Positions 1 to 64,000 of a stretch of DNA of 64,000 bases are shown one piece after another. Position 1 is the stretch's first letter. Each line of letters begins with the position of its first letter. Origin of the DNA: Candidatus Thiothrix sulfatifontis (GTDB lineage Bacteria; Pseudomonadota; Gammaproteobacteria; Thiotrichales; Thiotrichaceae); contig CP094685.1 in the NCBI GenBank assembly GCA_022828425.1, positions 1,674,001 through 1,738,000 on the forward strand, given 5' to 3'. The notes below the pieces were generated by a model. It was given only the letters and a program-made list of their open reading frames with translations, had not been told where the DNA came from and searched no databases. Made by a program: the position numbers and the translations under genes.

Positions 1-141
1 GATCAGTTGCCAGCAGGTGTTACGTATGTCAGTGATAACAGTGACCCCAGTGCTTACGACCACAACACCGGAGTGTGGAATGTCGGCGATCTCGCCAAGA
101 ACGAATCAAAAACTTTGATAATTACCGTAACAGTTAAATAA
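1..141 (+). CDS. 3' end of a DUF11-type repeat protein (partial)
   Basis: An open frame runs from the first base of the window to TAA at 139-141, giving 46 residues that begin [13 protein letters not shown] and end LIITVTVK. It closely resembles the C-terminus of the next gene (TDQLPGTLVYVEDD ... KITATVK), which is the final strand region of a DUF11 domain (PF01345). DUF11 domains are Ig-like modules of bacterial surface and secreted proteins. The 5' part lies outside the window, so length, signal peptide and domain number are unknown. Together with the next two genes it forms a tandem run of related exported proteins. Confidence 0.75.
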
Positions 142-176
142 CAAACAATAACGCAAATTTAAAGAGAGTGATAAAA

Positions 177-1682
177 ATGAAAAAATTTACTAATGCTAAA
201 ACCTTGTTGATTTCTTTCTGTGCCGTCGGTGTCTTGATGGCGGCTAACCAATCATGGGCGGATTCAACCGTCACCAACTGTGCGCAAGTATCCGCCACTG
301 TCGAGAAAGACACGGACTCTACACCCGCCAGCAAAACCAGCGAAGCCGAATTGCTGGCTGCTTTTACAGCAACTCCCTCTACACTGGAAGATGATGAAGC
401 TTGCGCCGCATTAACGGTTCAATCCGTTTTCGACTTTGGTGATGCGCCAGATACTTACGGCACGACAGGCACAACCGCTGCTACCCACGAAATTATTCCG
501 GGCTTAATGCTCGGTGGCACAGTGGATGACGAAGCCGCCGGTCAACCCACCCCTGCGGCTGATGGCGACGGCGCGGATGAAGACGGCTACAGCGTTCCGG
601 TACTGACCGATGGTCAAGCGGTGACTTTGAAAGTGACTGCCACCAATACCACTGACAAAGCCGCTACCTTGGGTTGTTGGATCGACTACGATGGCAGTGG
701 CACGTTTGAAGATACCGAATACGGTGGTGTGCCCGTGGCGATTGGTGCAGCAGCTTCCATCATTGACGTGTTGATGCCTGCGGCTCCGGCGAATGCCAGC
801 ACTGCTTTAAAAGATGGCACTACTTACGCTCGCTGCCGCTTGAGTACGGATACCATTGATGGCACCAAAGCCACCGGCGCATTGATTGATGGTGAAGTAG
901 AAGACACGCAAGTGACCTTTACTGCCCAACCTGTCTTTGACTTGGCGTTGGTCAAGCGCTTAGCCGTTGGACAAGCCACCAGTGCCAAGCCGGGTGATAC
1001 CGTCAAATTTACCATCGAAGTCACCAACCAAGGCAACATTGCCGCGAAAGACATTGTGATTACCGACTACATCCCGACAGGTTTCACCTTGGCGGATGCT
1101 AACTGGACTGCCGCCGCTGGTGTTGCGACCCTGACTACGCCGGTTCCAGCACTGGCAGCGGGTGATAAAACAACGGTCGAGATCAGCTTAACCGTGAATG
1201 CCGATGCGACGGCTGGCACTGTGCAGAACACGGCTGAAATCAGTGCTGTGACCGATGATAAAGGCAATCCAGTCACTGATGTGGACTCGACGCCGGATAC
1301 CAATCCATCCAATGAGTCAGTCGTGATTAATGACACGCTCGACAGCAGCGGTGGCGACGAAGATGACCACGACATTGAGGCAATCACCATCACGGTTGAT
1401 CCGAAAGTGGATATTGAACTGGTCAAAACGGTCACTGATGAAGCGGGTACTGCGCTAACCACCGTGCGTCGTGGCGATAAGGTTATCTACGTGTTGACTG
1501 CAACCAACAAAGGCCCGGATAACGCGACAGGCATTACGGTTACTGACCAGTTGCCGGGCACGCTGGTGTATGTGGAAGATGACAGCACGGGTAATTACGT
1601 GTCCGCAACAGGTTTGTGGACAGTTGGCGATTTGACAAACGGTACGAGCAAAGTGCTGAAGATCACCGCCACCGTAAAATAA
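177..1682 (+). CDS. Exported GEVED/DUF11 domain protein
   Basis: This is a predicted secreted or surface protein of 501 residues with no enzymatic motif. I chose ATG 177 over the in-frame GTG at 168 because a GAGAG ribosome site lies just upstream and a clean signal peptide follows (MKKFTNAKTLLISF ... WADS). The mature N-terminus has a TNC ... CAA cysteine pair, then a DFGDAPDTYG segment leading to a GEVED motif near residue 239 (GEVED family). Two DUF11 modules follow, at about residues 253-370 and 411-500, each with the LVK ... GD.V.Y.....N.G signature. The N-terminal module is shared with the giant protein downstream and the C-terminus with the partial gene upstream. No membrane anchor is visible at the C-terminus. 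An adhesive or matrix role is inferred only. Confidence 0.75.
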   Translation: MKKFTNAKTLLISFCAVGVLMAANQSWADSTVTNCAQVSATVEKDTDSTPASKTSEAELLAAFTATPSTLEDDEACAALTVQSVFDFGDAPDTYGTTGTTAATHEIIPGLMLGGTVDDEAAGQPTPAADGDGADEDGYSVPVLTDGQAVTLKVTATNTTDKAATLGCWIDYDGSGTFEDTEYGGVPVAIGAAASIIDVLMPAAPANASTALKDGTTYARCRLSTDTIDGTKATGALIDGEVEDTQVTFTAQPVFDLALVKRLAVGQATSAKPGDTVKFTIEVTNQGNIAAKDIVITDYIPTGFTLADANWTAAAGVATLTTPVPALAAGDKTTVEISLTVNADATAGTVQNTAEISAVTDDKGNPVTDVDSTPDTNPSNESVVINDTLDSSGGDEDDHDIEAITITVDPKVDIELVKTVTDEAGTALTTVRRGDKVIYVLTATNKGPDNATGITVTDQLPGTLVYVEDDSTGNYVSATGLWTVGDLTNGTSKVLKITATVK

Positions 1683-1778
1683 GCAGCGTGTTGAGTAGCA
1701 GTGCATCGGGACTATTTCCGGTCGCTGCTGCCATATTACTAACACGGATACGAAAATTAATTGATCAGGGCACTATAG

Positions 1779-4700
1779 ATGAAAATAATAAAGCTCTCCT
1801 TGTGCATCTCCATGGTTGGGGCATTTGCGACATTACCGCCTGCCTATGCGAATGAAGTTGTCACGAACTGCACGCAAGTTACCGATATGGGTGGCAGCGA
1901 TAGCAATACCAATAATAATGAATCGTGTGCTGCCGTGACGATCCCGTTCGACCTTGGCGACGCACCAGACCCCAGTTTCCCCGTATTGCTTGCCAATGAT
2001 GGCGCACGCCATCAGCTCGGTACTGATGTGTATTTGGGTAAATGCGTGGACGGCGATTCGGGTAATGTGCAAGGGGATGCCAGCGTCGATGACGCTACCG
2101 AAGGCCAGCCGGTTTACGGTGTCTGTGAAACCGACAAGTTCGGCAAGCTGGACGATGAAGACGGTGTGGCACTTGCTGAGTTGCACGTTGGCGATACCCA
2201 AAATACTCTGCAAGTGACTGCCAGCAGTGCATGTAAATTGAACGCTTGGGTCGACTGGAATCAAGACGGCAGTTGGGGCGGTACAGGCGAGCAAGTTTTC
2301 ATTGATCAAGTGCTTGCCGCAGGCAGAAATGACCTGACGATGGACGTTCCCGCCTTCGCTGCTGAAGGCACGATTTATACCCGCTTCCGTTGTTCCACGG
2401 CGGGTGGTGATGGTATCGGGGGGGAAGCAGCGGATGGTGAAGTGGAAGACTACGTGCTGAATGTTCTACCAGCCATTCCGAAAACGCCCGTTTCCGTCGG
2501 CGACACCATCTGGGAAGACACCGATAAAGACGGTAAACAAACCGCCGGTGAAAATCCTTTGGCGGGCGCTACCGTTAGTTTATTGGATAGCAAAGGTGCT
2601 CCGGCTAAAGATTTGACCGGCACCATCGTGGCTGACGTTACCACCGATGCAACCGGCAAATACGTTTTCGGCAATCTGCCCGAAGGCGATTACAGCGTTA
2701 AAGTGACGCCACCTACCGATTATATTGTCAGCCCAAGCGCGGGTGATGTGGACGATGTTCCCGCGAATGACGACAGCAATTGCGCCGTGCAAGGCGATGG
2801 CAGCATTACCACAGCCTTGTTCAGCCTGAGCGCTGGCGGCGAACCGATTGACGACGGTGACACTGACGCGAACAGCAATTTAAGCGTTGACTGTGGTTTC
2901 TATAAACCGACTGAATCCGTGCACAGCTTGGGCAATAAAGTCTGGGTCGATGATGGCGCAGGCACTGCCGCGAACGCGAACAACGGCACTTTGGATGCAG
3001 GCGAAGCCGCCGTTGCCGATGGGGTCGTGGTTGAATTGCGTGATGCGGCGGGTGCACTGCTGACCAGTACCACGACCAGCAAAGGTTTTTATTTGTTCAG
3101 CGGCTTGACCGCAGGCGATTATAAAGTGTGTGTCGCTGCCAGCAATTTTGCTGATACTGCGATTCTGAAGGGCTTCAGCGCGAGCACCAGCGGTAACGAA
3201 GCCGATGCTAACGCGGGCGTGGATAGCAATGACAATGGCAGCGATGTGCTGGCTGATGGCTTGTGTTCCAACGTCATTACGTTGGATGCGAATGCGCCAA
3301 CAGGTGAAACCGACACTGCCAGCGGCACCGCCGGTGATGATGGCATGAATACGCCAGATGCTTTGTCAGATTTGACGGTTGACTTTGCAGTGATCCCGCC
3401 AACACCACCCACTCCGATGAGTGTCGGTGACACGGTTTGGATTGATGCCGACGAAAACGGCTTGCAAGGCAAAGACGAATTGCCGCTGGTTGGCGTGGTC
3501 GTGACTTTGCTGGATAAAGACGGCAACCCGGTCAAAGATTTAGCGGGTAACACCGTCGACTACATGCAAACAGACGCATCCGGCAAATACTTGTTTAGCA
3601 ATTTACCCGAAGGCGAATACATCGTGCGCGTGCAAGCGCCGGATGGCTATGCGGTAACACAAGGCGGTGCGGCGGTGGATACTGATCCATCCAACACTGA
3701 CAGCAACTGTGCAGTCACGGGCGGCAATGTGCAAACTTTGCCATTCCTGCTGAGCGCAGGCGCTGAATCCATCACCGATGGCGATACCGATGCCAACACC
3801 GATTTGAGCGTCGACTGCGGTTTCTACGTGCCGAAAGTGCCAACGCACAGTTTGGGCAACCGTGTATGGGTTGATGCCAATAACAACGGTGCGGCAGATG
3901 TGGGTGAAACCCCAGCGGTGGCTGGCATTGCACTAGAATTGAAAGATGTTAATGGTGCGGTACTCACCGCCACCACTACGGATGTCGAAGGACGCTACCT
4001 GTTCAGCAATCTGTCAGCAGGCAGCTATCAGGTGTGCGTGGTCGCGGACAATTTTGTGGCAGGCAATATTCTGGAAGGTTTCACCGCGAGCACCGGCAGC
4101 AGCCAAGCGGCAGATGCGAATACCGATATTGACGGTGACGACAACGGCTCCGACGACATCGCGACCGGTTTGTGTTCTAACCTGATCGTATTGGATGACA
4201 AGGAACTCACGGGCGAAGCGGGTATCAACGATCAACCCGGTGTTGATGGCGTGGGCACGGACGATAACCGTTCCAACTTAAGCGTCGACTTCGGGATTGT
4301 GCCACCAGTAGTGCCGCCGAAACTGGTTGCCGTGGGCGATTACCTCTGGATTGATGCGGATAAAAACGGCAAGCAAGACAGCAGCGAACAACCACTGGCT
4401 GGCGCGATTGTCACCCTGCTGGACAAAGACGGCAACCCGGCAACCGATCAGGATGGCAATGCCATTGCTCCGGTCACTACCGGCGCGGACGGCTTGTACG
4501 GCTTTACCAAATTGCCGGAAGGCGATTACAGCATTCGGGTACAAGCGCCTGAAGGTTACTTACCAACCACCAATGCCGGTGATGCGGATGACGTGGTTGC
4601 CAATGACGACAGCAACTGTGCGGTCATGGGCGACAACGTGCAAAGCGCACCGTTCACCCTGATGGCAGGCACTGAACCGGCATCCGCACTCGATGGCGAT

Positions 4701-7700
4701 GGCGACACCAGCAACCTAACCGTGGATTGCGGTTTCTACCAGCCTACCACAGCGGTGCACAGCATCGGCAATATGGTGTGGGTCGACAATGGCGCAGGCG
4801 ATGCCACCAAAGCCGCCAACGGTCAGTTTGATGAAGGCGAAGGTTTACTGAACGGCATCAAATTGGAATTGCGCGATACCACGGGTGCAGTGATTGACAG
4901 CACCATGACGGCTGGCGGTTACTATTTGTTCCCCGGTTTGAATGCAGGCGAGTATCAAGTTTGCGTGGCAGCGGCTAACTTCACCGGCATGGGCAAACTG
5001 GTGGGTCATACCGCTGGTGTGAACGGCAAAGAAGCCGACGCGAACGCCAACGGCGACAGCAATGACAACAGCGGTACCATGACCGCTAACGGCCTCTGCT
5101 CCAACATCATTGTGTTGGATGACCAAGAGCCAACCGGCGAATTGCCAACCGGCGTGGGCATTGCAGGCGATGACGGCATGGGCACGGACGATAACCGCTC
5201 CAACCTCACCGTCGACTTCGCGGTACTGCCACCGGCAGTTGCGCCTACCCCTGTAGCGGTGGGTGACAGAATCTGGATCGATACCAACGAAAACGGTCAG
5301 CAAGACCCCGATGAACCCGGTTTAGCAAATGCCACCGTGACCTTGCTGGATAAGTCTGGCAACCCGGTCAATGACCTCGACGGCAAACCCGTTGCAGCGC
5401 TAACAACAGCGGCGGATGGCCTTTACCTGTTTGAAAATCTGCCGCAAGGTGAATACGTGGTGCGGATTGCAGCACCCGCAGGCTATATCACCACCCAAGG
5501 CGGGGCAGCGGTCAACGATGATCCATCCAACACCGACAGCAATTGCCAAGTGGTCGACGGACAGACGCAAACCGGCGCCTTCAATCTCACCACTGACAAT
5601 CTGACCGTGGACTGCGGTTTCTACCAACCAAAAGTACCAACGCATAGCCTCGGCAACCGCGTGTGGATTGACACAAACAACAACGGCATGGCGGACAACG
5701 ACGAACTGCCAGCCAGTGCCGGTGTCGGCTTGGAACTGAAAGATGCCAGCGGCGCGGTCATCAAGGCCACCACTACCGATGCCACCGGACGTTACCTGTT
5801 CAGCGGCTTAGCAGCGGGCGATTACCAAGTGTGCATAGTCGCGGATAACTTCGCGGCGGGCAATCTGTTGGAAGGCTACACCGCTAGCACCGGCGGCACG
5901 ATCGCCGATGCAAACACCAACATTGACGGCGACGACAACGGCTCCGACGACATCAAGGCCGGTTTGTGTTCCAACCTCGTGGTGCTGGATGACCAAGAAC
6001 CGACGGGTGAAATCACCGCAACGGGCGCAGACGGCGTTGATGGCATGGGTACCGACGACAACCGCTCCAACCTCACGGTCGACTTCGGCATTGTGCCACC
6101 AGTAGTGCCGCCGAAACTGGTTGCCGTGGGCGATTACCTCTGGATTGATGCGGATAAAAACGGCAAGCAAGACAGCGGCGAACAACCACTGGCTGGCGCG
6201 GTTGTCACCCTGCTGGACAAAGACGGCAACCCGGCAACCGATCAGGATGGCAATGCCATTGCTCCGGTCACTACCGGCGCGGACGGCTTGTACGGCTTTA
6301 CCAAATTGCCGGAAGGCGATTACAGCATTCGGGTACAAGCGCCTGAAGGTTACTTACCAACCACCAATGCCGGTGATGCGGATGACGTGGTTGCCAATGA
6401 CGACAGCAACTGTGCGGTCATGGGCGACAACGTGCAAAGCGCACCGTTCACCCTGATGGCAGGCACTGAACCGGCATCCGCACTCGATGGCGATGGCGAC
6501 ACTAGCAACCTAACCGTGGATTGCGGTTTCTACCAGCCTACCACAGCGGTACACAGCATCGGCAATATGGTGTGGGTCGACAATGGTGCAGGCGATGCCA
6601 CCAAAGCCGCCAACGGTCAATTTGATGAAGGTGAGGGTTTGCTGAACGGCATCAAATTGGAATTGCGCGATACCACGGGTGCGGTCATTGATAGCACCAT
6701 GACGGCTGGCGGCTACTACGTGTTTACCGGCTTGAATGCGGGTGACTATCAAGTTTGCGTGGCAGCGGCTAACTTCACCGGCATGGGCAAACTGGTGGGT
6801 CATACCGCTGGTGTGAACGGCAAAGAAGCCGACGCGAACACCAACGGCGACAGCAATGACAACAGCGGTACCATGACCGCTAACGGCCTCTGCTCCAACG
6901 TCATTGTGTTGGACGACCAAGAGCCAACCGGCGAATTGCCAACCGGCGTGGGCATTGCAGGCGATGACGGCATGGGCACGGACGATAACCGCTCCAACCT
7001 CACCGTCGACTTCGCGGTACTGCCACCGGCAGTTGCGCCCACCCCTGTAACGGTGGGTGACAGAATCTGGATTGATACCGATGAAGATGGCCAGCAAGAT
7101 GAGAACGAAATTGGTCTGGAAAATGCCACCGTTACGTTGCTGGATAAATCGGGCAACCCGGTCAATGACCTCGACGGCAAACCCGTTGCAGCGCTAACAA
7201 CAGCGGCGGATGGCCTTTACCTGTTTGAAAATCTGCCGCAAGGTGAATACGTGGTGCGGGTTGCAGCACCCGCAGGCTACATCACCACCCAAGGCGGAGC
7301 AGCGGTCAACGATGATCCATCCAACACCGACAGCAATTGCCAAGTGGTCGACGGGCAAACACAAACCGGCGCCTTCAATCTCACCACTGACAATCTGACC
7401 GTGGACTGCGGTTTCTACCAACCAAAAGTACCAACGCATAGCCTCGGCAACCGCGTGTGGATTGACACAAACAACAACGGCATGGCGGACAACGACGAAC
7501 TGCCCGCCAGCGCCGGTGTGGGCTTGGAGCTGAAAGATGCCAGCGGCGCGGTCATTAAGGCCACGACTACCGATGCCACCGGGCGCTACCTGTTCAGCGG
7601 CTTAGCAGCGGGCGATTACCAAGTGTGTGTGGTCGCGGATAACTTTGCGACGGGCAAGCTGTTGGAAGGCTACACCGCCAGCACCGGCGGCACGATCGCC

Positions 7701-10700
7701 GATGCGAACACCAATGTGGACGGTGACGACAACGGCTCCGACGACATCAAGGCCGGTTTGTGCTCCAACCTCGTGGTGCTGGATGACCAAGAACCGACGG
7801 GTGAAATCACCGCAACGGGCGCAGACGGCGTTGATGGCATGGGTACCGACGACAACCGCTCCAACCTCACGGTCGACTTCGGGATTGTGCCCCCGGCAGT
7901 GCCGCCGCAAGTGGTTTCCGTGGGTGACAAAATCTGGCTGGATGCCAACGAAAACGGTCAGCAGGACGAGAATGAAAGCGGTCTGGAAAATGCCACCGTT
8001 ACCTTGTTGGATAAATCGGGCAACCCGGTCAATGACCTCGACGGTAAACCCGTTGCTGCGGTAACAACAGCGGCGGATGGCCTTTACCTGTTTGAAAATC
8101 TGCCAGCGGGCGAATACCTGATCCGGGTTGTAGCGCCAGACGGTTATATCAATACCCAAGGCGGAGCAGCGGTCAACGATGATCCGTCCAATATCGACAG
8201 CAATTGCCAAGCGGTTGATGGGCAAACACAAACCGGCGTTTTCAACTTGACCACCGATAATCTGACGGTGGATTGCGGTTTCTACGTGCCAAAAGTGCCA
8301 ATGCACAGCGTGGGTAATACCGTGTGGGTCGACGCTAACAACAACGGCTTATTCGATAAAGACGAGCAGCCAGTGGTTGACGGCGTGGTCATGGAATTGT
8401 TGGATAAAAACGGCGCGGTCATGGCTTACACCGAAACCAAGGACGGTTACTACTTGTTCAGCGGTTTGGAAACGGGTGAATACAGCGTTTGCGTGGCACA
8501 CGGCAACTTCGACCAAGGTGTGTTGAAAGGTTACACCGCCAGCACCATGGGCGACGAAGCCGATGTGAACGCCGGAACCGATAATGCCGACAACGGTGAC
8601 AATGACACCCAAGACGGCTTGTGTTCCGAGATGATTATTTTGGATGACCAAAGCCCAACGGGTGAGTTGCCAACTGCTAGTGGTAAAGCCGGTGATGATG
8701 GCATGAGTACGGACGATAACCGTTCCAACCTCACCATTGACTTCGGGGTGGTTGCTCCTGCGAAAACCGTATCGGTGGGTGATTACATCTGGGTGGACGT
8801 CAATGAAAACGGTCAGCAAGACGCAGGCGATACGCCATTAGCCGGTGCTACCGTTACCTTGCTGGACAAAGACGGCAATGCCGTGGTGCTGGGCGGCGAT
8901 ATGGTGATTGCGCCAATCATTACCGGGGCGGATGGCAAATACGTATTCAGCAATCTGCCCGAAGGCCAATACAGCATTAGCGTGGCGGCACCCGCAGACA
9001 GCGATTACATGCCTACCAAAGGCGGTGCCGATGTTGACAACGATGCGTCCAATACCGATAGCAATTGTGATGTGGATACCGGCAAAACCAGCCTGTTCAC
9101 CCTAACCGCAGGCGCTGAACCGGATGCAGCGGCAGACGGTGATGGCACTGACAGCAATATGACGGTGGATTGCGGCTTCTACCTGCCAGCAGCAGAAAAA
9201 GCCACGATCAGCGGTACCGTTTCTGTGGATACGACCGGCGATAGCAGTGGCGAAACACCGCTGGCGGGTATCACCCTGTCGCTGTTGAAACCCGATGGCA
9301 CACCAGTTTTGGATACCGACGGCAAGCCTGTTACCACCTTGACCAATGCCAACGGCGAATACCTGTTTGCGAATCTCGACGCTGGCGATTATCTGGTGGT
9401 GCAAACCCAGCCCGCCGATTACAACTCGGTCACTGACGGCGACACCACCTCACCGGAAGACGATGCCACCAATACCGACACCACCGATGACCGCATTCCA
9501 GTAACGGTGATCGCGGGTGAAACCGATGATCGCAATGACTTTGTGGAACGCGCCCCGGTCAAACCGAACACGGTTTCCGTCGGTGACTTTATCTGGATTG
9601 ATGCCAACGAAAACGGTCAGCAGGATAAAGACGACATTGGTTTGGCGGGCGCGACCGTTACCTTGATGAACAAAGACGGCAATCCCGTGGTGCTGGATGG
9701 CACAGCGGTTGCGCCGATTGTGACGGCGGCAGACGGCAAATACGTGTTCGGCAATTTGCCTGAAGGTGAATACAGCATCCGCGTGACTGCGCCACAAGGC
9801 AGCGCCTATTTGCCGACACAGGGCGGCGCAAAAGTGGATAACGATGCGTCCAACACCGACAGCAACTGTTCAGTGGATACCGGCAAAACCAGCCTGTTTA
9901 CATTGACAGCGGGCAATGAGCCGGATGTAGCAGCAGACGGTGACAGCACTGACGGCAATATGACGGTGGATTGCGGTTTCTACTTGCCTAAAAAGCCGCT
10001 GCACAGTATCGGTAATACGGTGTGGGTCGATAACGGTGAAGGCAGTGCTGCCAACAATGGTCAATTCGATCAAGGCGAAACCTTGCCAAGCGGGGTACAA
10101 GTCGAATTGCGGGATGCCGCTGGTGCACTGATTCGCAGCACCCAAACCGACAAAGGTTTCTACCTGTTCAGCGAGTTGGAAGCCGGTGAGTACAAGGTCT
10201 GTGTGGCGGGTAGCAACTTCAATGACGGCGCGGCGCTGGATGGTTTCACCGCCAGCACTGCCGAGAAAGAAGCCGATGCAAACGCCAACGGTGACAACAA
10301 CGACAACGGTGACAGCACTGCGTCTGACGGCTTGTGTTCTAACCTGATTGTGTTGGATGACAAGGAACCCAAGGGCGAGCAACCAACCGCCAGCGGCATT
10401 GCTGGCAATGATGGTATGAAGACGGACGATAACCGTTCCAACCTCACGGTTGACTTCGCTGTCGTGCCGGTACAAACGGTGACACCGGGTACGCCCGTAG
10501 CCGTGGGTAATCAAATCTGGGTGGATAGCAACGCTAACGGCGTGCGAGAAGCAAATGAAGGCTTCTTGGAAAATGCGGTTGTGACCCTGACCGATGCTTC
10601 GGGGCGTGCCGTGGCGGATCTGGATGGCAATACCGTTGCGCCACATACCACGGGTGCGGATGGCCTTTACCTGTTCGACAATTTGCCAGAAGGTGAGTAC

Positions 10701-11834
10701 ATCGTGACGGTTGAGCCGCCCGCAGGCTTCTCTCCTACCATCGGCGGGATTGATGCGGATGACGACGCCAATGACATGGACAGCAACTGCCGTGTTAATC
10801 CAATCAATACGACCATTGAAACGCATCCATTCAAATTGACAGCGGGTGCGGAACCCGATGCCGATGGCGATGATGCCAATGGCAATATGACGATCGACTG
10901 TGGTTTCTACAGCGGTATGTCCTTAGGTGACAAGGTTTGGTTGGATAACAATGCCAACGGTCAGCAAGATAATGCAGAACCGGGTATCCGTGGCGTGAGC
11001 GTCAGTTTGCTGGAAGCCGATGGCATTACGCCCGCGACGGACATCGACGGCAAACCCGTTGCTGCGGTGCTGACGGATGACAATGGCAATTACCTGTTCC
11101 AAAACTTGAAACCGGGTAATTACATTGTGGTCATGAGTCCGGCTGCCAATTCTGGTTACAGCGCTACCAAAGGTGGTGTTGACCCGGATGCTGATCCATC
11201 CAACACCGATAGCAATTGCAAAGCGGTGGACGGACGCTTCCAGACCCCAACGTTTAGCTTGATGCCGAGTGTAACGTCAGACGGTAATAGCTTCAGCAAT
11301 GTCAGTGTCGACTGCGGTTTGTTCCGCCCGCTGAATTTAGGCAGCCGTTTGTGGCTCGACCTGAATAATGATGGCAAACAAGACGGCGGTGAACCGGGTA
11401 TTCCGGGGGCGACTGTCACCTTGCTCACTGTCGATGGCAAGCCCGTGAGCAATATTTTCGGTGATGTGCTGCAACCGCAAACCACGGACGGTGACGGTAA
11501 GTACTTCTTCGGCAATTTGCGTGAAGGCGATTACATCGTGAAAGTTATCCCGCCAGCGGGCTATACGGCTACGGTTCCTAATGCTGATCCGAATGACGAT
11601 AATCCAACGGATAGCAATGGCATTCCGGCGTCGGATGGCAGTATTTCCAGTGGCGTGATCAGGCTCACACCTGGTGCAGAACCTGAGGATGGCGGTATGA
11701 CCAACACCACCATCGGTTTTGGTTTGGTTGCCAACTTGTCCGTGGCCGTGCCGACCCTGAGCCAATGGGGTGTGGCGATCATGAGCATGTTGCTGGCAAC
11801 GGCAGCTTTCTTCCGCCGCCGTCGCGAAGATTAA
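1779..11834 (+). CDS. Giant SdrD-B-like repeat protein with IPTL-CTERM tail
   Basis: A predicted cell-surface protein of 3351 residues. A signal peptide (cleavage likely after AYA, residue 24) is followed by a GEVED region ending near residue 224. From about residue 238 come roughly 21 Ig-like SdrD-B-type modules (PF17210-like) of two alternating kinds. Type A opens VGD.IW.D...NG.QD..E and ends TVDCGFY; I count 12. Type B opens HS.GN.VWVD and ends DDNRSNLTVDF; I count 8. One divergent module lies near residue 2476. The C-terminus (from residue 3324) reads VPTLSQWG, a hydrophobic stretch, then RRRRED, which fits the IPTL-CTERM sorting signal. The many Asp/Asn-rich turns suggest calcium binding, as in Sdr B repeats. 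The start has no strong ribosome site but the signal peptide fixes it. Function as adhesin, sheath or holdfast component is inference. Confidence 0.85.
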   Translation: MKIIKLSLCISMVGAFATLPPAYANEVVTNCTQVTDMGGSDSNTNNNESCAAVTIPFDLGDAPDPSFPVLLANDGARHQLGTDVYLGKCVDGDSGNVQGDASVDDATEGQPVYGVCETDKFGKLDDEDGVALAELHVGDTQNTLQVTASSACKLNAWVDWNQDGSWGGTGEQVFIDQVLAAGRNDLTMDVPAFAAEGTIYTRFRCSTAGGDGIGGEAADGEVEDYVLNVLPAIPKTPVSVGDTIWEDTDKDGKQTAGENPLAGATVSLLDSKGAPAKDLTGTIVADVTTDATGKYVFGNLPEGDYSVKVTPPTDYIVSPSAGDVDDVPANDDSNCAVQGDGSITTALFSLSAGGEPIDDGDTDANSNLSVDCGFYKPTESVHSLGNKVWVDDGAGTAANANNGTLDAGEAAVADGVVVELRDAAGALLTSTTTSKGFYLFSGLTAGDYKVCVAASNFADTAILKGFSASTSGNEADANAGVDSNDNGSDVLADGLCSNVITLDANAPTGETDTASGTAGDDGMNTPDALSDLTVDFAVIPPTPPTPMSVGDTVWIDADENGLQGKDELPLVGVVVTLLDKDGNPVKDLAGNTVDYMQTDASGKYLFSNLPEGEYIVRVQAPDGYAVTQGGAAVDTDPSNTDSNCAVTGGNVQTLPFLLSAGAESITDGDTDANTDLSVDCGFYVPKVPTHSLGNRVWVDANNNGAADVGETPAVAGIALELKDVNGAVLTATTTDVEGRYLFSNLSAGSYQVCVVADNFVAGNILEGFTASTGSSQAADANTDIDGDDNGSDDIATGLCSNLIVLDDKELTGEAGINDQPGVDGVGTDDNRSNLSVDFGIVPPVVPPKLVAVGDYLWIDADKNGKQDSSEQPLAGAIVTLLDKDGNPATDQDGNAIAPVTTGADGLYGFTKLPEGDYSIRVQAPEGYLPTTNAGDADDVVANDDSNCAVMGDNVQSAPFTLMAGTEPASALDGDGDTSNLTVDCGFYQPTTAVHSIGNMVWVDNGAGDATKAANGQFDEGEGLLNGIKLELRDTTGAVIDSTMTAGGYYLFPGLNAGEYQVCVAAANFTGMGKLVGHTAGVNGKEADANANGDSNDNSGTMTANGLCSNIIVLDDQEPTGELPTGVGIAGDDGMGTDDNRSNLTVDFAVLPPAVAPTPVAVGDRIWIDTNENGQQDPDEPGLANATVTLLDKSGNPVNDLDGKPVAALTTAADGLYLFENLPQGEYVVRIAAPAGYITTQGGAAVNDDPSNTDSNCQVVDGQTQTGAFNLTTDNLTVDCGFYQPKVPTHSLGNRVWIDTNNNGMADNDELPASAGVGLELKDASGAVIKATTTDATGRYLFSGLAAGDYQVCIVADNFAAGNLLEGYTASTGGTIADANTNIDGDDNGSDDIKAGLCSNLVVLDDQEPTGEITATGADGVDGMGTDDNRSNLTVDFGIVPPVVPPKLVAVGDYLWIDADKNGKQDSGEQPLAGAVVTLLDKDGNPATDQDGNAIAPVTTGADGLYGFTKLPEGDYSIRVQAPEGYLPTTNAGDADDVVANDDSNCAVMGDNVQSAPFTLMAGTEPASALDGDGDTSNLTVDCGFYQPTTAVHSIGNMVWVDNGAGDATKAANGQFDEGEGLLNGIKLELRDTTGAVIDSTMTAGGYYVFTGLNAGDYQVCVAAANFTGMGKLVGHTAGVNGKEADANTNGDSNDNSGTMTANGLCSNVIVLDDQEPTGELPTGVGIAGDDGMGTDDNRSNLTVDFAVLPPAVAPTPVTVGDRIWIDTDEDGQQDENEIGLENATVTLLDKSGNPVNDLDGKPVAALTTAADGLYLFENLPQGEYVVRVAAPAGYITTQGGAAVNDDPSNTDSNCQVVDGQTQTGAFNLTTDNLTVDCGFYQPKVPTHSLGNRVWIDTNNNGMADNDELPASAGVGLELKDASGAVIKATTTDATGRYLFSGLAAGDYQVCVVADNFATGKLLEGYTASTGGTIADANTNVDGDDNGSDDIKAGLCSNLVVLDDQEPTGEITATGADGVDGMGTDDNRSNLTVDFGIVPPAVPPQVVSVGDKIWLDANENGQQDENESGLENATVTLLDKSGNPVNDLDGKPVAAVTTAADGLYLFENLPAGEYLIRVVAPDGYINTQGGAAVNDDPSNIDSNCQAVDGQTQTGVFNLTTDNLTVDCGFYVPKVPMHSVGNTVWVDANNNGLFDKDEQPVVDGVVMELLDKNGAVMAYTETKDGYYLFSGLETGEYSVCVAHGNFDQGVLKGYTASTMGDEADVNAGTDNADNGDNDTQDGLCSEMIILDDQSPTGELPTASGKAGDDGMSTDDNRSNLTIDFGVVAPAKTVSVGDYIWVDVNENGQQDAGDTPLAGATVTLLDKDGNAVVLGGDMVIAPIITGADGKYVFSNLPEGQYSISVAAPADSDYMPTKGGADVDNDASNTDSNCDVDTGKTSLFTLTAGAEPDAAADGDGTDSNMTVDCGFYLPAAEKATISGTVSVDTTGDSSGETPLAGITLSLLKPDGTPVLDTDGKPVTTLTNANGEYLFANLDAGDYLVVQTQPADYNSVTDGDTTSPEDDATNTDTTDDRIPVTVIAGETDDRNDFVERAPVKPNTVSVGDFIWIDANENGQQDKDDIGLAGATVTLMNKDGNPVVLDGTAVAPIVTAADGKYVFGNLPEGEYSIRVTAPQGSAYLPTQGGAKVDNDASNTDSNCSVDTGKTSLFTLTAGNEPDVAADGDSTDGNMTVDCGFYLPKKPLHSIGNTVWVDNGEGSAANNGQFDQGETLPSGVQVELRDAAGALIRSTQTDKGFYLFSELEAGEYKVCVAGSNFNDGAALDGFTASTAEKEADANANGDNNDNGDSTASDGLCSNLIVLDDKEPKGEQPTASGIAGNDGMKTDDNRSNLTVDFAVVPVQTVTPGTPVAVGNQIWVDSNANGVREANEGFLENAVVTLTDASGRAVADLDGNTVAPHTTGADGLYLFDNLPEGEYIVTVEPPAGFSPTIGGIDADDDANDMDSNCRVNPINTTIETHPFKLTAGAEPDADGDDANGNMTIDCGFYSGMSLGDKVWLDNNANGQQDNAEPGIRGVSVSLLEADGITPATDIDGKPVAAVLTDDNGNYLFQNLKPGNYIVVMSPAANSGYSATKGGVDPDADPSNTDSNCKAVDGRFQTPTFSLMPSVTSDGNSFSNVSVDCGLFRPLNLGSRLWLDLNNDGKQDGGEPGIPGATVTLLTVDGKPVSNIFGDVLQPQTTDGDGKYFFGNLREGDYIVKVIPPAGYTATVPNADPNDDNPTDSNGIPASDGSISSGVIRLTPGAEPEDGGMTNTTIGFGLVANLSVAVPTLSQWGVAIMSMLLATAAFFRRRRED
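4321..7908 (+). repeat. Head-to-tail duplication of a 1794-bp block inside the giant gene
   Basis: Bases from 4321 and from 6115 can be read in parallel with an offset of exactly 1794 bases (598 codons). Each copy holds four modules in the order A-B-A-B, starting at VAVGDYLWIDADKNG and ending before the next type A module. The first two modules of each copy are almost identical at DNA level. The third differs more (for example TNENGQQDPDEPG against TDEDGQQDENEIG). Reading frame is kept throughout. This points to a fairly recent unequal crossover or replication slippage followed by patchy divergence. Confidence 0.85.
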
Positions 11835-11844
11835 GACCCCCCTC

Positions 11845-11870
11845 GTTCCCTGAGCGCAGTCGAAGGGAAC
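11845..11870. repeat. REP-like palindrome after the giant gene
   Basis: GTTCCCT and AGGGAAC form a perfect 7-bp stem around the loop GAGCGCAGTCGA. The core TTCCCTGAGCGCAGTCGAAG resembles a short palindrome that recurs between genes in many unrelated bacterial genomes; that resemblance is from memory. It lies 10 bases after the stop codon and directly before a terminator. It may be a mobile REP-like element or part of the transcript end. Confidence 0.55.
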
Positions 11871-11880
11871 ATCACCAACC

Positions 11881-11910
11881 AAAAGGTCAGCCGCGTGCTG
11901 GCCTTTTTTT
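11881..11910 (+). terminator. Rho-independent terminator of the giant gene
   Basis: AAAGGTCAGC and GCTGGCCTTT pair (one G-T wobble) around the loop CGCGT, followed by an uninterrupted T run. This separates the surface-protein genes from leuC. Confidence 0.8.
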
Positions 11911-11974
11911 GTGGATGATGCATAGCAAAAAAGTGTAGTATGTTGCCCTTTTCCAACGGCAGTTTTGGGGATTT

Positions 11975-13378
11975 ATGGCAGGCAAAACGCTCTACGATAA
12001 GGTCTGGGATGCGCACGTGGTGCGGCAAGAAGCCGACGGCACGGGCTTACTCTACATCGACCGTCACTTGGTTCACGAAGTCACCTCACCGCAAGCCTTT
12101 GAAGGGCTGCGTCTGGCTAACCGCCAACCCTGGCGCATTGCTTCGATGGTTGCTGTACCCGACCACAATACACCCACGATTGATCTGGACAAAGGGATCA
12201 CTGACCCCGTTGCGCGTTTGCAAGTCGAAACGCTGGACGCGAATTGCCGCGCTTTTGGCATTACCGAATTCGCGATTGGCGACATCCGCCGTGGCATTGT
12301 CCACGTTATCGGCCCTGAGCAAGGCGCAACCTTGCCCGGCATGACCGTGGTTTGCGGCGATTCGCACACCTCCACCCACGGCGCATTCGGCGCATTGGCG
12401 CACGGCATCGGCACATCCGAAGTCGAACACGTTATGGCAACCCAATGCCTCATCCAGAAAAAGATGAAAAACATGCTGATCAGCGTGGATGGCAAAGTCG
12501 GTGCAGGCGTGACCGCCAAAGACATCGTGCTGGCTATCATCGGTGAAATCGGCACGGCGGGCGGCACAGGTTACGCCATCGAATTCGGCGGCGAAGCCAT
12601 CCGCGATTTGTCGATGGAAGGGCGCATGACCGTGTGCAATATGGCTATCGAAGGCGGCGCACGCGCTGGCATGATTGCGGTCGATGACACCACCATCAAT
12701 TACGTCAAAGGTCGCCCGTATTCCCCGAAAGCTGAAGATTGGGAAGCTGCCGTTGCCGCATGGCAAGACCTGCATTCCGATGCGGACGCAGTATTTGATC
12801 GCGTGATTCGTCTGGATGCAGCCAGCATCCAGCCGCAAGTCACATGGGGAACATCCCCCGAAATGGTATTGCCAGTCGATGGCAAAACGCCTGATCCCGC
12901 CAACGAAACCGATCCCGTCAAAGCCAGTGGCATCCGCGCCGCGCTCAAATACATGGGCTTGGAAGCGAATATGCCGATTACTGACGTGCAAATCGACAAA
13001 GTATTCATCGGCTCATGCACCAATTCGCGCATTGAAGATTTACGCGCTGCGGCGGAAGTCGCCAAAGGCCGCAAAGTCGCTGCGAATGTGAAACTGGCAA
13101 TGGTTGTTCCCGGCTCTGGCTTGGTCAAACAGCAGGCGGAAAGCGAAGGCTTGGACAAAATCTTCATCGAAGCAGGGTTTGAATGGCGTGCGCCGGGCTG
13201 TTCCATGTGCCTTGCGATGAATGCCGATCGCCTCGAACCGGGCGAACGCTGCGCTTCCACCTCCAACCGCAATTTTGAAGGGCGGCAAGGGCAGGGCGGA
13301 CGTACCCATCTGGTCAGCCCCGCAATGGCAGCGGCGGCGGCAGTGACAGGTCATTTCGCGGATGTGAGGACGCTCTAA
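11975..13378 (+). CDS. leuC: 3-Isopropylmalate dehydratase, large subunit
   Basis: LeuC with LeuD isomerises 2-isopropylmalate to 3-isopropylmalate in leucine synthesis, in the cytoplasm. The 467-residue protein has the usual family length and the aconitase fold signatures. The [4Fe-4S] ligands are visible at Cys348 (GSCTNSR) and Cys409/Cys412 (GCSMC), and the [13 protein letters not shown] motif is intact. A GGGG ribosome site lies about 7 bases before ATG. The stop codon overlaps the leuD start by one base (TAATG), so the two subunits are translationally coupled. It begins a leuCDB cluster after a terminator. No leader peptide or attenuator was recognised upstream. Confidence 0.97.
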
Positions 13379-14013
13379 TGGAAAAATTTACTGTACACAC
13401 TGGCTTGGTTATCCCGTTGGATCGTTCCAACGTCGATACCGATGCGATTATTCCCAAGCAATATTTGAAATCCATCCAGCGCACTGGCTTTGGCCCCACG
13501 CTGTTTGACGACTGGCGTTACCTTGAGCCGGGCGAACCGGGCATGGATCACAGCAAACGCACCCCAAATCCCGATTTTGTGCTGAATGCGCCGCGTTATG
13601 CGGGTGCTTCCGTGCTGTTGGCGCGTGAAAACTTCGGCTGTGGTTCGTCGCGGGAACACGCGGTATGGGCGTTGACCGATTACGGCATTCGGGCGGTGAT
13701 TGCGCCGAGTTACGCGGATATTTTCTTCAACAACAGTTTCAAGAATGGCTTGTTGCCGTTGACCTTGCCTGCTGAGGTGATTGATCAGTTGTTCGTTGAG
13801 GCGCAAGCCAGCGAAGGCTATCAGCTCACTGTGAATCTGGAAGCGCAGCAAGTGGTCACGCCAAGCGGGGCAGCGTTCGCGTTCAGCATTGACGAGTTCC
13901 GCAAGTATTGCCTGCTGAACGGGTTGGATGATATTGGGCTGACGCTGCAACACGCTGATGATATTCGGGCGTATGAGGCAAAGCGTAAGCAAGTCGCGCC
14001 TTGGTTATTTTAA
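13378..14013 (+). CDS. leuD: 3-Isopropylmalate dehydratase, small subunit
   Basis: The small (swivel-domain) subunit of isopropylmalate isomerase, 211 residues, typical in length. The substrate-recognition segment [13 protein letters not shown] is present near residue 87 and the N-terminal segment [16 protein letters not shown] is intact. The start overlaps the leuC stop by one base. The leuB start follows 17 bases after its stop. Confidence 0.97.
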
Positions 14014-14030
14014 GATTTGATTTGGGTTAG

Positions 14031-15116
14031 ATGGTTATGATACACAAAATTTTAGTATTGCCCGGTGACGGCATTGGCCCGGAAATCGTGGCAGAAGCGG
14101 TTAAAGTCCTCAACGTTTTCACCGCTGAAGGCAATCTGTCGGTAGAGTTGGAATACGCCAATATCGGCGGTATCGCTTATGATAAAGAAGGGCAACCGTA
14201 CCCCGATTCCACCCGTGCATTGGCACAAAAAGCCGATGCGATTTTGCTCGGTGCAGTCGGCGGCCCCCAATACGACGCATTGGATCGCCCATTGCGCCCT
14301 GAACGCGGTTTGCTGGCAATTCGTGCTGACTTAGGTTTGTTTGCCAACCTGCGCCCTGCAATTCTGTACGAAGAACTCGCATCCGCGTCCACCCTGAAAC
14401 CGGAAGTGGTGGCAGGTCTGGATATTATGATCGTGCGCGAACTGACCGGCGGCATCTACTTCGGTCAACCACGCGGCATTCGGGTGTTGGAAAACGGTGA
14501 ACGCCAAGGCTTCAACTCCGCCACTTACACCGAATCCGAAATCGAGCGCATTGCCCGCGTCGGCTTTGAAACCGCGATGAAACGTAACAAACGCCTGTGT
14601 TCCGTTGACAAAGCCAACGTCCTGGAAGTCTGCGAACTGTGGCGCGAAATCGTCGAAAAGGTTGGCAAGGAATACCCCGAAGTTGAACTCAGCCACATGT
14701 ACGTCGATAACGCGGCGATGCAATTGGTACGTGCGCCCAAGCAGTTTGACGTAATTGTGACCAGCAACCTGTTCGGTGACGTGCTGTCAGACGCGGCGGC
14801 AATGCTGACCGGCTCTATCGGCATGTTGCCGTCTGCTTCCCTGAATTCTTCTGCGTGCGGCTTGTACGAACCGATCCACGGTTCTGCACCCGATATCGCA
14901 GGCAAAGGCATCGCCAATCCGTTGGCAACCATTCTGTCCGTGGCAATGTTGCTGCGTTACAGCCTCAATCGTCCAGAACTGGCTGAGCGCATTGAGCGGG
15001 CAGTGAAAACAGTGCTGGCATCAGGCGTGCGCACCGGCGACATTTATACCGAGGGTTGCCAAAACATTGGCACGGCGGCAATGGGTGACGTGGTTGTTGC
15101 GGCTTTACAAGGGTAA
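14031..15116 (+). CDS. leuB: 3-Isopropylmalate dehydrogenase
   Basis: Catalyses the NAD-dependent oxidative decarboxylation of 3-isopropylmalate to 2-oxoisocaproate, third step of leucine synthesis. The protein has 361 residues from ATG 14031 or 359 from ATG 14037 ([16 protein letters not shown]); neither start has a clear ribosome site. Family motifs are intact: [18 protein letters not shown], the [12 protein letters not shown] segment with metal-binding aspartates, and [14 protein letters not shown]. Two bases separate its stop from the next start, so the asd-like gene is probably co-transcribed. Confidence 0.96.
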
Positions 15117-15118
15117 TC

Positions 15119-16141
15119 ATGGCTAAGACTTATAATGTAGCAGTTGTCGGAACCGGCAGTCTGGTTGGTGAAGCCATACTGGACTTGCTGGCAAAACGTA
15201 AATTTCCAATTGGCAAAATATACGCGCTGGAATTTGCCACCGATGGCGAACAATACGTCGATTTCGGCAATAAAACGCTGGATATTGAATCGGTCGAAGA
15301 TTTCGATTTTTCCAGCGTGCAATTGGTTTTATTTGCCAGCACTGAAACGGTGGCGGCAGATTATGTGCCAAAAGCGGTGGCTGCTGGTTGCATTGTTATT
15401 GATGACAGCGCCTATTTTCGCTTTGATGCGGATATACCGTTGGTCGTACCAGAGGTGAATCCAGCCGCGCTTGCGGGGTATAAGCAACGTGGGATTATTG
15501 CGAACCCCGGCAGTATGGTGAGCCAAATGCTGGTGGCGTTAAAACCCTTGCATGATGCTGCGGAAATTACCCGCATTAACGTGGCGACGTATCAGGCTGT
15601 TTCTGGCACGGGGCGCGCGGGTATTAATGAGTTGGCGCATCAAACCGCGCAATTACTCAATGCCCGTCCGGTCGAACCGGAGCTGTATGCCAAACAAATT
15701 GCCTTCAATCTCTTTCCACATATTGGCGCGTTTCAGGAAAACGGCTATACCTGGGAAGAAATGAAGATGGTGCAGGAAACCCGTAAAATCATGGATTTGC
15801 CGGAGCTTGGGGTGAATCCAACAGCGGTGCGTGTACCCGTGTTTTTTGGTCATGCAGCGGCTATTCATATTGAAACGCAGCGCAAGCTGACGGCGGCTGA
15901 AGCAACCGCGTTGCTCAGTCAAGCGGCTGGCGTTGAAGTGTTGGATGAACGTCAAGATGGTGGGTATCCAACCCCTGTCACCGAGGCCGTTAATAGCGAT
16001 GTGGTTTATGTTAGCCGTATCCGTGAAGACATTTCGTGCACGTCTGGTTTAGATTTGTGGGTGGTTGCTGATAATGTCCGTAAAGGTGCTGCGTTAAATA
16101 GTGTGCAAATTGCCGAAATATTAGTACGCGATTATATATAG
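15119..16141 (+). CDS. Asd-family paralogue lacking the catalytic cysteine (Usg-1-like)
   Basis: At 340 residues this is a full-length homologue of aspartate-semialdehyde dehydrogenase, with N-terminal NADP site (VVGTGSLVGEA), the TYQAVSGTGRAGINEL segment, and the VRVPVFFGHA segment with substrate Arg and catalytic His positions kept. However the active-site loop, normally ANPNCSTIQ, reads ANPGSMVSQ, so the nucleophilic Cys is Ser132. The second usual cysteine (TCVRVPV) is Ala (TAVRVPV). The protein should not be an active dehydrogenase. In Pseudomonas the order is leuB-asd-usg-like-fimV-truA (from memory), so this is best read as the Usg-1-type paralogue, with a true asd elsewhere. Apart from these sites it looks unusually close to genuine Asd. 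Function unknown; a structural or regulatory role is guesswork. Confidence 0.8.
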   Translation: MAKTYNVAVVGTGSLVGEAILDLLAKRKFPIGKIYALEFATDGEQYVDFGNKTLDIESVEDFDFSSVQLVLFASTETVAADYVPKAVAAGCIVIDDSAYFRFDADIPLVVPEVNPAALAGYKQRGIIANPGSMVSQMLVALKPLHDAAEITRINVATYQAVSGTGRAGINELAHQTAQLLNARPVEPELYAKQIAFNLFPHIGAFQENGYTWEEMKMVQETRKIMDLPELGVNPTAVRVPVFFGHAAAIHIETQRKLTAAEATALLSQAAGVEVLDERQDGGYPTPVTEAVNSDVVYVSRIREDISCTSGLDLWVVADNVRKGAALNSVQIAEILVRDYI

Positions 16142-16399
16142 GTGTGGTTAAGCGGGAATTAATTCACTGTTGCCCACAATGACTGGCAGATACGGTTTGA
16201 TGTTAGCATCTTCCTAAAGGCTTGTATCGGGGCAACATTGCTGAGCATAATGTACTAATATAAAGTTTCAGCGTTAAGCAACAACAACCAGAATCGCTAT
16301 TCATCTACAATAATTAAAGGCCAAAAAAGGTTATGCGGGCGATGAATCAGGGATGCCATATTCTTATACAGATAAAGAATCAATTGAAGGGGAATTGCA

Positions 16400-19300
16400 G
16401 TGAATAAACAAGCCTTGAGCTTAGCTATATTCATCGCCGGAGCTTATCCTGCGGCTTCCAGCGCTTTGGGGCTTGGAGACATTGAATCCAACTCTCACAT
16501 GAATCAGCCGCTACGCGCAAAAATTGACTTATTGTCTGCTGCCCCGGCAGATGCCAGTCAAATTCAAGTTCGTTTAGCCCCACCTGAAGTATTCAACCGG
16601 GTGGGTGTCGCGCGTCCTGACTTTCTGGGCAGTTTGCGTTTTACGCCGACGGTGCAAGGCGGTAAGCCGGTCATTCTGGTGTCATCCGATGCGCCGATTC
16701 AGGAACCCTTCGTTAATTTCCTGTTGGAAGTCAGTTGGCCACAAGGCCAGTTGCTTAAAGAGTACACGATTGCACTGGATCCACCCGTAGTGATGCAGCC
16801 GGGTAATACCCTGGCAGGTGAAGCGGCGGTGCGAGCAGAGCCTAAAGCAGCGGGCACGGTGAATCGTCAAGCGCCTGCGCCCAGCGTTAGTCAAGCCGCG
16901 CCGCAGCAACAGGCAGCGGCTCCAGCGCGAAACCGTACTTACCGGGTTAAATCGGGTGACACATTATTCCGGGTTGCTTCGCGTCTCCAGCGTTCTGGGG
17001 TAAGCAATGACCAGATGATGATGGCTTTATTCCGTGCCAATCCGGGGGCATTTGTTGATAAAAACATCAACAACCTCCGCGCCGGTGCCGTCATGAAGGC
17101 CCCCAGCAATGGTGATATTAAAGCCGTGTCGCAAGCGGAAGCGCGTCGCCAGATTCGCCAACAAAACGCCGAATGGCGCGAATTGAGAAAATCGCTGGCA
17201 GGCAATACCTTGCCGCAACAAGCTTCGGCTAAACCCACCGCAAAGCAGCCAGACCAAAAAGCAGCGCCTGCTGAAACCTCCAATAAGCCAGCCAATAACG
17301 CCACCGATAAAGCGCGTTTGGAAGTATTGGGCGCAAAAGCCGGGCAAACGGCAGCCAATAACGCGGCGGTAGCGGCGGGCAGCGCTAAACTGGCAGAAAT
17401 CGAAAAGCAATTGTCATTGGCAAACGAATCATTGGCAGCTCGCCAAAATGAGAACAATGAACTCAAATCGCGGGTAACTGACCTTGAATCCATGCTGAGC
17501 AAGAAAAATCGCTTGCTGGCATTGCGTGATACACAGCTTGCGGATTTGCAAAAACAATTATCAGCGAATGGTGTGCAAGTCGCGCCTATCACCGATACCG
17601 TTGCGCCGACCGAAGGGCAACCCGTTGCGATGACGCCAGACCAAGGCAAAGACATTCAGACACACATGGCGAATGCTGCCGGTCAAGACAACAACACGGT
17701 ATTGAGAACTGAACCACCGGCAGCGGTGCCTCCTGTGGTTAATACCGCCACGCCGCCTGCAACCGAGACGCGCCCAACACCGCCAGCGAATGGCAATGCA
17801 AATCCGGTACCGTTGAAACCTGCCGTTGTCCCGGTCACACCAGTGCCGAAACCGGCGCCCAAAGTCGCGCCGGTGTTTGCAGATCAAACCAGTGACAGCA
17901 GTGATTTATTGAGTTTGTTGACTTCGCCGCTGGCGTTAAAAATTGGTGCAGGCTCGCTTGCCTTGTTGTTATTACTCTGGTTGTTAGGGCGTCGGCGTAA
18001 ACCGGATAATGCGAATCAAACGAATAATCGCGTGGCTAATTTGGATGATGATTTCGACCCGCCGGTGGAAAACGAAGCATTAACTCTCGGTTCGCTGGAA
18101 CGTGAACTGGAACGCGCTGAGAAAAGTTCCAACACCAAAATGGGCAATGTCAGCACACAACATGCGCACGACCCGTTTGGGTTGGACATGGGCGATGATG
18201 AAATGCACGGTGCGGTGGCTTCCTCCGCGTCCGCTGAGCAAGGCGAAGACGATTGCCTGACCGAAGCGAATGTTTACATTGCTTACGGCCTGTACCAACA
18301 AGCCGAAAGTGAGCTGAAAAAATGCATTGAGCGTTTCCCTGAAAAGTTGGAATACCGCCACAAGTTGTTGGAATGCTATTTCGTGGCGAATAATCGCGAT
18401 TCCTTTGACAATCACGCGCAACAGTTCGCACTGATGCAAGGTGCTGGTCGGGATGCCTTGTGGCAATCGGTTGCCGAATGGGGGCGCAAGATTAGCCCGG
18501 ACAACCGTTTGTATCAGGGCAATGGTCATGCGGCTGATATGCCTTCGGTGGCGGCAACCGTAGCGACGGCATTAGGCGGGGTTGCGGCGGCAACGGCTGG
18601 CGTGGCGTTAGCAAAATCGGATGAGGCGATTAACCTTCCAGCGGTAGAGCTGCCCCAAGCGTTGGATCATGCCGCGCCACCTGAATTGCCGGAAGATGAC
18701 TTTAGCGATCTGGATTTGGGCGAACTGGATTTCGATGACATTGATCTTGATAAGCTGTTGCACGACACTGACGATGGCGATACCGAGACGCCAGTGCAGC
18801 CTTTACCTGCCCTTGAATTGCCGGATGTAACCGACAATGTGACGCATGAAGTTCAGGATGCACTGCCTGAACAAGACGATTTTGAGTTGGAAGATTTAGA
18901 TGATAACTTCGATCTGGATTTCGACTTGGATACAGAAGCTACTTCGCCAACGGTTAAGCCTCAGCCGCACGCAATTCAATCAGATGATGATTTAGACGAT
19001 CTGTTGGATTTTGATCTTGATGAGTTTGACAGCAACACGACGCTGGCAACACCGCCCGCAGCGGCTGTGACTGAAACGCCAACCGTAGCGGCGTCGAGCG
19101 CCACGCATTTGAACCTGCATCTGGACAATGAAACCGGCATCGGGCGCATTTTGCCGAAAGACACTTTCTACGCGCCCATCAGCGACGAAGACAAGGATTG
19201 GTTAGGCGATATTGATGATGCGCTGTCATTCCTCGACTTCCCGGATGAGGAAATCGACCTGCACGAAGCGCATATCAGCACCAAGCTGGATCTTGCCCGC

Positions 19301-19417
19301 GCTTATCTGGATATGGGCGACATTGAAGGCGCTCGCAGTACCTTGGAAGAAGTCATGGTCGAAGGCAACGACGATCAACGCCGCGAAGCCGAAGTCTTGC
19401 TGCACCAGACGGGTTGA
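16400..19417 (+). CDS. fimV: FimV/TspA-family pilus-assembly hub protein
   Basis: FimV is an inner-membrane protein with a periplasmic peptidoglycan-binding region. In Pseudomonas it supports type IV pilus assembly and polar organisation. This 1005-residue protein has a signal peptide, the N-terminal FimV region (LGDIESNSHMNQPLRAKIDL), a LysM module from about residue 180 (TYRVKSGDTLFRVA) and a coiled coil at about 327-391. A Pro-rich stretch and a transmembrane segment near 511-530, followed by GRRRK, come next. The cytoplasmic part is very acidic (Asp/Leu-rich 750-880) and ends in the conserved FimV C-terminal domain (ISTKLDLARAYLDMGD, about 958-1005). It starts with GTG after an AAGGGGAA site. 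The preceding 258-base gap shows no gene. Confidence 0.93.
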   Translation: MNKQALSLAIFIAGAYPAASSALGLGDIESNSHMNQPLRAKIDLLSAAPADASQIQVRLAPPEVFNRVGVARPDFLGSLRFTPTVQGGKPVILVSSDAPIQEPFVNFLLEVSWPQGQLLKEYTIALDPPVVMQPGNTLAGEAAVRAEPKAAGTVNRQAPAPSVSQAAPQQQAAAPARNRTYRVKSGDTLFRVASRLQRSGVSNDQMMMALFRANPGAFVDKNINNLRAGAVMKAPSNGDIKAVSQAEARRQIRQQNAEWRELRKSLAGNTLPQQASAKPTAKQPDQKAAPAETSNKPANNATDKARLEVLGAKAGQTAANNAAVAAGSAKLAEIEKQLSLANESLAARQNENNELKSRVTDLESMLSKKNRLLALRDTQLADLQKQLSANGVQVAPITDTVAPTEGQPVAMTPDQGKDIQTHMANAAGQDNNTVLRTEPPAAVPPVVNTATPPATETRPTPPANGNANPVPLKPAVVPVTPVPKPAPKVAPVFADQTSDSSDLLSLLTSPLALKIGAGSLALLLLLWLLGRRRKPDNANQTNNRVANLDDDFDPPVENEALTLGSLERELERAEKSSNTKMGNVSTQHAHDPFGLDMGDDEMHGAVASSASAEQGEDDCLTEANVYIAYGLYQQAESELKKCIERFPEKLEYRHKLLECYFVANNRDSFDNHAQQFALMQGAGRDALWQSVAEWGRKISPDNRLYQGNGHAADMPSVAATVATALGGVAAATAGVALAKSDEAINLPAVELPQALDHAAPPELPEDDFSDLDLGELDFDDIDLDKLLHDTDDGDTETPVQPLPALELPDVTDNVTHEVQDALPEQDDFELEDLDDNFDLDFDLDTEATSPTVKPQPHAIQSDDDLDDLLDFDLDEFDSNTTLATPPAAAVTETPTVAASSATHLNLHLDNETGIGRILPKDTFYAPISDEDKDWLGDIDDALSFLDFPDEEIDLHEAHISTKLDLARAYLDMGDIEGARSTLEEVMVEGNDDQRREAEVLLHQTG

Positions 19418-19440
19418 GGAATCCTCACATTCACGTTATA

Positions 19441-19463
19441 AAGGCCGGTTAATCCGGCCTTTT
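19441..19463 (+). terminator. Terminator after fimV
   Basis: AAGGCCGG and CCGGCCTT form an 8-bp stem around TTAAT and run into TTT. truA begins 28 bases further on. Confidence 0.8.
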
Positions 19464-19491
19464 GTGTTTTTACTGCCTTGAGATGAGTGTC

Positions 19492-20274
19492 ATGAAATTT
19501 GCAGCCTGTATTGAATACGATGGAAGCCCTTTTTTCGGCTGGCAGCGCTTGAGCCACGGGCCGACAGTACAAGGCAATGTTGAAAAAGCGCTGTCTACGG
19601 TAGCGGCGGAACCGATTGCGGTGGTGTGTGCGGGGCGTACTGATTCGGGTGTCCACGGCATTGGGCAAATCATTCACTTTGAAACCAACGCGCAGCGCCC
19701 TTTGCGCGGTTGGGTGTTTGGCACGAATGCGCATTTGCCGGATGGGGTGGCGATGCGTTGGATTCAGCCGGTCGCGGATGATTTTCACGCGCGGTTTTCG
19801 GCACGTTCGCGGCGTTACCGTTACATTATTCTCAATCGGCAGGCGCGTCCTGCGCTGTTGCAGCAACGGGTGTGTTGGCAGCATGGCGCGTTGGATGCTG
19901 AACTGATGCATGAAGCGGCGCAAGCGTTGTTGGGGGAACAGGATTTTTCCAGTTTCCGCGCGGCGGGTTGTCAAGCGAACCACCCCATGCGTGAGATGCT
20001 GGAAATCAGTGTGCAGCGTGACGGTGAGTTCATTTACCTCGATTTGGTGGCAAATGCGTTTTTGCATCACATGGTACGCAATATCGCGGGTTCCTTGCTG
20101 ATGGTGGGGGCGGGAGAGCGCCCGGTAGCGTGGATGGCGGAATTACTGGCGCAACGCAATCGTGCTTTGGCGGGGATGACAGCACCTGCGTCTGGCTTAT
20201 ATTTTGTGCATGTGGATTATCCTGAACGCTTTGGCTTAGCCTCGGATTATTGCTTGCCCCGTTTCATCTTTTAA
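19492..20274 (+). CDS. truA: tRNA pseudouridine(38-40) synthase
   Basis: TruA converts uridines 38, 39 and 40 of the tRNA anticodon stem-loop to pseudouridine. From ATG 19492 (MKFAACIEYDGSPFFGW) the protein has 260 residues, near the family norm of 270. This start has GAGATGAG just upstream, whereas the in-frame ATG at 19483 has no spacing for a ribosome site. The catalytic aspartate is Asp51 in AGRTDSGVHGIGQ. The segments RYRYIILN and NAFLHHMVRNIAGSL are intact. fimV-truA adjacency is also found in Pseudomonas. Confidence 0.96.
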   Translation: MKFAACIEYDGSPFFGWQRLSHGPTVQGNVEKALSTVAAEPIAVVCAGRTDSGVHGIGQIIHFETNAQRPLRGWVFGTNAHLPDGVAMRWIQPVADDFHARFSARSRRYRYIILNRQARPALLQQRVCWQHGALDAELMHEAAQALLGEQDFSSFRAAGCQANHPMREMLEISVQRDGEFIYLDLVANAFLHHMVRNIAGSLLMVGAGERPVAWMAELLAQRNRALAGMTAPASGLYFVHVDYPERFGLASDYCLPRFIF

Positions 20275-20372
20275 ATAAATTGATCAATGGATTAGCATTT
20301 TCGTCAGCAGGTTGAAATGCAACCGCTATACTTAATGGTTGTAGTATTGCGAGGTGACAAGGAGTGTCATTT

Positions 20373-20684
20373 ATGAAAATTAGCCATCAACTTACCCCAC
20401 CTGCCAAAGGTTACTTCATGTCGCATGTGCGCCAACCCGGTTATCAACACTGGGGAATGCGCGTGTTGGCATTGGCGTTTGATTTGCTGTTGATCAGCAT
20501 CTTACTGATGTTTGTATTGTTATTTGTGTTTGGGCAAACCTGGCTGTTGTATCACGCTTCTTATGATAGCAGTGCTTTGCACGGCGCATTGGTCGTCGTA
20601 CCGTTGACGTATTTCCTTGGGTTTTGGGGATTAGTGGGAGCTACCCCCGGCAAATTATTGCTGTGGCCTTGGTTGGTGGAATAA
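20373..20684 (+). CDS. Short RDD-like membrane protein
   Basis: A 103-residue protein with two hydrophobic segments (about residues 30-52 and 70-90). The sequence GMRVLALAFDLLLI and the C-terminal GLVGATPGKLLL fit the RDD membrane family (PF06271), which is usually 130-180 residues. This copy is short and ends right after the TPGK motif, so it is a minimal or C-terminally truncated member. ATG 20373 is chosen over GTG 20364 because AAGGAG sits 8 bases before it. RDD proteins are poorly understood; some act in ion transport. No link to its neighbours is evident. Confidence 0.55.
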   Translation: MKISHQLTPPAKGYFMSHVRQPGYQHWGMRVLALAFDLLLISILLMFVLLFVFGQTWLLYHASYDSSALHGALVVVPLTYFLGFWGLVGATPGKLLLWPWLVE

Positions 20685-20768
20685 CCCGCCAATTTGCCCT
20701 GAATCTGTATTTCCTGCCCCTGCTTTGCTGTAGTCTTGTGGTTGAATAAACTTAGAAGGATGAAGGCG

Positions 20769-21938
20769 ATGCAGGTGCAATACGATGTCATCATTGCGGG
20801 TGGCGGTATGGTCGGTGCAATACTGGCCTGTTTATTGGGCAAGGCGGGCAAGCGTGTTGCCGTACTTGAAGCGCATTCTCCCACCGTATTTTCCCCCGAA
20901 GACCCTTATGATTTGCGTGTCTCGGCGCTGAGCCGTGCATCGCAGCGGGCGTTGCTTGATGCAGGTGCATGGGAGGGTATTGCTGCCCGCCGTGCGTTTC
21001 CTTACGAAGTCATGTGCGTGTGGGATGCTACCGGAACCGGCGAAATTCGTTTCGATGCGGCAGATCTGGGCGAACCCGATCTTGGGCATATCGTGGAAAA
21101 TCGGGTGATCCAACTGGCGTTGCTGGATACGCTGCAAACCTTGGAGAGCGTGGATTGGTATTGCCCCGATAAGCTCGCAACGCTGGTGGTGGATGAGCAA
21201 CGCGTGACCGCCACCTTGCAGAGCGGTCAAATCTTGCAAGCGCCATTGCTGGTGGGGGCGGATGGGGCGCAATCCAAAGTTCGCGAACTGGCGGGCATTG
21301 GCATCTCCACCCAAGACTACGGGCAAAAAGGTTTGGTGTGTGTGGCGCAAACCGACTTGCCGCATCAATTTACCGCTTGGCAACGTTTTATGCCGAGTGG
21401 CCCGGTCGCATTCCTACCCTTGGCGGAAGGTTTTTGTTCGATTGTGTGGACATTACCGGCGGATCAGGCGGATGCGATGTTGCGCTTGTCAGACAGTGAT
21501 TTTTGCCGTGAATTAAGCCAAGCGCTGGATTACCGTTTGGGTGAAGTGACTGCCGTGGGCGAACGCGCGGCGGTGTCGTTGCGGGGGCGTCATGCGGATT
21601 GTTACAGCCAAGAACGGGTAGTGTTGGTGGGCGATGCGGCGCACACAATTCATCCATTAGCGGGGCAGGGCGTGAATTTGGGCATCAAAGATGCGCTGGA
21701 ATTGGTGGCGCAAATTCGTCACGCTACGGGCGATTGCGGCAGCCCCAAGGTTTTGCGGGCTTACGAACGGGCGCGGCGCGGTGACAATATCCTGACGCAA
21801 AAAGCGATGGAAGGTTTCCGGCTGCTGTTTGGCAATACCTTGACCCCTTGGAAAATCCTGCGAAATTCAGGGTTGACTGTCGTGAATCGCATGGGCTTTC
21901 TAAAATACGAAATGGCAAAACGTGCCATGGGCATTTGA
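20769..21938 (+). CDS. FAD-dependent ubiquinone-biosynthesis hydroxylase (UbiH/UbiF/UbiI type)
   Basis: A class A flavoprotein monooxygenase of 389 residues expected to hydroxylate a polyprenylated aromatic intermediate of ubiquinone synthesis at the inner membrane. Seen directly: the Rossmann motif GGGMVG at residues 11-16, the NADPH/FAD motif GADGAQSKVR and the FAD ribityl motif GDAAHTIHPLAGQGVN from residue 288. These are diagnostic for the UbiH/VisC/Coq6 family. Which ring position it modifies (C1, C5 or C6) cannot be decided from sequence alone. ATG 20769 is preferred because the AGAAGG site is too close to the ATG at 20760. Confidence 0.88.
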   Translation: MQVQYDVIIAGGGMVGAILACLLGKAGKRVAVLEAHSPTVFSPEDPYDLRVSALSRASQRALLDAGAWEGIAARRAFPYEVMCVWDATGTGEIRFDAADLGEPDLGHIVENRVIQLALLDTLQTLESVDWYCPDKLATLVVDEQRVTATLQSGQILQAPLLVGADGAQSKVRELAGIGISTQDYGQKGLVCVAQTDLPHQFTAWQRFMPSGPVAFLPLAEGFCSIVWTLPADQADAMLRLSDSDFCRELSQALDYRLGEVTAVGERAAVSLRGRHADCYSQERVVLVGDAAHTIHPLAGQGVNLGIKDALELVAQIRHATGDCGSPKVLRAYERARRGDNILTQKAMEGFRLLFGNTLTPWKILRNSGLTVVNRMGFLKYEMAKRAMGI

Positions 21939-21965
21939 AAATACTACATAACCTTGGAGGATGAC

Positions 21966-22871
21966 ATGAAATTACTGACTCGCGTTACCAGTACGGTAGC
22001 CTTTTCGTTGTTGGCTGCGGTGGCAACGTTGCAAGCGGATGAAGTGACCGTTAAGCAAGGTGATCTTGAATTGCGTGCTGACCTGACCTTGGCAGAAGGC
22101 AAAACCGCGAAAGACGGCGTGATTATGCTGCTGCATGGCACACTGGCACACAATAAAATGGAAATCATGCAGTCCCTGAGCGATTTGCTGCAAGAAAAAG
22201 GTTACAACACCCTGAACGTCAACTTGAGTTATGCGCTGGATAAACGTCCCTCCGAAATGTTGGATTGCACCATCGAACACAAGCACAAGCATGAAGATGC
22301 GGTGGCGGAACTCGATACCTGGATGAATTGGCTGAAAGCGCAGGGCGCAAGCAAGGTTGCGGTGTTAGGGCATTCACGCGGTGGCAACCAGGTGGCGTGG
22401 TATGCGTCTGAAAAAGATTCCGACTTGCTGGAAAAAGTGATTGCGGTTGCGCCTGCCACGGCTGATGCGGATAAAAGCAGCAAAGAGTACGAGGAGCGCT
22501 ACAAAAAGCCCTTGGCTGACATTATGACTGAAGCGACTAAACTGGCGGGCGACGGTAAGGGCGCAGACATGATGGCGCTGCCCGGTTTCGTGTATTGCGA
22601 AAACGCCAAAGCAGCGGCGGATAGCGTGGTGTCTTACTACAAAGATGACGAGCGCAAGAATACCCCCAGCCTGTTACCCAAAATCAAAAAGCCGATGCTG
22701 ATTGTGATGGGTTCGGCGGATGAAGTGGTGGCAGATTTACCTGCTAAGCTGGAAAGCGTTAAGCAGGATAATCTGACCGTGGAAACGGTCGACGGCGCCG
22801 ACCATTTCTTTATGGATTTGTACGCCGATGAGTTGGCAGACAAGGTTGCTACTTTCGTTGATTGGAAGTAG
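21966..22871 (+). CDS. Exported alpha/beta-hydrolase
   Basis: A 301-residue protein with an N-terminal signal peptide (cleavage near residue 20, LQA-DE) and an alpha/beta-hydrolase fold. A plausible catalytic triad is Ser137 (GHSRGG), Asp252 (GSADEV) and His280 (GADHFF); the oxyanion segment is LLHGTLAHN. The start is fixed by GGAGG ending 5 bases before ATG 21966. The substrate is unknown: esterase, lipase or peptidase activity are all possible. It converges with the next gene, whose stop codon begins on the following base. Confidence 0.8.
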   Translation: MKLLTRVTSTVAFSLLAAVATLQADEVTVKQGDLELRADLTLAEGKTAKDGVIMLLHGTLAHNKMEIMQSLSDLLQEKGYNTLNVNLSYALDKRPSEMLDCTIEHKHKHEDAVAELDTWMNWLKAQGASKVAVLGHSRGGNQVAWYASEKDSDLLEKVIAVAPATADADKSSKEYEERYKKPLADIMTEATKLAGDGKGADMMALPGFVYCENAKAAADSVVSYYKDDERKNTPSLLPKIKKPMLIVMGSADEVVADLPAKLESVKQDNLTVETVDGADHFFMDLYADELADKVATFVDWK

Positions 22872-23444
22872 TTATTTGTGGCTTTCCAACATCCCCAAGC
22901 GGGTGAGGACTTTTTTGTAGGTGCCGAGCATTTCGGGCATCAGGGTGCGCTGGATATAGTCCAGCACCCACTTGCGGTCACGTGGCCCTACGGCTTCGGC
23001 GATGAAGTTGCCGAACGCTAGGCTCATCGAAAAGCCGGGTTCTTGCCCGACTTTTCCCCACGTCGTAGCGGCGTAATCTTCCATGCGCTGGTTTAATTTG
23101 TTGATGAACGGGTTGCGGTAATCGCCGGGGCCGCCGAAGTCGCGGGCGTTGTCTTGCACATGATCGGCAATTTTCAGCGCGAACATCGTGATCAGGGCAG
23201 CACGGTCTTCGTCATTTAAGATGTCGTGGGCGATGCGGTCGAGGACGTGAATCATGAAGGCCATAATTTCTTCCATGATCATCACGCGCTGCATTTGGGT
23301 GTCGGTCTGGAAATTCTCGTTTTCGATTTCTACCAGGGTTTGCATCCCGATTTTCCAGGTATTAAACGCCAGCACACTGACGGTATCTTCCAGCGAAACT
23401 TCACGTTCCTGCTTATTCCACTTGGTTTTCAGACGTATGCGCAC
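22872..23444 (-). CDS. Uncharacterised helical protein, 190 residues
   Basis: I do not recognise this family. The frame is open far upstream, but translation most likely begins at GTG 23444 (MRIRLKTKWNKQEREV), which has AGAGGA about 7 bases before it. The upstream extension has no such site and would overlap the divergent gene. The protein is predicted mostly helical with no signal peptide, transmembrane segment or metal motif; a DFGGPGDYRNPF turn stands out. It lies back to back with the next gene across a 114-base gap, so the two may share a regulatory region. Confidence 0.6.
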   Translation of the reverse strand: MRIRLKTKWNKQEREVSLEDTVSVLAFNTWKIGMQTLVEIENENFQTDTQMQRVMIMEEIMAFMIHVLDRIAHDILNDEDRAALITMFALKIADHVQDNARDFGGPGDYRNPFINKLNQRMEDYAATTWGKVGQEPGFSMSLAFGNFIAEAVGPRDRKWVLDYIQRTLMPEMLGTYKKVLTRLGMLESHK

Positions 23445-23558
23445 AGGGATTCCTCTCTCAAAGCTAAAACAGTGGAGCATTATAAGGGTAGCGGATGCGG
23501 GAATGCGAATGGTGGGGTGAATCTTGCTATTATCGGGTAAAACGAACGAGGTAGGTTT

Positions 23559-24608
23559 ATGCACACACAGCATCATGATTTGATTCAAACCATCCAACGC
23601 AATTGCCACATTGCCGACGCACGCCACGCGGGTGATTATACCTTGTGCGTGTACCTGTTGAAAATGCGCGAATTTTACCGCTGGGAAAAAGGCATTCGTC
23701 TCAGCGATGTGGTGATTAGCGATGACGTGGGCGAATGGCTTACCCAGCGTGAAGCGGTATGGGATGCGTTGGATGAGCAAGATTACGCGCCGTTATCGCT
23801 GAATGGCAGCGGCGAACACGATCCGTTTGCCAATGAAACAATCAATGCTGCGTTGAATAGTGCGGGCTTGGTCTACAGCGCAGGTTATGGTCGGCGTTGC
23901 CGCCCGCTGTTTTTCTTGGCGGAATTGGAGCAAGTGATCGAGCAAGACGATTACACCTTGTTGGTAGCGGGGCGCGAACTGGCGCGGGATGTGGAAGCGC
24001 CACCTGCGATGAATCAAGGCAAGCACGTTTTTATCCGCCGGGAATCCTTGCGCCGCATGTTGTGGGAAAAGGTCGATGAATGGCGTTGGAGCGGTTTGGA
24101 TAACCCAATGGGGCGGGCGCTGGCGCACTACGATTTCGATGCGGATGTGGAAACGGCGTTGGATGCGATGGCGGCGGCTGAAATCCAAACGGTGATTGCG
24201 CACGAAATCGGCGAAGTGAAAGCGGGGCAAGCATTGGGTGATGCGGAATGGCAAACGATGTTGTTTGCGCTGCCGCCGTCGCACGCTGACATTATGTTGC
24301 GGGCGGTGCGCGATTTGTTGGCGGATTGTTTGCATACTTTGCCGGAATTGCTGGCGCGGGGGAATGCGGCTTCCATCCATTTCTACTTCGGCAATTTGTC
24401 GGCGATGCGTAAGAAACTCGCGCCGCAGTTAGTGGCGGCGTATCAGCATTGGCATGAGACGGGCGATGCGGAGCAGATTGCGGCGTATGCCAAGTGGGGG
24501 CGCGAGCATTGGGCAACGGTTGGGCGTGAGGCGTTGGCGGTGTTTCAGGCTAAGGGTGTGGCGGCGTTGGCGGAGATTGAGGCGATGGTATCTTGCGTGG
24601 ACTCATAG
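23559..24608 (+). CDS. Conserved uncharacterised protein, possibly Sfum_1244 family
   Basis: A 349-residue soluble protein without signal peptide or known catalytic motif. The N-terminal stretch IQRNCHIADARHAGDYTL followed by CVYLLKMREFYRWEKG is reminiscent of the family named Sfum_1244, recalled from annotation of other proteobacteria; I could not verify this. The sequence is rich in Ala, Leu and acidic residues, with regular helices in the C-terminal half. The gene ends 39 bases before the toxin-antitoxin pair and is divergent from the 190-residue gene. Confidence 0.6.
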   Translation: MHTQHHDLIQTIQRNCHIADARHAGDYTLCVYLLKMREFYRWEKGIRLSDVVISDDVGEWLTQREAVWDALDEQDYAPLSLNGSGEHDPFANETINAALNSAGLVYSAGYGRRCRPLFFLAELEQVIEQDDYTLLVAGRELARDVEAPPAMNQGKHVFIRRESLRRMLWEKVDEWRWSGLDNPMGRALAHYDFDADVETALDAMAAAEIQTVIAHEIGEVKAGQALGDAEWQTMLFALPPSHADIMLRAVRDLLADCLHTLPELLARGNAASIHFYFGNLSAMRKKLAPQLVAAYQHWHETGDAEQIAAYAKWGREHWATVGREALAVFQAKGVAALAEIEAMVSCVDS

Positions 24609-24647
24609 CGTGGACTACACTGGGTCAAATACTTTAGGAATGCCGCT

Positions 24648-24983
24648 ATGTACGCTACCAATGTCCGTGAACTCAAAAAAAATCCTTCACTGGCATTACG
24701 CCATGCCCGTGAAGCCCCCGTGTTGGTGTTAAAAGGGGATGAGCCTGACGCACTGTTGATACATCTGGATAAAACTCTCAGTGACACTACGACCGGTTTG
24801 CGCCCGGCACTCGCTGCCAGTTTGTTTCGTGATGGTTTGATGTCATTAGGCAAAGCAACTCGGATCAGCGGCTTAAACATGGGTGCTTTCATCAAGCATT
24901 TGGGAAGTCTGGGGATTGAGATTGCTCGACCTGATGAAACTACCGCCCACGAAACCCAAGATTTGTCTGCATGGCTGTCATAA
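24648..24983 (+). CDS. UPF0175-type antitoxin
   Basis: A 111-residue protein whose first half (MYATNVRELKKNPSLALRHAR) resembles the Phd/YefM DNA-binding fold. Its second half (ALAASLFRDGLMSLGKATRISGL) matches the UPF0175 helix-turn-helix region. AGGAA lies 8 bases before ATG. It overlaps the toxin gene by 13 bases, the usual antitoxin-first arrangement. It should bind and neutralise the PIN-domain partner and repress the operon; this is family knowledge, not seen directly. The Phd-like front joined to UPF0175 is a less common layout. Confidence 0.75.
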   Translation: MYATNVRELKKNPSLALRHAREAPVLVLKGDEPDALLIHLDKTLSDTTTGLRPALAASLFRDGLMSLGKATRISGLNMGAFIKHLGSLGIEIARPDETTAHETQDLSAWLS

Positions 24984-25438
24984 TTAGCGATACCAGCCCG
25001 TTATTGGCATTTGCGGGCATTCATCAGCTAACGATTCTGCAACAACTGTTTAAAACGGTGTGGATACCGCAGGCGGTTTGGCAGGAATCTCAAGCGCACA
25101 GCGACGACGCTGCTCAACAAATTGCTACCGCTTTGCAACAAGGATGGCTGCAAGTGATGACAGTACCCCCGCCACAGGATTTTCCGGTGAGTCTCGGTGA
25201 AGGGGAGCAAGAAGCTATGCAGCTTGCTATCACCAACCCTAGTGCCTTGCTTATTATGGATGATCGGCTGGCACGACGCGAAGCTTTGCAACGCAAGTTG
25301 GCATTTGTCGGTACGGTGAAAGTGTTATGGATAGCAGAGCAGCGGCATTTGATAAGTGATGCAGCCGTGCTGTTAGATGCGATGGCGGCAAATGGCTATT
25401 ACTTGTCGCGTCAATTATTGGAGAAAATCAGTAGGTGA
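24971..25438 (+). CDS. DUF3368 PIN-domain toxin
   Basis: A 155-residue PIN-fold protein of the DUF3368 family, which pairs with UPF0175 antitoxins. PIN toxins are Mg-dependent ribonucleases. Acidic metal-site residues are visible in ISDTSPLLA (Asp7), GEGEQEAM and LLIMDDRLAR, in the expected order. The family motif IP..VW.E (IPQAVWQES) is present. It overlaps the antitoxin by 13 bases. No frameshift or missing motif, so the pair looks intact. Confidence 0.8.
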   Translation: MAVIISDTSPLLAFAGIHQLTILQQLFKTVWIPQAVWQESQAHSDDAAQQIATALQQGWLQVMTVPPPQDFPVSLGEGEQEAMQLAITNPSALLIMDDRLARREALQRKLAFVGTVKVLWIAEQRHLISDAAVLLDAMAANGYYLSRQLLEKISR

Positions 25439-25599
25439 GAGGTTAGGAACGTGCATGAAATAGATTCCCAATCTTTGTAGGAGCCAGCTCTGCTGGCGAT
25501 TCGCTTGCTTTCACGTAGCAGGGCGGTTGTTTCGGTGATTCCTGTCAGTTCAGAGGCTTGGCGGAGCAAGTCATCATCAAGATTTAGCGTGGTACGCAT
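25411..25599 (-). pseudogene. vapB-type antitoxin remnant cut by a REP-like element
   Basis: Reading leftwards from ATG 25599 the first 30 residues (MRTTLNLDDDLLRQASELTG, then ITETTALLRE) are a typical type II VapB start of about 65-75 residues. After that the expected ...ALRALI... helix is replaced by unrelated sequence translated from a REP-like palindrome. No vapC follows. This looks like the 5' end of an antitoxin gene whose 3' part and toxin were lost. It lies convergent to, and overlaps by 28 bases, the DUF3368 toxin gene. Confidence 0.7.
25475..25503. repeat. REP-like palindrome at the vapB break
   Basis: The sequence TGTAGGAGCCAGCTCTGC continues to GGCGATTCG. GCCAGC and GCTGGC form a perfect 6-bp stem around TCT, flanked by a GTAGGAG head. 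This is close in form to the GTGGGAGC...GCTCGCGA REP elements of Pseudomonas. REP elements are moved by RAYT transposases; none is seen in this window. Homology to vapB stops right at its edge. Confidence 0.7.
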
Positions 25600-25724
25600 A
25601 GCAGTCTTCCTTCTATCAGCATTAGCCTATGCCTTATTTGATGCGTGAACAGCTTGCTTAACACGCATGTATCAGACTTTGGTACACTCTAGCTGTCCTG
25701 ACTTACACAAGATAATGAATTCGC

Positions 25725-27575
25725 ATGAGCAAATACGACCACCTGAGCAAAGAACAACTGATTGCCTTGTTGGAAAAGCGTGACCGTACCCGCAAATTGG
25801 GTTTGGTGTGGGAACATAACGAATTGGAAGTCGAAAATGCGCTAAACGACGATTTTGTGCTGATGGATTTGCTCCCAGAATGGTCGTGTGGGCAAACGCC
25901 TTACCGCAACTTGCTGATTGAGGGCGATAACTTTGATGCGTTGCGCTACTTGCGCATGACGTTTCAGGGGCGCGTTAAGTGCATTTACATCGATCCACCG
26001 TACAATACGGGTAACAAAGATTTTATTTATAATGACCGCTTCGTGGATCAGGACGACATTTATCGGCATTCTGTGTGGTTAGAATATTTGTTTGTACGAC
26101 TGACTCTTGTTAAGGATTTGCTGCGTGATGATGGCGTTATCCTTGTTTCGATTAACGACGATAACCAAGCTTTGCTCGACATGTTGATGCGCCAAGTTTT
26201 CACGGAAGGAATGCGGGTTGGGTCGTTGGTTTGGCGCAGCCGAGCGGGTTCAAACGATATTAAAGGCGCTGGTGTTTCTATCAATCAAGAATACGTATTG
26301 GTTTACGCTAATCCAAAATTCAGCATGAATGGATTAGATCGTACTTTTGCAGCCTATAAAAACCCCGACAAAGACCCTGACGGTGCATGGCGCATGTTCC
26401 CAATGGAGTGCAACAAAACATTCGTTGAGCGCCCTAATCTTTACTACCCTATCCACGATGCCGCGAATGATGTGTGGTATCCGGCAAACCCTGATCAAGT
26501 TTGGCGCTGGAGTCTTGAGCGTACTCATGCGGCAATTAAAGCAGGTGAAATTACTTTCCCCTGTCGCGGTTGGATGGCGTTTGATAACAAAAATGAGCTT
26601 ATTGCGGCCATACGAGAAAAACGTGTTCCATCCAGTACCAACGGGACATCATTCCTATTTGAGGATATGCCTGACTTGGATTTTTGGGTTGGGAAGAAAA
26701 TTGGCATTGGTAAGCCGCAACGTAAAAAATATGCCAGTGAATTCGGTGACAGCCGCACACCATTTAATAGCTTTATTCTGCCAAACTCGGAGATTATTGA
26801 AGATGAAATATCCGTTGGAGGGGCCGATGAGGGTGCTAGAGCTTTGCGCTCTATCATGGGTAAAAATGTATTTTCTTATCCCAAGCCGCCAAGTCTTATT
26901 CGATTGCTAATTGAACAATGCACATCCAACAATGGCTCTGACATTGTATTAGATTTTTTTGCTGGCTCTGGCACAACCGCGCAAGCGGTTTTAGAACAAA
27001 ACCACATAGACAATGGTAACAGACAGTTCATTTTGGTTTCCAGCACGGAAAAAACGGATAAAGAGCCAGAGAAAAATGTGTGTCGGGATGTGTGTGCCCA
27101 ACGGTTGCGCCGCGTGATTGAAGGTTACAGCGTCGGTAAACAAAACGTGACTGGGTTAGGTGGTTCGTTTGCGTATTTACAGGCGGTCAAGATTGCGCAA
27201 AGTCACCTCCAAACCGACATTCGGCATGACCAAATTTGGTTTGCCCTGCAATTGCTCACGTTTGATGCGGTTGAACCTTTTGATGCGGATAAAACAATCC
27301 ATTGCGTCGAAACAGATCAACACCGAATGTTGTACTTGCAGCAATCCACGCCGGACATCATTGAGCAAGCCAATACCTTATTGCAAGGTGATACTAAACC
27401 CACCACACTTTACACATGGCAACGCAACGGCGTGATGCAGCGCATCCCTTTTGAGTATGTGACGGTTGAGCAAATCCCGGATTATTTGATTGAGCGGTTT
27501 GCCAAGGGGCAGGGTTTGCGCCTTTTTCCGGGGTCGTGGCGCAAACCAGCAGCGTTATCCGTACCGAGTTTCTGA
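25725..27575 (+). CDS. Type III restriction-modification methyltransferase (Mod)
   Basis: A 616-residue adenine-N6 DNA methyltransferase of the beta class. The catalytic motif IV DPPYNTG is at residues 90-96 and the SAM-binding motif I DFFAGSGTT at 410-418, with the target-recognition region between them, the order expected for Mod subunits. Mod also specifies recognition for the Res subunit. The C-terminus (GSWRKPAALSVPSF) overlaps a res fragment by 40 bases, and the junction near 27545 may be a deletion endpoint, so the last few residues could be foreign. The body shows no frameshift. It may act as an orphan methyltransferase. The modified sequence cannot be predicted. Confidence 0.88.
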   Translation: MSKYDHLSKEQLIALLEKRDRTRKLGLVWEHNELEVENALNDDFVLMDLLPEWSCGQTPYRNLLIEGDNFDALRYLRMTFQGRVKCIYIDPPYNTGNKDFIYNDRFVDQDDIYRHSVWLEYLFVRLTLVKDLLRDDGVILVSINDDNQALLDMLMRQVFTEGMRVGSLVWRSRAGSNDIKGAGVSINQEYVLVYANPKFSMNGLDRTFAAYKNPDKDPDGAWRMFPMECNKTFVERPNLYYPIHDAANDVWYPANPDQVWRWSLERTHAAIKAGEITFPCRGWMAFDNKNELIAAIREKRVPSSTNGTSFLFEDMPDLDFWVGKKIGIGKPQRKKYASEFGDSRTPFNSFILPNSEIIEDEISVGGADEGARALRSIMGKNVFSYPKPPSLIRLLIEQCTSNNGSDIVLDFFAGSGTTAQAVLEQNHIDNGNRQFILVSSTEKTDKEPEKNVCRDVCAQRLRRVIEGYSVGKQNVTGLGGSFAYLQAVKIAQSHLQTDIRHDQIWFALQLLTFDAVEPFDADKTIHCVETDQHRMLYLQQSTPDIIEQANTLLQGDTKPTTLYTWQRNGVMQRIPFEYVTVEQIPDYLIERFAKGQGLRLFPGSWRKPAALSVPSF

Positions 27576-27919
27576 ATTTGCGTCTCAAAGCCCTTGCTAA
27601 TGAGCGTTTTATCGAAAACTTGCGTTCTGGGGATGCCTTTGTTGGCACATGGGGTAGCGTTGCGGTTTCCAACAAGGAAAGTCGCAAAAGTCGGACAACC
27701 ACCGAAACCCAATTGGGATTGGATGAATTGCTGCAAGCCGTCCGTGCGGATGGTTATTTTATCGGTTGTGTGATTGATGAAGCCCATCATGGGTTTAAGT
27801 CACAAACCCAAGCCTTTGCTTTTTATAATGATCACCTGAAACCGGATGCCACTATCCTTTGTACCGCTACTCCTAAAGACCGCGATATTGAAACGTTCAA
27901 AAAGCTGGCAGGTATATGA
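27536..27919 (+). pseudogene. Internal fragment of a type III restriction subunit (res)
   Basis: A 127-codon frame matches the helicase core of Res proteins: the DEAH box (CVIDEAHHGF) and motif III (CTATPKD). The Walker A segment and everything before it are missing, as are the remaining helicase motifs and the C-terminal PD-(D/E)xK nuclease. Full Res subunits have 850-1000 residues. The frame stops at KKLAGI followed by unrelated sequence. Both ends are therefore lost and the restriction activity is presumably gone. Confidence 0.8.
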
Positions 27920-28022
27920 CAGCAAGCGGGAGAAGAATATTTTAGGGCAGGTTCTGGATTTTGAAATGATGGAAAGGTACTGATTTCTCAAGTTTGAGGG
28001 AGATTGAAATGTTAGCAGTCAT

Positions 28023-28346
28023 TTATCTGAGAAACGCACCCACTTTCGCTTCCAGCAGCCTGACCAATTCCGGCTGCATATAGTCGTAATCATCAGGAAT
28101 ATCCAAACAAATAACCCGCTTGCCATTCAGGTGAGCCTTAAACTGCTTCGATAGCTTGTTGCGGTGGGCTTTTTCCATCACGAAAATCAGTGTTGCCCAT
28201 TCGATTTGTTCGACAGATAAGCGCACGTCGGCATCATTGCCCAGCCCCGCAGAATCCGTTTCCACATTTGCCCAGCTAGAAAAAACCTGTTCAGCAGTCG
28301 GGCTGCGCAAGCGGTTTTGGGTACAGATGAAGAGGGCGCGGATCAT
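28023..28346 (-). CDS. Small protein-tyrosine-phosphatase-like protein
   Basis: A compact 107-residue member of the low-molecular-weight tyrosine phosphatase superfamily. The phosphate loop C-X5-R is Cys8 to Arg14 (CTQNRLRSPTAE) and the general-acid aspartate lies in DIPDDYDYM. Classical members have 140-160 residues, so this belongs to the short subfamily. The substrate is unknown. It lies 16 bases after the J-domain gene and is probably in the same transcript. Confidence 0.78.
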   Translation of the reverse strand: MIRALFICTQNRLRSPTAEQVFSSWANVETDSAGLGNDADVRLSVEQIEWATLIFVMEKAHRNKLSKQFKAHLNGKRVICLDIPDDYDYMQPELVRLLEAKVGAFLR

Positions 28347-28362
28347 TGCAGGTTACTCATGA

Positions 28363-29493
28363 TTAACGAAACGGCGGAAATCCATCAAAAAAGGGGTCAA
28401 ATTCTGGCTGTGGCAGCCGGAAACCTTTCAGCCATGACTTTAGGTTTTTCACGTCTTTAAGTAGCCGCAAATCTTGCTGAATACGCTTGATTTCCGTCTG
28501 CAACGTTCGGACATCTTCTTTAATCATCATCACCAAACGCTTGGGTGACAGGGGTTCAAACGGTGGCAGGTGCAGCATCATGCGGATTTGGTCTTCTTTC
28601 AGCATGACTTCTTCTTGTAATTCAGCCAGTTGGTCACTGAGGACTTTGTTGTAATGCTTGAGGCGCTCGGCACTTAGGCTGCTGAGTTTGCTTTGGTCGA
28701 TTTGCTCAACCGCAAGTTGGAGTTCCAGCAGTTTCAGCAAATCTTTACCCGCGTAAGCGACCGTGACTTCCTGCATGAGTTCGGTTTTGCGCTCGCGTTC
28801 TACCGGGTCTTGTTCGCGGTCGGGGTGCAGAGCACTGGTGAGTTGGCGGTAAACAGCTTGAATGGATTTGCTGACATTGGCGGCTTCTTCTGCTTCCTGC
28901 GCTTCTTTGGCTAATTGTTTGGCGGACTTTTTGCGCTGAGGTTGCTCAGTAGCAGCGGCTTCGGCTTCGCGTTGTTTGACTTTTTCAAATAGGCGTTCTG
29001 CGGTGGCTTGTGGATTATTGGGGTCGAATTCGTCAGGGTCTAACTCAACACCAAACTCGTTTTCGAGCATGGATTTCATGAAGGCGTTTGCCTGCGCTTG
29101 TTCTTCCGCTGCTTCGGTATCGTAGTCACTGGCAGTGTACTTATTGTACATGGCTTTCAGCTCAGCACTGTCGGCCTCTCTGAGCAATGCTTCGCAGAGC
29201 TCTGTAATCAAGTGCGTGAGTTTTTCTTGTTGCAGTTTATTGAACTTATTCGCCGTAAATTGCTGATCCAGCAGGTGTGCCATTGCGGTTTGTTGTTCAC
29301 GCATGGTTTGTTTTAATGGTTCTAGCTTGTCGATGGCATCGGTGCGGCAGCGCTCGAAGGTTTCTTGCCATTCCGCGAGTAGTTGTTTCTGCGCGTCAAT
29401 TTTTTTAATCAGGGTGTTGAATTTCTTTTGCGCGGGCGATAGCGACGCTTGAGTGGGCGCGGTTTTAATGTGGACAACTTTCTTCATGGGCAT
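28363..29493 (-). CDS. Coiled-coil protein with a C-terminal J-domain-like region
   Basis: A 376-residue, highly charged protein. Long helices and predicted coiled coil occupy about residues 15-115 and 160-205. A J-domain-like segment follows with the HPD tripeptide at residues 223-225 (YRQLTSALHPDRE), and more helix follows to about 345. The HPD motif is what J-proteins use to stimulate Hsp70 ATPase, so a role as an Hsp70 co-chaperone is plausible. The J-domain's fourth helix is weak here. No signal peptide. Translation likely starts at ATG 29493 with AGGAAG upstream. Confidence 0.68.
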   Translation of the reverse strand: MPMKKVVHIKTAPTQASLSPAQKKFNTLIKKIDAQKQLLAEWQETFERCRTDAIDKLEPLKQTMREQQTAMAHLLDQQFTANKFNKLQQEKLTHLITELCEALLREADSAELKAMYNKYTASDYDTEAAEEQAQANAFMKSMLENEFGVELDPDEFDPNNPQATAERLFEKVKQREAEAAATEQPQRKKSAKQLAKEAQEAEEAANVSKSIQAVYRQLTSALHPDREQDPVERERKTELMQEVTVAYAGKDLLKLLELQLAVEQIDQSKLSSLSAERLKHYNKVLSDQLAELQEEVMLKEDQIRMMLHLPPFEPLSPKRLVMMIKEDVRTLQTEIKRIQQDLRLLKDVKNLKSWLKGFRLPQPEFDPFFDGFPPFR

Positions 29494-29665
29494 GAGGTCT
29501 TCCTGACAAGGTTTTGCGGTAAGTGTGGCATTAGGGGTGGCTTTGTTCCAGCAAAAAACTGACCAATGCGGAGATTTTGCGTCCGCACTGTGGTGAATAT
29601 GGCAGGTATAGGCGGAGTCGCGTAAAATTTAAAAATGATTTCTAAATGTATGCGTGGGTTGTGTG

Positions 29666-30244
29666 ATGCGTGAATTAGCGCCGAATTCGTTTGTTTTTGA
29701 AAAGCGCGATGCGTTGCCGGGGTTTTTGTGCGACAACATGGTAGCACGTTTTGAGCAGAATCTAGCCGACCAATACGCCGGACGCATCGGTCAAGACATG
29801 GGCAGTAACCAAAGTGTGAAAAAAACCACTGATATTTTCGTTAGTGGCGACGATAAACCGCATTGGAAAGATGTGGATAATAATTTGCACCGTTCTCTGG
29901 CATTGGCGTTACGTGAATTTCGCGAGACTTTTCCGTATTTCCAAGGCTCGTTTAAGGACATGGGCTACAATTTACAACGTTATCAGCCGGGCGAGTATTA
30001 CCATTGGCACATTGACGGTGGCAGCCACCAATTCGCAATGCGCCAATTGGTGGCTTTGTGGTATTTAAACGATGTGCCGGTGGCGGCAGGTGGCGCGACC
30101 GATTTCTTGTTTCAGCAACTGAGCGTGCAGCCGGAAAAAGGCAAATTGGTATTGTTTCCGCCATTCTGGACACACGAGCACCGTGCCGGGTTGATGAAAT
30201 CGGGGGCAAAATACATTGCGACGACTTGGGTCATTTTCGCGTGA
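29666..30244 (+). CDS. 2OG-Fe(II) oxygenase, prolyl-4-hydroxylase type
   Basis: A 192-residue protein with the double-stranded beta-helix iron site: HWHID supplies His115 and Asp117 and THEH supplies the distal His (170 or 172), with a following Lys (AKYIATTW) for 2-oxoglutarate. The layout fits the small P4Hc family (PF13640). The substrate, a protein residue or small molecule, is not predictable. The chosen ATG gives the conserved start MRELAPNSFVFE. It is divergent from the J-domain gene across 172 bases that hold an inverted repeat (TGCGGA...TCCGCA, 29566-29587), and convergent with the next gene 4 bases away. Confidence 0.8.
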   Translation: MRELAPNSFVFEKRDALPGFLCDNMVARFEQNLADQYAGRIGQDMGSNQSVKKTTDIFVSGDDKPHWKDVDNNLHRSLALALREFRETFPYFQGSFKDMGYNLQRYQPGEYYHWHIDGGSHQFAMRQLVALWYLNDVPVAAGGATDFLFQQLSVQPEKGKLVLFPPFWTHEHRAGLMKSGAKYIATTWVIFA

Positions 30245-30248
30245 AACT

Positions 30249-30566
30249 TTAGAGCAATTCATGCCCTTGCATGTCACCTTCGGTATTCATGTGAACTTCG
30301 CGTATTTGCGGCATCCGTTTGAGGATGTAAGCCGCCATGAGTGTGCCGCTTTTTTGGTTGCCGTTGGAAAGAGCGGTAAGAATTTTATCGGCTACGATCT
30401 GGCAGCGCTGTTCTTGATCCGGCTTATCTACCCACTTGCGGCTCATTTGGTAGCCTTTACTCATGTCCTGATCCATCTGCGCGAAAAAATCTTCGCCTTC
30501 CGCCAACATAAAATCCGGCACGTCAATATCGCGGGTGGTGTCGTTGATTTGTATCCGTAATTGCAT
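30249..30566 (-). CDS. Uncharacterised 105-residue protein
   Basis: Not recognised. It is a soluble, Met- and Gln-rich protein (MQLRIQINDTTRDIDVPDFM then LAEGEDFFAQMDQDMSKG) with a predicted beta start and helical remainder, and no cysteines. It sits between two dioxygenase genes, converging on the first and diverging from the second with a 66-base gap. ATG 30566 is preferred to the GTG codon immediately before it. Confidence 0.6.
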   Translation of the reverse strand: MQLRIQINDTTRDIDVPDFMLAEGEDFFAQMDQDMSKGYQMSRKWVDKPDQEQRCQIVADKILTALSNGNQKSGTLMAAYILKRMPQIREVHMNTEGDMQGHELL

Positions 30567-30632
30567 CACTCTTTAACCTATGCTTCTGTCTTGCGGGCAG
30601 ATTACCCGATTCTAGCTTTGAAAGGAAATGCC

Positions 30633-31301
30633 ATGCTCCTACTGATTAAAAATGTCCTTGATGCGCAACGTGTGAAAGAAGTGCAGGAGTTGCTTGCCAC
30701 GGGTGAATTCGTGGATGGGCGCTTTTCGGCGGGGATGGAGGCGGCAAAAGTGAAATACAACCAAGAGCTTTCCCCGAATAGCCCGTTGCACCGGCGTTTG
30801 AATGCGATGGTGATGTCGCCGTTGGTACAACACGCGGAATATCAGGCGGCGGTAATGCCGTTACGGGTGGCGACGGCGTTTTATGCACGTTATTTGCCGG
30901 GAATGACGTATGGTTTTCACGTGGATGATCCGGTCATGGGGCCCATGTCGGGGCGTTACCGTACCGATGTGTCCACCACCGTCTTTCTCAACGACGATTA
31001 CGAGGGTGGTGAGATCGTCATCCGTACCGCTTATGGGGAAGAAAAAATACGCGGGGAAGCCGGTGATGCGGTGGTGTATGATTCTGGCAGTTGGCACAAA
31101 GTCGCGGAAGTGACCAAAGGCATCCGCTTAGTGGCGGTGACGTGGGCGCAAAGTTTGGTGAAAGACCCGCAGCAACGTGAGTTGCTCTATCAATTAGCCA
31201 AAGCTCGCGCAAGCGTGATTGCAAAGTTGCCTCAGTCCGATGAGGCCGCCAGCATTAGCACCGTGCATATTAATTTGCTACGGATGTGGAGCGAAGTGTA
31301 A
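30633..31301 (+). CDS. PKHD-type Fe(II)/2OG hydroxylase (YbiX/PiuC family)
   Basis: A 222-residue protein matching the PKHD-type hydroxylases, which are 225-229 residues. Iron ligands are His96 and Asp98 (FHVDD) and His155 (SWHKVAEVT), with Arg in KGIRLVAVTWAQS for 2-oxoglutarate; the C-terminal helical tail is also present. Family members (YbiX, PiuC) are often linked to iron uptake and are Fur-regulated; no Fur box or siderophore receptor was seen here. AAAGGA lies about 8 bases before ATG 30633, which is preferred to the longer open frame upstream. Confidence 0.88.
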   Translation: MLLLIKNVLDAQRVKEVQELLATGEFVDGRFSAGMEAAKVKYNQELSPNSPLHRRLNAMVMSPLVQHAEYQAAVMPLRVATAFYARYLPGMTYGFHVDDPVMGPMSGRYRTDVSTTVFLNDDYEGGEIVIRTAYGEEKIRGEAGDAVVYDSGSWHKVAEVTKGIRLVAVTWAQSLVKDPQQRELLYQLAKARASVIAKLPQSDEAASISTVHINLLRMWSEV

Positions 31302-31424
31302 CGGCTGACGCTACCCTACCGCTAAGCAGGAAAATTTCATTCTTTATCCGGGACGCAGTTTGCCTCCTGGTTTTTTTAGCGGAAAAAGGGGAAGTAAAGT
31401 AGATGCGTTTACAAGGAGTTTTGC

Positions 31425-32309
31425 ATGGGGCAATTAGTGATTAAAAGAGTGCCGTGGTGGAGAAGTCACGCTAAACATCTGGTGATATGGGGGCCAATCG
31501 CTGCTGTGCAAGCCAGCACTTTGGCAGGTTTGGGTTATTTCTATCAGCGCCTTAATGCATTGGAAGCAACTGAAATGCTGCCACCTGCTCCCTCTGTTTT
31601 AGCCAGCACTTTGCAAGACGTTAAGACTCAGCGTGTGCTGCGCACCCGTCGTATCCCTTTGCCGCCGCCGCCCGTGATTGCATCTGCTTCGATAATGCCT
31701 GCTCCTGTTGTATTGAATCGTTCAACTATCGCCGCTTCTTCACGGGTGGGGCAAGATTTTTCCACGGCATCAGTGCCGCGTTCGGTTGTAGCAAAGCGCA
31801 AAGCAGTATTGAAACCGAAGCAGGTGGTTAAGACCGTTAAGGTTGCCAAACTCAGTGACGCTGAGCGCGTTGCGCAAGCTAACCGCGACAATGTTTTCAA
31901 TGAGCAGGTATCGAGCAATAATAACCCTCTGTTTGTGACACAAGTTCAACACAATGCGGCAGTGGCAGAACCTGTGGCAATGCCTGAGGAGATACAACGC
32001 GGCAAACCGCTGCCGGTAGGCATCGTTGTGTGGGTTTACATAGGAGAGTTGCGTGAACAAGGCTGGCATGGTCAGCGTTTACATCTGGCATCCAACAGTG
32101 GTTTACCTATTGTGGGCGAACAATATCGCACTCAAAAAATCCACGGCATCTACGATCAACCTTATGGCAGCCGTACAATGGGAGGCTTTCAAAAAGGTGA
32201 TCTCGTCAGTATTTTAGAGGTGCGTCACGAATCAAATTTTGGCGTATGGGCTCAAGTACGCAAGGTGCGTTCGGTAGGCAAGCCCGGATGTCTTGAGTGC
32301 ACTCAATAA
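31425..32309 (+). CDS. Membrane-anchored protein with C-terminal SH3-like domain
   Basis: A 294-residue protein of unknown function. A single hydrophobic segment near residues 20-42 follows a basic N-terminus (KRVPWWRSHAKH), suggesting an inner-membrane anchor. A low-complexity Pro/Ala/Val/Lys linker spans about 50-190. The C-terminal 95 residues (VWVYIGELREQGWHG ... GIYDQPYG ... GGFQKGDLVSILEV) look like a bacterial SH3-type domain, which often binds peptidoglycan. AAGGAG precedes ATG by 7 bases. It ends at a bidirectional terminator and faces the small genes near dsr. Confidence 0.6.
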   Translation: MGQLVIKRVPWWRSHAKHLVIWGPIAAVQASTLAGLGYFYQRLNALEATEMLPPAPSVLASTLQDVKTQRVLRTRRIPLPPPPVIASASIMPAPVVLNRSTIAASSRVGQDFSTASVPRSVVAKRKAVLKPKQVVKTVKVAKLSDAERVAQANRDNVFNEQVSSNNNPLFVTQVQHNAAVAEPVAMPEEIQRGKPLPVGIVVWVYIGELREQGWHGQRLHLASNSGLPIVGEQYRTQKIHGIYDQPYGSRTMGGFQKGDLVSILEVRHESNFGVWAQVRKVRSVGKPGCLECTQ

Positions 32310-32310
32310 A

Positions 32311-32334
32311 AAAAGCCGCTGAGTAGCGGCTTTT
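32311..32334. terminator. Bidirectional terminator between convergent genes
   Basis: AAAAGCCGCT and AGCGGCTTTT form a 10-bp perfect stem around GAGT. A-tract and T-tract on either side let it work on both strands, for the SH3-like gene from the left and the 63-residue gene from the right. Confidence 0.85.
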
Positions 32335-32356
32335 ACATGTCAAAAGCTGTAACAGC

Positions 32357-32548
32357 TTACTTCCAGAAATTTGCTTCTTTAGAAGCCATTTCACGGACTT
32401 CGTTAGCCAATTCTTGATAACGCTCACGGTAAGATTTCCACTCACCAACGTAGTATTCTTCAGCACTGAATGCGCCCGACTGTTCGTAAGCCGTGAATTT
32501 TGCCTGCATTTCAATCATTTCGCTGATCAGCTCTTGCTTAGTGCTCAT
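32357..32548 (-). CDS. Small charged helical protein, 63 residues
   Basis: Not recognised. The protein (MSTKQELISEMIEMQAKF ... EANFWK) is almost entirely helical, rich in Glu and Lys and without Cys. GAGAGG lies about 9 bases before ATG. It follows the DsrC-like gene with an 87-base gap that contains a strong hairpin. The same direction and proximity suggest co-expression with the DsrC-like protein. Confidence 0.6.
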   Translation of the reverse strand: MSTKQELISEMIEMQAKFTAYEQSGAFSAEEYYVGEWKSYRERYQELANEVREMASKEANFWK

Positions 32549-32605
32549 GTCCGATGCCTCTCTAAATTAATCAATTCCTGACAACAGGATAAACGGATTC
32601 ACCTA

Positions 32606-32625
32606 AAAGGGGGAATACCCCCTTT
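32606..32625 (-). terminator. Hairpin between the DsrC-like gene and the 63-residue gene
   Basis: AAAGGGGG and CCCCCTTT form a perfect 8-bp stem with a 4-base loop (AATA). On the minus strand it is followed only by TTTTAGG, so it may end most transcripts from the DsrC-like gene or stabilise its 3' end while allowing read-through. Confidence 0.5.
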
Positions 32626-32635
32626 CGGGTAATAA

Positions 32636-32980
32636 TCAATAGCCGCCTTTGCGGTTAGTTGCTGGCAGACCTGCCACTTTCAAACCTTGCTTGCTAGGGG
32701 CGCGTGGAAACAGGGTGTACATGTCTTTACTGGTTAATTTTTTATCGCCCCATTGCTCAGCCATCGCCTTTTGAATAATGCGTTCCATTGGCTGTGTACC
32801 GCCATTATTAATGTATTGGTCACGCAGGTAATTCAGAACATCCCAGTGACGTTCAGTCAACTCGCCAATGCCTTCTTCAGCAGCAATTACTTTGGCAACT
32901 TCTTCGTTCCAATCGTTCAGGTCTACCAAATAGCCTGCTTCGGTGGTTTCGATGGTTGTACCATTTACTTCGTAAGCCAT
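32636..32980 (-). CDS. DsrC/TusE-family protein lacking both C-terminal cysteines (RspA-like)
   Basis: A 114-residue relative of DsrC with the same fold signatures (GYLVDLNDWNEEVAK, ELTERHWDVLNYLRDQY, LFPRAPSKQGLKVAGLP). The C-terminal arm reads KVAGLPATNRKGGY. The two redox cysteines that carry sulfur in DsrC (compare KYGGLPKPTGCV of the dsrC copy in this window) and the single one of TusE are absent. It therefore cannot carry persulfide on the arm; such cysteine-less members have been named RspA and proposed as regulators. ATG 32980 is chosen for its AGGAAC site. A separate promoter probably lies just upstream. Confidence 0.82.
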   Translation of the reverse strand: MAYEVNGTTIETTEAGYLVDLNDWNEEVAKVIAAEEGIGELTERHWDVLNYLRDQYINNGGTQPMERIIQKAMAEQWGDKKLTSKDMYTLFPRAPSKQGLKVAGLPATNRKGGY

Positions 32981-33021
32981 GTTTTGTTCCTCATGCATTC
33001 GATGAAATTCTTGACCGCAAA

Positions 33022-33027
33022 ATTATA
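33022..33027 (-). promoter_or_regulatory. Candidate -10 box for the DsrC-like gene
   Basis: On the minus strand CGTATAATTTTG contains a perfect TATAAT box 41 bases before the ATG at 32980. No good -35 hexamer is at standard spacing, so activation by a regulator is possible. The region is the only gap (103 bases) between this gene and the Cas6-like gene upstream. Confidence 0.35.
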
Positions 33028-33082
33028 CGAAAAAGCGGTGCATCTCCTATTCCTCAAAAGGGATAGGGTAAAAGGTGCATTA

Positions 33083-33772
33083 CTATTCCGTTGGTTTTAG
33101 GGTTTTGATGCCTTTGTGCGGCATAAACAGCCCGCAACCCAGTTTGCGTCCTTCACCCAGACCGTATTGTTGCAAGCGGATTGAGGGGGCGCTATCCAAG
33201 TCAGCGATCATTAAATGCCGAGTATGCAATACCTTATCTGGCGTGCGTAATGTATGACTTTTGCCGCATAACATCTTTTTTACTTTGAAATCAGCAACCC
33301 GTTTCACTTCTGTCGCCATGCGCTGCAAAAAGCTATTTTCGTCTTCCGCCTCATCCGATAACACATACCGCGCAAAAATGACCGAGGTGTGTACGAACGG
33401 CTTTTCTTTCATATCCCGTAAGTCGATCGCGTAGCCGTTCACATCCAGCGTTGTGCCGGACAGTGCCTGCGTTGCGAAGATGCGTGATTTGGGAATGCGT
33501 AAAAACATTCGCGTGCGCCGCGACGGTAGCAGGAATTGGTTGGCGGCATCATCCGGGCGTTCCCAGCCATTGCCACTTTCGGCAACGTGAATCGGGTGAA
33601 CTCCCGCGACGATTTCATCGGCAAACCACGGCAGGGCTTGCTGAACGGCTTGTGCCAGATCCCACGCATGATCCAACGGCAATTGCTTGCACGCAATGGC
33701 GAAACTCACGTCCAGCACGTCATCGGGTGCTTGATAGGGGAGGGTTTTATCCTCGTCTTCCTGCCAAAACAT
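33083..33772 (-). CDS. Orphan Cas6/Cmx6-like RAMP protein
   Basis: A 229-residue protein resembling the Cas6 group annotated as type I-MYXAN Cas6/Cmx6. Features: N-terminal DVSFAIACKQLPLDHAWDLA, the HPIHVAESGNGW segment, RRTRMFLRIPKSRI, LDVNGYAIDL, KKMLCGKSHTLRT, and the C-terminal glycine-rich loop GLGEGRKLGCGLFMPHK, a hallmark of Cas6 RAMP folds. Cas6 cuts CRISPR repeat RNA. Here no other cas gene and no array is present in the window. ATG 33772 is preferred (GAGGTGAG just before it) to the longer frame. The start lies 5 bases after the stop of the 65-residue gene, so it is the third gene of an operon with a TauD-like enzyme, beside dsr. Its RNA target is unknown. Confidence 0.72.
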   Translation of the reverse strand: MFWQEDEDKTLPYQAPDDVLDVSFAIACKQLPLDHAWDLAQAVQQALPWFADEIVAGVHPIHVAESGNGWERPDDAANQFLLPSRRTRMFLRIPKSRIFATQALSGTTLDVNGYAIDLRDMKEKPFVHTSVIFARYVLSDEAEDENSFLQRMATEVKRVADFKVKKMLCGKSHTLRTPDKVLHTRHLMIADLDSAPSIRLQQYGLGEGRKLGCGLFMPHKGIKTLKPTE

Positions 33773-33777
33773 ATCGC

Positions 33778-33975
33778 TCACCTCGCCGACGAAAAAGTGA
33801 TTTCCAACTGGTCGTACCAATCGTCAGGACGGTCTTTGTAGCCGGGTGGCTCAATATCAATCTGGAAAAAGATCGAGCCGGTTTCCAACGCGCGTTGCTG
33901 CACGATTTGCTTTAGTTCCTCGAAGTTGCTGATCTTGTCGCCGTCTACCATCAAAATTTGGCTTAAACTGAGCAT
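33778..33975 (-). CDS. Uncharacterised 65-residue protein in the TauD/Cas6-like operon
   Basis: Not recognised. The peptide (MLSLSQILMVDGDKISNFEE ... DQLEITFSSAR) has a mixed helix/strand pattern, no Cys and a PPGYKDRPDDWYDQ turn. An AAGGAG site lies 6-7 bases before ATG. Its start overlaps the end of the TauD-like gene by 13 bases and it ends 5 bases before the Cas6-like start, so translation is coupled on both sides. That strongly suggests a real gene working with its neighbours. Confidence 0.65.
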   Translation of the reverse strand: MLSLSQILMVDGDKISNFEELKQIVQQRALETGSIFFQIDIEPPGYKDRPDDWYDQLEITFSSAR

Positions 33976-34868
33976 AGGGTCTCCTTGGGTTCTGCGACCC
34001 GATTAAAATAACGCCCACGGTATAGCAAGCGGGTTTGTGTCGGGTCGTCGCTGTCTTTAAATGCGGTGCGGCAGTGCAACACGTTGTTGCACAACAAGCC
34101 TTCGCCCGCCTGCAATGTGTACCTTATTTTGTAAGGTGAGTCCTGTTGCCATAAATTCAATAGGAAATCGGCGGCTTCGCGTGTCATCGGGTCATCGCGC
34201 CAGATCACATTGCGCTGGCGGGCAGAATAGCGCATGTGCAAATGCCCCGCAGCGGTGACGCTAAACACGGGGCCGGATTGTTCGGGGCGAATGCTTTCCC
34301 CGTTCAATACATTGGCAGGAATCGTGAAGGCATTCGGGTGCATCAAGGCGTGAATGTAATCAGGGTTAGCATCGCGCAATAAAATGTAGGCAATTTCATG
34401 ATCCAGCAACCAGCTTTCACCGCCTTCGAGTGCAGGTTGGACACAATGCAGCAACATGCCGTGAATTTGTGCTTCGGGCAAGTTGTAGTAACCATCGGTA
34501 TGCCAGCTCAGTGGTTTATTGGTGTAGGGAATGTAATCGTGTTGCCCCGCGTGTGCGGTAACGTGCAGTGACGTGAGGCTATCTTCATCCGCGCACAAAT
34601 TGCTATCCAGCCGCAACAAGCCCACTTTTTGCCCTAAACGGTGGACGTGACGCTTGCTGCGCCCGTCGCCTTGCACAAAATGGTACAGCGCGAGATTGTG
34701 CTCACGGCAAATCTGTTGAAGTTGCGCTATTTCGGTCTCGCTAGGGTTTTCAGGGTCTTCAATCGTCGTCATCAACGCTTCCGGCCGCAATGGGTAAGCC
34801 GCTAATTTTTTATCGCGCCATGCTTGATAGTGCGTTAACGCCTTGATATTGAAAGGAGAGTTGTGCAT
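33963..34868 (-). CDS. TauD/TfdA-family 2-oxoglutarate dioxygenase
   Basis: A 301-residue non-haem iron dioxygenase. The iron site is His123 and Asp125 (SWHTDGYYN) and His265 (NNVLHCRTAF), with the C-terminal Arg of LLYRGRYF for 2-oxoglutarate. Family members hydroxylate taurine, alkylsulfates, gamma-butyrobetaine and many others; the substrate here cannot be fixed. No sulfonate transporter is nearby. It is the first gene of a three-gene operon and diverges from dsrA over 320 bases. Confidence 0.83.
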   Translation of the reverse strand: MHNSPFNIKALTHYQAWRDKKLAAYPLRPEALMTTIEDPENPSETEIAQLQQICREHNLALYHFVQGDGRSKRHVHRLGQKVGLLRLDSNLCADEDSLTSLHVTAHAGQHDYIPYTNKPLSWHTDGYYNLPEAQIHGMLLHCVQPALEGGESWLLDHEIAYILLRDANPDYIHALMHPNAFTIPANVLNGESIRPEQSGPVFSVTAAGHLHMRYSARQRNVIWRDDPMTREAADFLLNLWQQDSPYKIRYTLQAGEGLLCNNVLHCRTAFKDSDDPTQTRLLYRGRYFNRVAEPKETLCSV

Positions 34869-34908
34869 GTTGCAGACCTCGGCAAAGACGGATAGTTCGT
34901 ATAGCTAT

Positions 34909-34936
34909 TTGCAATATTAAAAAATCTGAATATGCT
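34909..34936 (+). promoter_or_regulatory. Candidate sigma-70 promoter for the dsr operon
   Basis: TTGCAA and TATGCT are separated by 16 bases in an AT-rich stretch, matching four of six consensus bases each. Transcription would start near 34943, giving a leader of about 245 bases before dsrA with a hairpin at 34981. Confidence 0.35.
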
Positions 34937-34976
34937 ATTGTACCTCCGGTGCTGGACTATTTTTGATTATGTGAGG

Positions 34977-35001
34977 TGCCTATCCCCTTAGGGATACAGC
35001 A
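34977..35001 (+). promoter_or_regulatory. Leader hairpin upstream of dsrA
   Basis: TATCCC (34981-34986) and GGGATA (34991-34996) pair perfectly around CTTA, and TGC/GCA flank the stem and can extend it past a bulge. AGGGA within the right arm could act as a ribosome site for the ATG at 35001, so the stem would mask it. It could equally be a dyad operator for a regulator protein. Confidence 0.4.
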
Positions 35002-35096
35002 TGGAATCAGCTAACACCCCATGGGTGAGATTCTATGATGCAGGCATGACGCATACACTTAGCCCACTCGCAAATAGCGCGAACACCGTTACGTGA
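35001..35096 (+). CDS. Possible 31-codon leader ORF before dsrA
   Basis: ATG 35001 to TGA 35094-35096 encodes MESANTPWVRFYDAGMTH and 13 more residues. The only support is an AGGGA site 7-8 bases upstream, buried in a hairpin, and its place in the dsr leader. It has no run of one amino acid as in attenuation peptides and may be chance. Confidence 0.2.
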   Translation: MESANTPWVRFYDAGMTHTLSPLANSANTVT

Positions 35097-35188
35097 CCCG
35101 TTTTTGATTTGATCTTTCACTTGACCATTTGAGTTGTAGAGCTGGTTAAGAGAAAGCGCCATTGCAATCGTTTACTGAGGAGGCAGGT

Positions 35189-36490
35189 ATGGCAACGAAT
35201 AATTATCCAACGCCGATGCTGGATGTACTGGAAGAAGGCCCATGGCCTAGCTTTATCAGCGGTTTCAAGAAACTGCGTGATGAGCATCCAGATGAGCGCA
35301 TCCGCAACACTATCAACGGCCTGATGGGGCAGTTGGAACATTCTTACGAAACCAAAATGGGCTACTGGAAAGGCGGTACCATTTCTGTTTTCGGTTACGG
35401 CGGCGGCATTATCCCGCGCTTCTCTGAAGTCGGTCATATGTTCCCGGAATCCAAAGAATTCCACACCTTGCGTGTACAGCCACCGGCTGGCAACTACTAC
35501 ACCACCGACATGTTACGCCAATTGGCGGATAGCTGGGAGAAGTGGGGTTCTGGTTTGCAGACTTTCCACGGTCAAACCGGCAATATCATGTTCATCGGCG
35601 CGAACAGCGTTAATTTCCAACATTTCTTTGATGAAATCAACGAATACGGTTGGGATTTGGGCGGTGCAGGTCCTTGCGTGCGTACTGGTATGTCTTGCGT
35701 GGGTGCGGCACGTTGCGAAATGTCCAACTGTAACGAACACGCGATTCATCGCCGTCTGATGAATAACTTCACGGATGACGTGCATCGCCCAGCACTGCCT
35801 TACAAGTTCAAGTTCAAAGTTTCCGGCTGCCCGAACGATTGCCAAAACGCGATTGAGCGTTCCGACTTTGCGGTAATTGGTACTTGGCGCGATGACATGA
35901 AAGTCGACCAAGAAGCCGTTAAAGAAATGATCATGAAGAAAGCCAAAGAAATTGGCAAAGAAGGTGATCGTTCTGCGGGTCGTCAATACATGTTTGACAA
36001 CGTTATCAGCCGCTGCCCAACACAAGCACTGAAGCTGAATGACGATGATACCCTCACTGTGGATAACAGCAATTGTGTACGTTGTATGCATTGCTTGAAC
36101 GTTATGCCAAAAGCACTGCAAGTTGGTGATGATAAGGGTGTAACCATTCTGATCGGCGGTAAGCGTACTCTGAAAATTGGCGACTTGATGGGAACAGTAG
36201 TCATTCCTTTCATGAAGCTTGATACCGAAGAAGATTACGAGCGCATCGTTGAACTGGCTGCTTCCATCATTGACTTCTGGGCTGAAAATGGTCTGGAACA
36301 CGAGCGTTGCGGCGAAATGATTGAGCGTATCGGTCTGGTGAATTTCCTCGAAGGTATCGGTATCGACCCAGATCCAAACATGATCAAGCAACCACGTAAC
36401 GTTTCTTACGTGCGTACTGACGGTTGGGACGAAGCTGCTGAAGCTTGGTTCAACCGCAAGCGCGAAGAGAAAATGGCTGCTGCTGCCTAA
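35189..36490 (+). CDS. dsrA: Dissimilatory sulfite reductase, alpha subunit (oxidative type)
   Basis: DsrA with DsrB forms the sirohaem enzyme that, in sulfur oxidisers, runs backwards and oxidises DsrC-bound sulfur to sulfite in the cytoplasm. The protein has 433 residues from ATG 35189, which follows a strong GAGGAGG site. The sirohaem/[4Fe-4S] ligands appear as Cys170-X5-Cys176 (CVGAARC) and Cys214-X3-Cys218 (CPNDC). A ferredoxin insert has CVRCMHC from Cys296. The dsrEFH and dsrL genes downstream mark the system as oxidative. It opens a 12-gene operon. Confidence 0.97.
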   Translation: MATNNYPTPMLDVLEEGPWPSFISGFKKLRDEHPDERIRNTINGLMGQLEHSYETKMGYWKGGTISVFGYGGGIIPRFSEVGHMFPESKEFHTLRVQPPAGNYYTTDMLRQLADSWEKWGSGLQTFHGQTGNIMFIGANSVNFQHFFDEINEYGWDLGGAGPCVRTGMSCVGAARCEMSNCNEHAIHRRLMNNFTDDVHRPALPYKFKFKVSGCPNDCQNAIERSDFAVIGTWRDDMKVDQEAVKEMIMKKAKEIGKEGDRSAGRQYMFDNVISRCPTQALKLNDDDTLTVDNSNCVRCMHCLNVMPKALQVGDDKGVTILIGGKRTLKIGDLMGTVVIPFMKLDTEEDYERIVELAASIIDFWAENGLEHERCGEMIERIGLVNFLEGIGIDPDPNMIKQPRNVSYVRTDGWDEAAEAWFNRKREEKMAAAA

Positions 36491-36501
36491 GACGGCACTT
36501 T

Positions 36502-36534
36502 GCAACAGGGCAGTGTTTAACCCTGCCTTGTTGC
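36502..36534 (+). promoter_or_regulatory. Intercistronic hairpin between dsrA and dsrB
   Basis: GCAACAGGGCAG and CTGCCTTGTTGC form a 12-bp stem with one G-T pair and a 9-base loop. No T run follows, so it is more likely an RNA-processing or stability element than a terminator. Confidence 0.6.
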
Positions 36535-36573
36535 CCAGATTATTGATAAATTTGAGTTTGACGGAGGCTTCAC

Positions 36574-37650
36574 ATGGCCGCACCAGAAATGCGCGATCCT
36601 ATTGAATCTGGATGCCCGGACGGTTTCCAGTACATGCACCCAGTTATGCGCCGTAATTTCGGCCTGTGGGCATATCACGAAGACCCACGCCCAGGCGTTT
36701 TGGTTCATGTATCCAAAACAGGTGAGAAGGTTTGGACTGTTCGTGCGGGTACTCAACGTATTCTTGACGTATTTACCCTGCGCAAGCTGATGGATATTGG
36801 TGATACTTACGGCGAAGGTTATGTTCATTTTACCATTCGCTCCAATATCGAATTCCAATTGGCTGACGGCGATAAAGTAGAGCCGTTGGTGAAAGCATTA
36901 GAAGACGCTGGTTTCCCTGTTGGTGGTACACGTAACTCGGTTACTTCACTGTCCCACACTCAAGGTTGGTTGCATTGCGACATTCCGGGAACTGATGCTT
37001 CCGGTGTTGTGAAAGCGATGATGGATGAGTTACTGCCTGAGTTCAAAGCATGGAACATGCCGAACCGCGTACACATCACGACGTCTTGTTGCCAGATTAA
37101 TTGCGGCGGTCAAGGTGACATCGCAATTAACGTGCAACACACTAAACCACCTAAAATCAACCACGCGTTGGTTGGTAATGTGTGTGAGCGTCCTTCTGTT
37201 GTAGCGCGTTGCCCGGTTGCGGCGATTCGTCCGGCGATGGTTGACGGCAAGCCTTCCTTGGAAGTTGATGAGAAGAAGTGTATTTGTTGTGGTGCTTGTT
37301 ACCCACCATGCCCGCCAATGCAAATCAATGACCACGAAGCGACTCAGTTAGCTGTTTGGATCGGTGGTAATCACTCCAACGCACGTGGCAAGCCTACTTT
37401 CCAACGTTTGGTGGCAGCGGGTATCCCGAACAACCCACCACGTTGGCCTGAAGCGACCGCAATCGTTAAAAAGATTCTGGAGTGCTACAAAGCAGGTGCG
37501 AAAGATTGGGAGCGTATCAACGAGTGGGTTGAGCGTATCGGCTGGCCGCGTTTCTTTGAAGTGACGGGTCTGCCATTCACGAAGTACCACATCGACAACT
37601 GGCGTGGTGCGCGTGCCAACCTGAACTCTTCAACGCATATCCGTTTCTGA
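36574..37650 (+). CDS. dsrB: Dissimilatory sulfite reductase, beta subunit
   Basis: Partner of DsrA; 358 residues, the usual length. Cofactor cysteines are visible in TTSCCQINCGGQGD (Cys172, 173, 177) and VARCP, and a ferredoxin domain contains CICCGACYPPCPP. DsrB normally holds the catalytically competent sirohaem. An ACGGAGG ribosome site precedes ATG. dsrE starts 27 bases after its stop. Confidence 0.97.
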   Translation: MAAPEMRDPIESGCPDGFQYMHPVMRRNFGLWAYHEDPRPGVLVHVSKTGEKVWTVRAGTQRILDVFTLRKLMDIGDTYGEGYVHFTIRSNIEFQLADGDKVEPLVKALEDAGFPVGGTRNSVTSLSHTQGWLHCDIPGTDASGVVKAMMDELLPEFKAWNMPNRVHITTSCCQINCGGQGDIAINVQHTKPPKINHALVGNVCERPSVVARCPVAAIRPAMVDGKPSLEVDEKKCICCGACYPPCPPMQINDHEATQLAVWIGGNHSNARGKPTFQRLVAAGIPNNPPRWPEATAIVKKILECYKAGAKDWERINEWVERIGWPRFFEVTGLPFTKYHIDNWRGARANLNSSTHIRF

Positions 37651-37677
37651 TCGAAGCGGCACGAGGAATAGAACGGA

Positions 37678-38070
37678 ATGAAATACACAATTCTGGTCAA
37701 CGAAGGCCCTTATCAGCACCAGTCTGCTGATACTGCACTTCAGTTCGCCCGTGCTGCATTGGAGAAGGGACACAAGATTTTTCGTGTGTTCTTCTACCAT
37801 GACGGCGTAAACAACGGTACACGTCTGAGCGTCCCACCGGCTGACGACCGCCTGATCCAGAAATCTTGGTCAGAATTGGCTGAAAAGCATGGTTTGGACT
37901 TGGTTATCTGTATTGCAGCGGCTCAACGTCGCGGTTTGATGGATGCCGATGAAGCGAAGCGTCAAGGTTTGGATGCTAACAACATTGCCCCCGGTTTCCG
38001 TATTTCGGGCTTGGGTCAGTTGGTTGAAGGCGGTACCCAGTCTGATCGTTTAGTCGTGTTTGGCGATTAA
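37678..38070 (+). CDS. dsrE: Sulfurtransferase subunit DsrE
   Basis: DsrE2F2H2 relays persulfide sulfur to DsrC before oxidation. This 130-residue protein carries the active-site cysteine at position 78 (DLVICIAAAQRRG), the position reported for Allochromatium vinosum DsrE. TusD is the homologue in tRNA thiolation. dsrF follows at 13 bases. Confidence 0.96.
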   Translation: MKYTILVNEGPYQHQSADTALQFARAALEKGHKIFRVFFYHDGVNNGTRLSVPPADDRLIQKSWSELAEKHGLDLVICIAAAQRRGLMDADEAKRQGLDANNIAPGFRISGLGQLVEGGTQSDRLVVFGD

Positions 38071-38083
38071 GGAGCTGATAAAG

Positions 38084-38488
38084 ATGTCTACAAAGAATTT
38101 TTTGTTTGTAAACCGCAAAGCTCCTTACGGCACGGTCTACGCACTGGAAGCCTTGGAAGTCGTACTGATTTCCGCAGCGTTTGAGCAAAATGTTAGTTTG
38201 GCATTCATCGACGACGGTGTTTACCAGATTACTAAAGGTCAAAACAGCAGGGAAACCGGCATGAAGAATTTTTCTCCGACTTTCCGTGCTTTGGGTGACT
38301 ACGACATTACTAAGTTATACGTCTCTACTGAGTCTTTGACAGAACGAGGCCTGACGGTTGATGACCTGATGGAGCTCACTTACGAAGACGCTGATGACGA
38401 TTATGCTGAAAAGCCCTCTATTATTCTGGTCAACCGTGAGGAAATGGCTGCAATGATGGCAGAGCAAGAAGTAATTTTGAGCTTCTAA
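38084..38488 (+). CDS. dsrF: Sulfurtransferase complex subunit DsrF
   Basis: A 134-residue DsrE/F fold protein, TusC homologue. As in other DsrF proteins there is no active-site cysteine equivalent to that of DsrE; the role is structural in the hexamer. ATG 38084 has AAGGAG upstream and gives the conserved start MSTKNFLFVNRKAPYG; the longer frame would overlap dsrE. Confidence 0.95.
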   Translation: MSTKNFLFVNRKAPYGTVYALEALEVVLISAAFEQNVSLAFIDDGVYQITKGQNSRETGMKNFSPTFRALGDYDITKLYVSTESLTERGLTVDDLMELTYEDADDDYAEKPSIILVNREEMAAMMAEQEVILSF

Positions 38489-38502
38489 CGGAGGATTTGA
38501 AC

Positions 38503-38808
38503 ATGTCTATGTTACATATTGTCAACAAGTCCCCGTTTGAACGTGTGGCTTTTGCAAGCTGCTTGGCTCATGCCAAGGCAGGCGATTCGATTCTGATGAT
38601 CGAAGATGCCGTGGTTGGTGCAGTCGACGGGTCAAGCTTTGCTGATAAGGTGAAAGCTGCTATGTCTGATAAAACTGTGTACGTGCTAGGTGCTGATTTA
38701 GCCGCACGTGGTTTGGAAGGCAAAGCAATAGATGGGATTGTGAGCGTTGATTACGCGGGTTTTGTAGACCTGACAGCAAATAACGACACTACCCAAAGCT
38801 GGCTGTAA
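38503..38808 (+). CDS. dsrH: Sulfurtransferase complex subunit DsrH
   Basis: A 101-residue TusB homologue and third subunit of the DsrEFH hexamer. The conserved cysteine is Cys20 (FASCLAHAK). GGAGG lies 8 bases before ATG 38503. The gene sits directly before dsrC, whose product it serves. Confidence 0.95.
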   Translation: MSMLHIVNKSPFERVAFASCLAHAKAGDSILMIEDAVVGAVDGSSFADKVKAAMSDKTVYVLGADLAARGLEGKAIDGIVSVDYAGFVDLTANNDTTQSWL

Positions 38809-38838
38809 GTTTTAACATTTTTGATAGGAGGCCATCTC

Positions 38839-39174
38839 ATGGCATCAATTAACGTTGGCGGTAAAGATATTCCGCTGGACGAAGAAGGCTACTTGGAAAA
38901 CTTGTCCGACTGGACTCCAGAAGTTGCAGAAATTCTGGCTAAAGGCGAAGACGTAACCCTGACTTCTGAACATTGGGAAATCCTGAATTTCCTGCGTGAA
39001 TACTATGAAGAATACCAAATCGCTCCAGCGGTTCGCGTTCTGACTAAAGCAGTAGGCAAGCGTTTGGGCGCTGACAAAGGTAACTCCAAGTACCTGTACA
39101 GCCTGTTCCCATACGGTCCTGGCAAGCAAGCGTGTAAGTACGGCGGTCTGCCTAAACCTACTGGTTGCGTGTAA
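38839..39174 (+). CDS. dsrC: Sulfur carrier protein DsrC
   Basis: DsrC carries sulfur on its flexible C-terminal arm as substrate of DsrAB, and its trisulfide or persulfide form is processed by DsrMKJOP. The 111-residue protein has both redox cysteines, Cys99 (KQACKYGG) and Cys110 (PTGCV), required for the full DsrC cycle. TAGGAGG lies 8 bases before ATG 38839. A hairpin follows the stop, which may raise its mRNA level over dsrM. Confidence 0.97.
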   Translation: MASINVGGKDIPLDEEGYLENLSDWTPEVAEILAKGEDVTLTSEHWEILNFLREYYEEYQIAPAVRVLTKAVGKRLGADKGNSKYLYSLFPYGPGKQACKYGGLPKPTGCV

Positions 39175-39196
39175 TAGCTTAACCGCTATAAGAGTT

Positions 39197-39222
39197 GCTC
39201 CGGTTCGCCGGAGCCTCTTCTT
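39197..39222 (+). terminator. UUCG-loop hairpin after dsrC (partial terminator)
   Basis: GCTCCGG and CCGGAGC pair around the tetraloop TTCG, then CTCTTCTT follows. The stem is very stable but the T run is broken, so it likely stabilises the dsrC end and allows some read-through to dsrM. Confidence 0.6.
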
Positions 39223-39278
39223 AAGCCCTGTTGTTGACAGGTTTTCAGAAGAGAGACTAATGACTTCAGGAGTACGCA

Positions 39279-40046
39279 GTGACTTTCGTAAGTATTTTTT
39301 ACGGACTGTTGTTTTGGGTCGCAACGTTAATTTTAATTGGCGGTGTGGCTGCAAAAGTTCGTCAATATTGGAATACCCCGGCCCCATTGAAAATTCCAAC
39401 CACACCTGCACCGATTACGCAGAGCGGTGTTGTATGGCGCATGTTCCGTGAAGTGGTATTTTTTCAAAGTTTGTTTCGTGCAAATAAAATTTTGTGGTTG
39501 TTTGCGTTTCTGTTCCACATTTCATTATGGTTAGTGCTGGTTCGTCACAGTCGCTATTTTGTGGATATGAATGAATTTCTGGTGTTTATGCAGCCATTTG
39601 GTCGCTACGCAGGTATTACCATGGTATTGGGTTTAGCCGGTTTGTGGGCGCGTCGTTTCTTAGTGGATCGGGTGCGTTACATTTCAGCGCCTTCTGACCA
39701 TCTAATGTTAGCTTTGTTGATTGCGATCGGCGCTAGTGGTTTGATGATGAGTTTTGTGGCTCACGCAGATGTTACTCAGGTTAAAGTATTTTTTGGTGGC
39801 ATGTTAACTTTTGGTTTCTTTGGAGAGGCAGGTTTGCCAGCTGATCCAATTGTGTTAGTGCACTTGTTATTGGTTGCGTTATTGATGATTATTTTTCCGA
39901 TCAGCAAACTGTTACACGCACCGGGCATATTTTTTAGCCCGACCCGTAATCAAGTGGACAATCCACGTGAGAAACGTCATGTATCCGGCTGGGCATTAGA
40001 ATTGGAGCGTCAGGGTAAAAATTACCTAGGCGAGCTGAAGAAATAA
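39279..40046 (+). CDS. dsrM: Membrane cytochrome b subunit DsrM
   Basis: Integral membrane dihaem cytochrome b of the DsrMKJOP complex, exchanging electrons with the quinone pool. The 255-residue protein has about five transmembrane segments and conserved His in LFHISLWLVLVRHSRYF and LVHLLLVALL. It uses a GTG start with CAGGAG upstream. NarI-like fold. dsrK starts 12 bases later. Confidence 0.93.
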   Translation: MTFVSIFYGLLFWVATLILIGGVAAKVRQYWNTPAPLKIPTTPAPITQSGVVWRMFREVVFFQSLFRANKILWLFAFLFHISLWLVLVRHSRYFVDMNEFLVFMQPFGRYAGITMVLGLAGLWARRFLVDRVRYISAPSDHLMLALLIAIGASGLMMSFVAHADVTQVKVFFGGMLTFGFFGEAGLPADPIVLVHLLLVALLMIIFPISKLLHAPGIFFSPTRNQVDNPREKRHVSGWALELERQGKNYLGELKK

Positions 40047-40058
40047 GAGGTAAATACC

Positions 40059-41615
40059 ATGGCTGATTACGAAGTTCCAAAATTGACAGGTGAAGGCTAT
40101 TGCGAAGTTCCTGCTGTACGCGAAGGCGTAATGGAGAGCAAGGGGCCTTTCATTGCTAAGCCAGATTTCCAATCAGCATTAAACTTTCCGGCTGATTTTG
40201 ATGCGGCAGGTTCGTTAGTTCCTAATTGGAAAGAACGCGCCCTTGATAAAATGGCTGATTTGAAAAGTCGCTATCGCTCGTTGCAAGTGTTTTTGGATAT
40301 TTGCGTTAAATGCGGTGCATGTACTGATAAATGCCATTATTTTATCGGCACGTCTGATGCGAAAAATATGCCGGTGGCGCGTCAAGATTTGTTGCGTAAG
40401 GTTTACCGTCGTTACTTCACATTTGCGGGCAAATACTTCCCCAAGTTGGTCGGTGCAACTGATTTGACTGAAGAGGTATTGGCTGATTGGTACAATTATT
40501 ACCATCAATGCTCACAGTGTCGTCGCTGTTCTGTATTTTGTCCTTACGGTATTGATACGGCTGAAATTTCAATGGCTGCTCGTGAGATTCTTGATCACGT
40601 TGGCTACGGTCAAAAGTATTGTAACGAAATCATCGGTAAAGTTTTTAAGATCGGTAACAACCTCGGTCTGCCCGGTCCGGCGCTCTTCGACACAGTAGAA
40701 GGTTTGGAAGAAGACGTTGAAATGGATACGGGTATTAAAGTCCGTTTCCCACTCGATGAAGACGGTGCGGAAGTATTGCTGGTAACACCCTCAGCGGACT
40801 TCTTCGCTGAGCCGCATATCGATGGTTTGATTGGTTACGCGAAAGTGTTCCATGAAACCGGCGTGACATGGACGATGAGTACCATCGCTTCAGAAGCTGG
40901 TAACTTTGGCATGTTCATCGGTTCTTACGAGACCATGCGTCGGGTTTCTTTGCGAGTTCGCGAAGCTGCTATCAAGCACAAGGTAAAGCGCATTGTGTTT
41001 GGCGAATGTGGGCACGCATGGCGTGTGGCATACAGTTTCCTGAATACTTTGGCGGGACCATTTGATTTCTTGGATCAACGCTACCCTGTTCCACAACACA
41101 TTTTGGAATTTACTTGGAGCCATATCCAAGCTGGCAACTTGCAAATTGATAAGACAGAGAATGACGACAAAGTATTAACTTTCCACGATTCGTGTAACGT
41201 TGCACGCGGCAGTCGTATGGGTGATTACCCCGGTGGTCAGTTTGACATTCCCCGCAATGTCATTCGTGCGGTGTGTAATAACTTTGTGGACATGCCCGCT
41301 GATACCATTAACGACGCAACTTTCTGTTGTGGTGGTGGTGGCGGTTTGTTGACAGACGACTTGATGGAGATTCGTGTCAAAGGTATCCAGCCGCGTGCGG
41401 AAGCCCTTAAGCACGTGACCACGCATAACGGTGTCACACACATGGCAGCAATTTGCGCTATTTGTAAATCGCAGTTCACCAAGGTATTACCGTACTACGG
41501 TTTTACGATGGATCAAATTGTTAGCGTTCACCAATTGGTGAGCAACGCGCTTGTCCTGCAACGGCAAGTATCTGTGCAGGCACGTCCCGACGATGAAGAC
41601 GGCGACGAAGACTAA
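40059..41615 (+). CDS. dsrK: HdrD-like iron-sulfur subunit DsrK
   Basis: Cytoplasmic catalytic subunit of DsrMKJOP, homologous to heterodisulfide reductase HdrD, thought to act on DsrC. The 518-residue protein has two [4Fe-4S] motifs (CVKCGACTDKC from Cys82 and CSQCRRCSVFC from Cys151) and CCG-type cysteine motifs near the C-terminus (HDSCNVARG and FCCGGGGGLL) that bind a noncubane cluster in HdrB/D. A hairpin separates it from dsrL. Confidence 0.95.
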   Translation: MADYEVPKLTGEGYCEVPAVREGVMESKGPFIAKPDFQSALNFPADFDAAGSLVPNWKERALDKMADLKSRYRSLQVFLDICVKCGACTDKCHYFIGTSDAKNMPVARQDLLRKVYRRYFTFAGKYFPKLVGATDLTEEVLADWYNYYHQCSQCRRCSVFCPYGIDTAEISMAAREILDHVGYGQKYCNEIIGKVFKIGNNLGLPGPALFDTVEGLEEDVEMDTGIKVRFPLDEDGAEVLLVTPSADFFAEPHIDGLIGYAKVFHETGVTWTMSTIASEAGNFGMFIGSYETMRRVSLRVREAAIKHKVKRIVFGECGHAWRVAYSFLNTLAGPFDFLDQRYPVPQHILEFTWSHIQAGNLQIDKTENDDKVLTFHDSCNVARGSRMGDYPGGQFDIPRNVIRAVCNNFVDMPADTINDATFCCGGGGGLLTDDLMEIRVKGIQPRAEALKHVTTHNGVTHMAAICAICKSQFTKVLPYYGFTMDQIVSVHQLVSNALVLQRQVSVQARPDDEDGDED

Positions 41616-41631
41616 TTAAAGCATTTATTTC

Positions 41632-41650
41632 CTCGCGGCATCGCCGCGAG
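41632..41650 (+). promoter_or_regulatory. Intercistronic hairpin between dsrK and dsrL
   Basis: CTCGCGGC and GCCGCGAG form a perfect 8-bp GC-rich stem with the 3-base loop ATC. It is not followed by a T run. Likely an mRNA processing or stability site. Confidence 0.55.
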
Positions 41651-41676
41651 TGGATTGAAATCAACAGGAGATAGGC

Positions 41677-43638
41677 ATGGCAACCGCAGCTCACGATAGC
41701 AAACTTAAAGGTAATGGTCTTACATACCGCCGTTATAAAGACGGTGATAATGAGTGGGGCAGTATGCACGACAGCATTTTTGTCGCCGATACTAGCCACA
41801 AATGCCCTACCTACATTCATAAAACGCCACCTTGCCAAGGTAGCTGTCCATCTGGCGAAGATATTCGTGGTTGGTTGCAAATTGTGCGTGGTATTGAAAA
41901 GCCACCCGTTGGTATGACCATGCAGGAATACGCTTTCCGCCGCTCTACCAACGCTAACCCATTTCCATCAATGATGGGTCGCGTTTGTCCAGCACCTTGT
42001 CAAACGGGTTGTAACCGTAACGATGTTGATGATTTCGTTGGTATTAACGCTGTCGAACAATACATAGGTGACAGTGCAATCGCGGCTGGCTTCAAATTTG
42101 AAGCACCCGCAGAATTGAGTGGTAAGAAAATTGCGATCGTCGGGGGCGGCCCCGCTGGTATGGCGGCTGCTTACCAATTGCGTCGTATGGGTCATGCATC
42201 CACTGTTTTTGAACAGCACCCTGAACTGGGCGGCATGATGCGCTACGGTATTCCGGGCTACCGCGTGCCACGTGACAAATTGAGCGCAGAGATGCAACGT
42301 ATCATCGATATGGGTGAAATCACGATTAAGTGCAACACCACTGTTGGTAAAGACGTCACTGTCGAACAGTTGGAAGGCGATTTTGACGCAATTTTGTGGA
42401 CAGTTGGTTGCTGGAGTGGTCGCGGTTTGTTTGTTGACAAATTTGCCGAAACACCAAACTGCATATCTGCTGTCGACTACCTTGAAGCGTACAACAAAGG
42501 CACGATGAAATACACTGCACCCCGCGTAGTGTGTGTCGGCGGTGGTGATACCTCCATCGATGTTGTTTCTGTTTCTCGTCGTATTGGTACTTTGGCTAAC
42601 TACGCTGAAAACGCTGAAGATGCCGCGACTGGCAAAGTAATTCATGGTGACGTAGGCGCAAAAGCACCTGCTGCTGTTACTTTGACTACTTTGTTTCCTC
42701 TCGATCAAATGACTGCTGCGGAGCATGAAGTACAGGATGCTCTGAAAGAGGGTGTTAACATCCTGACAGAAGTGATGCCAACTGAGATTGTTTTTGGAGC
42801 GGATGGGCGTGCGATCGGCTTGAAAGTGGTTGAGTGCGTTATGAAAGGTAATATGCCGCAAGCGAAAGAGGGCGGCAAAGAAACCATTATTGAAGCAGAT
42901 CTTATTGTTGCGGCTATCGGTCAATTCGGTAAATTGGACGGTATTGAAGGTCTCAATAATGGGCGTAATCAAATCAATGCCGATGCACTGTATCAGGTAC
43001 CGGGCAAACCGGGGCATTTTGCTGCTGGTGATGCAGTACGTCCGCATTTGTTGACCACTGCCATTGGCCAAGCATCAATTGCATCTGAAACGATCAACCA
43101 GTATTTGCGTGCTGAAGAGTTTAAAAAGCGTCCAAAAGTTGATAAACATCACTTTGACTTGATGGAAAAGCTACATGAAGCTGGTTTAGACCCGTTGAGT
43201 TACGAAACCAGTCGTGCGGAAGATATGCGTGGTACAGATGGTGCGCAATATGCCGTTCACAATTACGACGACCGTTCTAAAAATGTAATCGTGCCTTCTA
43301 AAGATTTATTTTTGGGTCATTTCAACAGCGTAGCACGTAATCTGCGCACTGAAGATGTACCAACGGCTGAAGAAGTGTTGGGACATTTTGCGGAACGCAT
43401 GAATCCACTAGCAGAAGCTGATGCGGTTAGTGAAGCTAAACGTTGCATGAGCTGCGGTATGTGTTTCGAGTGCGACAACTGCGTCATTTATTGCCCGCAA
43501 ACTGCCGTCTATCGCGTGCCTAAGAAACAAGCGACACTGGGCCGTTATGTTGCCACCGATTATTCCAAATGTATTGGTTGCCATATTTGCGCAGACGTCT
43601 GCCCAACTGGGTATATTGAAATGGGTTTGGGTGAATAA
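41677..43638 (+). CDS. dsrL: NAD(P)H:acceptor oxidoreductase DsrL
   Basis: A 653-residue iron-sulfur flavoprotein of the GltD type that couples DsrAB to NAD(P) and is essential for sulfur oxidation in Allochromatium. N-terminal cysteine motif PPCQGSCPSGEDIRGW, FAD-binding GGGPAG near residue 156, a second dinucleotide site VGGGDTSID, and C-terminal ferredoxin motifs (CMSCGMCFECDNC and CIGCHICADVCP). An ACAGGAG site lies before ATG. Its presence marks the pathway as oxidative, since most strict sulfite reducers lack this form. Confidence 0.96.
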   Translation: MATAAHDSKLKGNGLTYRRYKDGDNEWGSMHDSIFVADTSHKCPTYIHKTPPCQGSCPSGEDIRGWLQIVRGIEKPPVGMTMQEYAFRRSTNANPFPSMMGRVCPAPCQTGCNRNDVDDFVGINAVEQYIGDSAIAAGFKFEAPAELSGKKIAIVGGGPAGMAAAYQLRRMGHASTVFEQHPELGGMMRYGIPGYRVPRDKLSAEMQRIIDMGEITIKCNTTVGKDVTVEQLEGDFDAILWTVGCWSGRGLFVDKFAETPNCISAVDYLEAYNKGTMKYTAPRVVCVGGGDTSIDVVSVSRRIGTLANYAENAEDAATGKVIHGDVGAKAPAAVTLTTLFPLDQMTAAEHEVQDALKEGVNILTEVMPTEIVFGADGRAIGLKVVECVMKGNMPQAKEGGKETIIEADLIVAAIGQFGKLDGIEGLNNGRNQINADALYQVPGKPGHFAAGDAVRPHLLTTAIGQASIASETINQYLRAEEFKKRPKVDKHHFDLMEKLHEAGLDPLSYETSRAEDMRGTDGAQYAVHNYDDRSKNVIVPSKDLFLGHFNSVARNLRTEDVPTAEEVLGHFAERMNPLAEADAVSEAKRCMSCGMCFECDNCVIYCPQTAVYRVPKKQATLGRYVATDYSKCIGCHICADVCPTGYIEMGLGE

Positions 43639-43677
43639 TCACCTTTTCCATGAGTGCATGGCTCGACAGGAATTAGC

Positions 43678-44199
43678 ATGACTAGCAAGTTATCAAGCGT
43701 ATTTCTGGCAGCAACGTTGGCTTTTGCTACGCTGTTGGCAGGTTGTGGTAAAGCGCCTATGGAGGCTGACCTCAACCTTGCCACGGCGAAGGCGAAGTCC
43801 GAGCAGTGTGTTGAACCAGAAAATGTTATCCGTACCAAACATATGGATCTGCTCATGCACAAGCGTGATGCGACCGTGATTGAAGGTATTCGTACTACAC
43901 AGCATAGTCTGAAAGAATGCATTAATTGCCACGTTTCCACGACTAAGCAAGACGGTACTCCTCTGCATTATGGTGACAAGGAACATTTTTGTACCACATG
44001 CCATGTGGCTGTTGGCCAGAAAATTGATTGCTTCCAATGTCATGCTGATCGCCCGCAAATTGATCAAGATCCGAATTATCAGCATACTGTTGGTAGTGCT
44101 GCCGGTCATCATTTCACTCAAGGTGTGACGGCAGCAGCGGCGCCAACGGTGGCTGAGATTAAAATGGTGGCACAACCGCAACAAGGAGCTGCTAAATGA
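43678..44199 (+). CDS. dsrJ: Triheme cytochrome c DsrJ
   Basis: Periplasmic electron carrier of DsrMKJOP. The 173-residue protein has three haem motifs, CINCH, CTTCH and CFQCH. An additional Cys44 (SEQCVEPEN) matches the distal Cys ligand reported near residue 46 in Allochromatium DsrJ, giving a His/Cys haem. The signal sequence ends LLAGC, a lipobox-like site, so this DsrJ may be lipid-anchored. AGGAA precedes ATG 43678. Its stop overlaps dsrO by 4 bases. Confidence 0.94.
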   Translation: MTSKLSSVFLAATLAFATLLAGCGKAPMEADLNLATAKAKSEQCVEPENVIRTKHMDLLMHKRDATVIEGIRTTQHSLKECINCHVSTTKQDGTPLHYGDKEHFCTTCHVAVGQKIDCFQCHADRPQIDQDPNYQHTVGSAAGHHFTQGVTAAAAPTVAEIKMVAQPQQGAAK

Positions 44200-44948
44200 A
44201 CCAGAACCGTGTGTATGAATACCGGCGCAATTTCATAATGAGTTTGGGCGGTGTTGCAGCCGTTGGTGTGATTGGCTCTGGTTTTGTGCTACAAACTGCG
44301 AGCGCTGCTGGTGAAATTGCTGCGAAACCCGCTGATCAGCCTGTCACCAACGCTAAACGTTGGGGCATGTTGATTGATGTAACCAAACTTACCGATGGCG
44401 GCGCAGCGATGGTGGCCGCATGTAAACAAGAACACGGCTGGGGCGACGAAATGCATTCTGCCGACGCGCAGAAAGCGCATTGGTCTCGGGTCGTGAAAGT
44501 CACGGACAAATTGACTCAGAACAGTTTTAGTTTGCCAGTGATGTGTCAGCACTGTGAAAAACCGCCATGCGTTGATGTTTGCCCGACAGGTGCATCCATG
44601 AAGCGTGCGGATGGAATTGTACAAGTTAATAAGCACATTTGCATTGGTTGCCGTTATTGCATGATGGCTTGTCCTTACAAGGCGCGTAGCTTTGTGCACG
44701 AGCCGTTACAGGATCAAAAACCGCATTCTCCACGCGGCATGGGCACCGTAGAGTCTTGTAATATGTGTGTTCACCGCATTGACGAAGGCAGATTGCCAGC
44801 GTGTGTGGAAGCGGCTCCCGATGCCGTTATCTTTGGTGATCTGAATGACCCTAACAGTGCAGTCAGTCAAGCGATGAAAACGGTTGGTGGTAAGCAGATT
44901 CGTGCTGATCTCGGTTTGAATACTGGCGTGCGTTATCACGGCATTTAA
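44196..44948 (+). CDS. dsrO: Periplasmic ferredoxin subunit DsrO
   Basis: A 250-residue iron-sulfur protein with a Tat signal peptide (RRNFIMSLGG, Arg10-Arg11). Several [4Fe-4S] motifs are visible: CQHCEKPPCVDVCPTG, CIGCRYCMMACPYKA and CNMCVHRIDEG. It relays electrons between DsrJ and the membrane subunit DsrP. Translation is coupled to dsrJ by an ATGA overlap. Confidence 0.95.
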   Translation: MNQNRVYEYRRNFIMSLGGVAAVGVIGSGFVLQTASAAGEIAAKPADQPVTNAKRWGMLIDVTKLTDGGAAMVAACKQEHGWGDEMHSADAQKAHWSRVVKVTDKLTQNSFSLPVMCQHCEKPPCVDVCPTGASMKRADGIVQVNKHICIGCRYCMMACPYKARSFVHEPLQDQKPHSPRGMGTVESCNMCVHRIDEGRLPACVEAAPDAVIFGDLNDPNSAVSQAMKTVGGKQIRADLGLNTGVRYHGI

Positions 44949-44968
44949 CGGAAAGGATGTAAACAGCA

Positions 44969-46174
44969 ATGGCTAGTCAAGCAATTATTTTCCGCGAAAC
45001 CAGAGAAAGCAAAGGCTTTTATTTTCTGTTGGTGATTTTAGGTGCATTCCTTGCGCTCGGTGCATTGGCGTTTTTCCATGCCGAACATCACGGGCATTAC
45101 GTCACCGGCATGACCAATCAAGTCGTTTGGGGCTTGCCACACGTTTTCGCCATTGGCTTAATTGTTGCGGCTTCTGGCGCTTTGAACGTCGGTTCGATTG
45201 GTACGGTATTTGGTAAGAAAATTTATCAACCAATGGGGCGGTTGTCGGCTTTGTTAGCGATTTCACTGTTGATCGGTGGTTTGATTGTACTGGTGTTAGA
45301 TTTGGGGCATCCTGATCGCCTTATTATCGCTATGACGACCTACAATTTTAAGTCAATCTTTGCTTGGAATATTATTCTTTACAATGGTTTTTTGGCATTG
45401 TCCGCAGTGTACATTTGGACAATGATGGATCGCAAAGCTAAACCATTTTATAAGTTGGCAGGGGTTGCAGCTTTCACTTGGCGCTTGATTTTAACCACAG
45501 GTACTGGTTCAATCTTTGGCTTCTTGGTTGCACGTGACTTCTACAATTCAGCGATTATGGCGCCATTATTCATTGTGATGTCATTTGCGATGGGATTAGC
45601 GGTATTTATCTTGGTATTGCACTTTGCTTACAGTTGGACAGGTCGTCCGCTGGGTGATGCTGTAATGAATCGATTGCGTTATTTGTTGGCAGTGTTTATT
45701 GGTGGTGTATTGTTGCTAGAAGGCGCCCGCCATTTCACGGGTTTGTACATTGCGCAAAAAGCCGGTGTGGAAAACTTCATACTGTTTGAGGGTGGAATCT
45801 ACACTCAGTTATTTTGGGTAGGACAAATCATGTTGGGTAGTTTATTGCCTTTATCATTGATTTTCTGCCGTAAATTGGGAAGTAATCGTATTGCACTGTT
45901 GTTTGCCGCGTTTTTTACTGTTTTGGGCGGTTTCGCGCAGTTGTATGTGATTTTAGTGGGTGGGCAAGCGTATCCACTGATGTTATTTCCGGGCGCTGAC
46001 GTTTCCAGTGACTATTTCGATGGCGTTGTTAATGCGTATGTTCCAAGCGTCTGGGAACTAATGCTTGGTTTGGGTGGCGTAGCACTGGCATTGGTTATGG
46101 TGACTGTCGGCGTGAAAGTATTGCGTTTCTTACCCGATTCGTTATCTGATGCAGTAGTTGAGCCACACAATTAA
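44969..46174 (+). CDS. dsrP: NrfD-like membrane subunit DsrP
   Basis: A 401-residue integral membrane protein of the NrfD/PsrC family with about ten transmembrane helices; it interacts with quinones and with DsrO. GGAAAGGA lies before ATG. It is the last gene of the operon here: a strong terminator follows and no dsrN, dsrR or dsrS is present, unlike the longer operon in Allochromatium. Confidence 0.94.
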   Translation: MASQAIIFRETRESKGFYFLLVILGAFLALGALAFFHAEHHGHYVTGMTNQVVWGLPHVFAIGLIVAASGALNVGSIGTVFGKKIYQPMGRLSALLAISLLIGGLIVLVLDLGHPDRLIIAMTTYNFKSIFAWNIILYNGFLALSAVYIWTMMDRKAKPFYKLAGVAAFTWRLILTTGTGSIFGFLVARDFYNSAIMAPLFIVMSFAMGLAVFILVLHFAYSWTGRPLGDAVMNRLRYLLAVFIGGVLLLEGARHFTGLYIAQKAGVENFILFEGGIYTQLFWVGQIMLGSLLPLSLIFCRKLGSNRIALLFAAFFTVLGGFAQLYVILVGGQAYPLMLFPGADVSSDYFDGVVNAYVPSVWELMLGLGGVALALVMVTVGVKVLRFLPDSLSDAVVEPHN

Positions 46175-46199
46175 CAGTGATCACTCATTTGTATTATAG

Positions 46200-46224
46200 A
46201 AAAACCGGCTTCGCGCCGGTTTTT
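46200..46224 (+). terminator. Terminator of the dsr operon
   Basis: AAAAACCGGC and GCCGGTTTTT form a 10-bp perfect stem around TTCGC and continue in T residues. The A/T symmetry would let it also serve transcripts from the right. Confidence 0.88.
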
Positions 46225-46352
46225 CTATGTTTGTTGCTTTACCTGACGCTAACGACCTGTTCGCCTTCGTTAGAGCTACAGGTTTGGTTGAAATTGCCAG
46301 CTAACCCGTTATTAATTCAAGCGCCCATGAATACCTTGGCAGACCTACAGTT

Positions 46353-47045
46353 TCAGGGTTTCCAGTAACTCAATAATGATTGGGTTTGTGCTAACAAATA
46401 TTGCTTACGCCAGTGATCTTCTGCGGTTGCTTTGAGTAAAGTTTCCAATTGGTGTAAACAAGCACTTTGACGTTTCTGATCGTGCTTAGACCAATCTTTC
46501 AGTAGGGCGAGTAAATGACTGTCCAAGTCTAAATCGAGATACAGCGGTTTGGCGTGTTCAAGCAGAATGCGCTCGAAGAGTGCTTGTTGGCGTTCATTCG
46601 GCAACACGCTATAACATTCCCACAAAATGGTGCATGACGTTTGCATGAGGCGATAAAGGTATTCGTCGGGGTCTTCCATTTTGCTTGCTAATGCAGGCAA
46701 GTAACTAATCACGGCTAAACACAAATCCAAGGTTTCACGTGTCGGGGTGGTAGCTTTGCTTGCAACATTGAGTAAATTTTGCATAGCGACTGTTAGGTGG
46801 GCAGCGCCAGTCGCGTGAATATAGCCGTCAACATTTGCGTGACGTTGGGTCATATCCGTCAGCATTTGCTGATATTTGAGTTCGCTTGAGGCGTTGCTGC
46901 TTAACAAGTCTGCAAAGCAGATGAGTAGCGTGTCACGAAAATCAGCATCTTGTGTGGCTTTCTCCCGAACAAATGCTTGCAGCTCTTCATGAGAAAGCTG
47001 TTGAATAATGCAGTCAATTTGCCCAGCTCGTGTGGTCGGTTTCAC
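46353..47045 (-). CDS. Uncharacterised 230-residue helical protein
   Basis: Not recognised. A soluble, all-helical protein, rich in Leu and Gln (MKPTTRAGQIDCIIQQLSH start; C-terminal LLAQTQSLLSYWKP) without signal peptide. It starts with GTG directly at the yhbY stop (TAAGTG), with AGGTG about 6 bases before, so it is coupled to yhbY. The 180-base gap on its 3' side toward dsrP has only the dsr terminator. Confidence 0.62.
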   Translation of the reverse strand: MKPTTRAGQIDCIIQQLSHEELQAFVREKATQDADFRDTLLICFADLLSSNASSELKYQQMLTDMTQRHANVDGYIHATGAAHLTVAMQNLLNVASKATTPTRETLDLCLAVISYLPALASKMEDPDEYLYRLMQTSCTILWECYSVLPNERQQALFERILLEHAKPLYLDLDLDSHLLALLKDWSKHDQKRQSACLHQLETLLKATAEDHWRKQYLLAQTQSLLSYWKP

Positions 47046-47354
47046 TTAGGGCACCTGTTCTTTCAGAATGTCAGGGCGTTCAGGGTTGTGACGGTACAGT
47101 ACGGCGACATTTCCTATCCGTTGAATCAGTTGAGACTGGCTATATTGGGCGATTTGTTCGATCATTTCATCGCGTAGATCACGATCCCCGACGCTCAATT
47201 TAATTTTAATGAGTTGATGGTAATCAAGTGCTCCCGTGATTTCCTCTAAGACGGTGGGTTTTAGTCCATGCTGACCAATTAAGACAACAGGATTAAGGGC
47301 GTGAGCGCGACTTCGCAGGTGCTTTTTTTGAGTTTCTGTCAATGTTCCGATCAT
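47046..47354 (-). CDS. yhbY: YhbY/CRS1-type RNA-binding ribosome-assembly protein
   Basis: A 102-residue CRM-domain protein (family norm 97) that binds pre-50S particles. Conserved GxxG-type loop and contacts: LNPVVLIGQHGLKPTVLEEI and the HQLIKIKL segment. ATG 47354 gives MIGTLTETQKKHLR, which fits family starts; the open frame continues upstream but would run into the rlmE gene. It is divergent from rlmE, the usual arrangement in gammaproteobacteria. Confidence 0.9.
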   Translation of the reverse strand: MIGTLTETQKKHLRSRAHALNPVVLIGQHGLKPTVLEEITGALDYHQLIKIKLSVGDRDLRDEMIEQIAQYSQSQLIQRIGNVAVLYRHNPERPDILKEQVP

Positions 47355-47406
47355 TTCCGTGATACGCTTCTGTAAATTGATGAAGTGTAATGAGTGATAA
47401 CACGGC

Positions 47407-48027
47407 ATGGCAAGAAGCAAAAGCAGTCAACGGTGGTTGGGTGAACATTTTAGTGACGAATACGTTAAAAAAGCCCAACATGAAGGGTATCGTTCACGAG
47501 CGGTATACAAGTTGCAAGAAATTCAAGAGAAAGACCGCATTTTACAGCCCGGCATGAAAGTGGTGGATTTGGGTGCAGCACCGGGGGGATGGAGTCAGTA
47601 CGCGACCAAGTTTGTTGGGCAAAAAGGTCGGATTGTCGCCAGTGATATTTTGCCGATTGATCCGCTGCCCTTTGTGGAGTTTGTAGTGGGCGATTTTCGT
47701 GAAGAGTCTGTACTGATGGAGATACTGAATTTACTCGGTGGCGATAAAGCTGACCTTGTTATTTCAGATATGGCCCCCAACATAAGTGGTGTCGATGCGG
47801 TCGACCAGCCACGCTCCATTCATCTGTGTGAACTTGCATTGGACATGGCGCGACAGGTATTAAAGCCAAGTGGGACTTTTGTGGTGAAACTGTTTCAAGG
47901 TGATGGCTCAGAAGATTTCTTGCGTGAGGTGCGCAGTAGCTTTAAAACAGTAAAAGTAAGGAAACCGGCTGCATCAAGACCACGCAGTCGGGAGGTTTAT
48001 ATATTAGCGCAAGGTTTTGTGTTGTAA
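47407..48027 (+). CDS. rlmE: 23S rRNA 2'-O-ribose U2552 methyltransferase
   Basis: RlmE (FtsJ/RrmJ) methylates U2552 in the A loop of 23S rRNA late in 50S assembly. The 206-residue protein has the SAM motif [22 protein letters not shown], and the K-D-K-E catalytic set ([30 protein letters not shown]). rlmE-ftsH adjacency is conserved in proteobacteria. Confidence 0.96.
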
Positions 48028-48083
48028 TATTACGGTAATGAGTGTTACGCGTGGATAACACCAGTTGATAGTGGAGAAGTCAC

Positions 48084-50015
48084 TTGAACGATTTAACCAA
48101 AAATTTGTTGATCTGGGCTGTTATTGCTTTCGTCTTGATTGCAGTATTCAGTAAATTCAGTGTGCCAGCTCAACCCGCTGCTGCCGTACCGTACTCGGAT
48201 TTCTTAACGAATGTTCGCAGCGGTGGGGTCAAAGAGGTTGAGATTAGAGGCCAGAAAATCATCGGAATGGACAGTAACAATGCCCGTTTTGTGACGTATA
48301 GCCCGCCAAATGATGCCAAATTGGTGGATGATTTGGTTGCAAATAAAGTTAAGTTCCAAGCATCACCGCCAGAAGAGCGTTCGGTGTTGTGGGATATTAT
48401 TATTAGCTGGGTACCGTTCTTACTCATCATTGGTCTGTGGGTTTACATCATGCGCCAAATGCAAGGCGGTGGCGGTGGTCGTGGGGCAATGTCCTTCGGC
48501 AAGAGTCGCGCCCGCATGATGACCGAGGATCAAGTTAAAATTAATTTTAACGATGTGGCTGGTTGCGAAGAAGCTAAAGACGAAGTGGCGGAACTGGTTG
48601 AATTTTTGCGTGATCCGGGTAAATTCCAGAAGCTTGGTGGCAAAATTCCGCGCGGCGTATTGATGGTAGGCTCACCAGGTACTGGTAAGACACTATTAGC
48701 GAAGGCGATTGCAGGCGAGGCTAAAGTGCCGTTTTTCAGCATTTCCGGTTCTGATTTCGTGGAAATGTTTGTGGGTGTGGGTGCATCCCGTGTACGTGAC
48801 ATGTTTGAGCAAGCCAAGAAACACGCGCCGTGTATTATTTTCATCGATGAAATTGATGCGGTAGGCCGTCAGCGTGGCGCAGGTTTGGGCGGCGGTCACG
48901 ACGAACGTGAGCAAACGCTTAACCAGTTGTTGGTTGAGATGGACGGTTTTGAAGGCAGCGAAGGCATTATTGTGATTGCTGCGACTAACCGTCCTGATGT
49001 TTTGGATGCGGCTTTATTGCGTCCGGGACGTTTTGACCGTCAAGTTGTTGTGCCGTTGCCGGATGTAAGAGGGCGCGAGCAAATCCTCAAGGTTCACATG
49101 CGCAAAGTTCCATTGGGCGATGACGTTAGACCATCCCTGATTGCGCGTGGTACGCCGGGGTTTTCTGGTGCGGATTTGGCGAACTTGGTGAACGAAGCTG
49201 CGTTGTTTGCGGCACGTTCTAACAAGCGCACGGTTGATATGCACGAATTTGAGAAAGCCAAAGATAAGATTATGATGGGCGCTGAACGCAAATCAATGGT
49301 CATGAAGGAAGAGGAAAAGCTGGCAACGGCTTATCACGAAGCCGGTCATGCCATCGTTGGTTTAAGTGTTCCTGAGCACGATCCTGTTTATAAGGTCAGT
49401 ATTATTCCGCGTGGTCGCGCACTGGGTGTGACTATGTATTTGCCAGAAGAAGACCGTTACAGCGCCAGCAAGCAGCGTTTGGAAAGTCAAATTTCTAGCT
49501 TGTACGGCGGCCGCATTGCTGAAGAATTGATCTATGGTGTGGAGGGCGTCACCACTGGTGCGTCTAACGACATTGAACGCGCAACCAGTATTGCACGCAA
49601 CATGGTAACTAAATGGGGTTTATCTAACCGCATGGGGCCATTGGCTTATTCAGAGGATGAAGGCGAAGTGTTTTTAGGGCGTTCAGTTACGCAACACAAG
49701 CATGTCTCCGATGAAACAGCTCATGCGATTGATGGTGAGATACGTGAAGTAATTGATCGCAATTACACCCGCGCTAAACAAATTCTCACCGACAAGATGA
49801 GCGTGCTGCACGCCATGGCGCAAGCTTTGATGAAGTATGAAACCATTGACCGTGGACAAGTGGATGCGCTGATGCGTGGCGAACAGCCACCACCACCTGC
49901 TGACTGGACAGACGACGATTCTTCAGGTGGTAAAGGCACTCCAATTAAATCACGCCCGGTTGAAGGCAATAAAACGGATGGTAGTGTGATTGGCGGAGCC
50001 GCTAGTTCGCATTAA
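48084..50015 (+). CDS. ftsH: ATP-dependent zinc metalloprotease FtsH
   Basis: Membrane-anchored AAA protease that degrades misfolded membrane proteins and regulators. The 643-residue protein starts at TTG 48084, with GGAG 7 bases upstream and the family start [19 protein letters not shown]. Two transmembrane segments (about 5-24 and 101-121) flank a periplasmic domain. Walker A GSPGTGKT lies near residue 196, Walker [12 protein letters not shown] follows, and the zinc motif HEAGH is at 418-422. The TTG start may keep expression modest. Confidence 0.97.
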
Positions 50016-50043
50016 GAATTTTCGGTAAAACTGTTATTAAGCC

Positions 50044-50074
50044 AAGGCGCGAGCATTTCACTCGCGCCTTTTGT
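50044..50074 (+). terminator. Terminator after ftsH
   Basis: AAGGCGCGAG and CTCGCGCCTT form a 10-bp stem around CATTTCA, followed by TTG. folP begins 15 bases later, so some read-through is possible. Confidence 0.8.
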
Positions 50075-50089
50075 TTATGGAATCATTCA

Positions 50090-50905
50090 ATGGCATGGCA
50101 AGTCACTAAGTTCTCTGTGCAGGTAATGGGTATTCTGAATGTCACCCCGGATTCTTTTTCGGACGGTGGGCGATTTCATGCGAGCGACAAGGCTTTGCAG
50201 CATGTTGAGCAAATGCTTTCAGAAGGGGCGGATATTATTGATGTGGGCGGGGAGTCTACGCGTCCTGGCGCGGCTTCCGTTCCCGTTCAGGAGGAGTTGG
50301 ATCGGGTTATTCCGGTGATTACGGCGATTCGTGAACGCTTTGATGTGGCACTGTCGGTGGATACCAGTAAACCTGATGTGATGCGGGCGGCGGTGAGCGC
50401 AGGTGCGGATTTAATCAATGACGTGTGTGCATTACAGCAGCCGGGTGCATTGGCAACTTGCGCTGGGTTACTTGTGCCGGTGTGCTTGATGCACATGCAA
50501 GGGCAGCCGCGCACCATGCAGCAAGCGCCTGACTATGACGATGTGGTGCAGGATATTTCGCAGTTCTTTCAAGAACGCATCGCCGCTTGTTTAGCGGCCG
50601 GAATAGTGCGACAACACTTAATTCTTGATCCAGGGTTTGGATTTGGCAAAACTTTGTCGCATAATGTGGACTTATTGCGCAGATTGACGGCATTTTCTGA
50701 CTTGGAATTGCCTATACTCGTAGGGCTTTCACGCAAATCCATGATCGGCACTTTGCTAGATAACCGCTCGTTAGAAGGGCGTTTGCATGGCAGCGTGGCT
50801 GGCGCGGTAATCGCTGCAATGCACGGCGCGAACATTGTGCGCGTACACGACGTGGGCGCAACCGTTGATGCGCTCAAGATCGTCAAAGCAGTCATGAATA
50901 AATAA
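50090..50905 (+). CDS. folP: Dihydropteroate synthase
   Basis: Joins p-aminobenzoate to 6-hydroxymethyl-dihydropterin diphosphate in folate synthesis; target of sulfonamides. The 271-residue TIM-barrel protein has [39 protein letters not shown] and [12 protein letters not shown], all intact. ftsH-folP-glmM order is conserved in gammaproteobacteria. No strong ribosome site; ATG 50090 gives the expected family length. Confidence 0.96.
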
Positions 50906-50925
50906 TCGATGAGGCAGGTGGGCTA

Positions 50926-52260
50926 ATGGCAAGAAAATATTTCGGTACAGATGGGATTCGCGGCAAAATTGGGTGCCATCCGATGACGCCTGACTTTGTA
51001 TTAAAATTGGGTTGGGCCGCAGGGAAAGTGCTGGCAAGTAATGGCCACCCGTTGGTGCTGATCGGCAAAGATACCCGCATTTCTGGCTATATGTTGGAGT
51101 CGGCATTGCAGGCAGGCTTGGTGGCAGCAGGGGTGAATATCCGTTTGTTGGGGCCGATGCCTACACCGGCAGTGGCTTATTTAACCCGTGCGTTTCGTGC
51201 TTCGGCGGGAATTGTGATCAGCGCATCCCATAATCCTTACGATGATAACGGGCTGAAATTTTTCTCCGGTGATGGCACCAAATTGCCTGATGAGGTGGAA
51301 GAAGAAATCGAGCGTTGGTTAGAGATGGATTTTAAAGTGGTGTCTTCCGATGAGCTGGGTAAAGTTGAGCGTGCTAAAGACGCGGCGGGGCGTTACATCG
51401 AATTCTGCAAACGCGCATTGCCGAACAGCATTTCACTGAAAGGTCTGCGGATTGTTGTGGACTGCGCGAACGGTGCGACTTATCACGTTGCACCCGATGT
51501 TTTCAAAGAATTGGGCGCAGAAGTCATTGCGATTGGTAACACACCTGACGGTATCAATATCAACGAAGCCTGCGGTGCAACCCATGTCGACGGCTTGTGT
51601 GATGCCGTCTTACGTTACCGCGCCGATTTGGGCATTGCCTTGGATGGTGATGGCGACCGCTTGATCATGGTGGATCAACGCGGTGAAACGGTCGATGGTG
51701 ATGAAATTCTTGCCATTATTGCACACCACCGTCATGGCGAAGGCAAGTTGCACGGTGGAGTAGTGGGCACTTTAATGAGCAATCTCGGCTTGGAAAAGTC
51801 GATTCAAGCACTGGGTGTGCCGTTTTACCGTGCTAAAGTTGGCGACCGATATGTTATTGAGCAAATGACGCTGCATGACTGTGATTTGGGGGGTGAATCA
51901 TCCGGGCACATCATTGTACGTCATTTTATTACAACGGGTGACGGCATCATTGCGGCGCTGCAAGTGTTGCGTGCTATGCGTATCAGCGGCAAGCCTCTGC
52001 GCGAACTGAAAACTGTGATGACTAAATACCCGCAAACATTGGTTAATGTGCCAACGAAGCAAAAAATTAATTTAAACGAATCAGTGACAATCCAAGATGC
52101 GGTGCGTCAAGTCGAGCAGCAATTAGGCAACCGTGGGCGCGTGTTGCTGCGTGCATCCGGTACCGAGCCACTGATTCGAGTCATGGTTGAGGGGGAGGAT
52201 CCCACTGAAACCGCTGAATTGGCAGAGCAAATTGCCAGCGCAGTGCGAGCCATCGCCTGA
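50926..52260 (+). CDS. glmM: Phosphoglucosamine mutase
   Basis: Converts glucosamine-6-phosphate to glucosamine-1-phosphate for UDP-GlcNAc and peptidoglycan. The 444-residue protein has the phosphoserine site Ser101 in [12 protein letters not shown], the metal loop DGDGDRL, the sugar loop GGESSGHI and the phosphate loop [12 protein letters not shown]. All catalytic elements are present. Confidence 0.97.
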
Positions 52261-52336
52261 ATTGCCCAGAATGAAGATTGATTTCCACAACTTATGCAGG
52301 TAATCTTTCGCCCTTGCTTGAAAGAGAGGTGGAGTC

Positions 52337-53089
52337 ATGCGTCAGAAATTGGTTGCAGGTAACTGGAAACTAAACGGGTCAAAGGCGAGCATTGCGTCCT
52401 TGATGAACGGTATTCTAGCTGGGTTGGAAGGCATGGATAATGTAGCCGTGGCTGTTTGCCCGCCTTATGTCTACATTCCCATGACTCAAACATTGGTAGC
52501 GGGAAGCTGTATTAGTCTAGGTTCCCAGGATATTGCTGATCAAGACGCAGGCGCTTTCACGGGTGAAGTTTCCGGGGTGATGCTCAAAGATTTCGGCTGC
52601 GATTATGCGATTGTGGGTCATTCTGAGCGCCGCGCTATCTACGGCGAACAAGACCATGATACTGCGCGTAAATTCGCGGCTGCGCGTAAGCACGGTCTTA
52701 AACCCATTTTGTGCGTAGGCGAAACGTTGATGGAACGTGAAGCGGGTATTACAGAGGCAGTGGTGGCGCGTCAACTGGATGCCGTGATTGCGTTAGAAGG
52801 TGTGGAGGCACTAACTGACGGTGTAATTGCTTACGAACCAGTCTGGGCGATTGGCACGGGTAAAACTGCCAGTCCGCAACAAGCGCAGGATGTACACGCA
52901 TTTATTCGCGGTAAATTGGCTGCACTGAATGAGTCAGTTGCAGCGAGAGTACAAATTTTATACGGTGGCAGCGTCAAAGGTGCGAACGCTGCTGAATTGT
53001 TTGCAATGCCAGATATTGATGGCGGCTTGATCGGTGGTGCAGCGTTGGATGCACAAGAGTTTCTAGCCATTTGCAAAGCTGGTAATTAA
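52337..53089 (+). CDS. tpiA: Triosephosphate isomerase
   Basis: Interconverts dihydroxyacetone phosphate and glyceraldehyde-3-phosphate. 250 residues with the catalytic Lys in GNWKLNG, His in VGHSERR and Glu in [12 protein letters not shown], and the phosphate-binding [21 protein letters not shown] lies before ATG. tpiA-secG-tRNA-Leu-nuo is a familiar gammaproteobacterial order. Confidence 0.97.
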
Positions 53090-53102
53090 GGTTAAAAACG
53101 CT

Positions 53103-53522
53103 ATGTTATACAATGTTTTACTGATTATTTTAATTGTTGTTTCTGTTGCCATGATTGTTCTCATCCTGATGCAGCAGGGCAAGGGTGCTGATGCGGGTGC
53201 TGCTTTTGGCAGTGGCGCATCCGGCACGGTATTCGGTTCGCAAGGTTCCGCGAATTTTTTGAGCCGTACCACGGCAATTTTAGCGACGGTTTTTTTCTTG
53301 GTGGCATTGGCGTTAGCGTTTTTGGCATCAGGGCGCACGGTTGAGTCAATCAGTATTATGGACGCGATCGCACCGGCAGAGAAAACCGTGGAACCTGCGG
53401 CGCTACCAGCGTCCAGCAGTGATGTACCACCCGCACCCGCTGCCAAAGAAGCGCCTGCCAGTGATGTTCCTCCCGCTCCAGCAGTGAAAGCTGAAGAAAA
53501 ACCTGTGCAAGAAAATAAATAA
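53103..53522 (+). CDS. secG: Protein-export membrane protein SecG
   Basis: Accessory subunit of the SecYEG translocon. Two transmembrane segments (about residues 2-22 and 55-78) flank the conserved VLMQQGKGA-type loop ([18 protein letters not shown]). The 139-residue protein is longer than the usual 75-115 because of a Pro/Ala/Glu-rich tail with the repeat SDVPPAPA. The tRNA gene follows 24 bases after its stop. Confidence 0.93.
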
Positions 53523-53546
53523 TAAGGCATAATATGCGCCTGCTTT

Positions 53547-53631
53547 GCCGACGTGGTGGAATTGGTAGACACGCTATCTTGAGGGGGTAGTGGCGCAAGC
53601 TGTACCGGTTCGAGTCCGGTCGTCGGTACCA
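53547..53631 (+). tRNA. tRNA-Leu (anticodon GAG)
   Basis: An 85-base class II tRNA. The acceptor stem GCCGACG pairs with CGTCGGT (first pair G-U), followed by A and an encoded CCA. The anticodon stem CTATC/GGTAG encloses the loop TTGAGGG, giving anticodon GAG for CUC/CUU codons. The long variable arm TGGCGCAAGC and the T loop GGTTCGAGTCC are typical of leucine tRNAs. A CATAAT box at 53528 may be its own -10. Confidence 0.97.
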
Positions 53632-53640
53632 TACATAACG

Positions 53641-53671
53641 AAGCCTTCCATTGTAAAATGGTGGGCTTTTT
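53641..53671 (+). terminator. Terminator after tRNA-Leu
   Basis: AAGCC-TT-CCATT pairs with AATGG-TG-GGCTT around GTAA, with an internal mismatch, and ends in TTTT. It ends the secG/tRNA transcript before the nuo promoter. Confidence 0.7.
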
Positions 53672-53732
53672 GTTTTTATGCCTAATTTCTGCTAAAACCT
53701 GACAATACCCACTTTGGGGAATTAATCTGTGG

Positions 53733-53762
53733 TTCGCACACCGTTATATTCGACTGTATAAT
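53733..53762 (+). promoter_or_regulatory. Candidate promoter of the nuo operon
   Basis: A perfect TATAAT box (53757-53762) lies 18 bases after TTCGCA, a weak -35 hexamer. Transcription would start near 53769, about 88 bases before nuoA, after the tRNA terminator. Confidence 0.5.
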
Positions 53763-53856
53763 CAAATAGTGGTACAAACAGCTTCAGTTTGAAATCAGGT
53801 ATCACGGATAACCGAGTGGTTTGGAGAGAACGCTACGGTTTGCACCAGGAGTCAGT

Positions 53857-54213
53857 ATGTTAGGAGAATACCTTCCGATTCTCGTTTTTCTAGCCGTCGG
53901 TTTTGGTTTGGCAGTCGTGTTGCTAGGTCTGGGTTTGCTTGCAGGCCCGCGTCGACCGGATGCAGAAAAAGATTCACCGTTTGAGTGCGGCTTTCCCGCG
54001 TTTGAAGACTCTCGCATTAAATTTGATGTGCGTTATTACCTCGTCGCTATCCTCTTCATTATCTTTGACCTTGAAATTGCCTTTTTGTTCCCTTGGGCCA
54101 TTGTGCTCGACACCATCGGCGTGTTCGGTATCGTGGCAATGGGCATTTTTCTGACTATCCTGATTGTTGGTTTCATCTACGAGTGGAAAAAAGGGGCATT
54201 GGAATGGGAGTAG
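53857..54213 (+). CDS. nuoA: NADH-quinone oxidoreductase subunit A
   Basis: Small membrane subunit of complex I, 118 residues, three transmembrane segments. The loop [20 protein letters not shown] is typical. AGGAG precedes ATG 53857 by 8 bases; an in-frame upstream ATG at 53824 lacks a good site. nuoB overlaps its end by 10 bases. Confidence 0.96.
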
Positions 54214-54680
54214 AAGGGGTTCTGGAGAAAGGCTTCGTCACCACGACAGCCGATGCCCTGATCAACTGGGCGCGTACTGGCTCGTTGTGGCCGATGACCT
54301 TTGGTCTGGCGTGCTGCGCGGTCGAAATGATGCACGCGGGGGCTTCACGTTACGATTTAGACCGTTTCGGTATTGTGTTCCGCCCCAGCCCGCGCCAATC
54401 GGATGTGATGATCGTGGCAGGAACGCTGACCAACAAAATGGCTCCGGCGTTGCGCAAGGTCTATGATCAGATGGCGGAGCCGCGTTGGGTAATTTCGATG
54501 GGTTCTTGCGCCAATGGTGGCGGTTACTACCATTACTCCTACGCGGTGGTACGCGGCTGTGACCGGATTGTGCCGGTGGATATTTACGTGCCCGGTTGCC
54601 CGCCAACCGCTGAAGCCCTGCTGTATGGCATTATCCAGTTGCAGAATAAAATTCGTCGAACCAACACGATAGCGCGGTAA
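54204..54680 (+). CDS. nuoB: NADH-quinone oxidoreductase subunit B
   Basis: Carries the terminal iron-sulfur cluster N2 next to the quinone site. 158 residues. The ligands are visible in [10 protein letters not shown] (adjacent cysteines), [11 protein letters not shown] and [13 protein letters not shown] 54204 overlaps nuoA; the frame remains open upstream but only this start fits the family length. Confidence 0.96.
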
Positions 54681-54683
54681 TTC

Positions 54684-55397
54684 ATGGCTGTATCACTCGA
54701 ATTTGTTAAGGATTACGTTCAGGAAGGACTCGGCGATAAGCTGTCAGCCAGCGTTCTGGCGCACGGCGAGTTGACCTTGGAAGTAGCCGCTGAACATTGG
54801 CTGGAAGTGGCGCGTTTCCTGCGGCACGATTCCATGTTGGATTTTGCGCAACTGACCGACTTGTGTGGGGTTGATTACCTCACGTATGGCGATGCGGAAT
54901 GGGATGTGACCACTGCCTCGCGCAGCGGCTTTAGCCGTGCGGCACAAGCTACCGAGGCGGATCCGTTTGATTTTGATGCGCACGAAGAGGGTGCTCAGTT
55001 CGCCGGTAAACGTTTCGCAGTGGTCATTCACTTGCTATCGCTAAGCCGCAATATGCGTATTCGCGTGCGCACTCGCTGCGATGACAACGATTTTCCGGTA
55101 GTGGCATCGTTGGTAGATATTTGGAGTTCGGTGAATTGGTACGAGCGTGAAGCGTTTGATCTGTTTGGGATTATGTTCAGTGGACACCCGGATTTGCGGC
55201 GCATCCTCACCGATTACGGTTTTGTCGGACACCCCTTCCGCAAAGATTTCCCGCTCATCGGGCAGGTTGAAATGCGTTACGACGCGGAGCAAAAGCGCGT
55301 CATTTACGAACCTGTATCCATTGAAGCGCGGGTGTTGGTGCCGCGCACTATCCGCGCTGACCAGCGTTTTTCCCCAGCCGTGGAGCGTGATGACTAA
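54684..55397 (+). CDS. nuoC: NADH-quinone oxidoreductase subunit C
   Basis: Hydrophilic 30-kDa-type subunit of the connecting arm, 237 residues, separate from NuoD (not fused as in E. coli). Signature: [20 protein letters not shown] with [20 protein letters not shown] short acidic insertion ([16 protein letters not shown], about residues 92-108) enlarges it slightly. Stop and nuoD start overlap by one base. Confidence 0.95.
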
Positions 55398-56650
55398 TGC
55401 CTGAAATCCGCAATTTTACGCTGAACTTTGGCCCAGCTCACCCCGCCGCGCACGGTGTGTTGCGTCTGGTGTTGGAAATGGACGGTGAAACCATCGTCCG
55501 TGCTGACCCGCACATTGGCTTGCTGCACCGTGGTACCGAAAAGCTGGCAGAAAGTAAACCGTATAACCAAAGCATCGGTTACATGGATCGCCTCGATTAC
55601 GTGTCGATGATGTGCAATGAACACGGTTACGTGCTGGCGATTGAGAAGCTGTTGGGGATTACCCCGCCAGAACGTGCGCTCTATATTCGCACCATGTTCG
55701 ACGAAATTACTCGTATTCTCAACCACTTGCTGTGGATTGGCGCACACGCGCTGGATGTGGGAGCCATGACCATGTTCTTGTATGCCTTCCGCGAACGTGA
55801 AGATTTGATGGATGCGTATGAAGCGGTATCCGGTGCGCGTTTGCACGCTACTTACTACCGTCCGGGCGGTGTTTACCGCGATTTACCGGATTCCATGCCG
55901 CAATTTTTATCCAACCGTTTCCGCACTGAAGCCGAAGCTAAGCGTTTAAACGCGAATCGCGGCGGTTCATTGCTGGATTTCCTGGAAGATTTCACCAACC
56001 GTTTCCCCGGTTATGTCGACGAGTACGAAACCTTGTTGACCGACAACCGCATTTGGAAACAACGTTTAGTCGGGATTGGTGTCGTGTCACCTGAACGTGC
56101 CCTGCAACTGGGTTTCAGTGGGCCGATGTTGCGCGGTTCAGGCGTGGAATGGGATTTGCGTAAGAAGCAACCGTATGCCGCCTACGACAAAATGGATTTT
56201 GACATCCCGGTCGGGGTGCAAGGTGATAGCTACGACCGTTATCTGGTGCGTATCGAAGAAATGCGCCAGTCCAATAGCATCATAAAGCAATGCATTGACT
56301 GGTTGCGCATTAATCCCGGCGAAGTGATGCTGGAAGACAGCAAAATCGCCCCGCCGAAACGTGCTGAGATGAAGCAGGATATGGAAGCCTTGATTCAGCA
56401 CTTCAAGCTGATGACCGAAGGCTATTGCTTGCCGGAAGGTGAATCCTATGCCGCAGTGGAACATCCGAAGGGTGAATTTGGCTGCTACATTGTGTCAGAT
56501 GGTGCGAATAAACCGTACAGGTTGAAAGTACGTGCACCGGGATTTGCGCATTTGTCCGGCTTGGATGAAATGGTGAAAGGCCACATGCTGGCTGACGTGG
56601 TGGCGATTATCGGCACCCAAGATATTGTTTTCGGGGAGGTTGACCGTTGA
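55397..56650 (+). CDS. nuoD: NADH-quinone oxidoreductase subunit D
   Basis: 49-kDa-type subunit that forms the quinone site with NuoB. 417 residues. Typical elements: [41 protein letters not shown] and the C-terminal DIVFGEVDR. Overlaps nuoC by one base and nuoE by one base. Confidence 0.97.
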
Positions 56651-57171
56651 TGACTGAACATCCCATTACGATGCTCAAGCGCAAAAGCGACTTGCTCAGC
56701 CATCACGAGCGTGACGACATTGATAGCTGGTTAGCCCGCTATCCGGCGGATAAAAAGCAATCGGCACTGCTGGCAGCATTACGCGCGGTGATGCACGAAG
56801 ACCACTATTTATCCCGCGAAAAAATGGATGCGGTGGCAGATTATTTAGGCTTGCCCGAAATTGCGGTGTACGAAGTTGCCAGCTTTTATTCCATGTATGA
56901 ACTGGATAAAAAGGCGGCGGCAAAATACAGCATTTCGGTTTGTACCAATGTGTCGTGCATGTTGTGTGGCTCTGACGGTATTTTGGAACACCTTGAAACT
57001 AAACTGGGTGTTAAGTTGGGCGAATCCACCCCGGACGGCAAATTTTTTCTCAAAGTTGAAGAAGAATGCCTTGCCGCGTGCAGCAGTGCGCCAATGATGC
57101 AAATCAATCACGTCTACCACACCCATCTCACCCCTGAAAAAGTGGATGAGATTTTGGACGGACTGGAGTAA
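56650..57171 (+). CDS. nuoE: NADH-quinone oxidoreductase subunit E
   Basis: 24-kDa-type thioredoxin-fold subunit with a [2Fe-2S] cluster (N1a). 173 residues. Ligands in [10 protein letters not shown] and [16 protein letters not shown] 56650 overlaps the nuoD stop by one base (TGATG). nuoF starts 4 bases after its stop. Confidence 0.96.
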
Positions 57172-57175
57172 GTAT

Positions 57176-58456
57176 ATGGCAAATCAAGTCTGTTTTATTA
57201 CTACCCAATTCGGTGATCAAGCCAATACGCTGGAAAGTTACCTCAAAGTCGGTGGCTACCAAGCATGGCGTAAGATTTTGGCTGAAAAGACGCCACCGGA
57301 AGAAATTATTGAAGAAATCAAAGATTCCGGCTTGCGCGGGCGCGGCGGGGCAGGGTTTCCGACCGGCATGAAGTGGAGCTTCATGCCACGCAATATGCCG
57401 GGACAAAAATACATCGTGTGCAATTCGGATGAGTCTGAACCGGGTACGTGCAAAGACCGCGATATTCTGCGTTTCAACCCGCACGCGCTGGTGGAAGGCA
57501 TGGCGATTGCGGGATACAGCATTGGCGCAACCGTTGGCTACAATTACATGCGCGGCGAATTTATGGATGAGCCGTTCATCCATTTTGAGCAGGCGGTGAA
57601 GGAAGCTTACGAACTGGGTTTGCTAGGCAAAAATATTCAAGGCACTGGGGTCGATTTCGACTTGTACGGCACGCTCGGTGCGGGTGCGTATGTTTGTGGC
57701 GAAGAAACCGCCTTGCTGGAGTCGCTGGAAGGCAAGAAAGGTCAACCGCGTTTCAAGCCGCCATTTCCGGCCAGTTTCGGTTTATACGGTCGCCCGACGA
57801 CGATTAATAACACCGAAACGCTGTCTTCCATTCCGGTGATTTTGCGCAATGGTAGCAAGTGGTTTGCCGATTTGGGTGTGAAGAATTCCGGCGGTGAAAA
57901 GCTGTTTTCCATGTCCGGGCATTTGAATAATCCGGGCAATTTCGAGATTCCAATGGGAATGCCGTTCCCTGAACTGCTGGCGTTGGCTGGCGGGGTGCGC
58001 AGTGGGCGTAAACTCAAAGCAGTGATTCCGGGTGGCTCGTCCGTTCCGGTGTTACCGGGTGAAGTCATGATGGGCTTGACCATGGATTACGACACCATTG
58101 CCAAAGCCGGTTCGTACCTTGGTTCGGGCGCGGTCATTGTAATGGACGACACCACCGATATGGTTAAGGTGCTGCAACGCATTTCACGCTTTTACTTCTC
58201 CGAATCGTGCGGGCAATGCACGCCGTGTCGTGAAGGCACTGGCTGGTTATACCGTATGTTGACCCGCATTGTGGAAGGCAAGGGCAAGATGGAAGACGTT
58301 ACGCGGCTCGAAGAAATTTCCCACAATATCGAAGGCCGTTCCATTTGCGCCTTGGGTGAAGCGGCGGCGATGCCGGTGTGGAGTTTCGTCAAGCACTTCC
58401 GTGAGGAGTTTGAATACTACGTCAAGCACGGTCGTAGCATGGTGGGACAGGGGTAG
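57176..58456 (+). CDS. nuoF: NADH-quinone oxidoreductase subunit F
   Basis: 51-kDa-type subunit binding NADH, FMN and cluster N3. 426 residues. Glycine-rich nucleotide sites [16 protein letters not shown] and [19 protein letters not shown], and cluster ligands in [12 protein letters not shown]. Start at ATG 57176 ([11 protein letters not shown]). Confidence 0.97.
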
Positions 58457-58459
58457 CAC

Positions 58460-60766
58460 ATGGCAGAAGAATTCGTCACCATCGAAATTAACGATCAGCC
58501 GGTTCAGGCACGCAAAGGTGCGATGTTGATTGAAGTGGCTGATAATAATGGCATTTCCATTCCGCGTTTTTGCTACCACAAAAAGCTTTCCATCGCCGCT
58601 AACTGCCGCATGTGCTTGGTGGAAATGGAAAAGTCGTGGAAGCCGGTTCCCGCTTGCGCCACGCCCGTGAATGCTGGCATGAAGTTCTGGACACGCTCTG
58701 ACAAAGCCAAGAATGCGCAGAAAGGCATCATGGAATTCCTGTTGATTAACCATCCGCTGGATTGCCCGATTTGCGACCAAGGTGGTGAATGCGAATTGCA
58801 GGATGTCTCAGTCGGTTACGGCAGCAATAAATCGCAATACGCTGAAATCAAGCGCGTGGTGCAAGACAAAGACATTGGTCCGTTGATCGAAACCGAAATG
58901 ACCCGCTGTATCCAATGCACCCGCTGCGTGCGTTTCGGTGATGAAATTGCTGGGATGCGTGAAATGGGCGGCGTAGGGCGCGGTGATCGGCTCGAAATCG
59001 GCACGTACATCGAGAAATCGCTTAAATCCGAACTCTCCGGCAATGTGATTGATCTGTGTCCAGTGGGCGCATTGACCGCGAAACCGTCACGCTACAAAGC
59101 ACGGGCGTGGGAAATGATGGCGCATGATGCTATTGCCCCGCACGATTCGGTTGGCTCACACCTTCAGGTGCACACCTTCCGCAAGGAAGTGGTGCGGGCA
59201 GTGCCGCGTGAAAATGACGCGATAAACGAATGCTGGATTTCTGACCGTGACCGTTTTAGCTATCAAGGCATTGCCAGTGCTGACCGTATTATCAAGCCGC
59301 TGCTCAAGCGCGACGGGCACTGGCATGAAGTGAGCTGGCAACAAGCCTTGGATGCGACCGCAGAAATTTTGCGAGCGGCTGATCCGGCACAGACGGGGGC
59401 ATTGGCAAGTGCGACCGCTACCGTAGAAGAGTTGTATTTGTTTCAGCGACTGATGCGCGGTTTGAATATTCGCAACATTGACCACCGCGTGCGCCAGACC
59501 GATTTCAGCGACCAAAGTGCTGCACCGCTTTGCCCGTCATTGGGTATGCCCATTGTGCAGTTGGAACAGCAAAACGCGGTATTCCTGATCGGTTCTAATG
59601 TGCGCCAAGAGCAGCCCTTACTGAATCACCGTATTCGCAAAGCAGCACTCAAAGGCGCGGCGGTGATGGCGTTGAATCCGCGTGCATTCGCTTTCAACTA
59701 TGACGTAGCGCAACAAGCCGTTGCTCCGGCAGAGATGCTGCAAGCCTTACAAGCGATTGCGAATGACCCTGATAATGCGGTGATGGCAACGCTTAAAAAT
59801 GCGGAACACGCGACGGTATTGCTGGGCAATGTCGCCGTTCAGCATCCCGATTTTGCGGCATTACGCGGTTTGGCTTTTACGATTGCTGAACAAACGGGCG
59901 CAACCTTTGGCTATTTGGCGGAAAGTGCTAATAGCGTAGGTGCGTGGGTGGCAGGTGTGGTGCCGCACCGTTTATCGGCGGGACGCGAACTCAAACAAGC
60001 GGGTGTGCCGGTTGGCGAGTTCCTCAGTGAAAATACCCGCACATTTGTCTTGCTGAATACCGAGTTAGCAGATTTTGCAAATCCGCAACAAGCAATGAAG
60101 GCATTGAGTGCAGCGGAAAATGTGGTTGTGATTGCGCCGTTTGCGGATGAGACGACGCGCAAATACGCGACCGTGTTATTGCCCGGTTCGACGTTTGCGG
60201 AAACTTCCGGTACGTTTATTAATGCAGCGGGACAGTGGCAAAGCTTTAAGGGCGCCACTGTACCACCGGGTGAGGCGCGGCCTACTTGGAAAGTTTTGCG
60301 CGTGTTGGGCAATGCGGCGGGTGTGCCTGAATTTGATTGGATGGCAACGGAAGAAATCGTGGCTGAATTGCACCTTGAACTCGACGGCGTAGTGGCTTGC
60401 AACAATCATTATGCTGGCACTGTGGGTAGAGACACAAAGTCTTGTGTCTCTAAGGCGGCAGAAGGGACGTTCCAGCGTATTGGTGACGTGGAAATGTACC
60501 GTGTTGACCCGCTAGTGCGCCGTGCACAAGCCTTGCAAGCAATGATTCCTCCGGCGGCGGTGCAGTTGAATCCGCAAGATGCAGCAAATAGGGGTGTGGT
60601 GGCTGGCGATACGCTGAAGGTGTCACAAGGTGCGGTGACAATCACTTTGCCAGCACAATTGGATGCCGGTATCCCGGTGGGTTGCGCCGGTTTGCAGTCA
60701 GGCATTGACATATCTAACGTGTTGGGCGCGGCTTTCGGCACGCTTCAGATAGTAAAGGCAGGTTAG
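58460..60766 (+). CDS. nuoG: NADH-quinone oxidoreductase subunit G
   Basis: 75-kDa-type iron-sulfur subunit, 768 residues. N-terminal [2Fe-2S] domain ([20 protein letters not shown]), a His-Cys motif ([18 protein letters not shown]) and [4Fe-4S] ligands ([10 protein letters not shown] ... DLCPVGAL), then a molybdopterin-oxidoreductase-like C-terminal domain. Length is between the mitochondrial type and the longer E. coli type (908 residues). Confidence 0.96.
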
Positions 60767-60773
60767 GGGAATG

Positions 60774-61841
60774 ATGGAAATACTCGCGAATTTCTTCGGC
60801 GCATTCCTCCCTGAGTGGATGGTAACGCTGCTGCTCATTTTGATAAAAGTGGTGGCGATTGTGCTGCCGCTGATTTTGTTAGTTGCTTACGCCACTTATG
60901 CTGAACGTAAGATCATTGGTTACATGCAATCGCGGGTAGGCCCCAACCGAGTTGGGTTCAAAGGCTTGTTGCAACCGTTTGCCGACATGTTCAAACTGAT
61001 TTTTAAGGAAATTATCGTTCCGGCAAAATCCAACCGCTTTTTGTTTTTGATTGCACCATTGTTGGCAATGGGGCCGGCGTTTGCGGCGTGGGCGGTGATT
61101 CCGTTCAGCGATGGCATGGTGTTGGCGGATGTGAATGCGGGGCTGTTGTTTTTGCTGGCATTGACTTCCTTGGGAATTTACGGGGTCATTATTGCGGGTT
61201 GGGCATCGAATTCCAAATACGCCCAACTGAGTGCGATGCGTCTTGGGGCGCAAATGGTGTCGTATGAAATTGCAATGGGGTTTGCGCTGGTTGGGGTGTT
61301 GATGGCATCCGGCAGCTTGAACCTCGGCGACATTGTGCGGGCGCAATCCGGCAGCGTGTTTAGCTGGTTCGTATGGCCGTTGTTTGGCTTGTTCGTGGTG
61401 TATTTTATTTCGGGTGTGGCAGAAACCAATCGTGCGCCGTTTGACGTGGCGGAAGGTGAATCGGAAATCGTGGCGGGTTTCCACGTGGAATATTCCGGCA
61501 TGGCGTTTTCGATTTTCTTTCTCGCGGAATATGCGAACATGTGGTTGATTGCTGCATTGACCTCTTTGCTGTTTTTGGGCGGGTGGTTGTCGCCGTTTCA
61601 AGGGCTGACGTTTTTGACCGATACACCCGTGATTGGGTTATTGTTTGGTAATGGCATTCATTGGTTATTGTTGAAAGCGTCGTTCTTTATGCTGCTGTTC
61701 TTTTGGTTTCGCGCCACGTTCCCGCGTTACCGTTATGACCAAATCATGCGCTTGGGTTGGAAAATCCTGATCCCTGTGACCTTGGTGTGGATTTTTGCGG
61801 AAGGGCTGGCGATTGCGCTGGGCTGGCAACCGTGGCTGTAA
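60774..61841 (+). CDS. nuoH: NADH-quinone oxidoreductase subunit H
   Basis: ND1-type membrane subunit forming part of the quinone chamber, 355 residues and about eight helices. Conserved [20 protein letters not shown], the [20 protein letters not shown] segment with charged residues for proton coupling, and [21 protein letters not shown] 60774 is chosen because the AGGGGA site abuts ATG 60771. Confidence 0.96.
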
Positions 61842-61851
61842 GGAGACTGAC

Positions 61852-62343
61852 ATGAGTTTCAATTGGAAACATTATTTCAAGACGTTCAGCCTGAAAGAAT
61901 TGATGCAGGGCATGGGCGTAACGGGGAAGTATTTCTTCGAGCGTAAGGTCACTATCCAGTACCCGGAAGAAAAAACGCCGATTTCCAACCGTTTTCGCGG
62001 GCATCATGCCTTGCGGCGTTACCCGAATGGTGAGGAACGTTGCATTGCCTGCAAATTGTGCGAAGCGGTTTGCCCCGCACTGGCAATCACGATTGATTTG
62101 GAAGAGCGCCCGGATGGTACCCGCCGTACCACGCGCTATGACATTGATATGTTTAAGTGCATTTACTGCGGTTTCTGTGAGGAAGCCTGCCCGGTGGATG
62201 CGATTGTGGAAACCAATATTTTCGAGTATCACTTTGAAAATCGTGGTGAAAATATTCAAACCAAAGACAAACTATTGGCAGTCGGTGACAAGCACGAAGC
62301 TGAGATTGCCAAGATGAAAGCCGCTGATGCGCCGTACCGTTAA
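61852..62343 (+). CDS. nuoI: NADH-quinone oxidoreductase subunit I
   Basis: TYKY-type ferredoxin subunit with clusters N6a and N6b, 163 residues. Two motifs: [16 protein letters not shown] and [22 protein letters not shown] lies 7 bases before ATG 61852 ([14 protein letters not shown]). Confidence 0.97.
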
Positions 62344-62352
62344 GGGGATGAC

Positions 62353-62952
62353 ATGACATTTGAGCAGATTATCTTTTACCTGTTTTCCGCCGTATTGGTG
62401 GCAGCGGCAGTGGGGATGGTAACGGTACGTAGCCCGGTGTACGCGGCGTTATGCCTGATTTTGAGTTTTTTCACCAGTGCTGCGCTGTGGCTGTTGCTGG
62501 AGGCGGAATTTCTCGGCTTGGTACTGGTGTTAGTGTACGTCGGGGCGGTGATGGTGTTGTTCTTGTTTGTGATTATGATGCTGGATTTGAACCTTGATCC
62601 GTTGAAAGAAGGGTTTGCGAAATACGCGCCGGTTGGCTTCGGGGTCGCTGCGGTGATTGCGGTAGAAATGATGATGGTGCTGCAAAGTGCGCCGTTTCAG
62701 ATTGCGACGCCGCTGAACCCAGCGCCGACGAATAATACAGAAGCACTGGGTTTGATTTTGTATACGGATTATGTGTATCCGTTTGAAATTGCGGCAGTCA
62801 TCTTGGTGGTGGCAATTATTGCTGCAATTACTTTGACCCTGCGACGTCGCCCGGATTCACGTAAACAAGACATTGGTCAGCAGGTGCAGGTGAAGCGGGA
62901 AGACCGTGTGCGTCTGGTGAAGATGAAATCTGAAACCAAGGAGCAAGCATGA
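62353..62952 (+). CDS. nuoJ: NADH-quinone oxidoreductase subunit J
   Basis: ND6-type membrane subunit, 199 residues, five transmembrane helices with the [16 protein letters not shown] helix. The C-terminal tail is basic and polar ([18 protein letters not shown]). Overlaps nuoK by 4 bases. Confidence 0.95.
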
Positions 62953-63254
62953 TCCCTTTGTCGCATTTCCTGATTGTGGCAGCCTTACTGTTTGCTATTA
63001 GTATCGCGGGTATGGTCATTAATCGTAAAAATGTACTGATTTTGTTGATGTGCATTGAGATGATGTTGTTGGCGGTGAACCTGAATTTTGTGGCATTTTC
63101 GCATTATTTGGGGGATATGGCCGGGCAAGTATTCGTGTTTTTTATTCTCACGGTGGCGGCAGCGGAAGCAGCGATTGGCTTGGCGATTTTGGTGGTTTTG
63201 TTCCGTAACCGGCGCACGATCAATGTGGAACAACTCGATGCGATGAAGGGGTAA
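62949..63254 (+). CDS. nuoK: NADH-quinone oxidoreductase subunit K
   Basis: ND4L-type membrane subunit, 101 residues with three helices. Conserved glutamates in [16 protein letters not shown] and [13 protein letters not shown] are present. ATG overlaps the nuoJ stop (ATGA). Confidence 0.97.
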
Positions 63255-63257
63255 GCG

Positions 63258-64000
63258 ATGGAAGCGATTTATCTGGCTATTCCGCTTGCACCGTTGTTTG
63301 GGGCAATTGCTGCGGGTTTGTTTGGGAAAACGATTGGACGCGCGGGAGCGCACTTGGTCACAATTTTAGGTGTGGCCATTGCATTTTTGCTGTCGGTTTA
63401 TGTTGCCTATGATGTCATGGGCAATGGTAATGCGTATAACGGTACGGTTTATACTTGGGCTGAAATTGACAAGCTTCATTTTGAAGTGGGGTTCATGCTG
63501 GATAACCTCAGTACCATGATGATGTTGGTGGTAACGTTTGTATCGCTGATGGTGCATATTTATACCATTGGCTACATGCATGAAGATCCGGGCTACCAGC
63601 GTTTCTTTAGCTATATTTCGTTATTTACTTTCGCCATGTTGATGTTGGTGATGAGTAATAATTTTTTGCAATTGTTTTTTGGCTGGGAAGCCGTAGGTTT
63701 GGTGTCGTACTTGCTGATTGGTTTCTGGTACAAAAAAGAGACTGCAATCTACGCCAATATGAAAGCATTCTTGGTTAATAGAGTGGGGGACTTTGGTTTC
63801 TTGCTGGGCATTGCGGTGGTGTTGATGTATTGCGGCACCTTGGATTATGTGGAAACGTTTGCGCGTTTGCCCGGTTTGGCTGGTGCGGACATTGAGATTA
63901 TCGAGGGTTCTAAATGGAGTGTGCTGACCCTAATAGCCATTCTGTTATTCATCGGTGCGATGGGTAAATCGGCGCAAGTGCCCTTGCATGTGTGGTTACC
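63258..64000 (+). CDS. nuoL: NADH-quinone oxidoreductase subunit L (5' part)
   Basis: ND5-type proton-pumping subunit, cut by the window end after about 247 residues; the full protein is usually 610-680. Translation from ATG 63258 gives MEAIYLAIPLAPLFGAIAAG and later VHIYTIGYMHEDPGYQRFF, NNFLQLFFGWEAVGLVSYLL with the key Glu, and KAFLVNRVGDFGF with the key Lys region. It follows nuoK by 3 bases. Confidence 0.95.
   Translation, partial: MEAIYLAIPLAPLFGAIAAGLFGKTIGRAGAHLVTILGVAIAFLLSVYVAYDVMGNGNAYNGTVYTWAEIDKLHFEVGFMLDNLSTMMMLVVTFVSLMVHIYTIGYMHEDPGYQRFFSYISLFTFAMLMLVMSNNFLQLFFGWEAVGLVSYLLIGFWYKKETAIYANMKAFLVNRVGDFGFLLGIAVVLMYCGTLDYVETFARLPGLAGADIEIIEGSKWSVLTLIAILLFIGAMGKSAQVPLHVWL

Follow-up and report, generated by a model that had tools for sequence, protein, structure and literature searches.

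A gene whose product is called Cas6 by Pfam, NCBIfam and PADLOC alike lies beside dsrA in the 64-kb stretch of Candidatus Thiothrix sulfatifontis DNA analyzed here (hereafter the window). The question raised by this locus is whether the protein serves CRISPR or the Dsr system, a main sulfur-oxidation route in the sea, in sediments and in symbioses. Among the Gammaproteobacteria surveyed, what the annotation names Cas6 is almost always a companion of the Dsr genes and not of CRISPR.

The earlier note, made from the letters of the window, had described three tightly packed minus-strand genes, each with a ribosome site, and this layout was confirmed in full. The tauD-like gene and p65 overlap by 13 bases, the cas6-like gene begins 5 bases past the end of p65, and the three starts are preceded by GAGG (tauD), AAGGAG (p65) and GAGGTGAG (cas6) (Table 1). 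The packing of the proposed three-gene operon thus stands, but the operon is longer, as a DsrC-family gene and p63 continue on the same strand and complete the order tauD, p65, cas6, cysteine-less DsrC paralogue, p63. This module order recurs across much of Gammaproteobacteria, far above chance, and the order cas6, DsrC-family gene, p63 is retained in many relatives. The start of the DsrC-family gene is probably its second ATG, at 32980; dsrA starts at the ATG at 35189, the open-reading-frame list beginning at TTG 35162.

Table 1. Features of the Cas6-containing module and the adjoining dsr genes (positions in the window)
Feature	Position	Strand	Evidence
p63, 63 aa, final module gene	32357..32548	-	in 53/110 loci
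DsrC/TusE-family paralogue lacking both C-terminal cysteines	32636..32998	-	PF04358 3.5e-35
Cas6-family protein, 229 aa, dsr-linked group	33083..33772	-	PF09559 4.7e-54; AF2; 8fcj_B match
p65, 65 aa, between tauD and cas6	33778..33975	-	in 86/101 loci with enough upstream sequence
TauD-family Fe(II)/2-oxoglutarate dioxygenase, 301 aa	33963..34868	-	PF02668 1.6e-20
Palindrome TATCCC-CTTA-GGGATA, divergent tauD/dsrA promoter region	34981..34996	.	pattern kept across loci
dsrA, divergent from module	35189..36490	+	TIGR02064 616.7 bits in own genome
12-bp stem-loop, dsrA-dsrB gap, candidate RNA target (inferred)	36502..36534	+	gap z -2.91
dsrB	36574..37650	+	ORF in dsr order; homologues adjoin dsrA in relatives

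The product of the cas6-like gene is a true Cas6-family protein. Its PF09559 match reaches 183.7 bits (gathering cut-off 26.7), and it narrowly passes TIGR02807 cas6_cmx6 with 101.4 bits against a cut-off of 98.85. An AlphaFold2 model built from 32 relatives (pLDDT 86.4, pTM 0.82) retains the Cas6 fold over residues 13-223, with low confidence at residues 1-10, 66-69 and 222-229. Foldseek returned 38 PDB matches at E≤0.001, every one of them Cas6, Cse3 or Cascade (top 8fcu_B, 6.1e-16), while VIA-align placed 8fcj_B first (Z 23.9, rmsd 2.4, 199 residues), followed by 5yi6 (Z 17.0) and Pyrococcus 3qjj (Z 15.8). The Cas6/RAMP fold claimed earlier was therefore found by modeling and PDB comparison, and the Cas6-type glycine loop read from the sequence is kept as well, with G204, G206, G212 and G214 at 97-99%.

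His35, which opens the first helix, is the candidate catalytic residue, a role that we assume by analogy with Cas6. It occurs in 149/152 aligned rows, the window included, and is replaced by Asn in the other three; R86 and R92 are present in 152/152 rows and E145 in 150/152. When the second copies of loci fetched twice (L010/L176, L030/L158, L034/L128) are left out, the counts are 146/149 for His35 and 149/149 for both R86 and R92. Because Asn stands at this position in 3/152 rows and in the Cas6 of the type I-B CAST (PDB 8fcj chain B), His35 may not be decisive. The CAST protein, which is the top structural match at 21% identity, differs in being part of a transposon Cascade complex and has a gap at the GNGW insert of the dsr-linked proteins. 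The latter have conserved features of their own, namely an N-terminal W3, the GNGW insert (which encloses the poorly modeled residues 66-69 and is absent from three distant members, L194-L196), KM-CGK and a C-terminal PHKGI, and these are left unexplained by a Cas6 nuclease function.

The tie to dsrA was assessed in a class sample of 369 gammaproteobacterial genomes from 272 genera. PF09559 was found in 118 genomes and dsrA over the cut-off in 112, or in 119 when seven genomes with only truncated pieces among the matches listed are counted; weak dsrA matches (near 1e-10) were ascribed to other sulfite reductases. Among the dsrA matches listed, both genes were present in 111 genomes, Cas6 only in 7, dsrA only in 8 and neither in 243 (Fisher p 7e-75, which overstates independence, several species of one genus occurring within the sample), with the family thereby in 111/119 dsrA genomes. 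On the side of dsrA, the contig stops within 2.6 kb in all seven Cas6-only genomes, and in G318 a piece of dsrA is present at that end. The link to dsr proposed earlier is borne out by 82 genomes in which at most 5 kb separates Cas6 from dsrA, the two being on opposite strands in every case. The other 36 Cas6 genomes comprise 29 with dsrA and 7 without, and in 18 of these 36, including all seven Cas6-only ones, the contig stops on the side of dsrA within 4.6 kb. Eighteen Cas6 genomes have at least 5 kb upstream without dsrA, yet all 18 carry dsrA elsewhere, and the tie therefore exceeds mere neighborhood.

Linkage was also followed in a one-genome-per-species scan that yielded 34 loci from relatives 44-94% identical. 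The fetched stretch contained dsrA at 19/34 loci, the module occupying the opposite strand, and many of the other 15 lay on short contigs; five (L007, L011, L020, L030 and L035) had no dsrA in the 10 kb upstream of cas6, so that linkage is not universal. In a phylum sample of 299 genomes (two equal-size draws taken as the same draw), dsrA passed the cut-off in 51, of which the 4 within the class all had Cas6, and PF09559 gave no match in the 47 dsrA genomes outside Gammaproteobacteria. In three new class members of this sample, Cas6 again adjoins dsrA. No association was seen with cas1, which was matched in 51/118 Cas6 genomes versus 85/251 others (p 0.08). The search in relatives suggested by the earlier note thus found a conserved gene order that pairs with dsrA (111/118 Cas6 genomes) and not with cas1.

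The partners of cas6 were counted at 117 loci of the class sample, those upstream at the 101 loci with at least 2.3 kb of upstream sequence and those downstream at the 110 with at least 1.1 kb of downstream sequence. In addition to p65 and p63 (Table 1), tauD was present at 71/101 loci and the DsrC paralogue at 84/110; nine loci with both flanks had no tauD, p65, DsrC paralogue or p63. Coupling to the TauD-like gene, as claimed earlier, accordingly holds for the 71 loci, but TauD is missing in part of the relatives and the module extends beyond three genes. In the dioxygenase, H123 and D125 are kept in 95/98 rows and H265, R280, R284 and R286 in 98/98. Because the HxD...H iron ligands of the TauD family are kept, the protein is probably an active, oxygen-dependent enzyme. 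It resembles TmpA and the trimethyllysine and gamma-butyrobetaine dioxygenases of the TauD superfamily in its Fe(II)/2-oxoglutarate core and HxD...H ligands, but falls far under their NCBIfam equivalog cut-offs (TmpA 39.2 of 400, TMLH 38.1 of 268.3 and GBB 30.7 of 414.75 bits). Two more 2OG-Fe(II) oxygenase genes (PF13640) lie near the module at 29654-30244 and 30561-31301, the second additionally with a PKHD-type hydroxylase C-terminal domain, and homologues adjoin the module in several relatives.

The DsrC paralogue shares with DsrC/TusE the PF04358 family and a position near dsr, but lacks the C-terminal Cys-x10-Cys of the two-cysteine sulfur-carrier DsrC. With duplicates and fragments removed, this motif is present in 0/105 copies beside cas6 versus 84/84 copies in the dsr operon; before filtering, it was missing in 109/109 (one a fragment) and present in 85/85, respectively. 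Some Cys occurs in the last 25 residues of 10/109 copies beside cas6. Such cysteine-less paralogues go by the name RspA in the literature; a search of open-licence PubMed Central for this name returned no relevant paper. In the closest relatives, the gap between cas6 and the paralogue (32999-33082 in the window) carries the element TATCCCTTTTGAGGAA followed by TATAAT, as if the paralogue had a promoter of its own. No known family could be assigned to p65 or p63: the p65 model (AF2 pLDDT 88.7) had no PDB match at E≤0.001, and p63 had no Pfam or NCBIfam match at E≤1. At 41 loci, a gap of more than 350 bases before cas6 holds an extra open frame, mostly of one family of ~235 residues (by eye); this gene lies between p65 and cas6 in many relatives (L077-L190) and is missing from the window, and a 90-residue piece of it had no Pfam match over the cut-off.

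The divergent promoter region between the module and dsrA, pointed out in the earlier note, was confirmed and contains a conserved palindrome. The pattern TATCYC-N4-GRGATA is exact at 47/103 loci, occurs with at most one mismatch at 71/102 (shuffle mean 0.15) and with at most two at 87/102 (shuffle mean 4.5), the expectation coming from mononucleotide shuffles and one locus with a short gap being dropped; without duplicate loci, the count at one mismatch is 69/100. It lies a median of 198 bases ahead of the called dsrA start (192 in the window), and a slightly wider pattern is found at only two places in the own genome, that is, at one besides this promoter. Departures from the palindrome hit both halves about equally, as with a dimeric DNA-binding regulator. 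An RNA hairpin at this site was considered and rejected: such a structure would need G-T on the transcribed strand clearly above A-C, and the 510 pairs of 85 distinct sites comprised 441 Watson-Crick, 28 G-T, 19 A-C and 22 other, which makes a DNA operator likelier. Judged from this pattern, the palindrome is likely the operator of a dsr regulator, through which the module and dsr may share regulation. A degenerate copy with one mismatch occurs in the cas6-rspA gap at 10/109 loci (shuffle 0.3), eight of them the closest relatives (L002-L009), and a nine-base word count of promoter regions gave top words that resemble coding sequence.

A second conserved element was found between dsrA and dsrB, where a strong short hairpin is present at 53/93 loci (0.7-1.4 expected) and below threshold at 40/93. 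Without duplicate loci the count is 51/91, and three further stretches taken from these loci for comparison gave 3/82, 7/50 and 9/103. A T run follows in only 5/53 cases. The stem of the window lies in an 83-nt gap, and between close Thiothrix relatives the stem bases change in pairs on both sides (by eye); the structure is conserved while its sequence varies freely. A strict dependence of the hairpin on Cas6 was rejected, given its presence in 3/13 gaps outside the class, where the family was not found, and in 1/4 gammaproteobacterial dsrA genomes without Cas6 (20 controls were fetched and 3 without a usable gap dropped). The hairpin is therefore not Cas6-specific, and its link to Cas6 is a proposal. 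An Rfam search of 31000-44000 gave three matches, all under their gathering scores.

The closest named CRISPR family is the type I-MYXAN Cas6/Cmx6 (TIGR02807, PF09559), with which the protein shares the profile family, the fold, the glycine loop and a DH motif (34-35) common to dsr-linked proteins and five CRISPR-linked Cmx6 of cyanobacterial plasmids; the dsr-linked proteins differ in the GNGW insert, KM-CGK and PHKGI and form a separate branch. The Cas6-1 of Synechocystis 6803 (slr7014) is, by our guess, of the same family. Its loss impairs crRNA accumulation (PMC3575380). The five CRISPR-linked proteins adjoin cas3 and cmx8 or cas8. No such neighborhood of cas genes and array appeared in the window when it was scanned for repeats and cas1: no direct-repeat family at spacings up to 110 bases was found throughout the 64 kb, and none of the four cas1 matches of the genome falls there, in agreement with what had been stated earlier. 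Among 154 fetched loci scanned for repeats around cas6 genes, only one (L185, unlinked) had an array-like repeat, ~6.7 kb from cas6 and close to the locus end (14288-14588). In an unrooted tree of 62 rows, chosen from 152 plus 5, the only five CRISPR rows are split from all others by a single branch (length 1.14, SH-aLRT 99); the window protein does not group among them, and a dsr-linked member (L171) is the next to join. Because both the type I-MYXAN neighborhood and the grouping in the tree are lacking despite Cas6 family membership, the Cas6-like protein is a non-CRISPR member of the family.

The own genome, a single contig of 3.69 Mb, has four cas1 matches at ~1.283 and 3.211-3.213 Mb and arrays at about 1.28-1.30 and 3.20-3.21 Mb. 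The description of the gene as an orphan thus holds for the window, which is without an array, but not for the genome, in which arrays and cas genes are present elsewhere. These arrays, the passing of the NCBIfam cut-off for type I-MYXAN Cas6 and the single repeat-bearing locus (1/154) would fit a crRNA-processing Cas6 that acts in trans on the other arrays. Against this, the 80 kb read around cas1 shows, at ~1.283 Mb, a type III locus with arrays of ~36 nt repeat, a csm1-type cas10, a RAMP gene and a PF10040 Cas6 of its own (57.4 bits), and, at ~3.21 Mb, a type I-C locus with cas3, Cas5d, Cas7, a longer array and a split cas1. No cas6 lies in the type I-C locus within the stretch read, but Cas5d is the processing enzyme of type I-C systems; neither locus therefore needs the window gene, and the objection foreseen in the earlier note, a cas locus elsewhere without its own cas6, is not borne out in the stretch read. 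Moreover, 67/118 family-bearing genomes have no cas1 match and the five CRISPR-linked Cmx6 are set apart. A role in trans is contradicted by these findings and scarcely credible, and for the own arrays it was rejected in view of the PF10040 Cas6 and Cas5d. The suggestion of a non-CRISPR module is upheld, the neighbors being dsr-module genes and the CRISPR loci of the genome having other processing enzymes. The two pieces of the type I-C cas1 (L043:1074-3558, ~3.211-3.213 Mb of the own genome) lie ~1.4 kb apart, and the 335-residue frame between them is probably an insertion element.

What remains to be weighed is the level at which the protein acts. The reading that we put at about even chances is that the Cas6-family protein assists Dsr metabolism at the RNA level and has dsr mRNA as its target. 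In such a scheme, a Cas6-family protein would have left CRISPR and become a dedicated accessory of Dsr sulfur oxidation in Gammaproteobacteria, where Dsr presumably runs oxidatively in all these genomes. Co-made with the TauD-family dioxygenase, p65 and the cysteine-less DsrC paralogue from the operon divergent from dsrAB, it would bind and cut a hairpin of a dsr transcript and thereby set the stability or the relative output of dsr genes, and the dioxygenase and the DsrC paralogue might adjust this control in response to oxygen or sulfur. In Allochromatium, dsr products are reportedly controlled post-transcriptionally, which makes an RNA-level factor plausible; we know of no RNA activity for dsr-linked Cas6 proteins. 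In its most specific form, a CRISPR endoribonuclease turned dedicated dsr mRNA processor that, across nearly all Dsr-using gammaproteobacteria, cuts the dsrA-dsrB stem-loop and is controlled by a dioxygenase dependent on oxygen and 2-oxoglutarate together with a cysteine-less DsrC sensor, the proposal is a long shot. Possible, if on the unlikely side, is a Cas6 fold put to use without RNA action, as a protein-level scaffold or maturation factor for DsrAB, DsrC or cofactors together with the dioxygenase and the paralogue. The paralogue's lack of redox cysteines (0/105), the location of the group-specific motifs outside the Cas6 core, the coupling to enzyme genes and not to any RNA family, and the absence of Rfam matches over gathering scores in 31000-44000 are all consistent with it; the near-invariance of His35, the full invariance of two Arg, and the retention of the fold and the glycine loop speak against it. 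The same fold and residues would suit an RNA endonuclease or RNA binder with a target outside dsr, such as a tRNA, an sRNA or a thiolated RNA linked to TusE/DsrC relatives, and the DsrC/TusE family does include a tRNA-thiolation branch; yet the tight pairing with dsrA and the 243/369 genomes with neither gene do not point to a general RNA pathway, and we consider such a target improbable.

Should the RNA-level reading of the dsr-linked protein be true, it would represent a clear instance of a CRISPR nuclease recruited to a housekeeping task. In open-licence PubMed Central full text, a scope outside which most subscription journals fall, no paper linking Cas6 with dsr was found. A near-obligate companion family that annotation pipelines would label as CRISPR would be a missing Dsr component and suggests that a step of bacterial sulfur oxidation has been overlooked; the neighbors of PF09559/TIGR02807 matches in Gammaproteobacteria should be checked before these are counted as CRISPR genes. 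Elsewhere in the window, positions 1779-11834 hold an open reading frame of 3351 residues.
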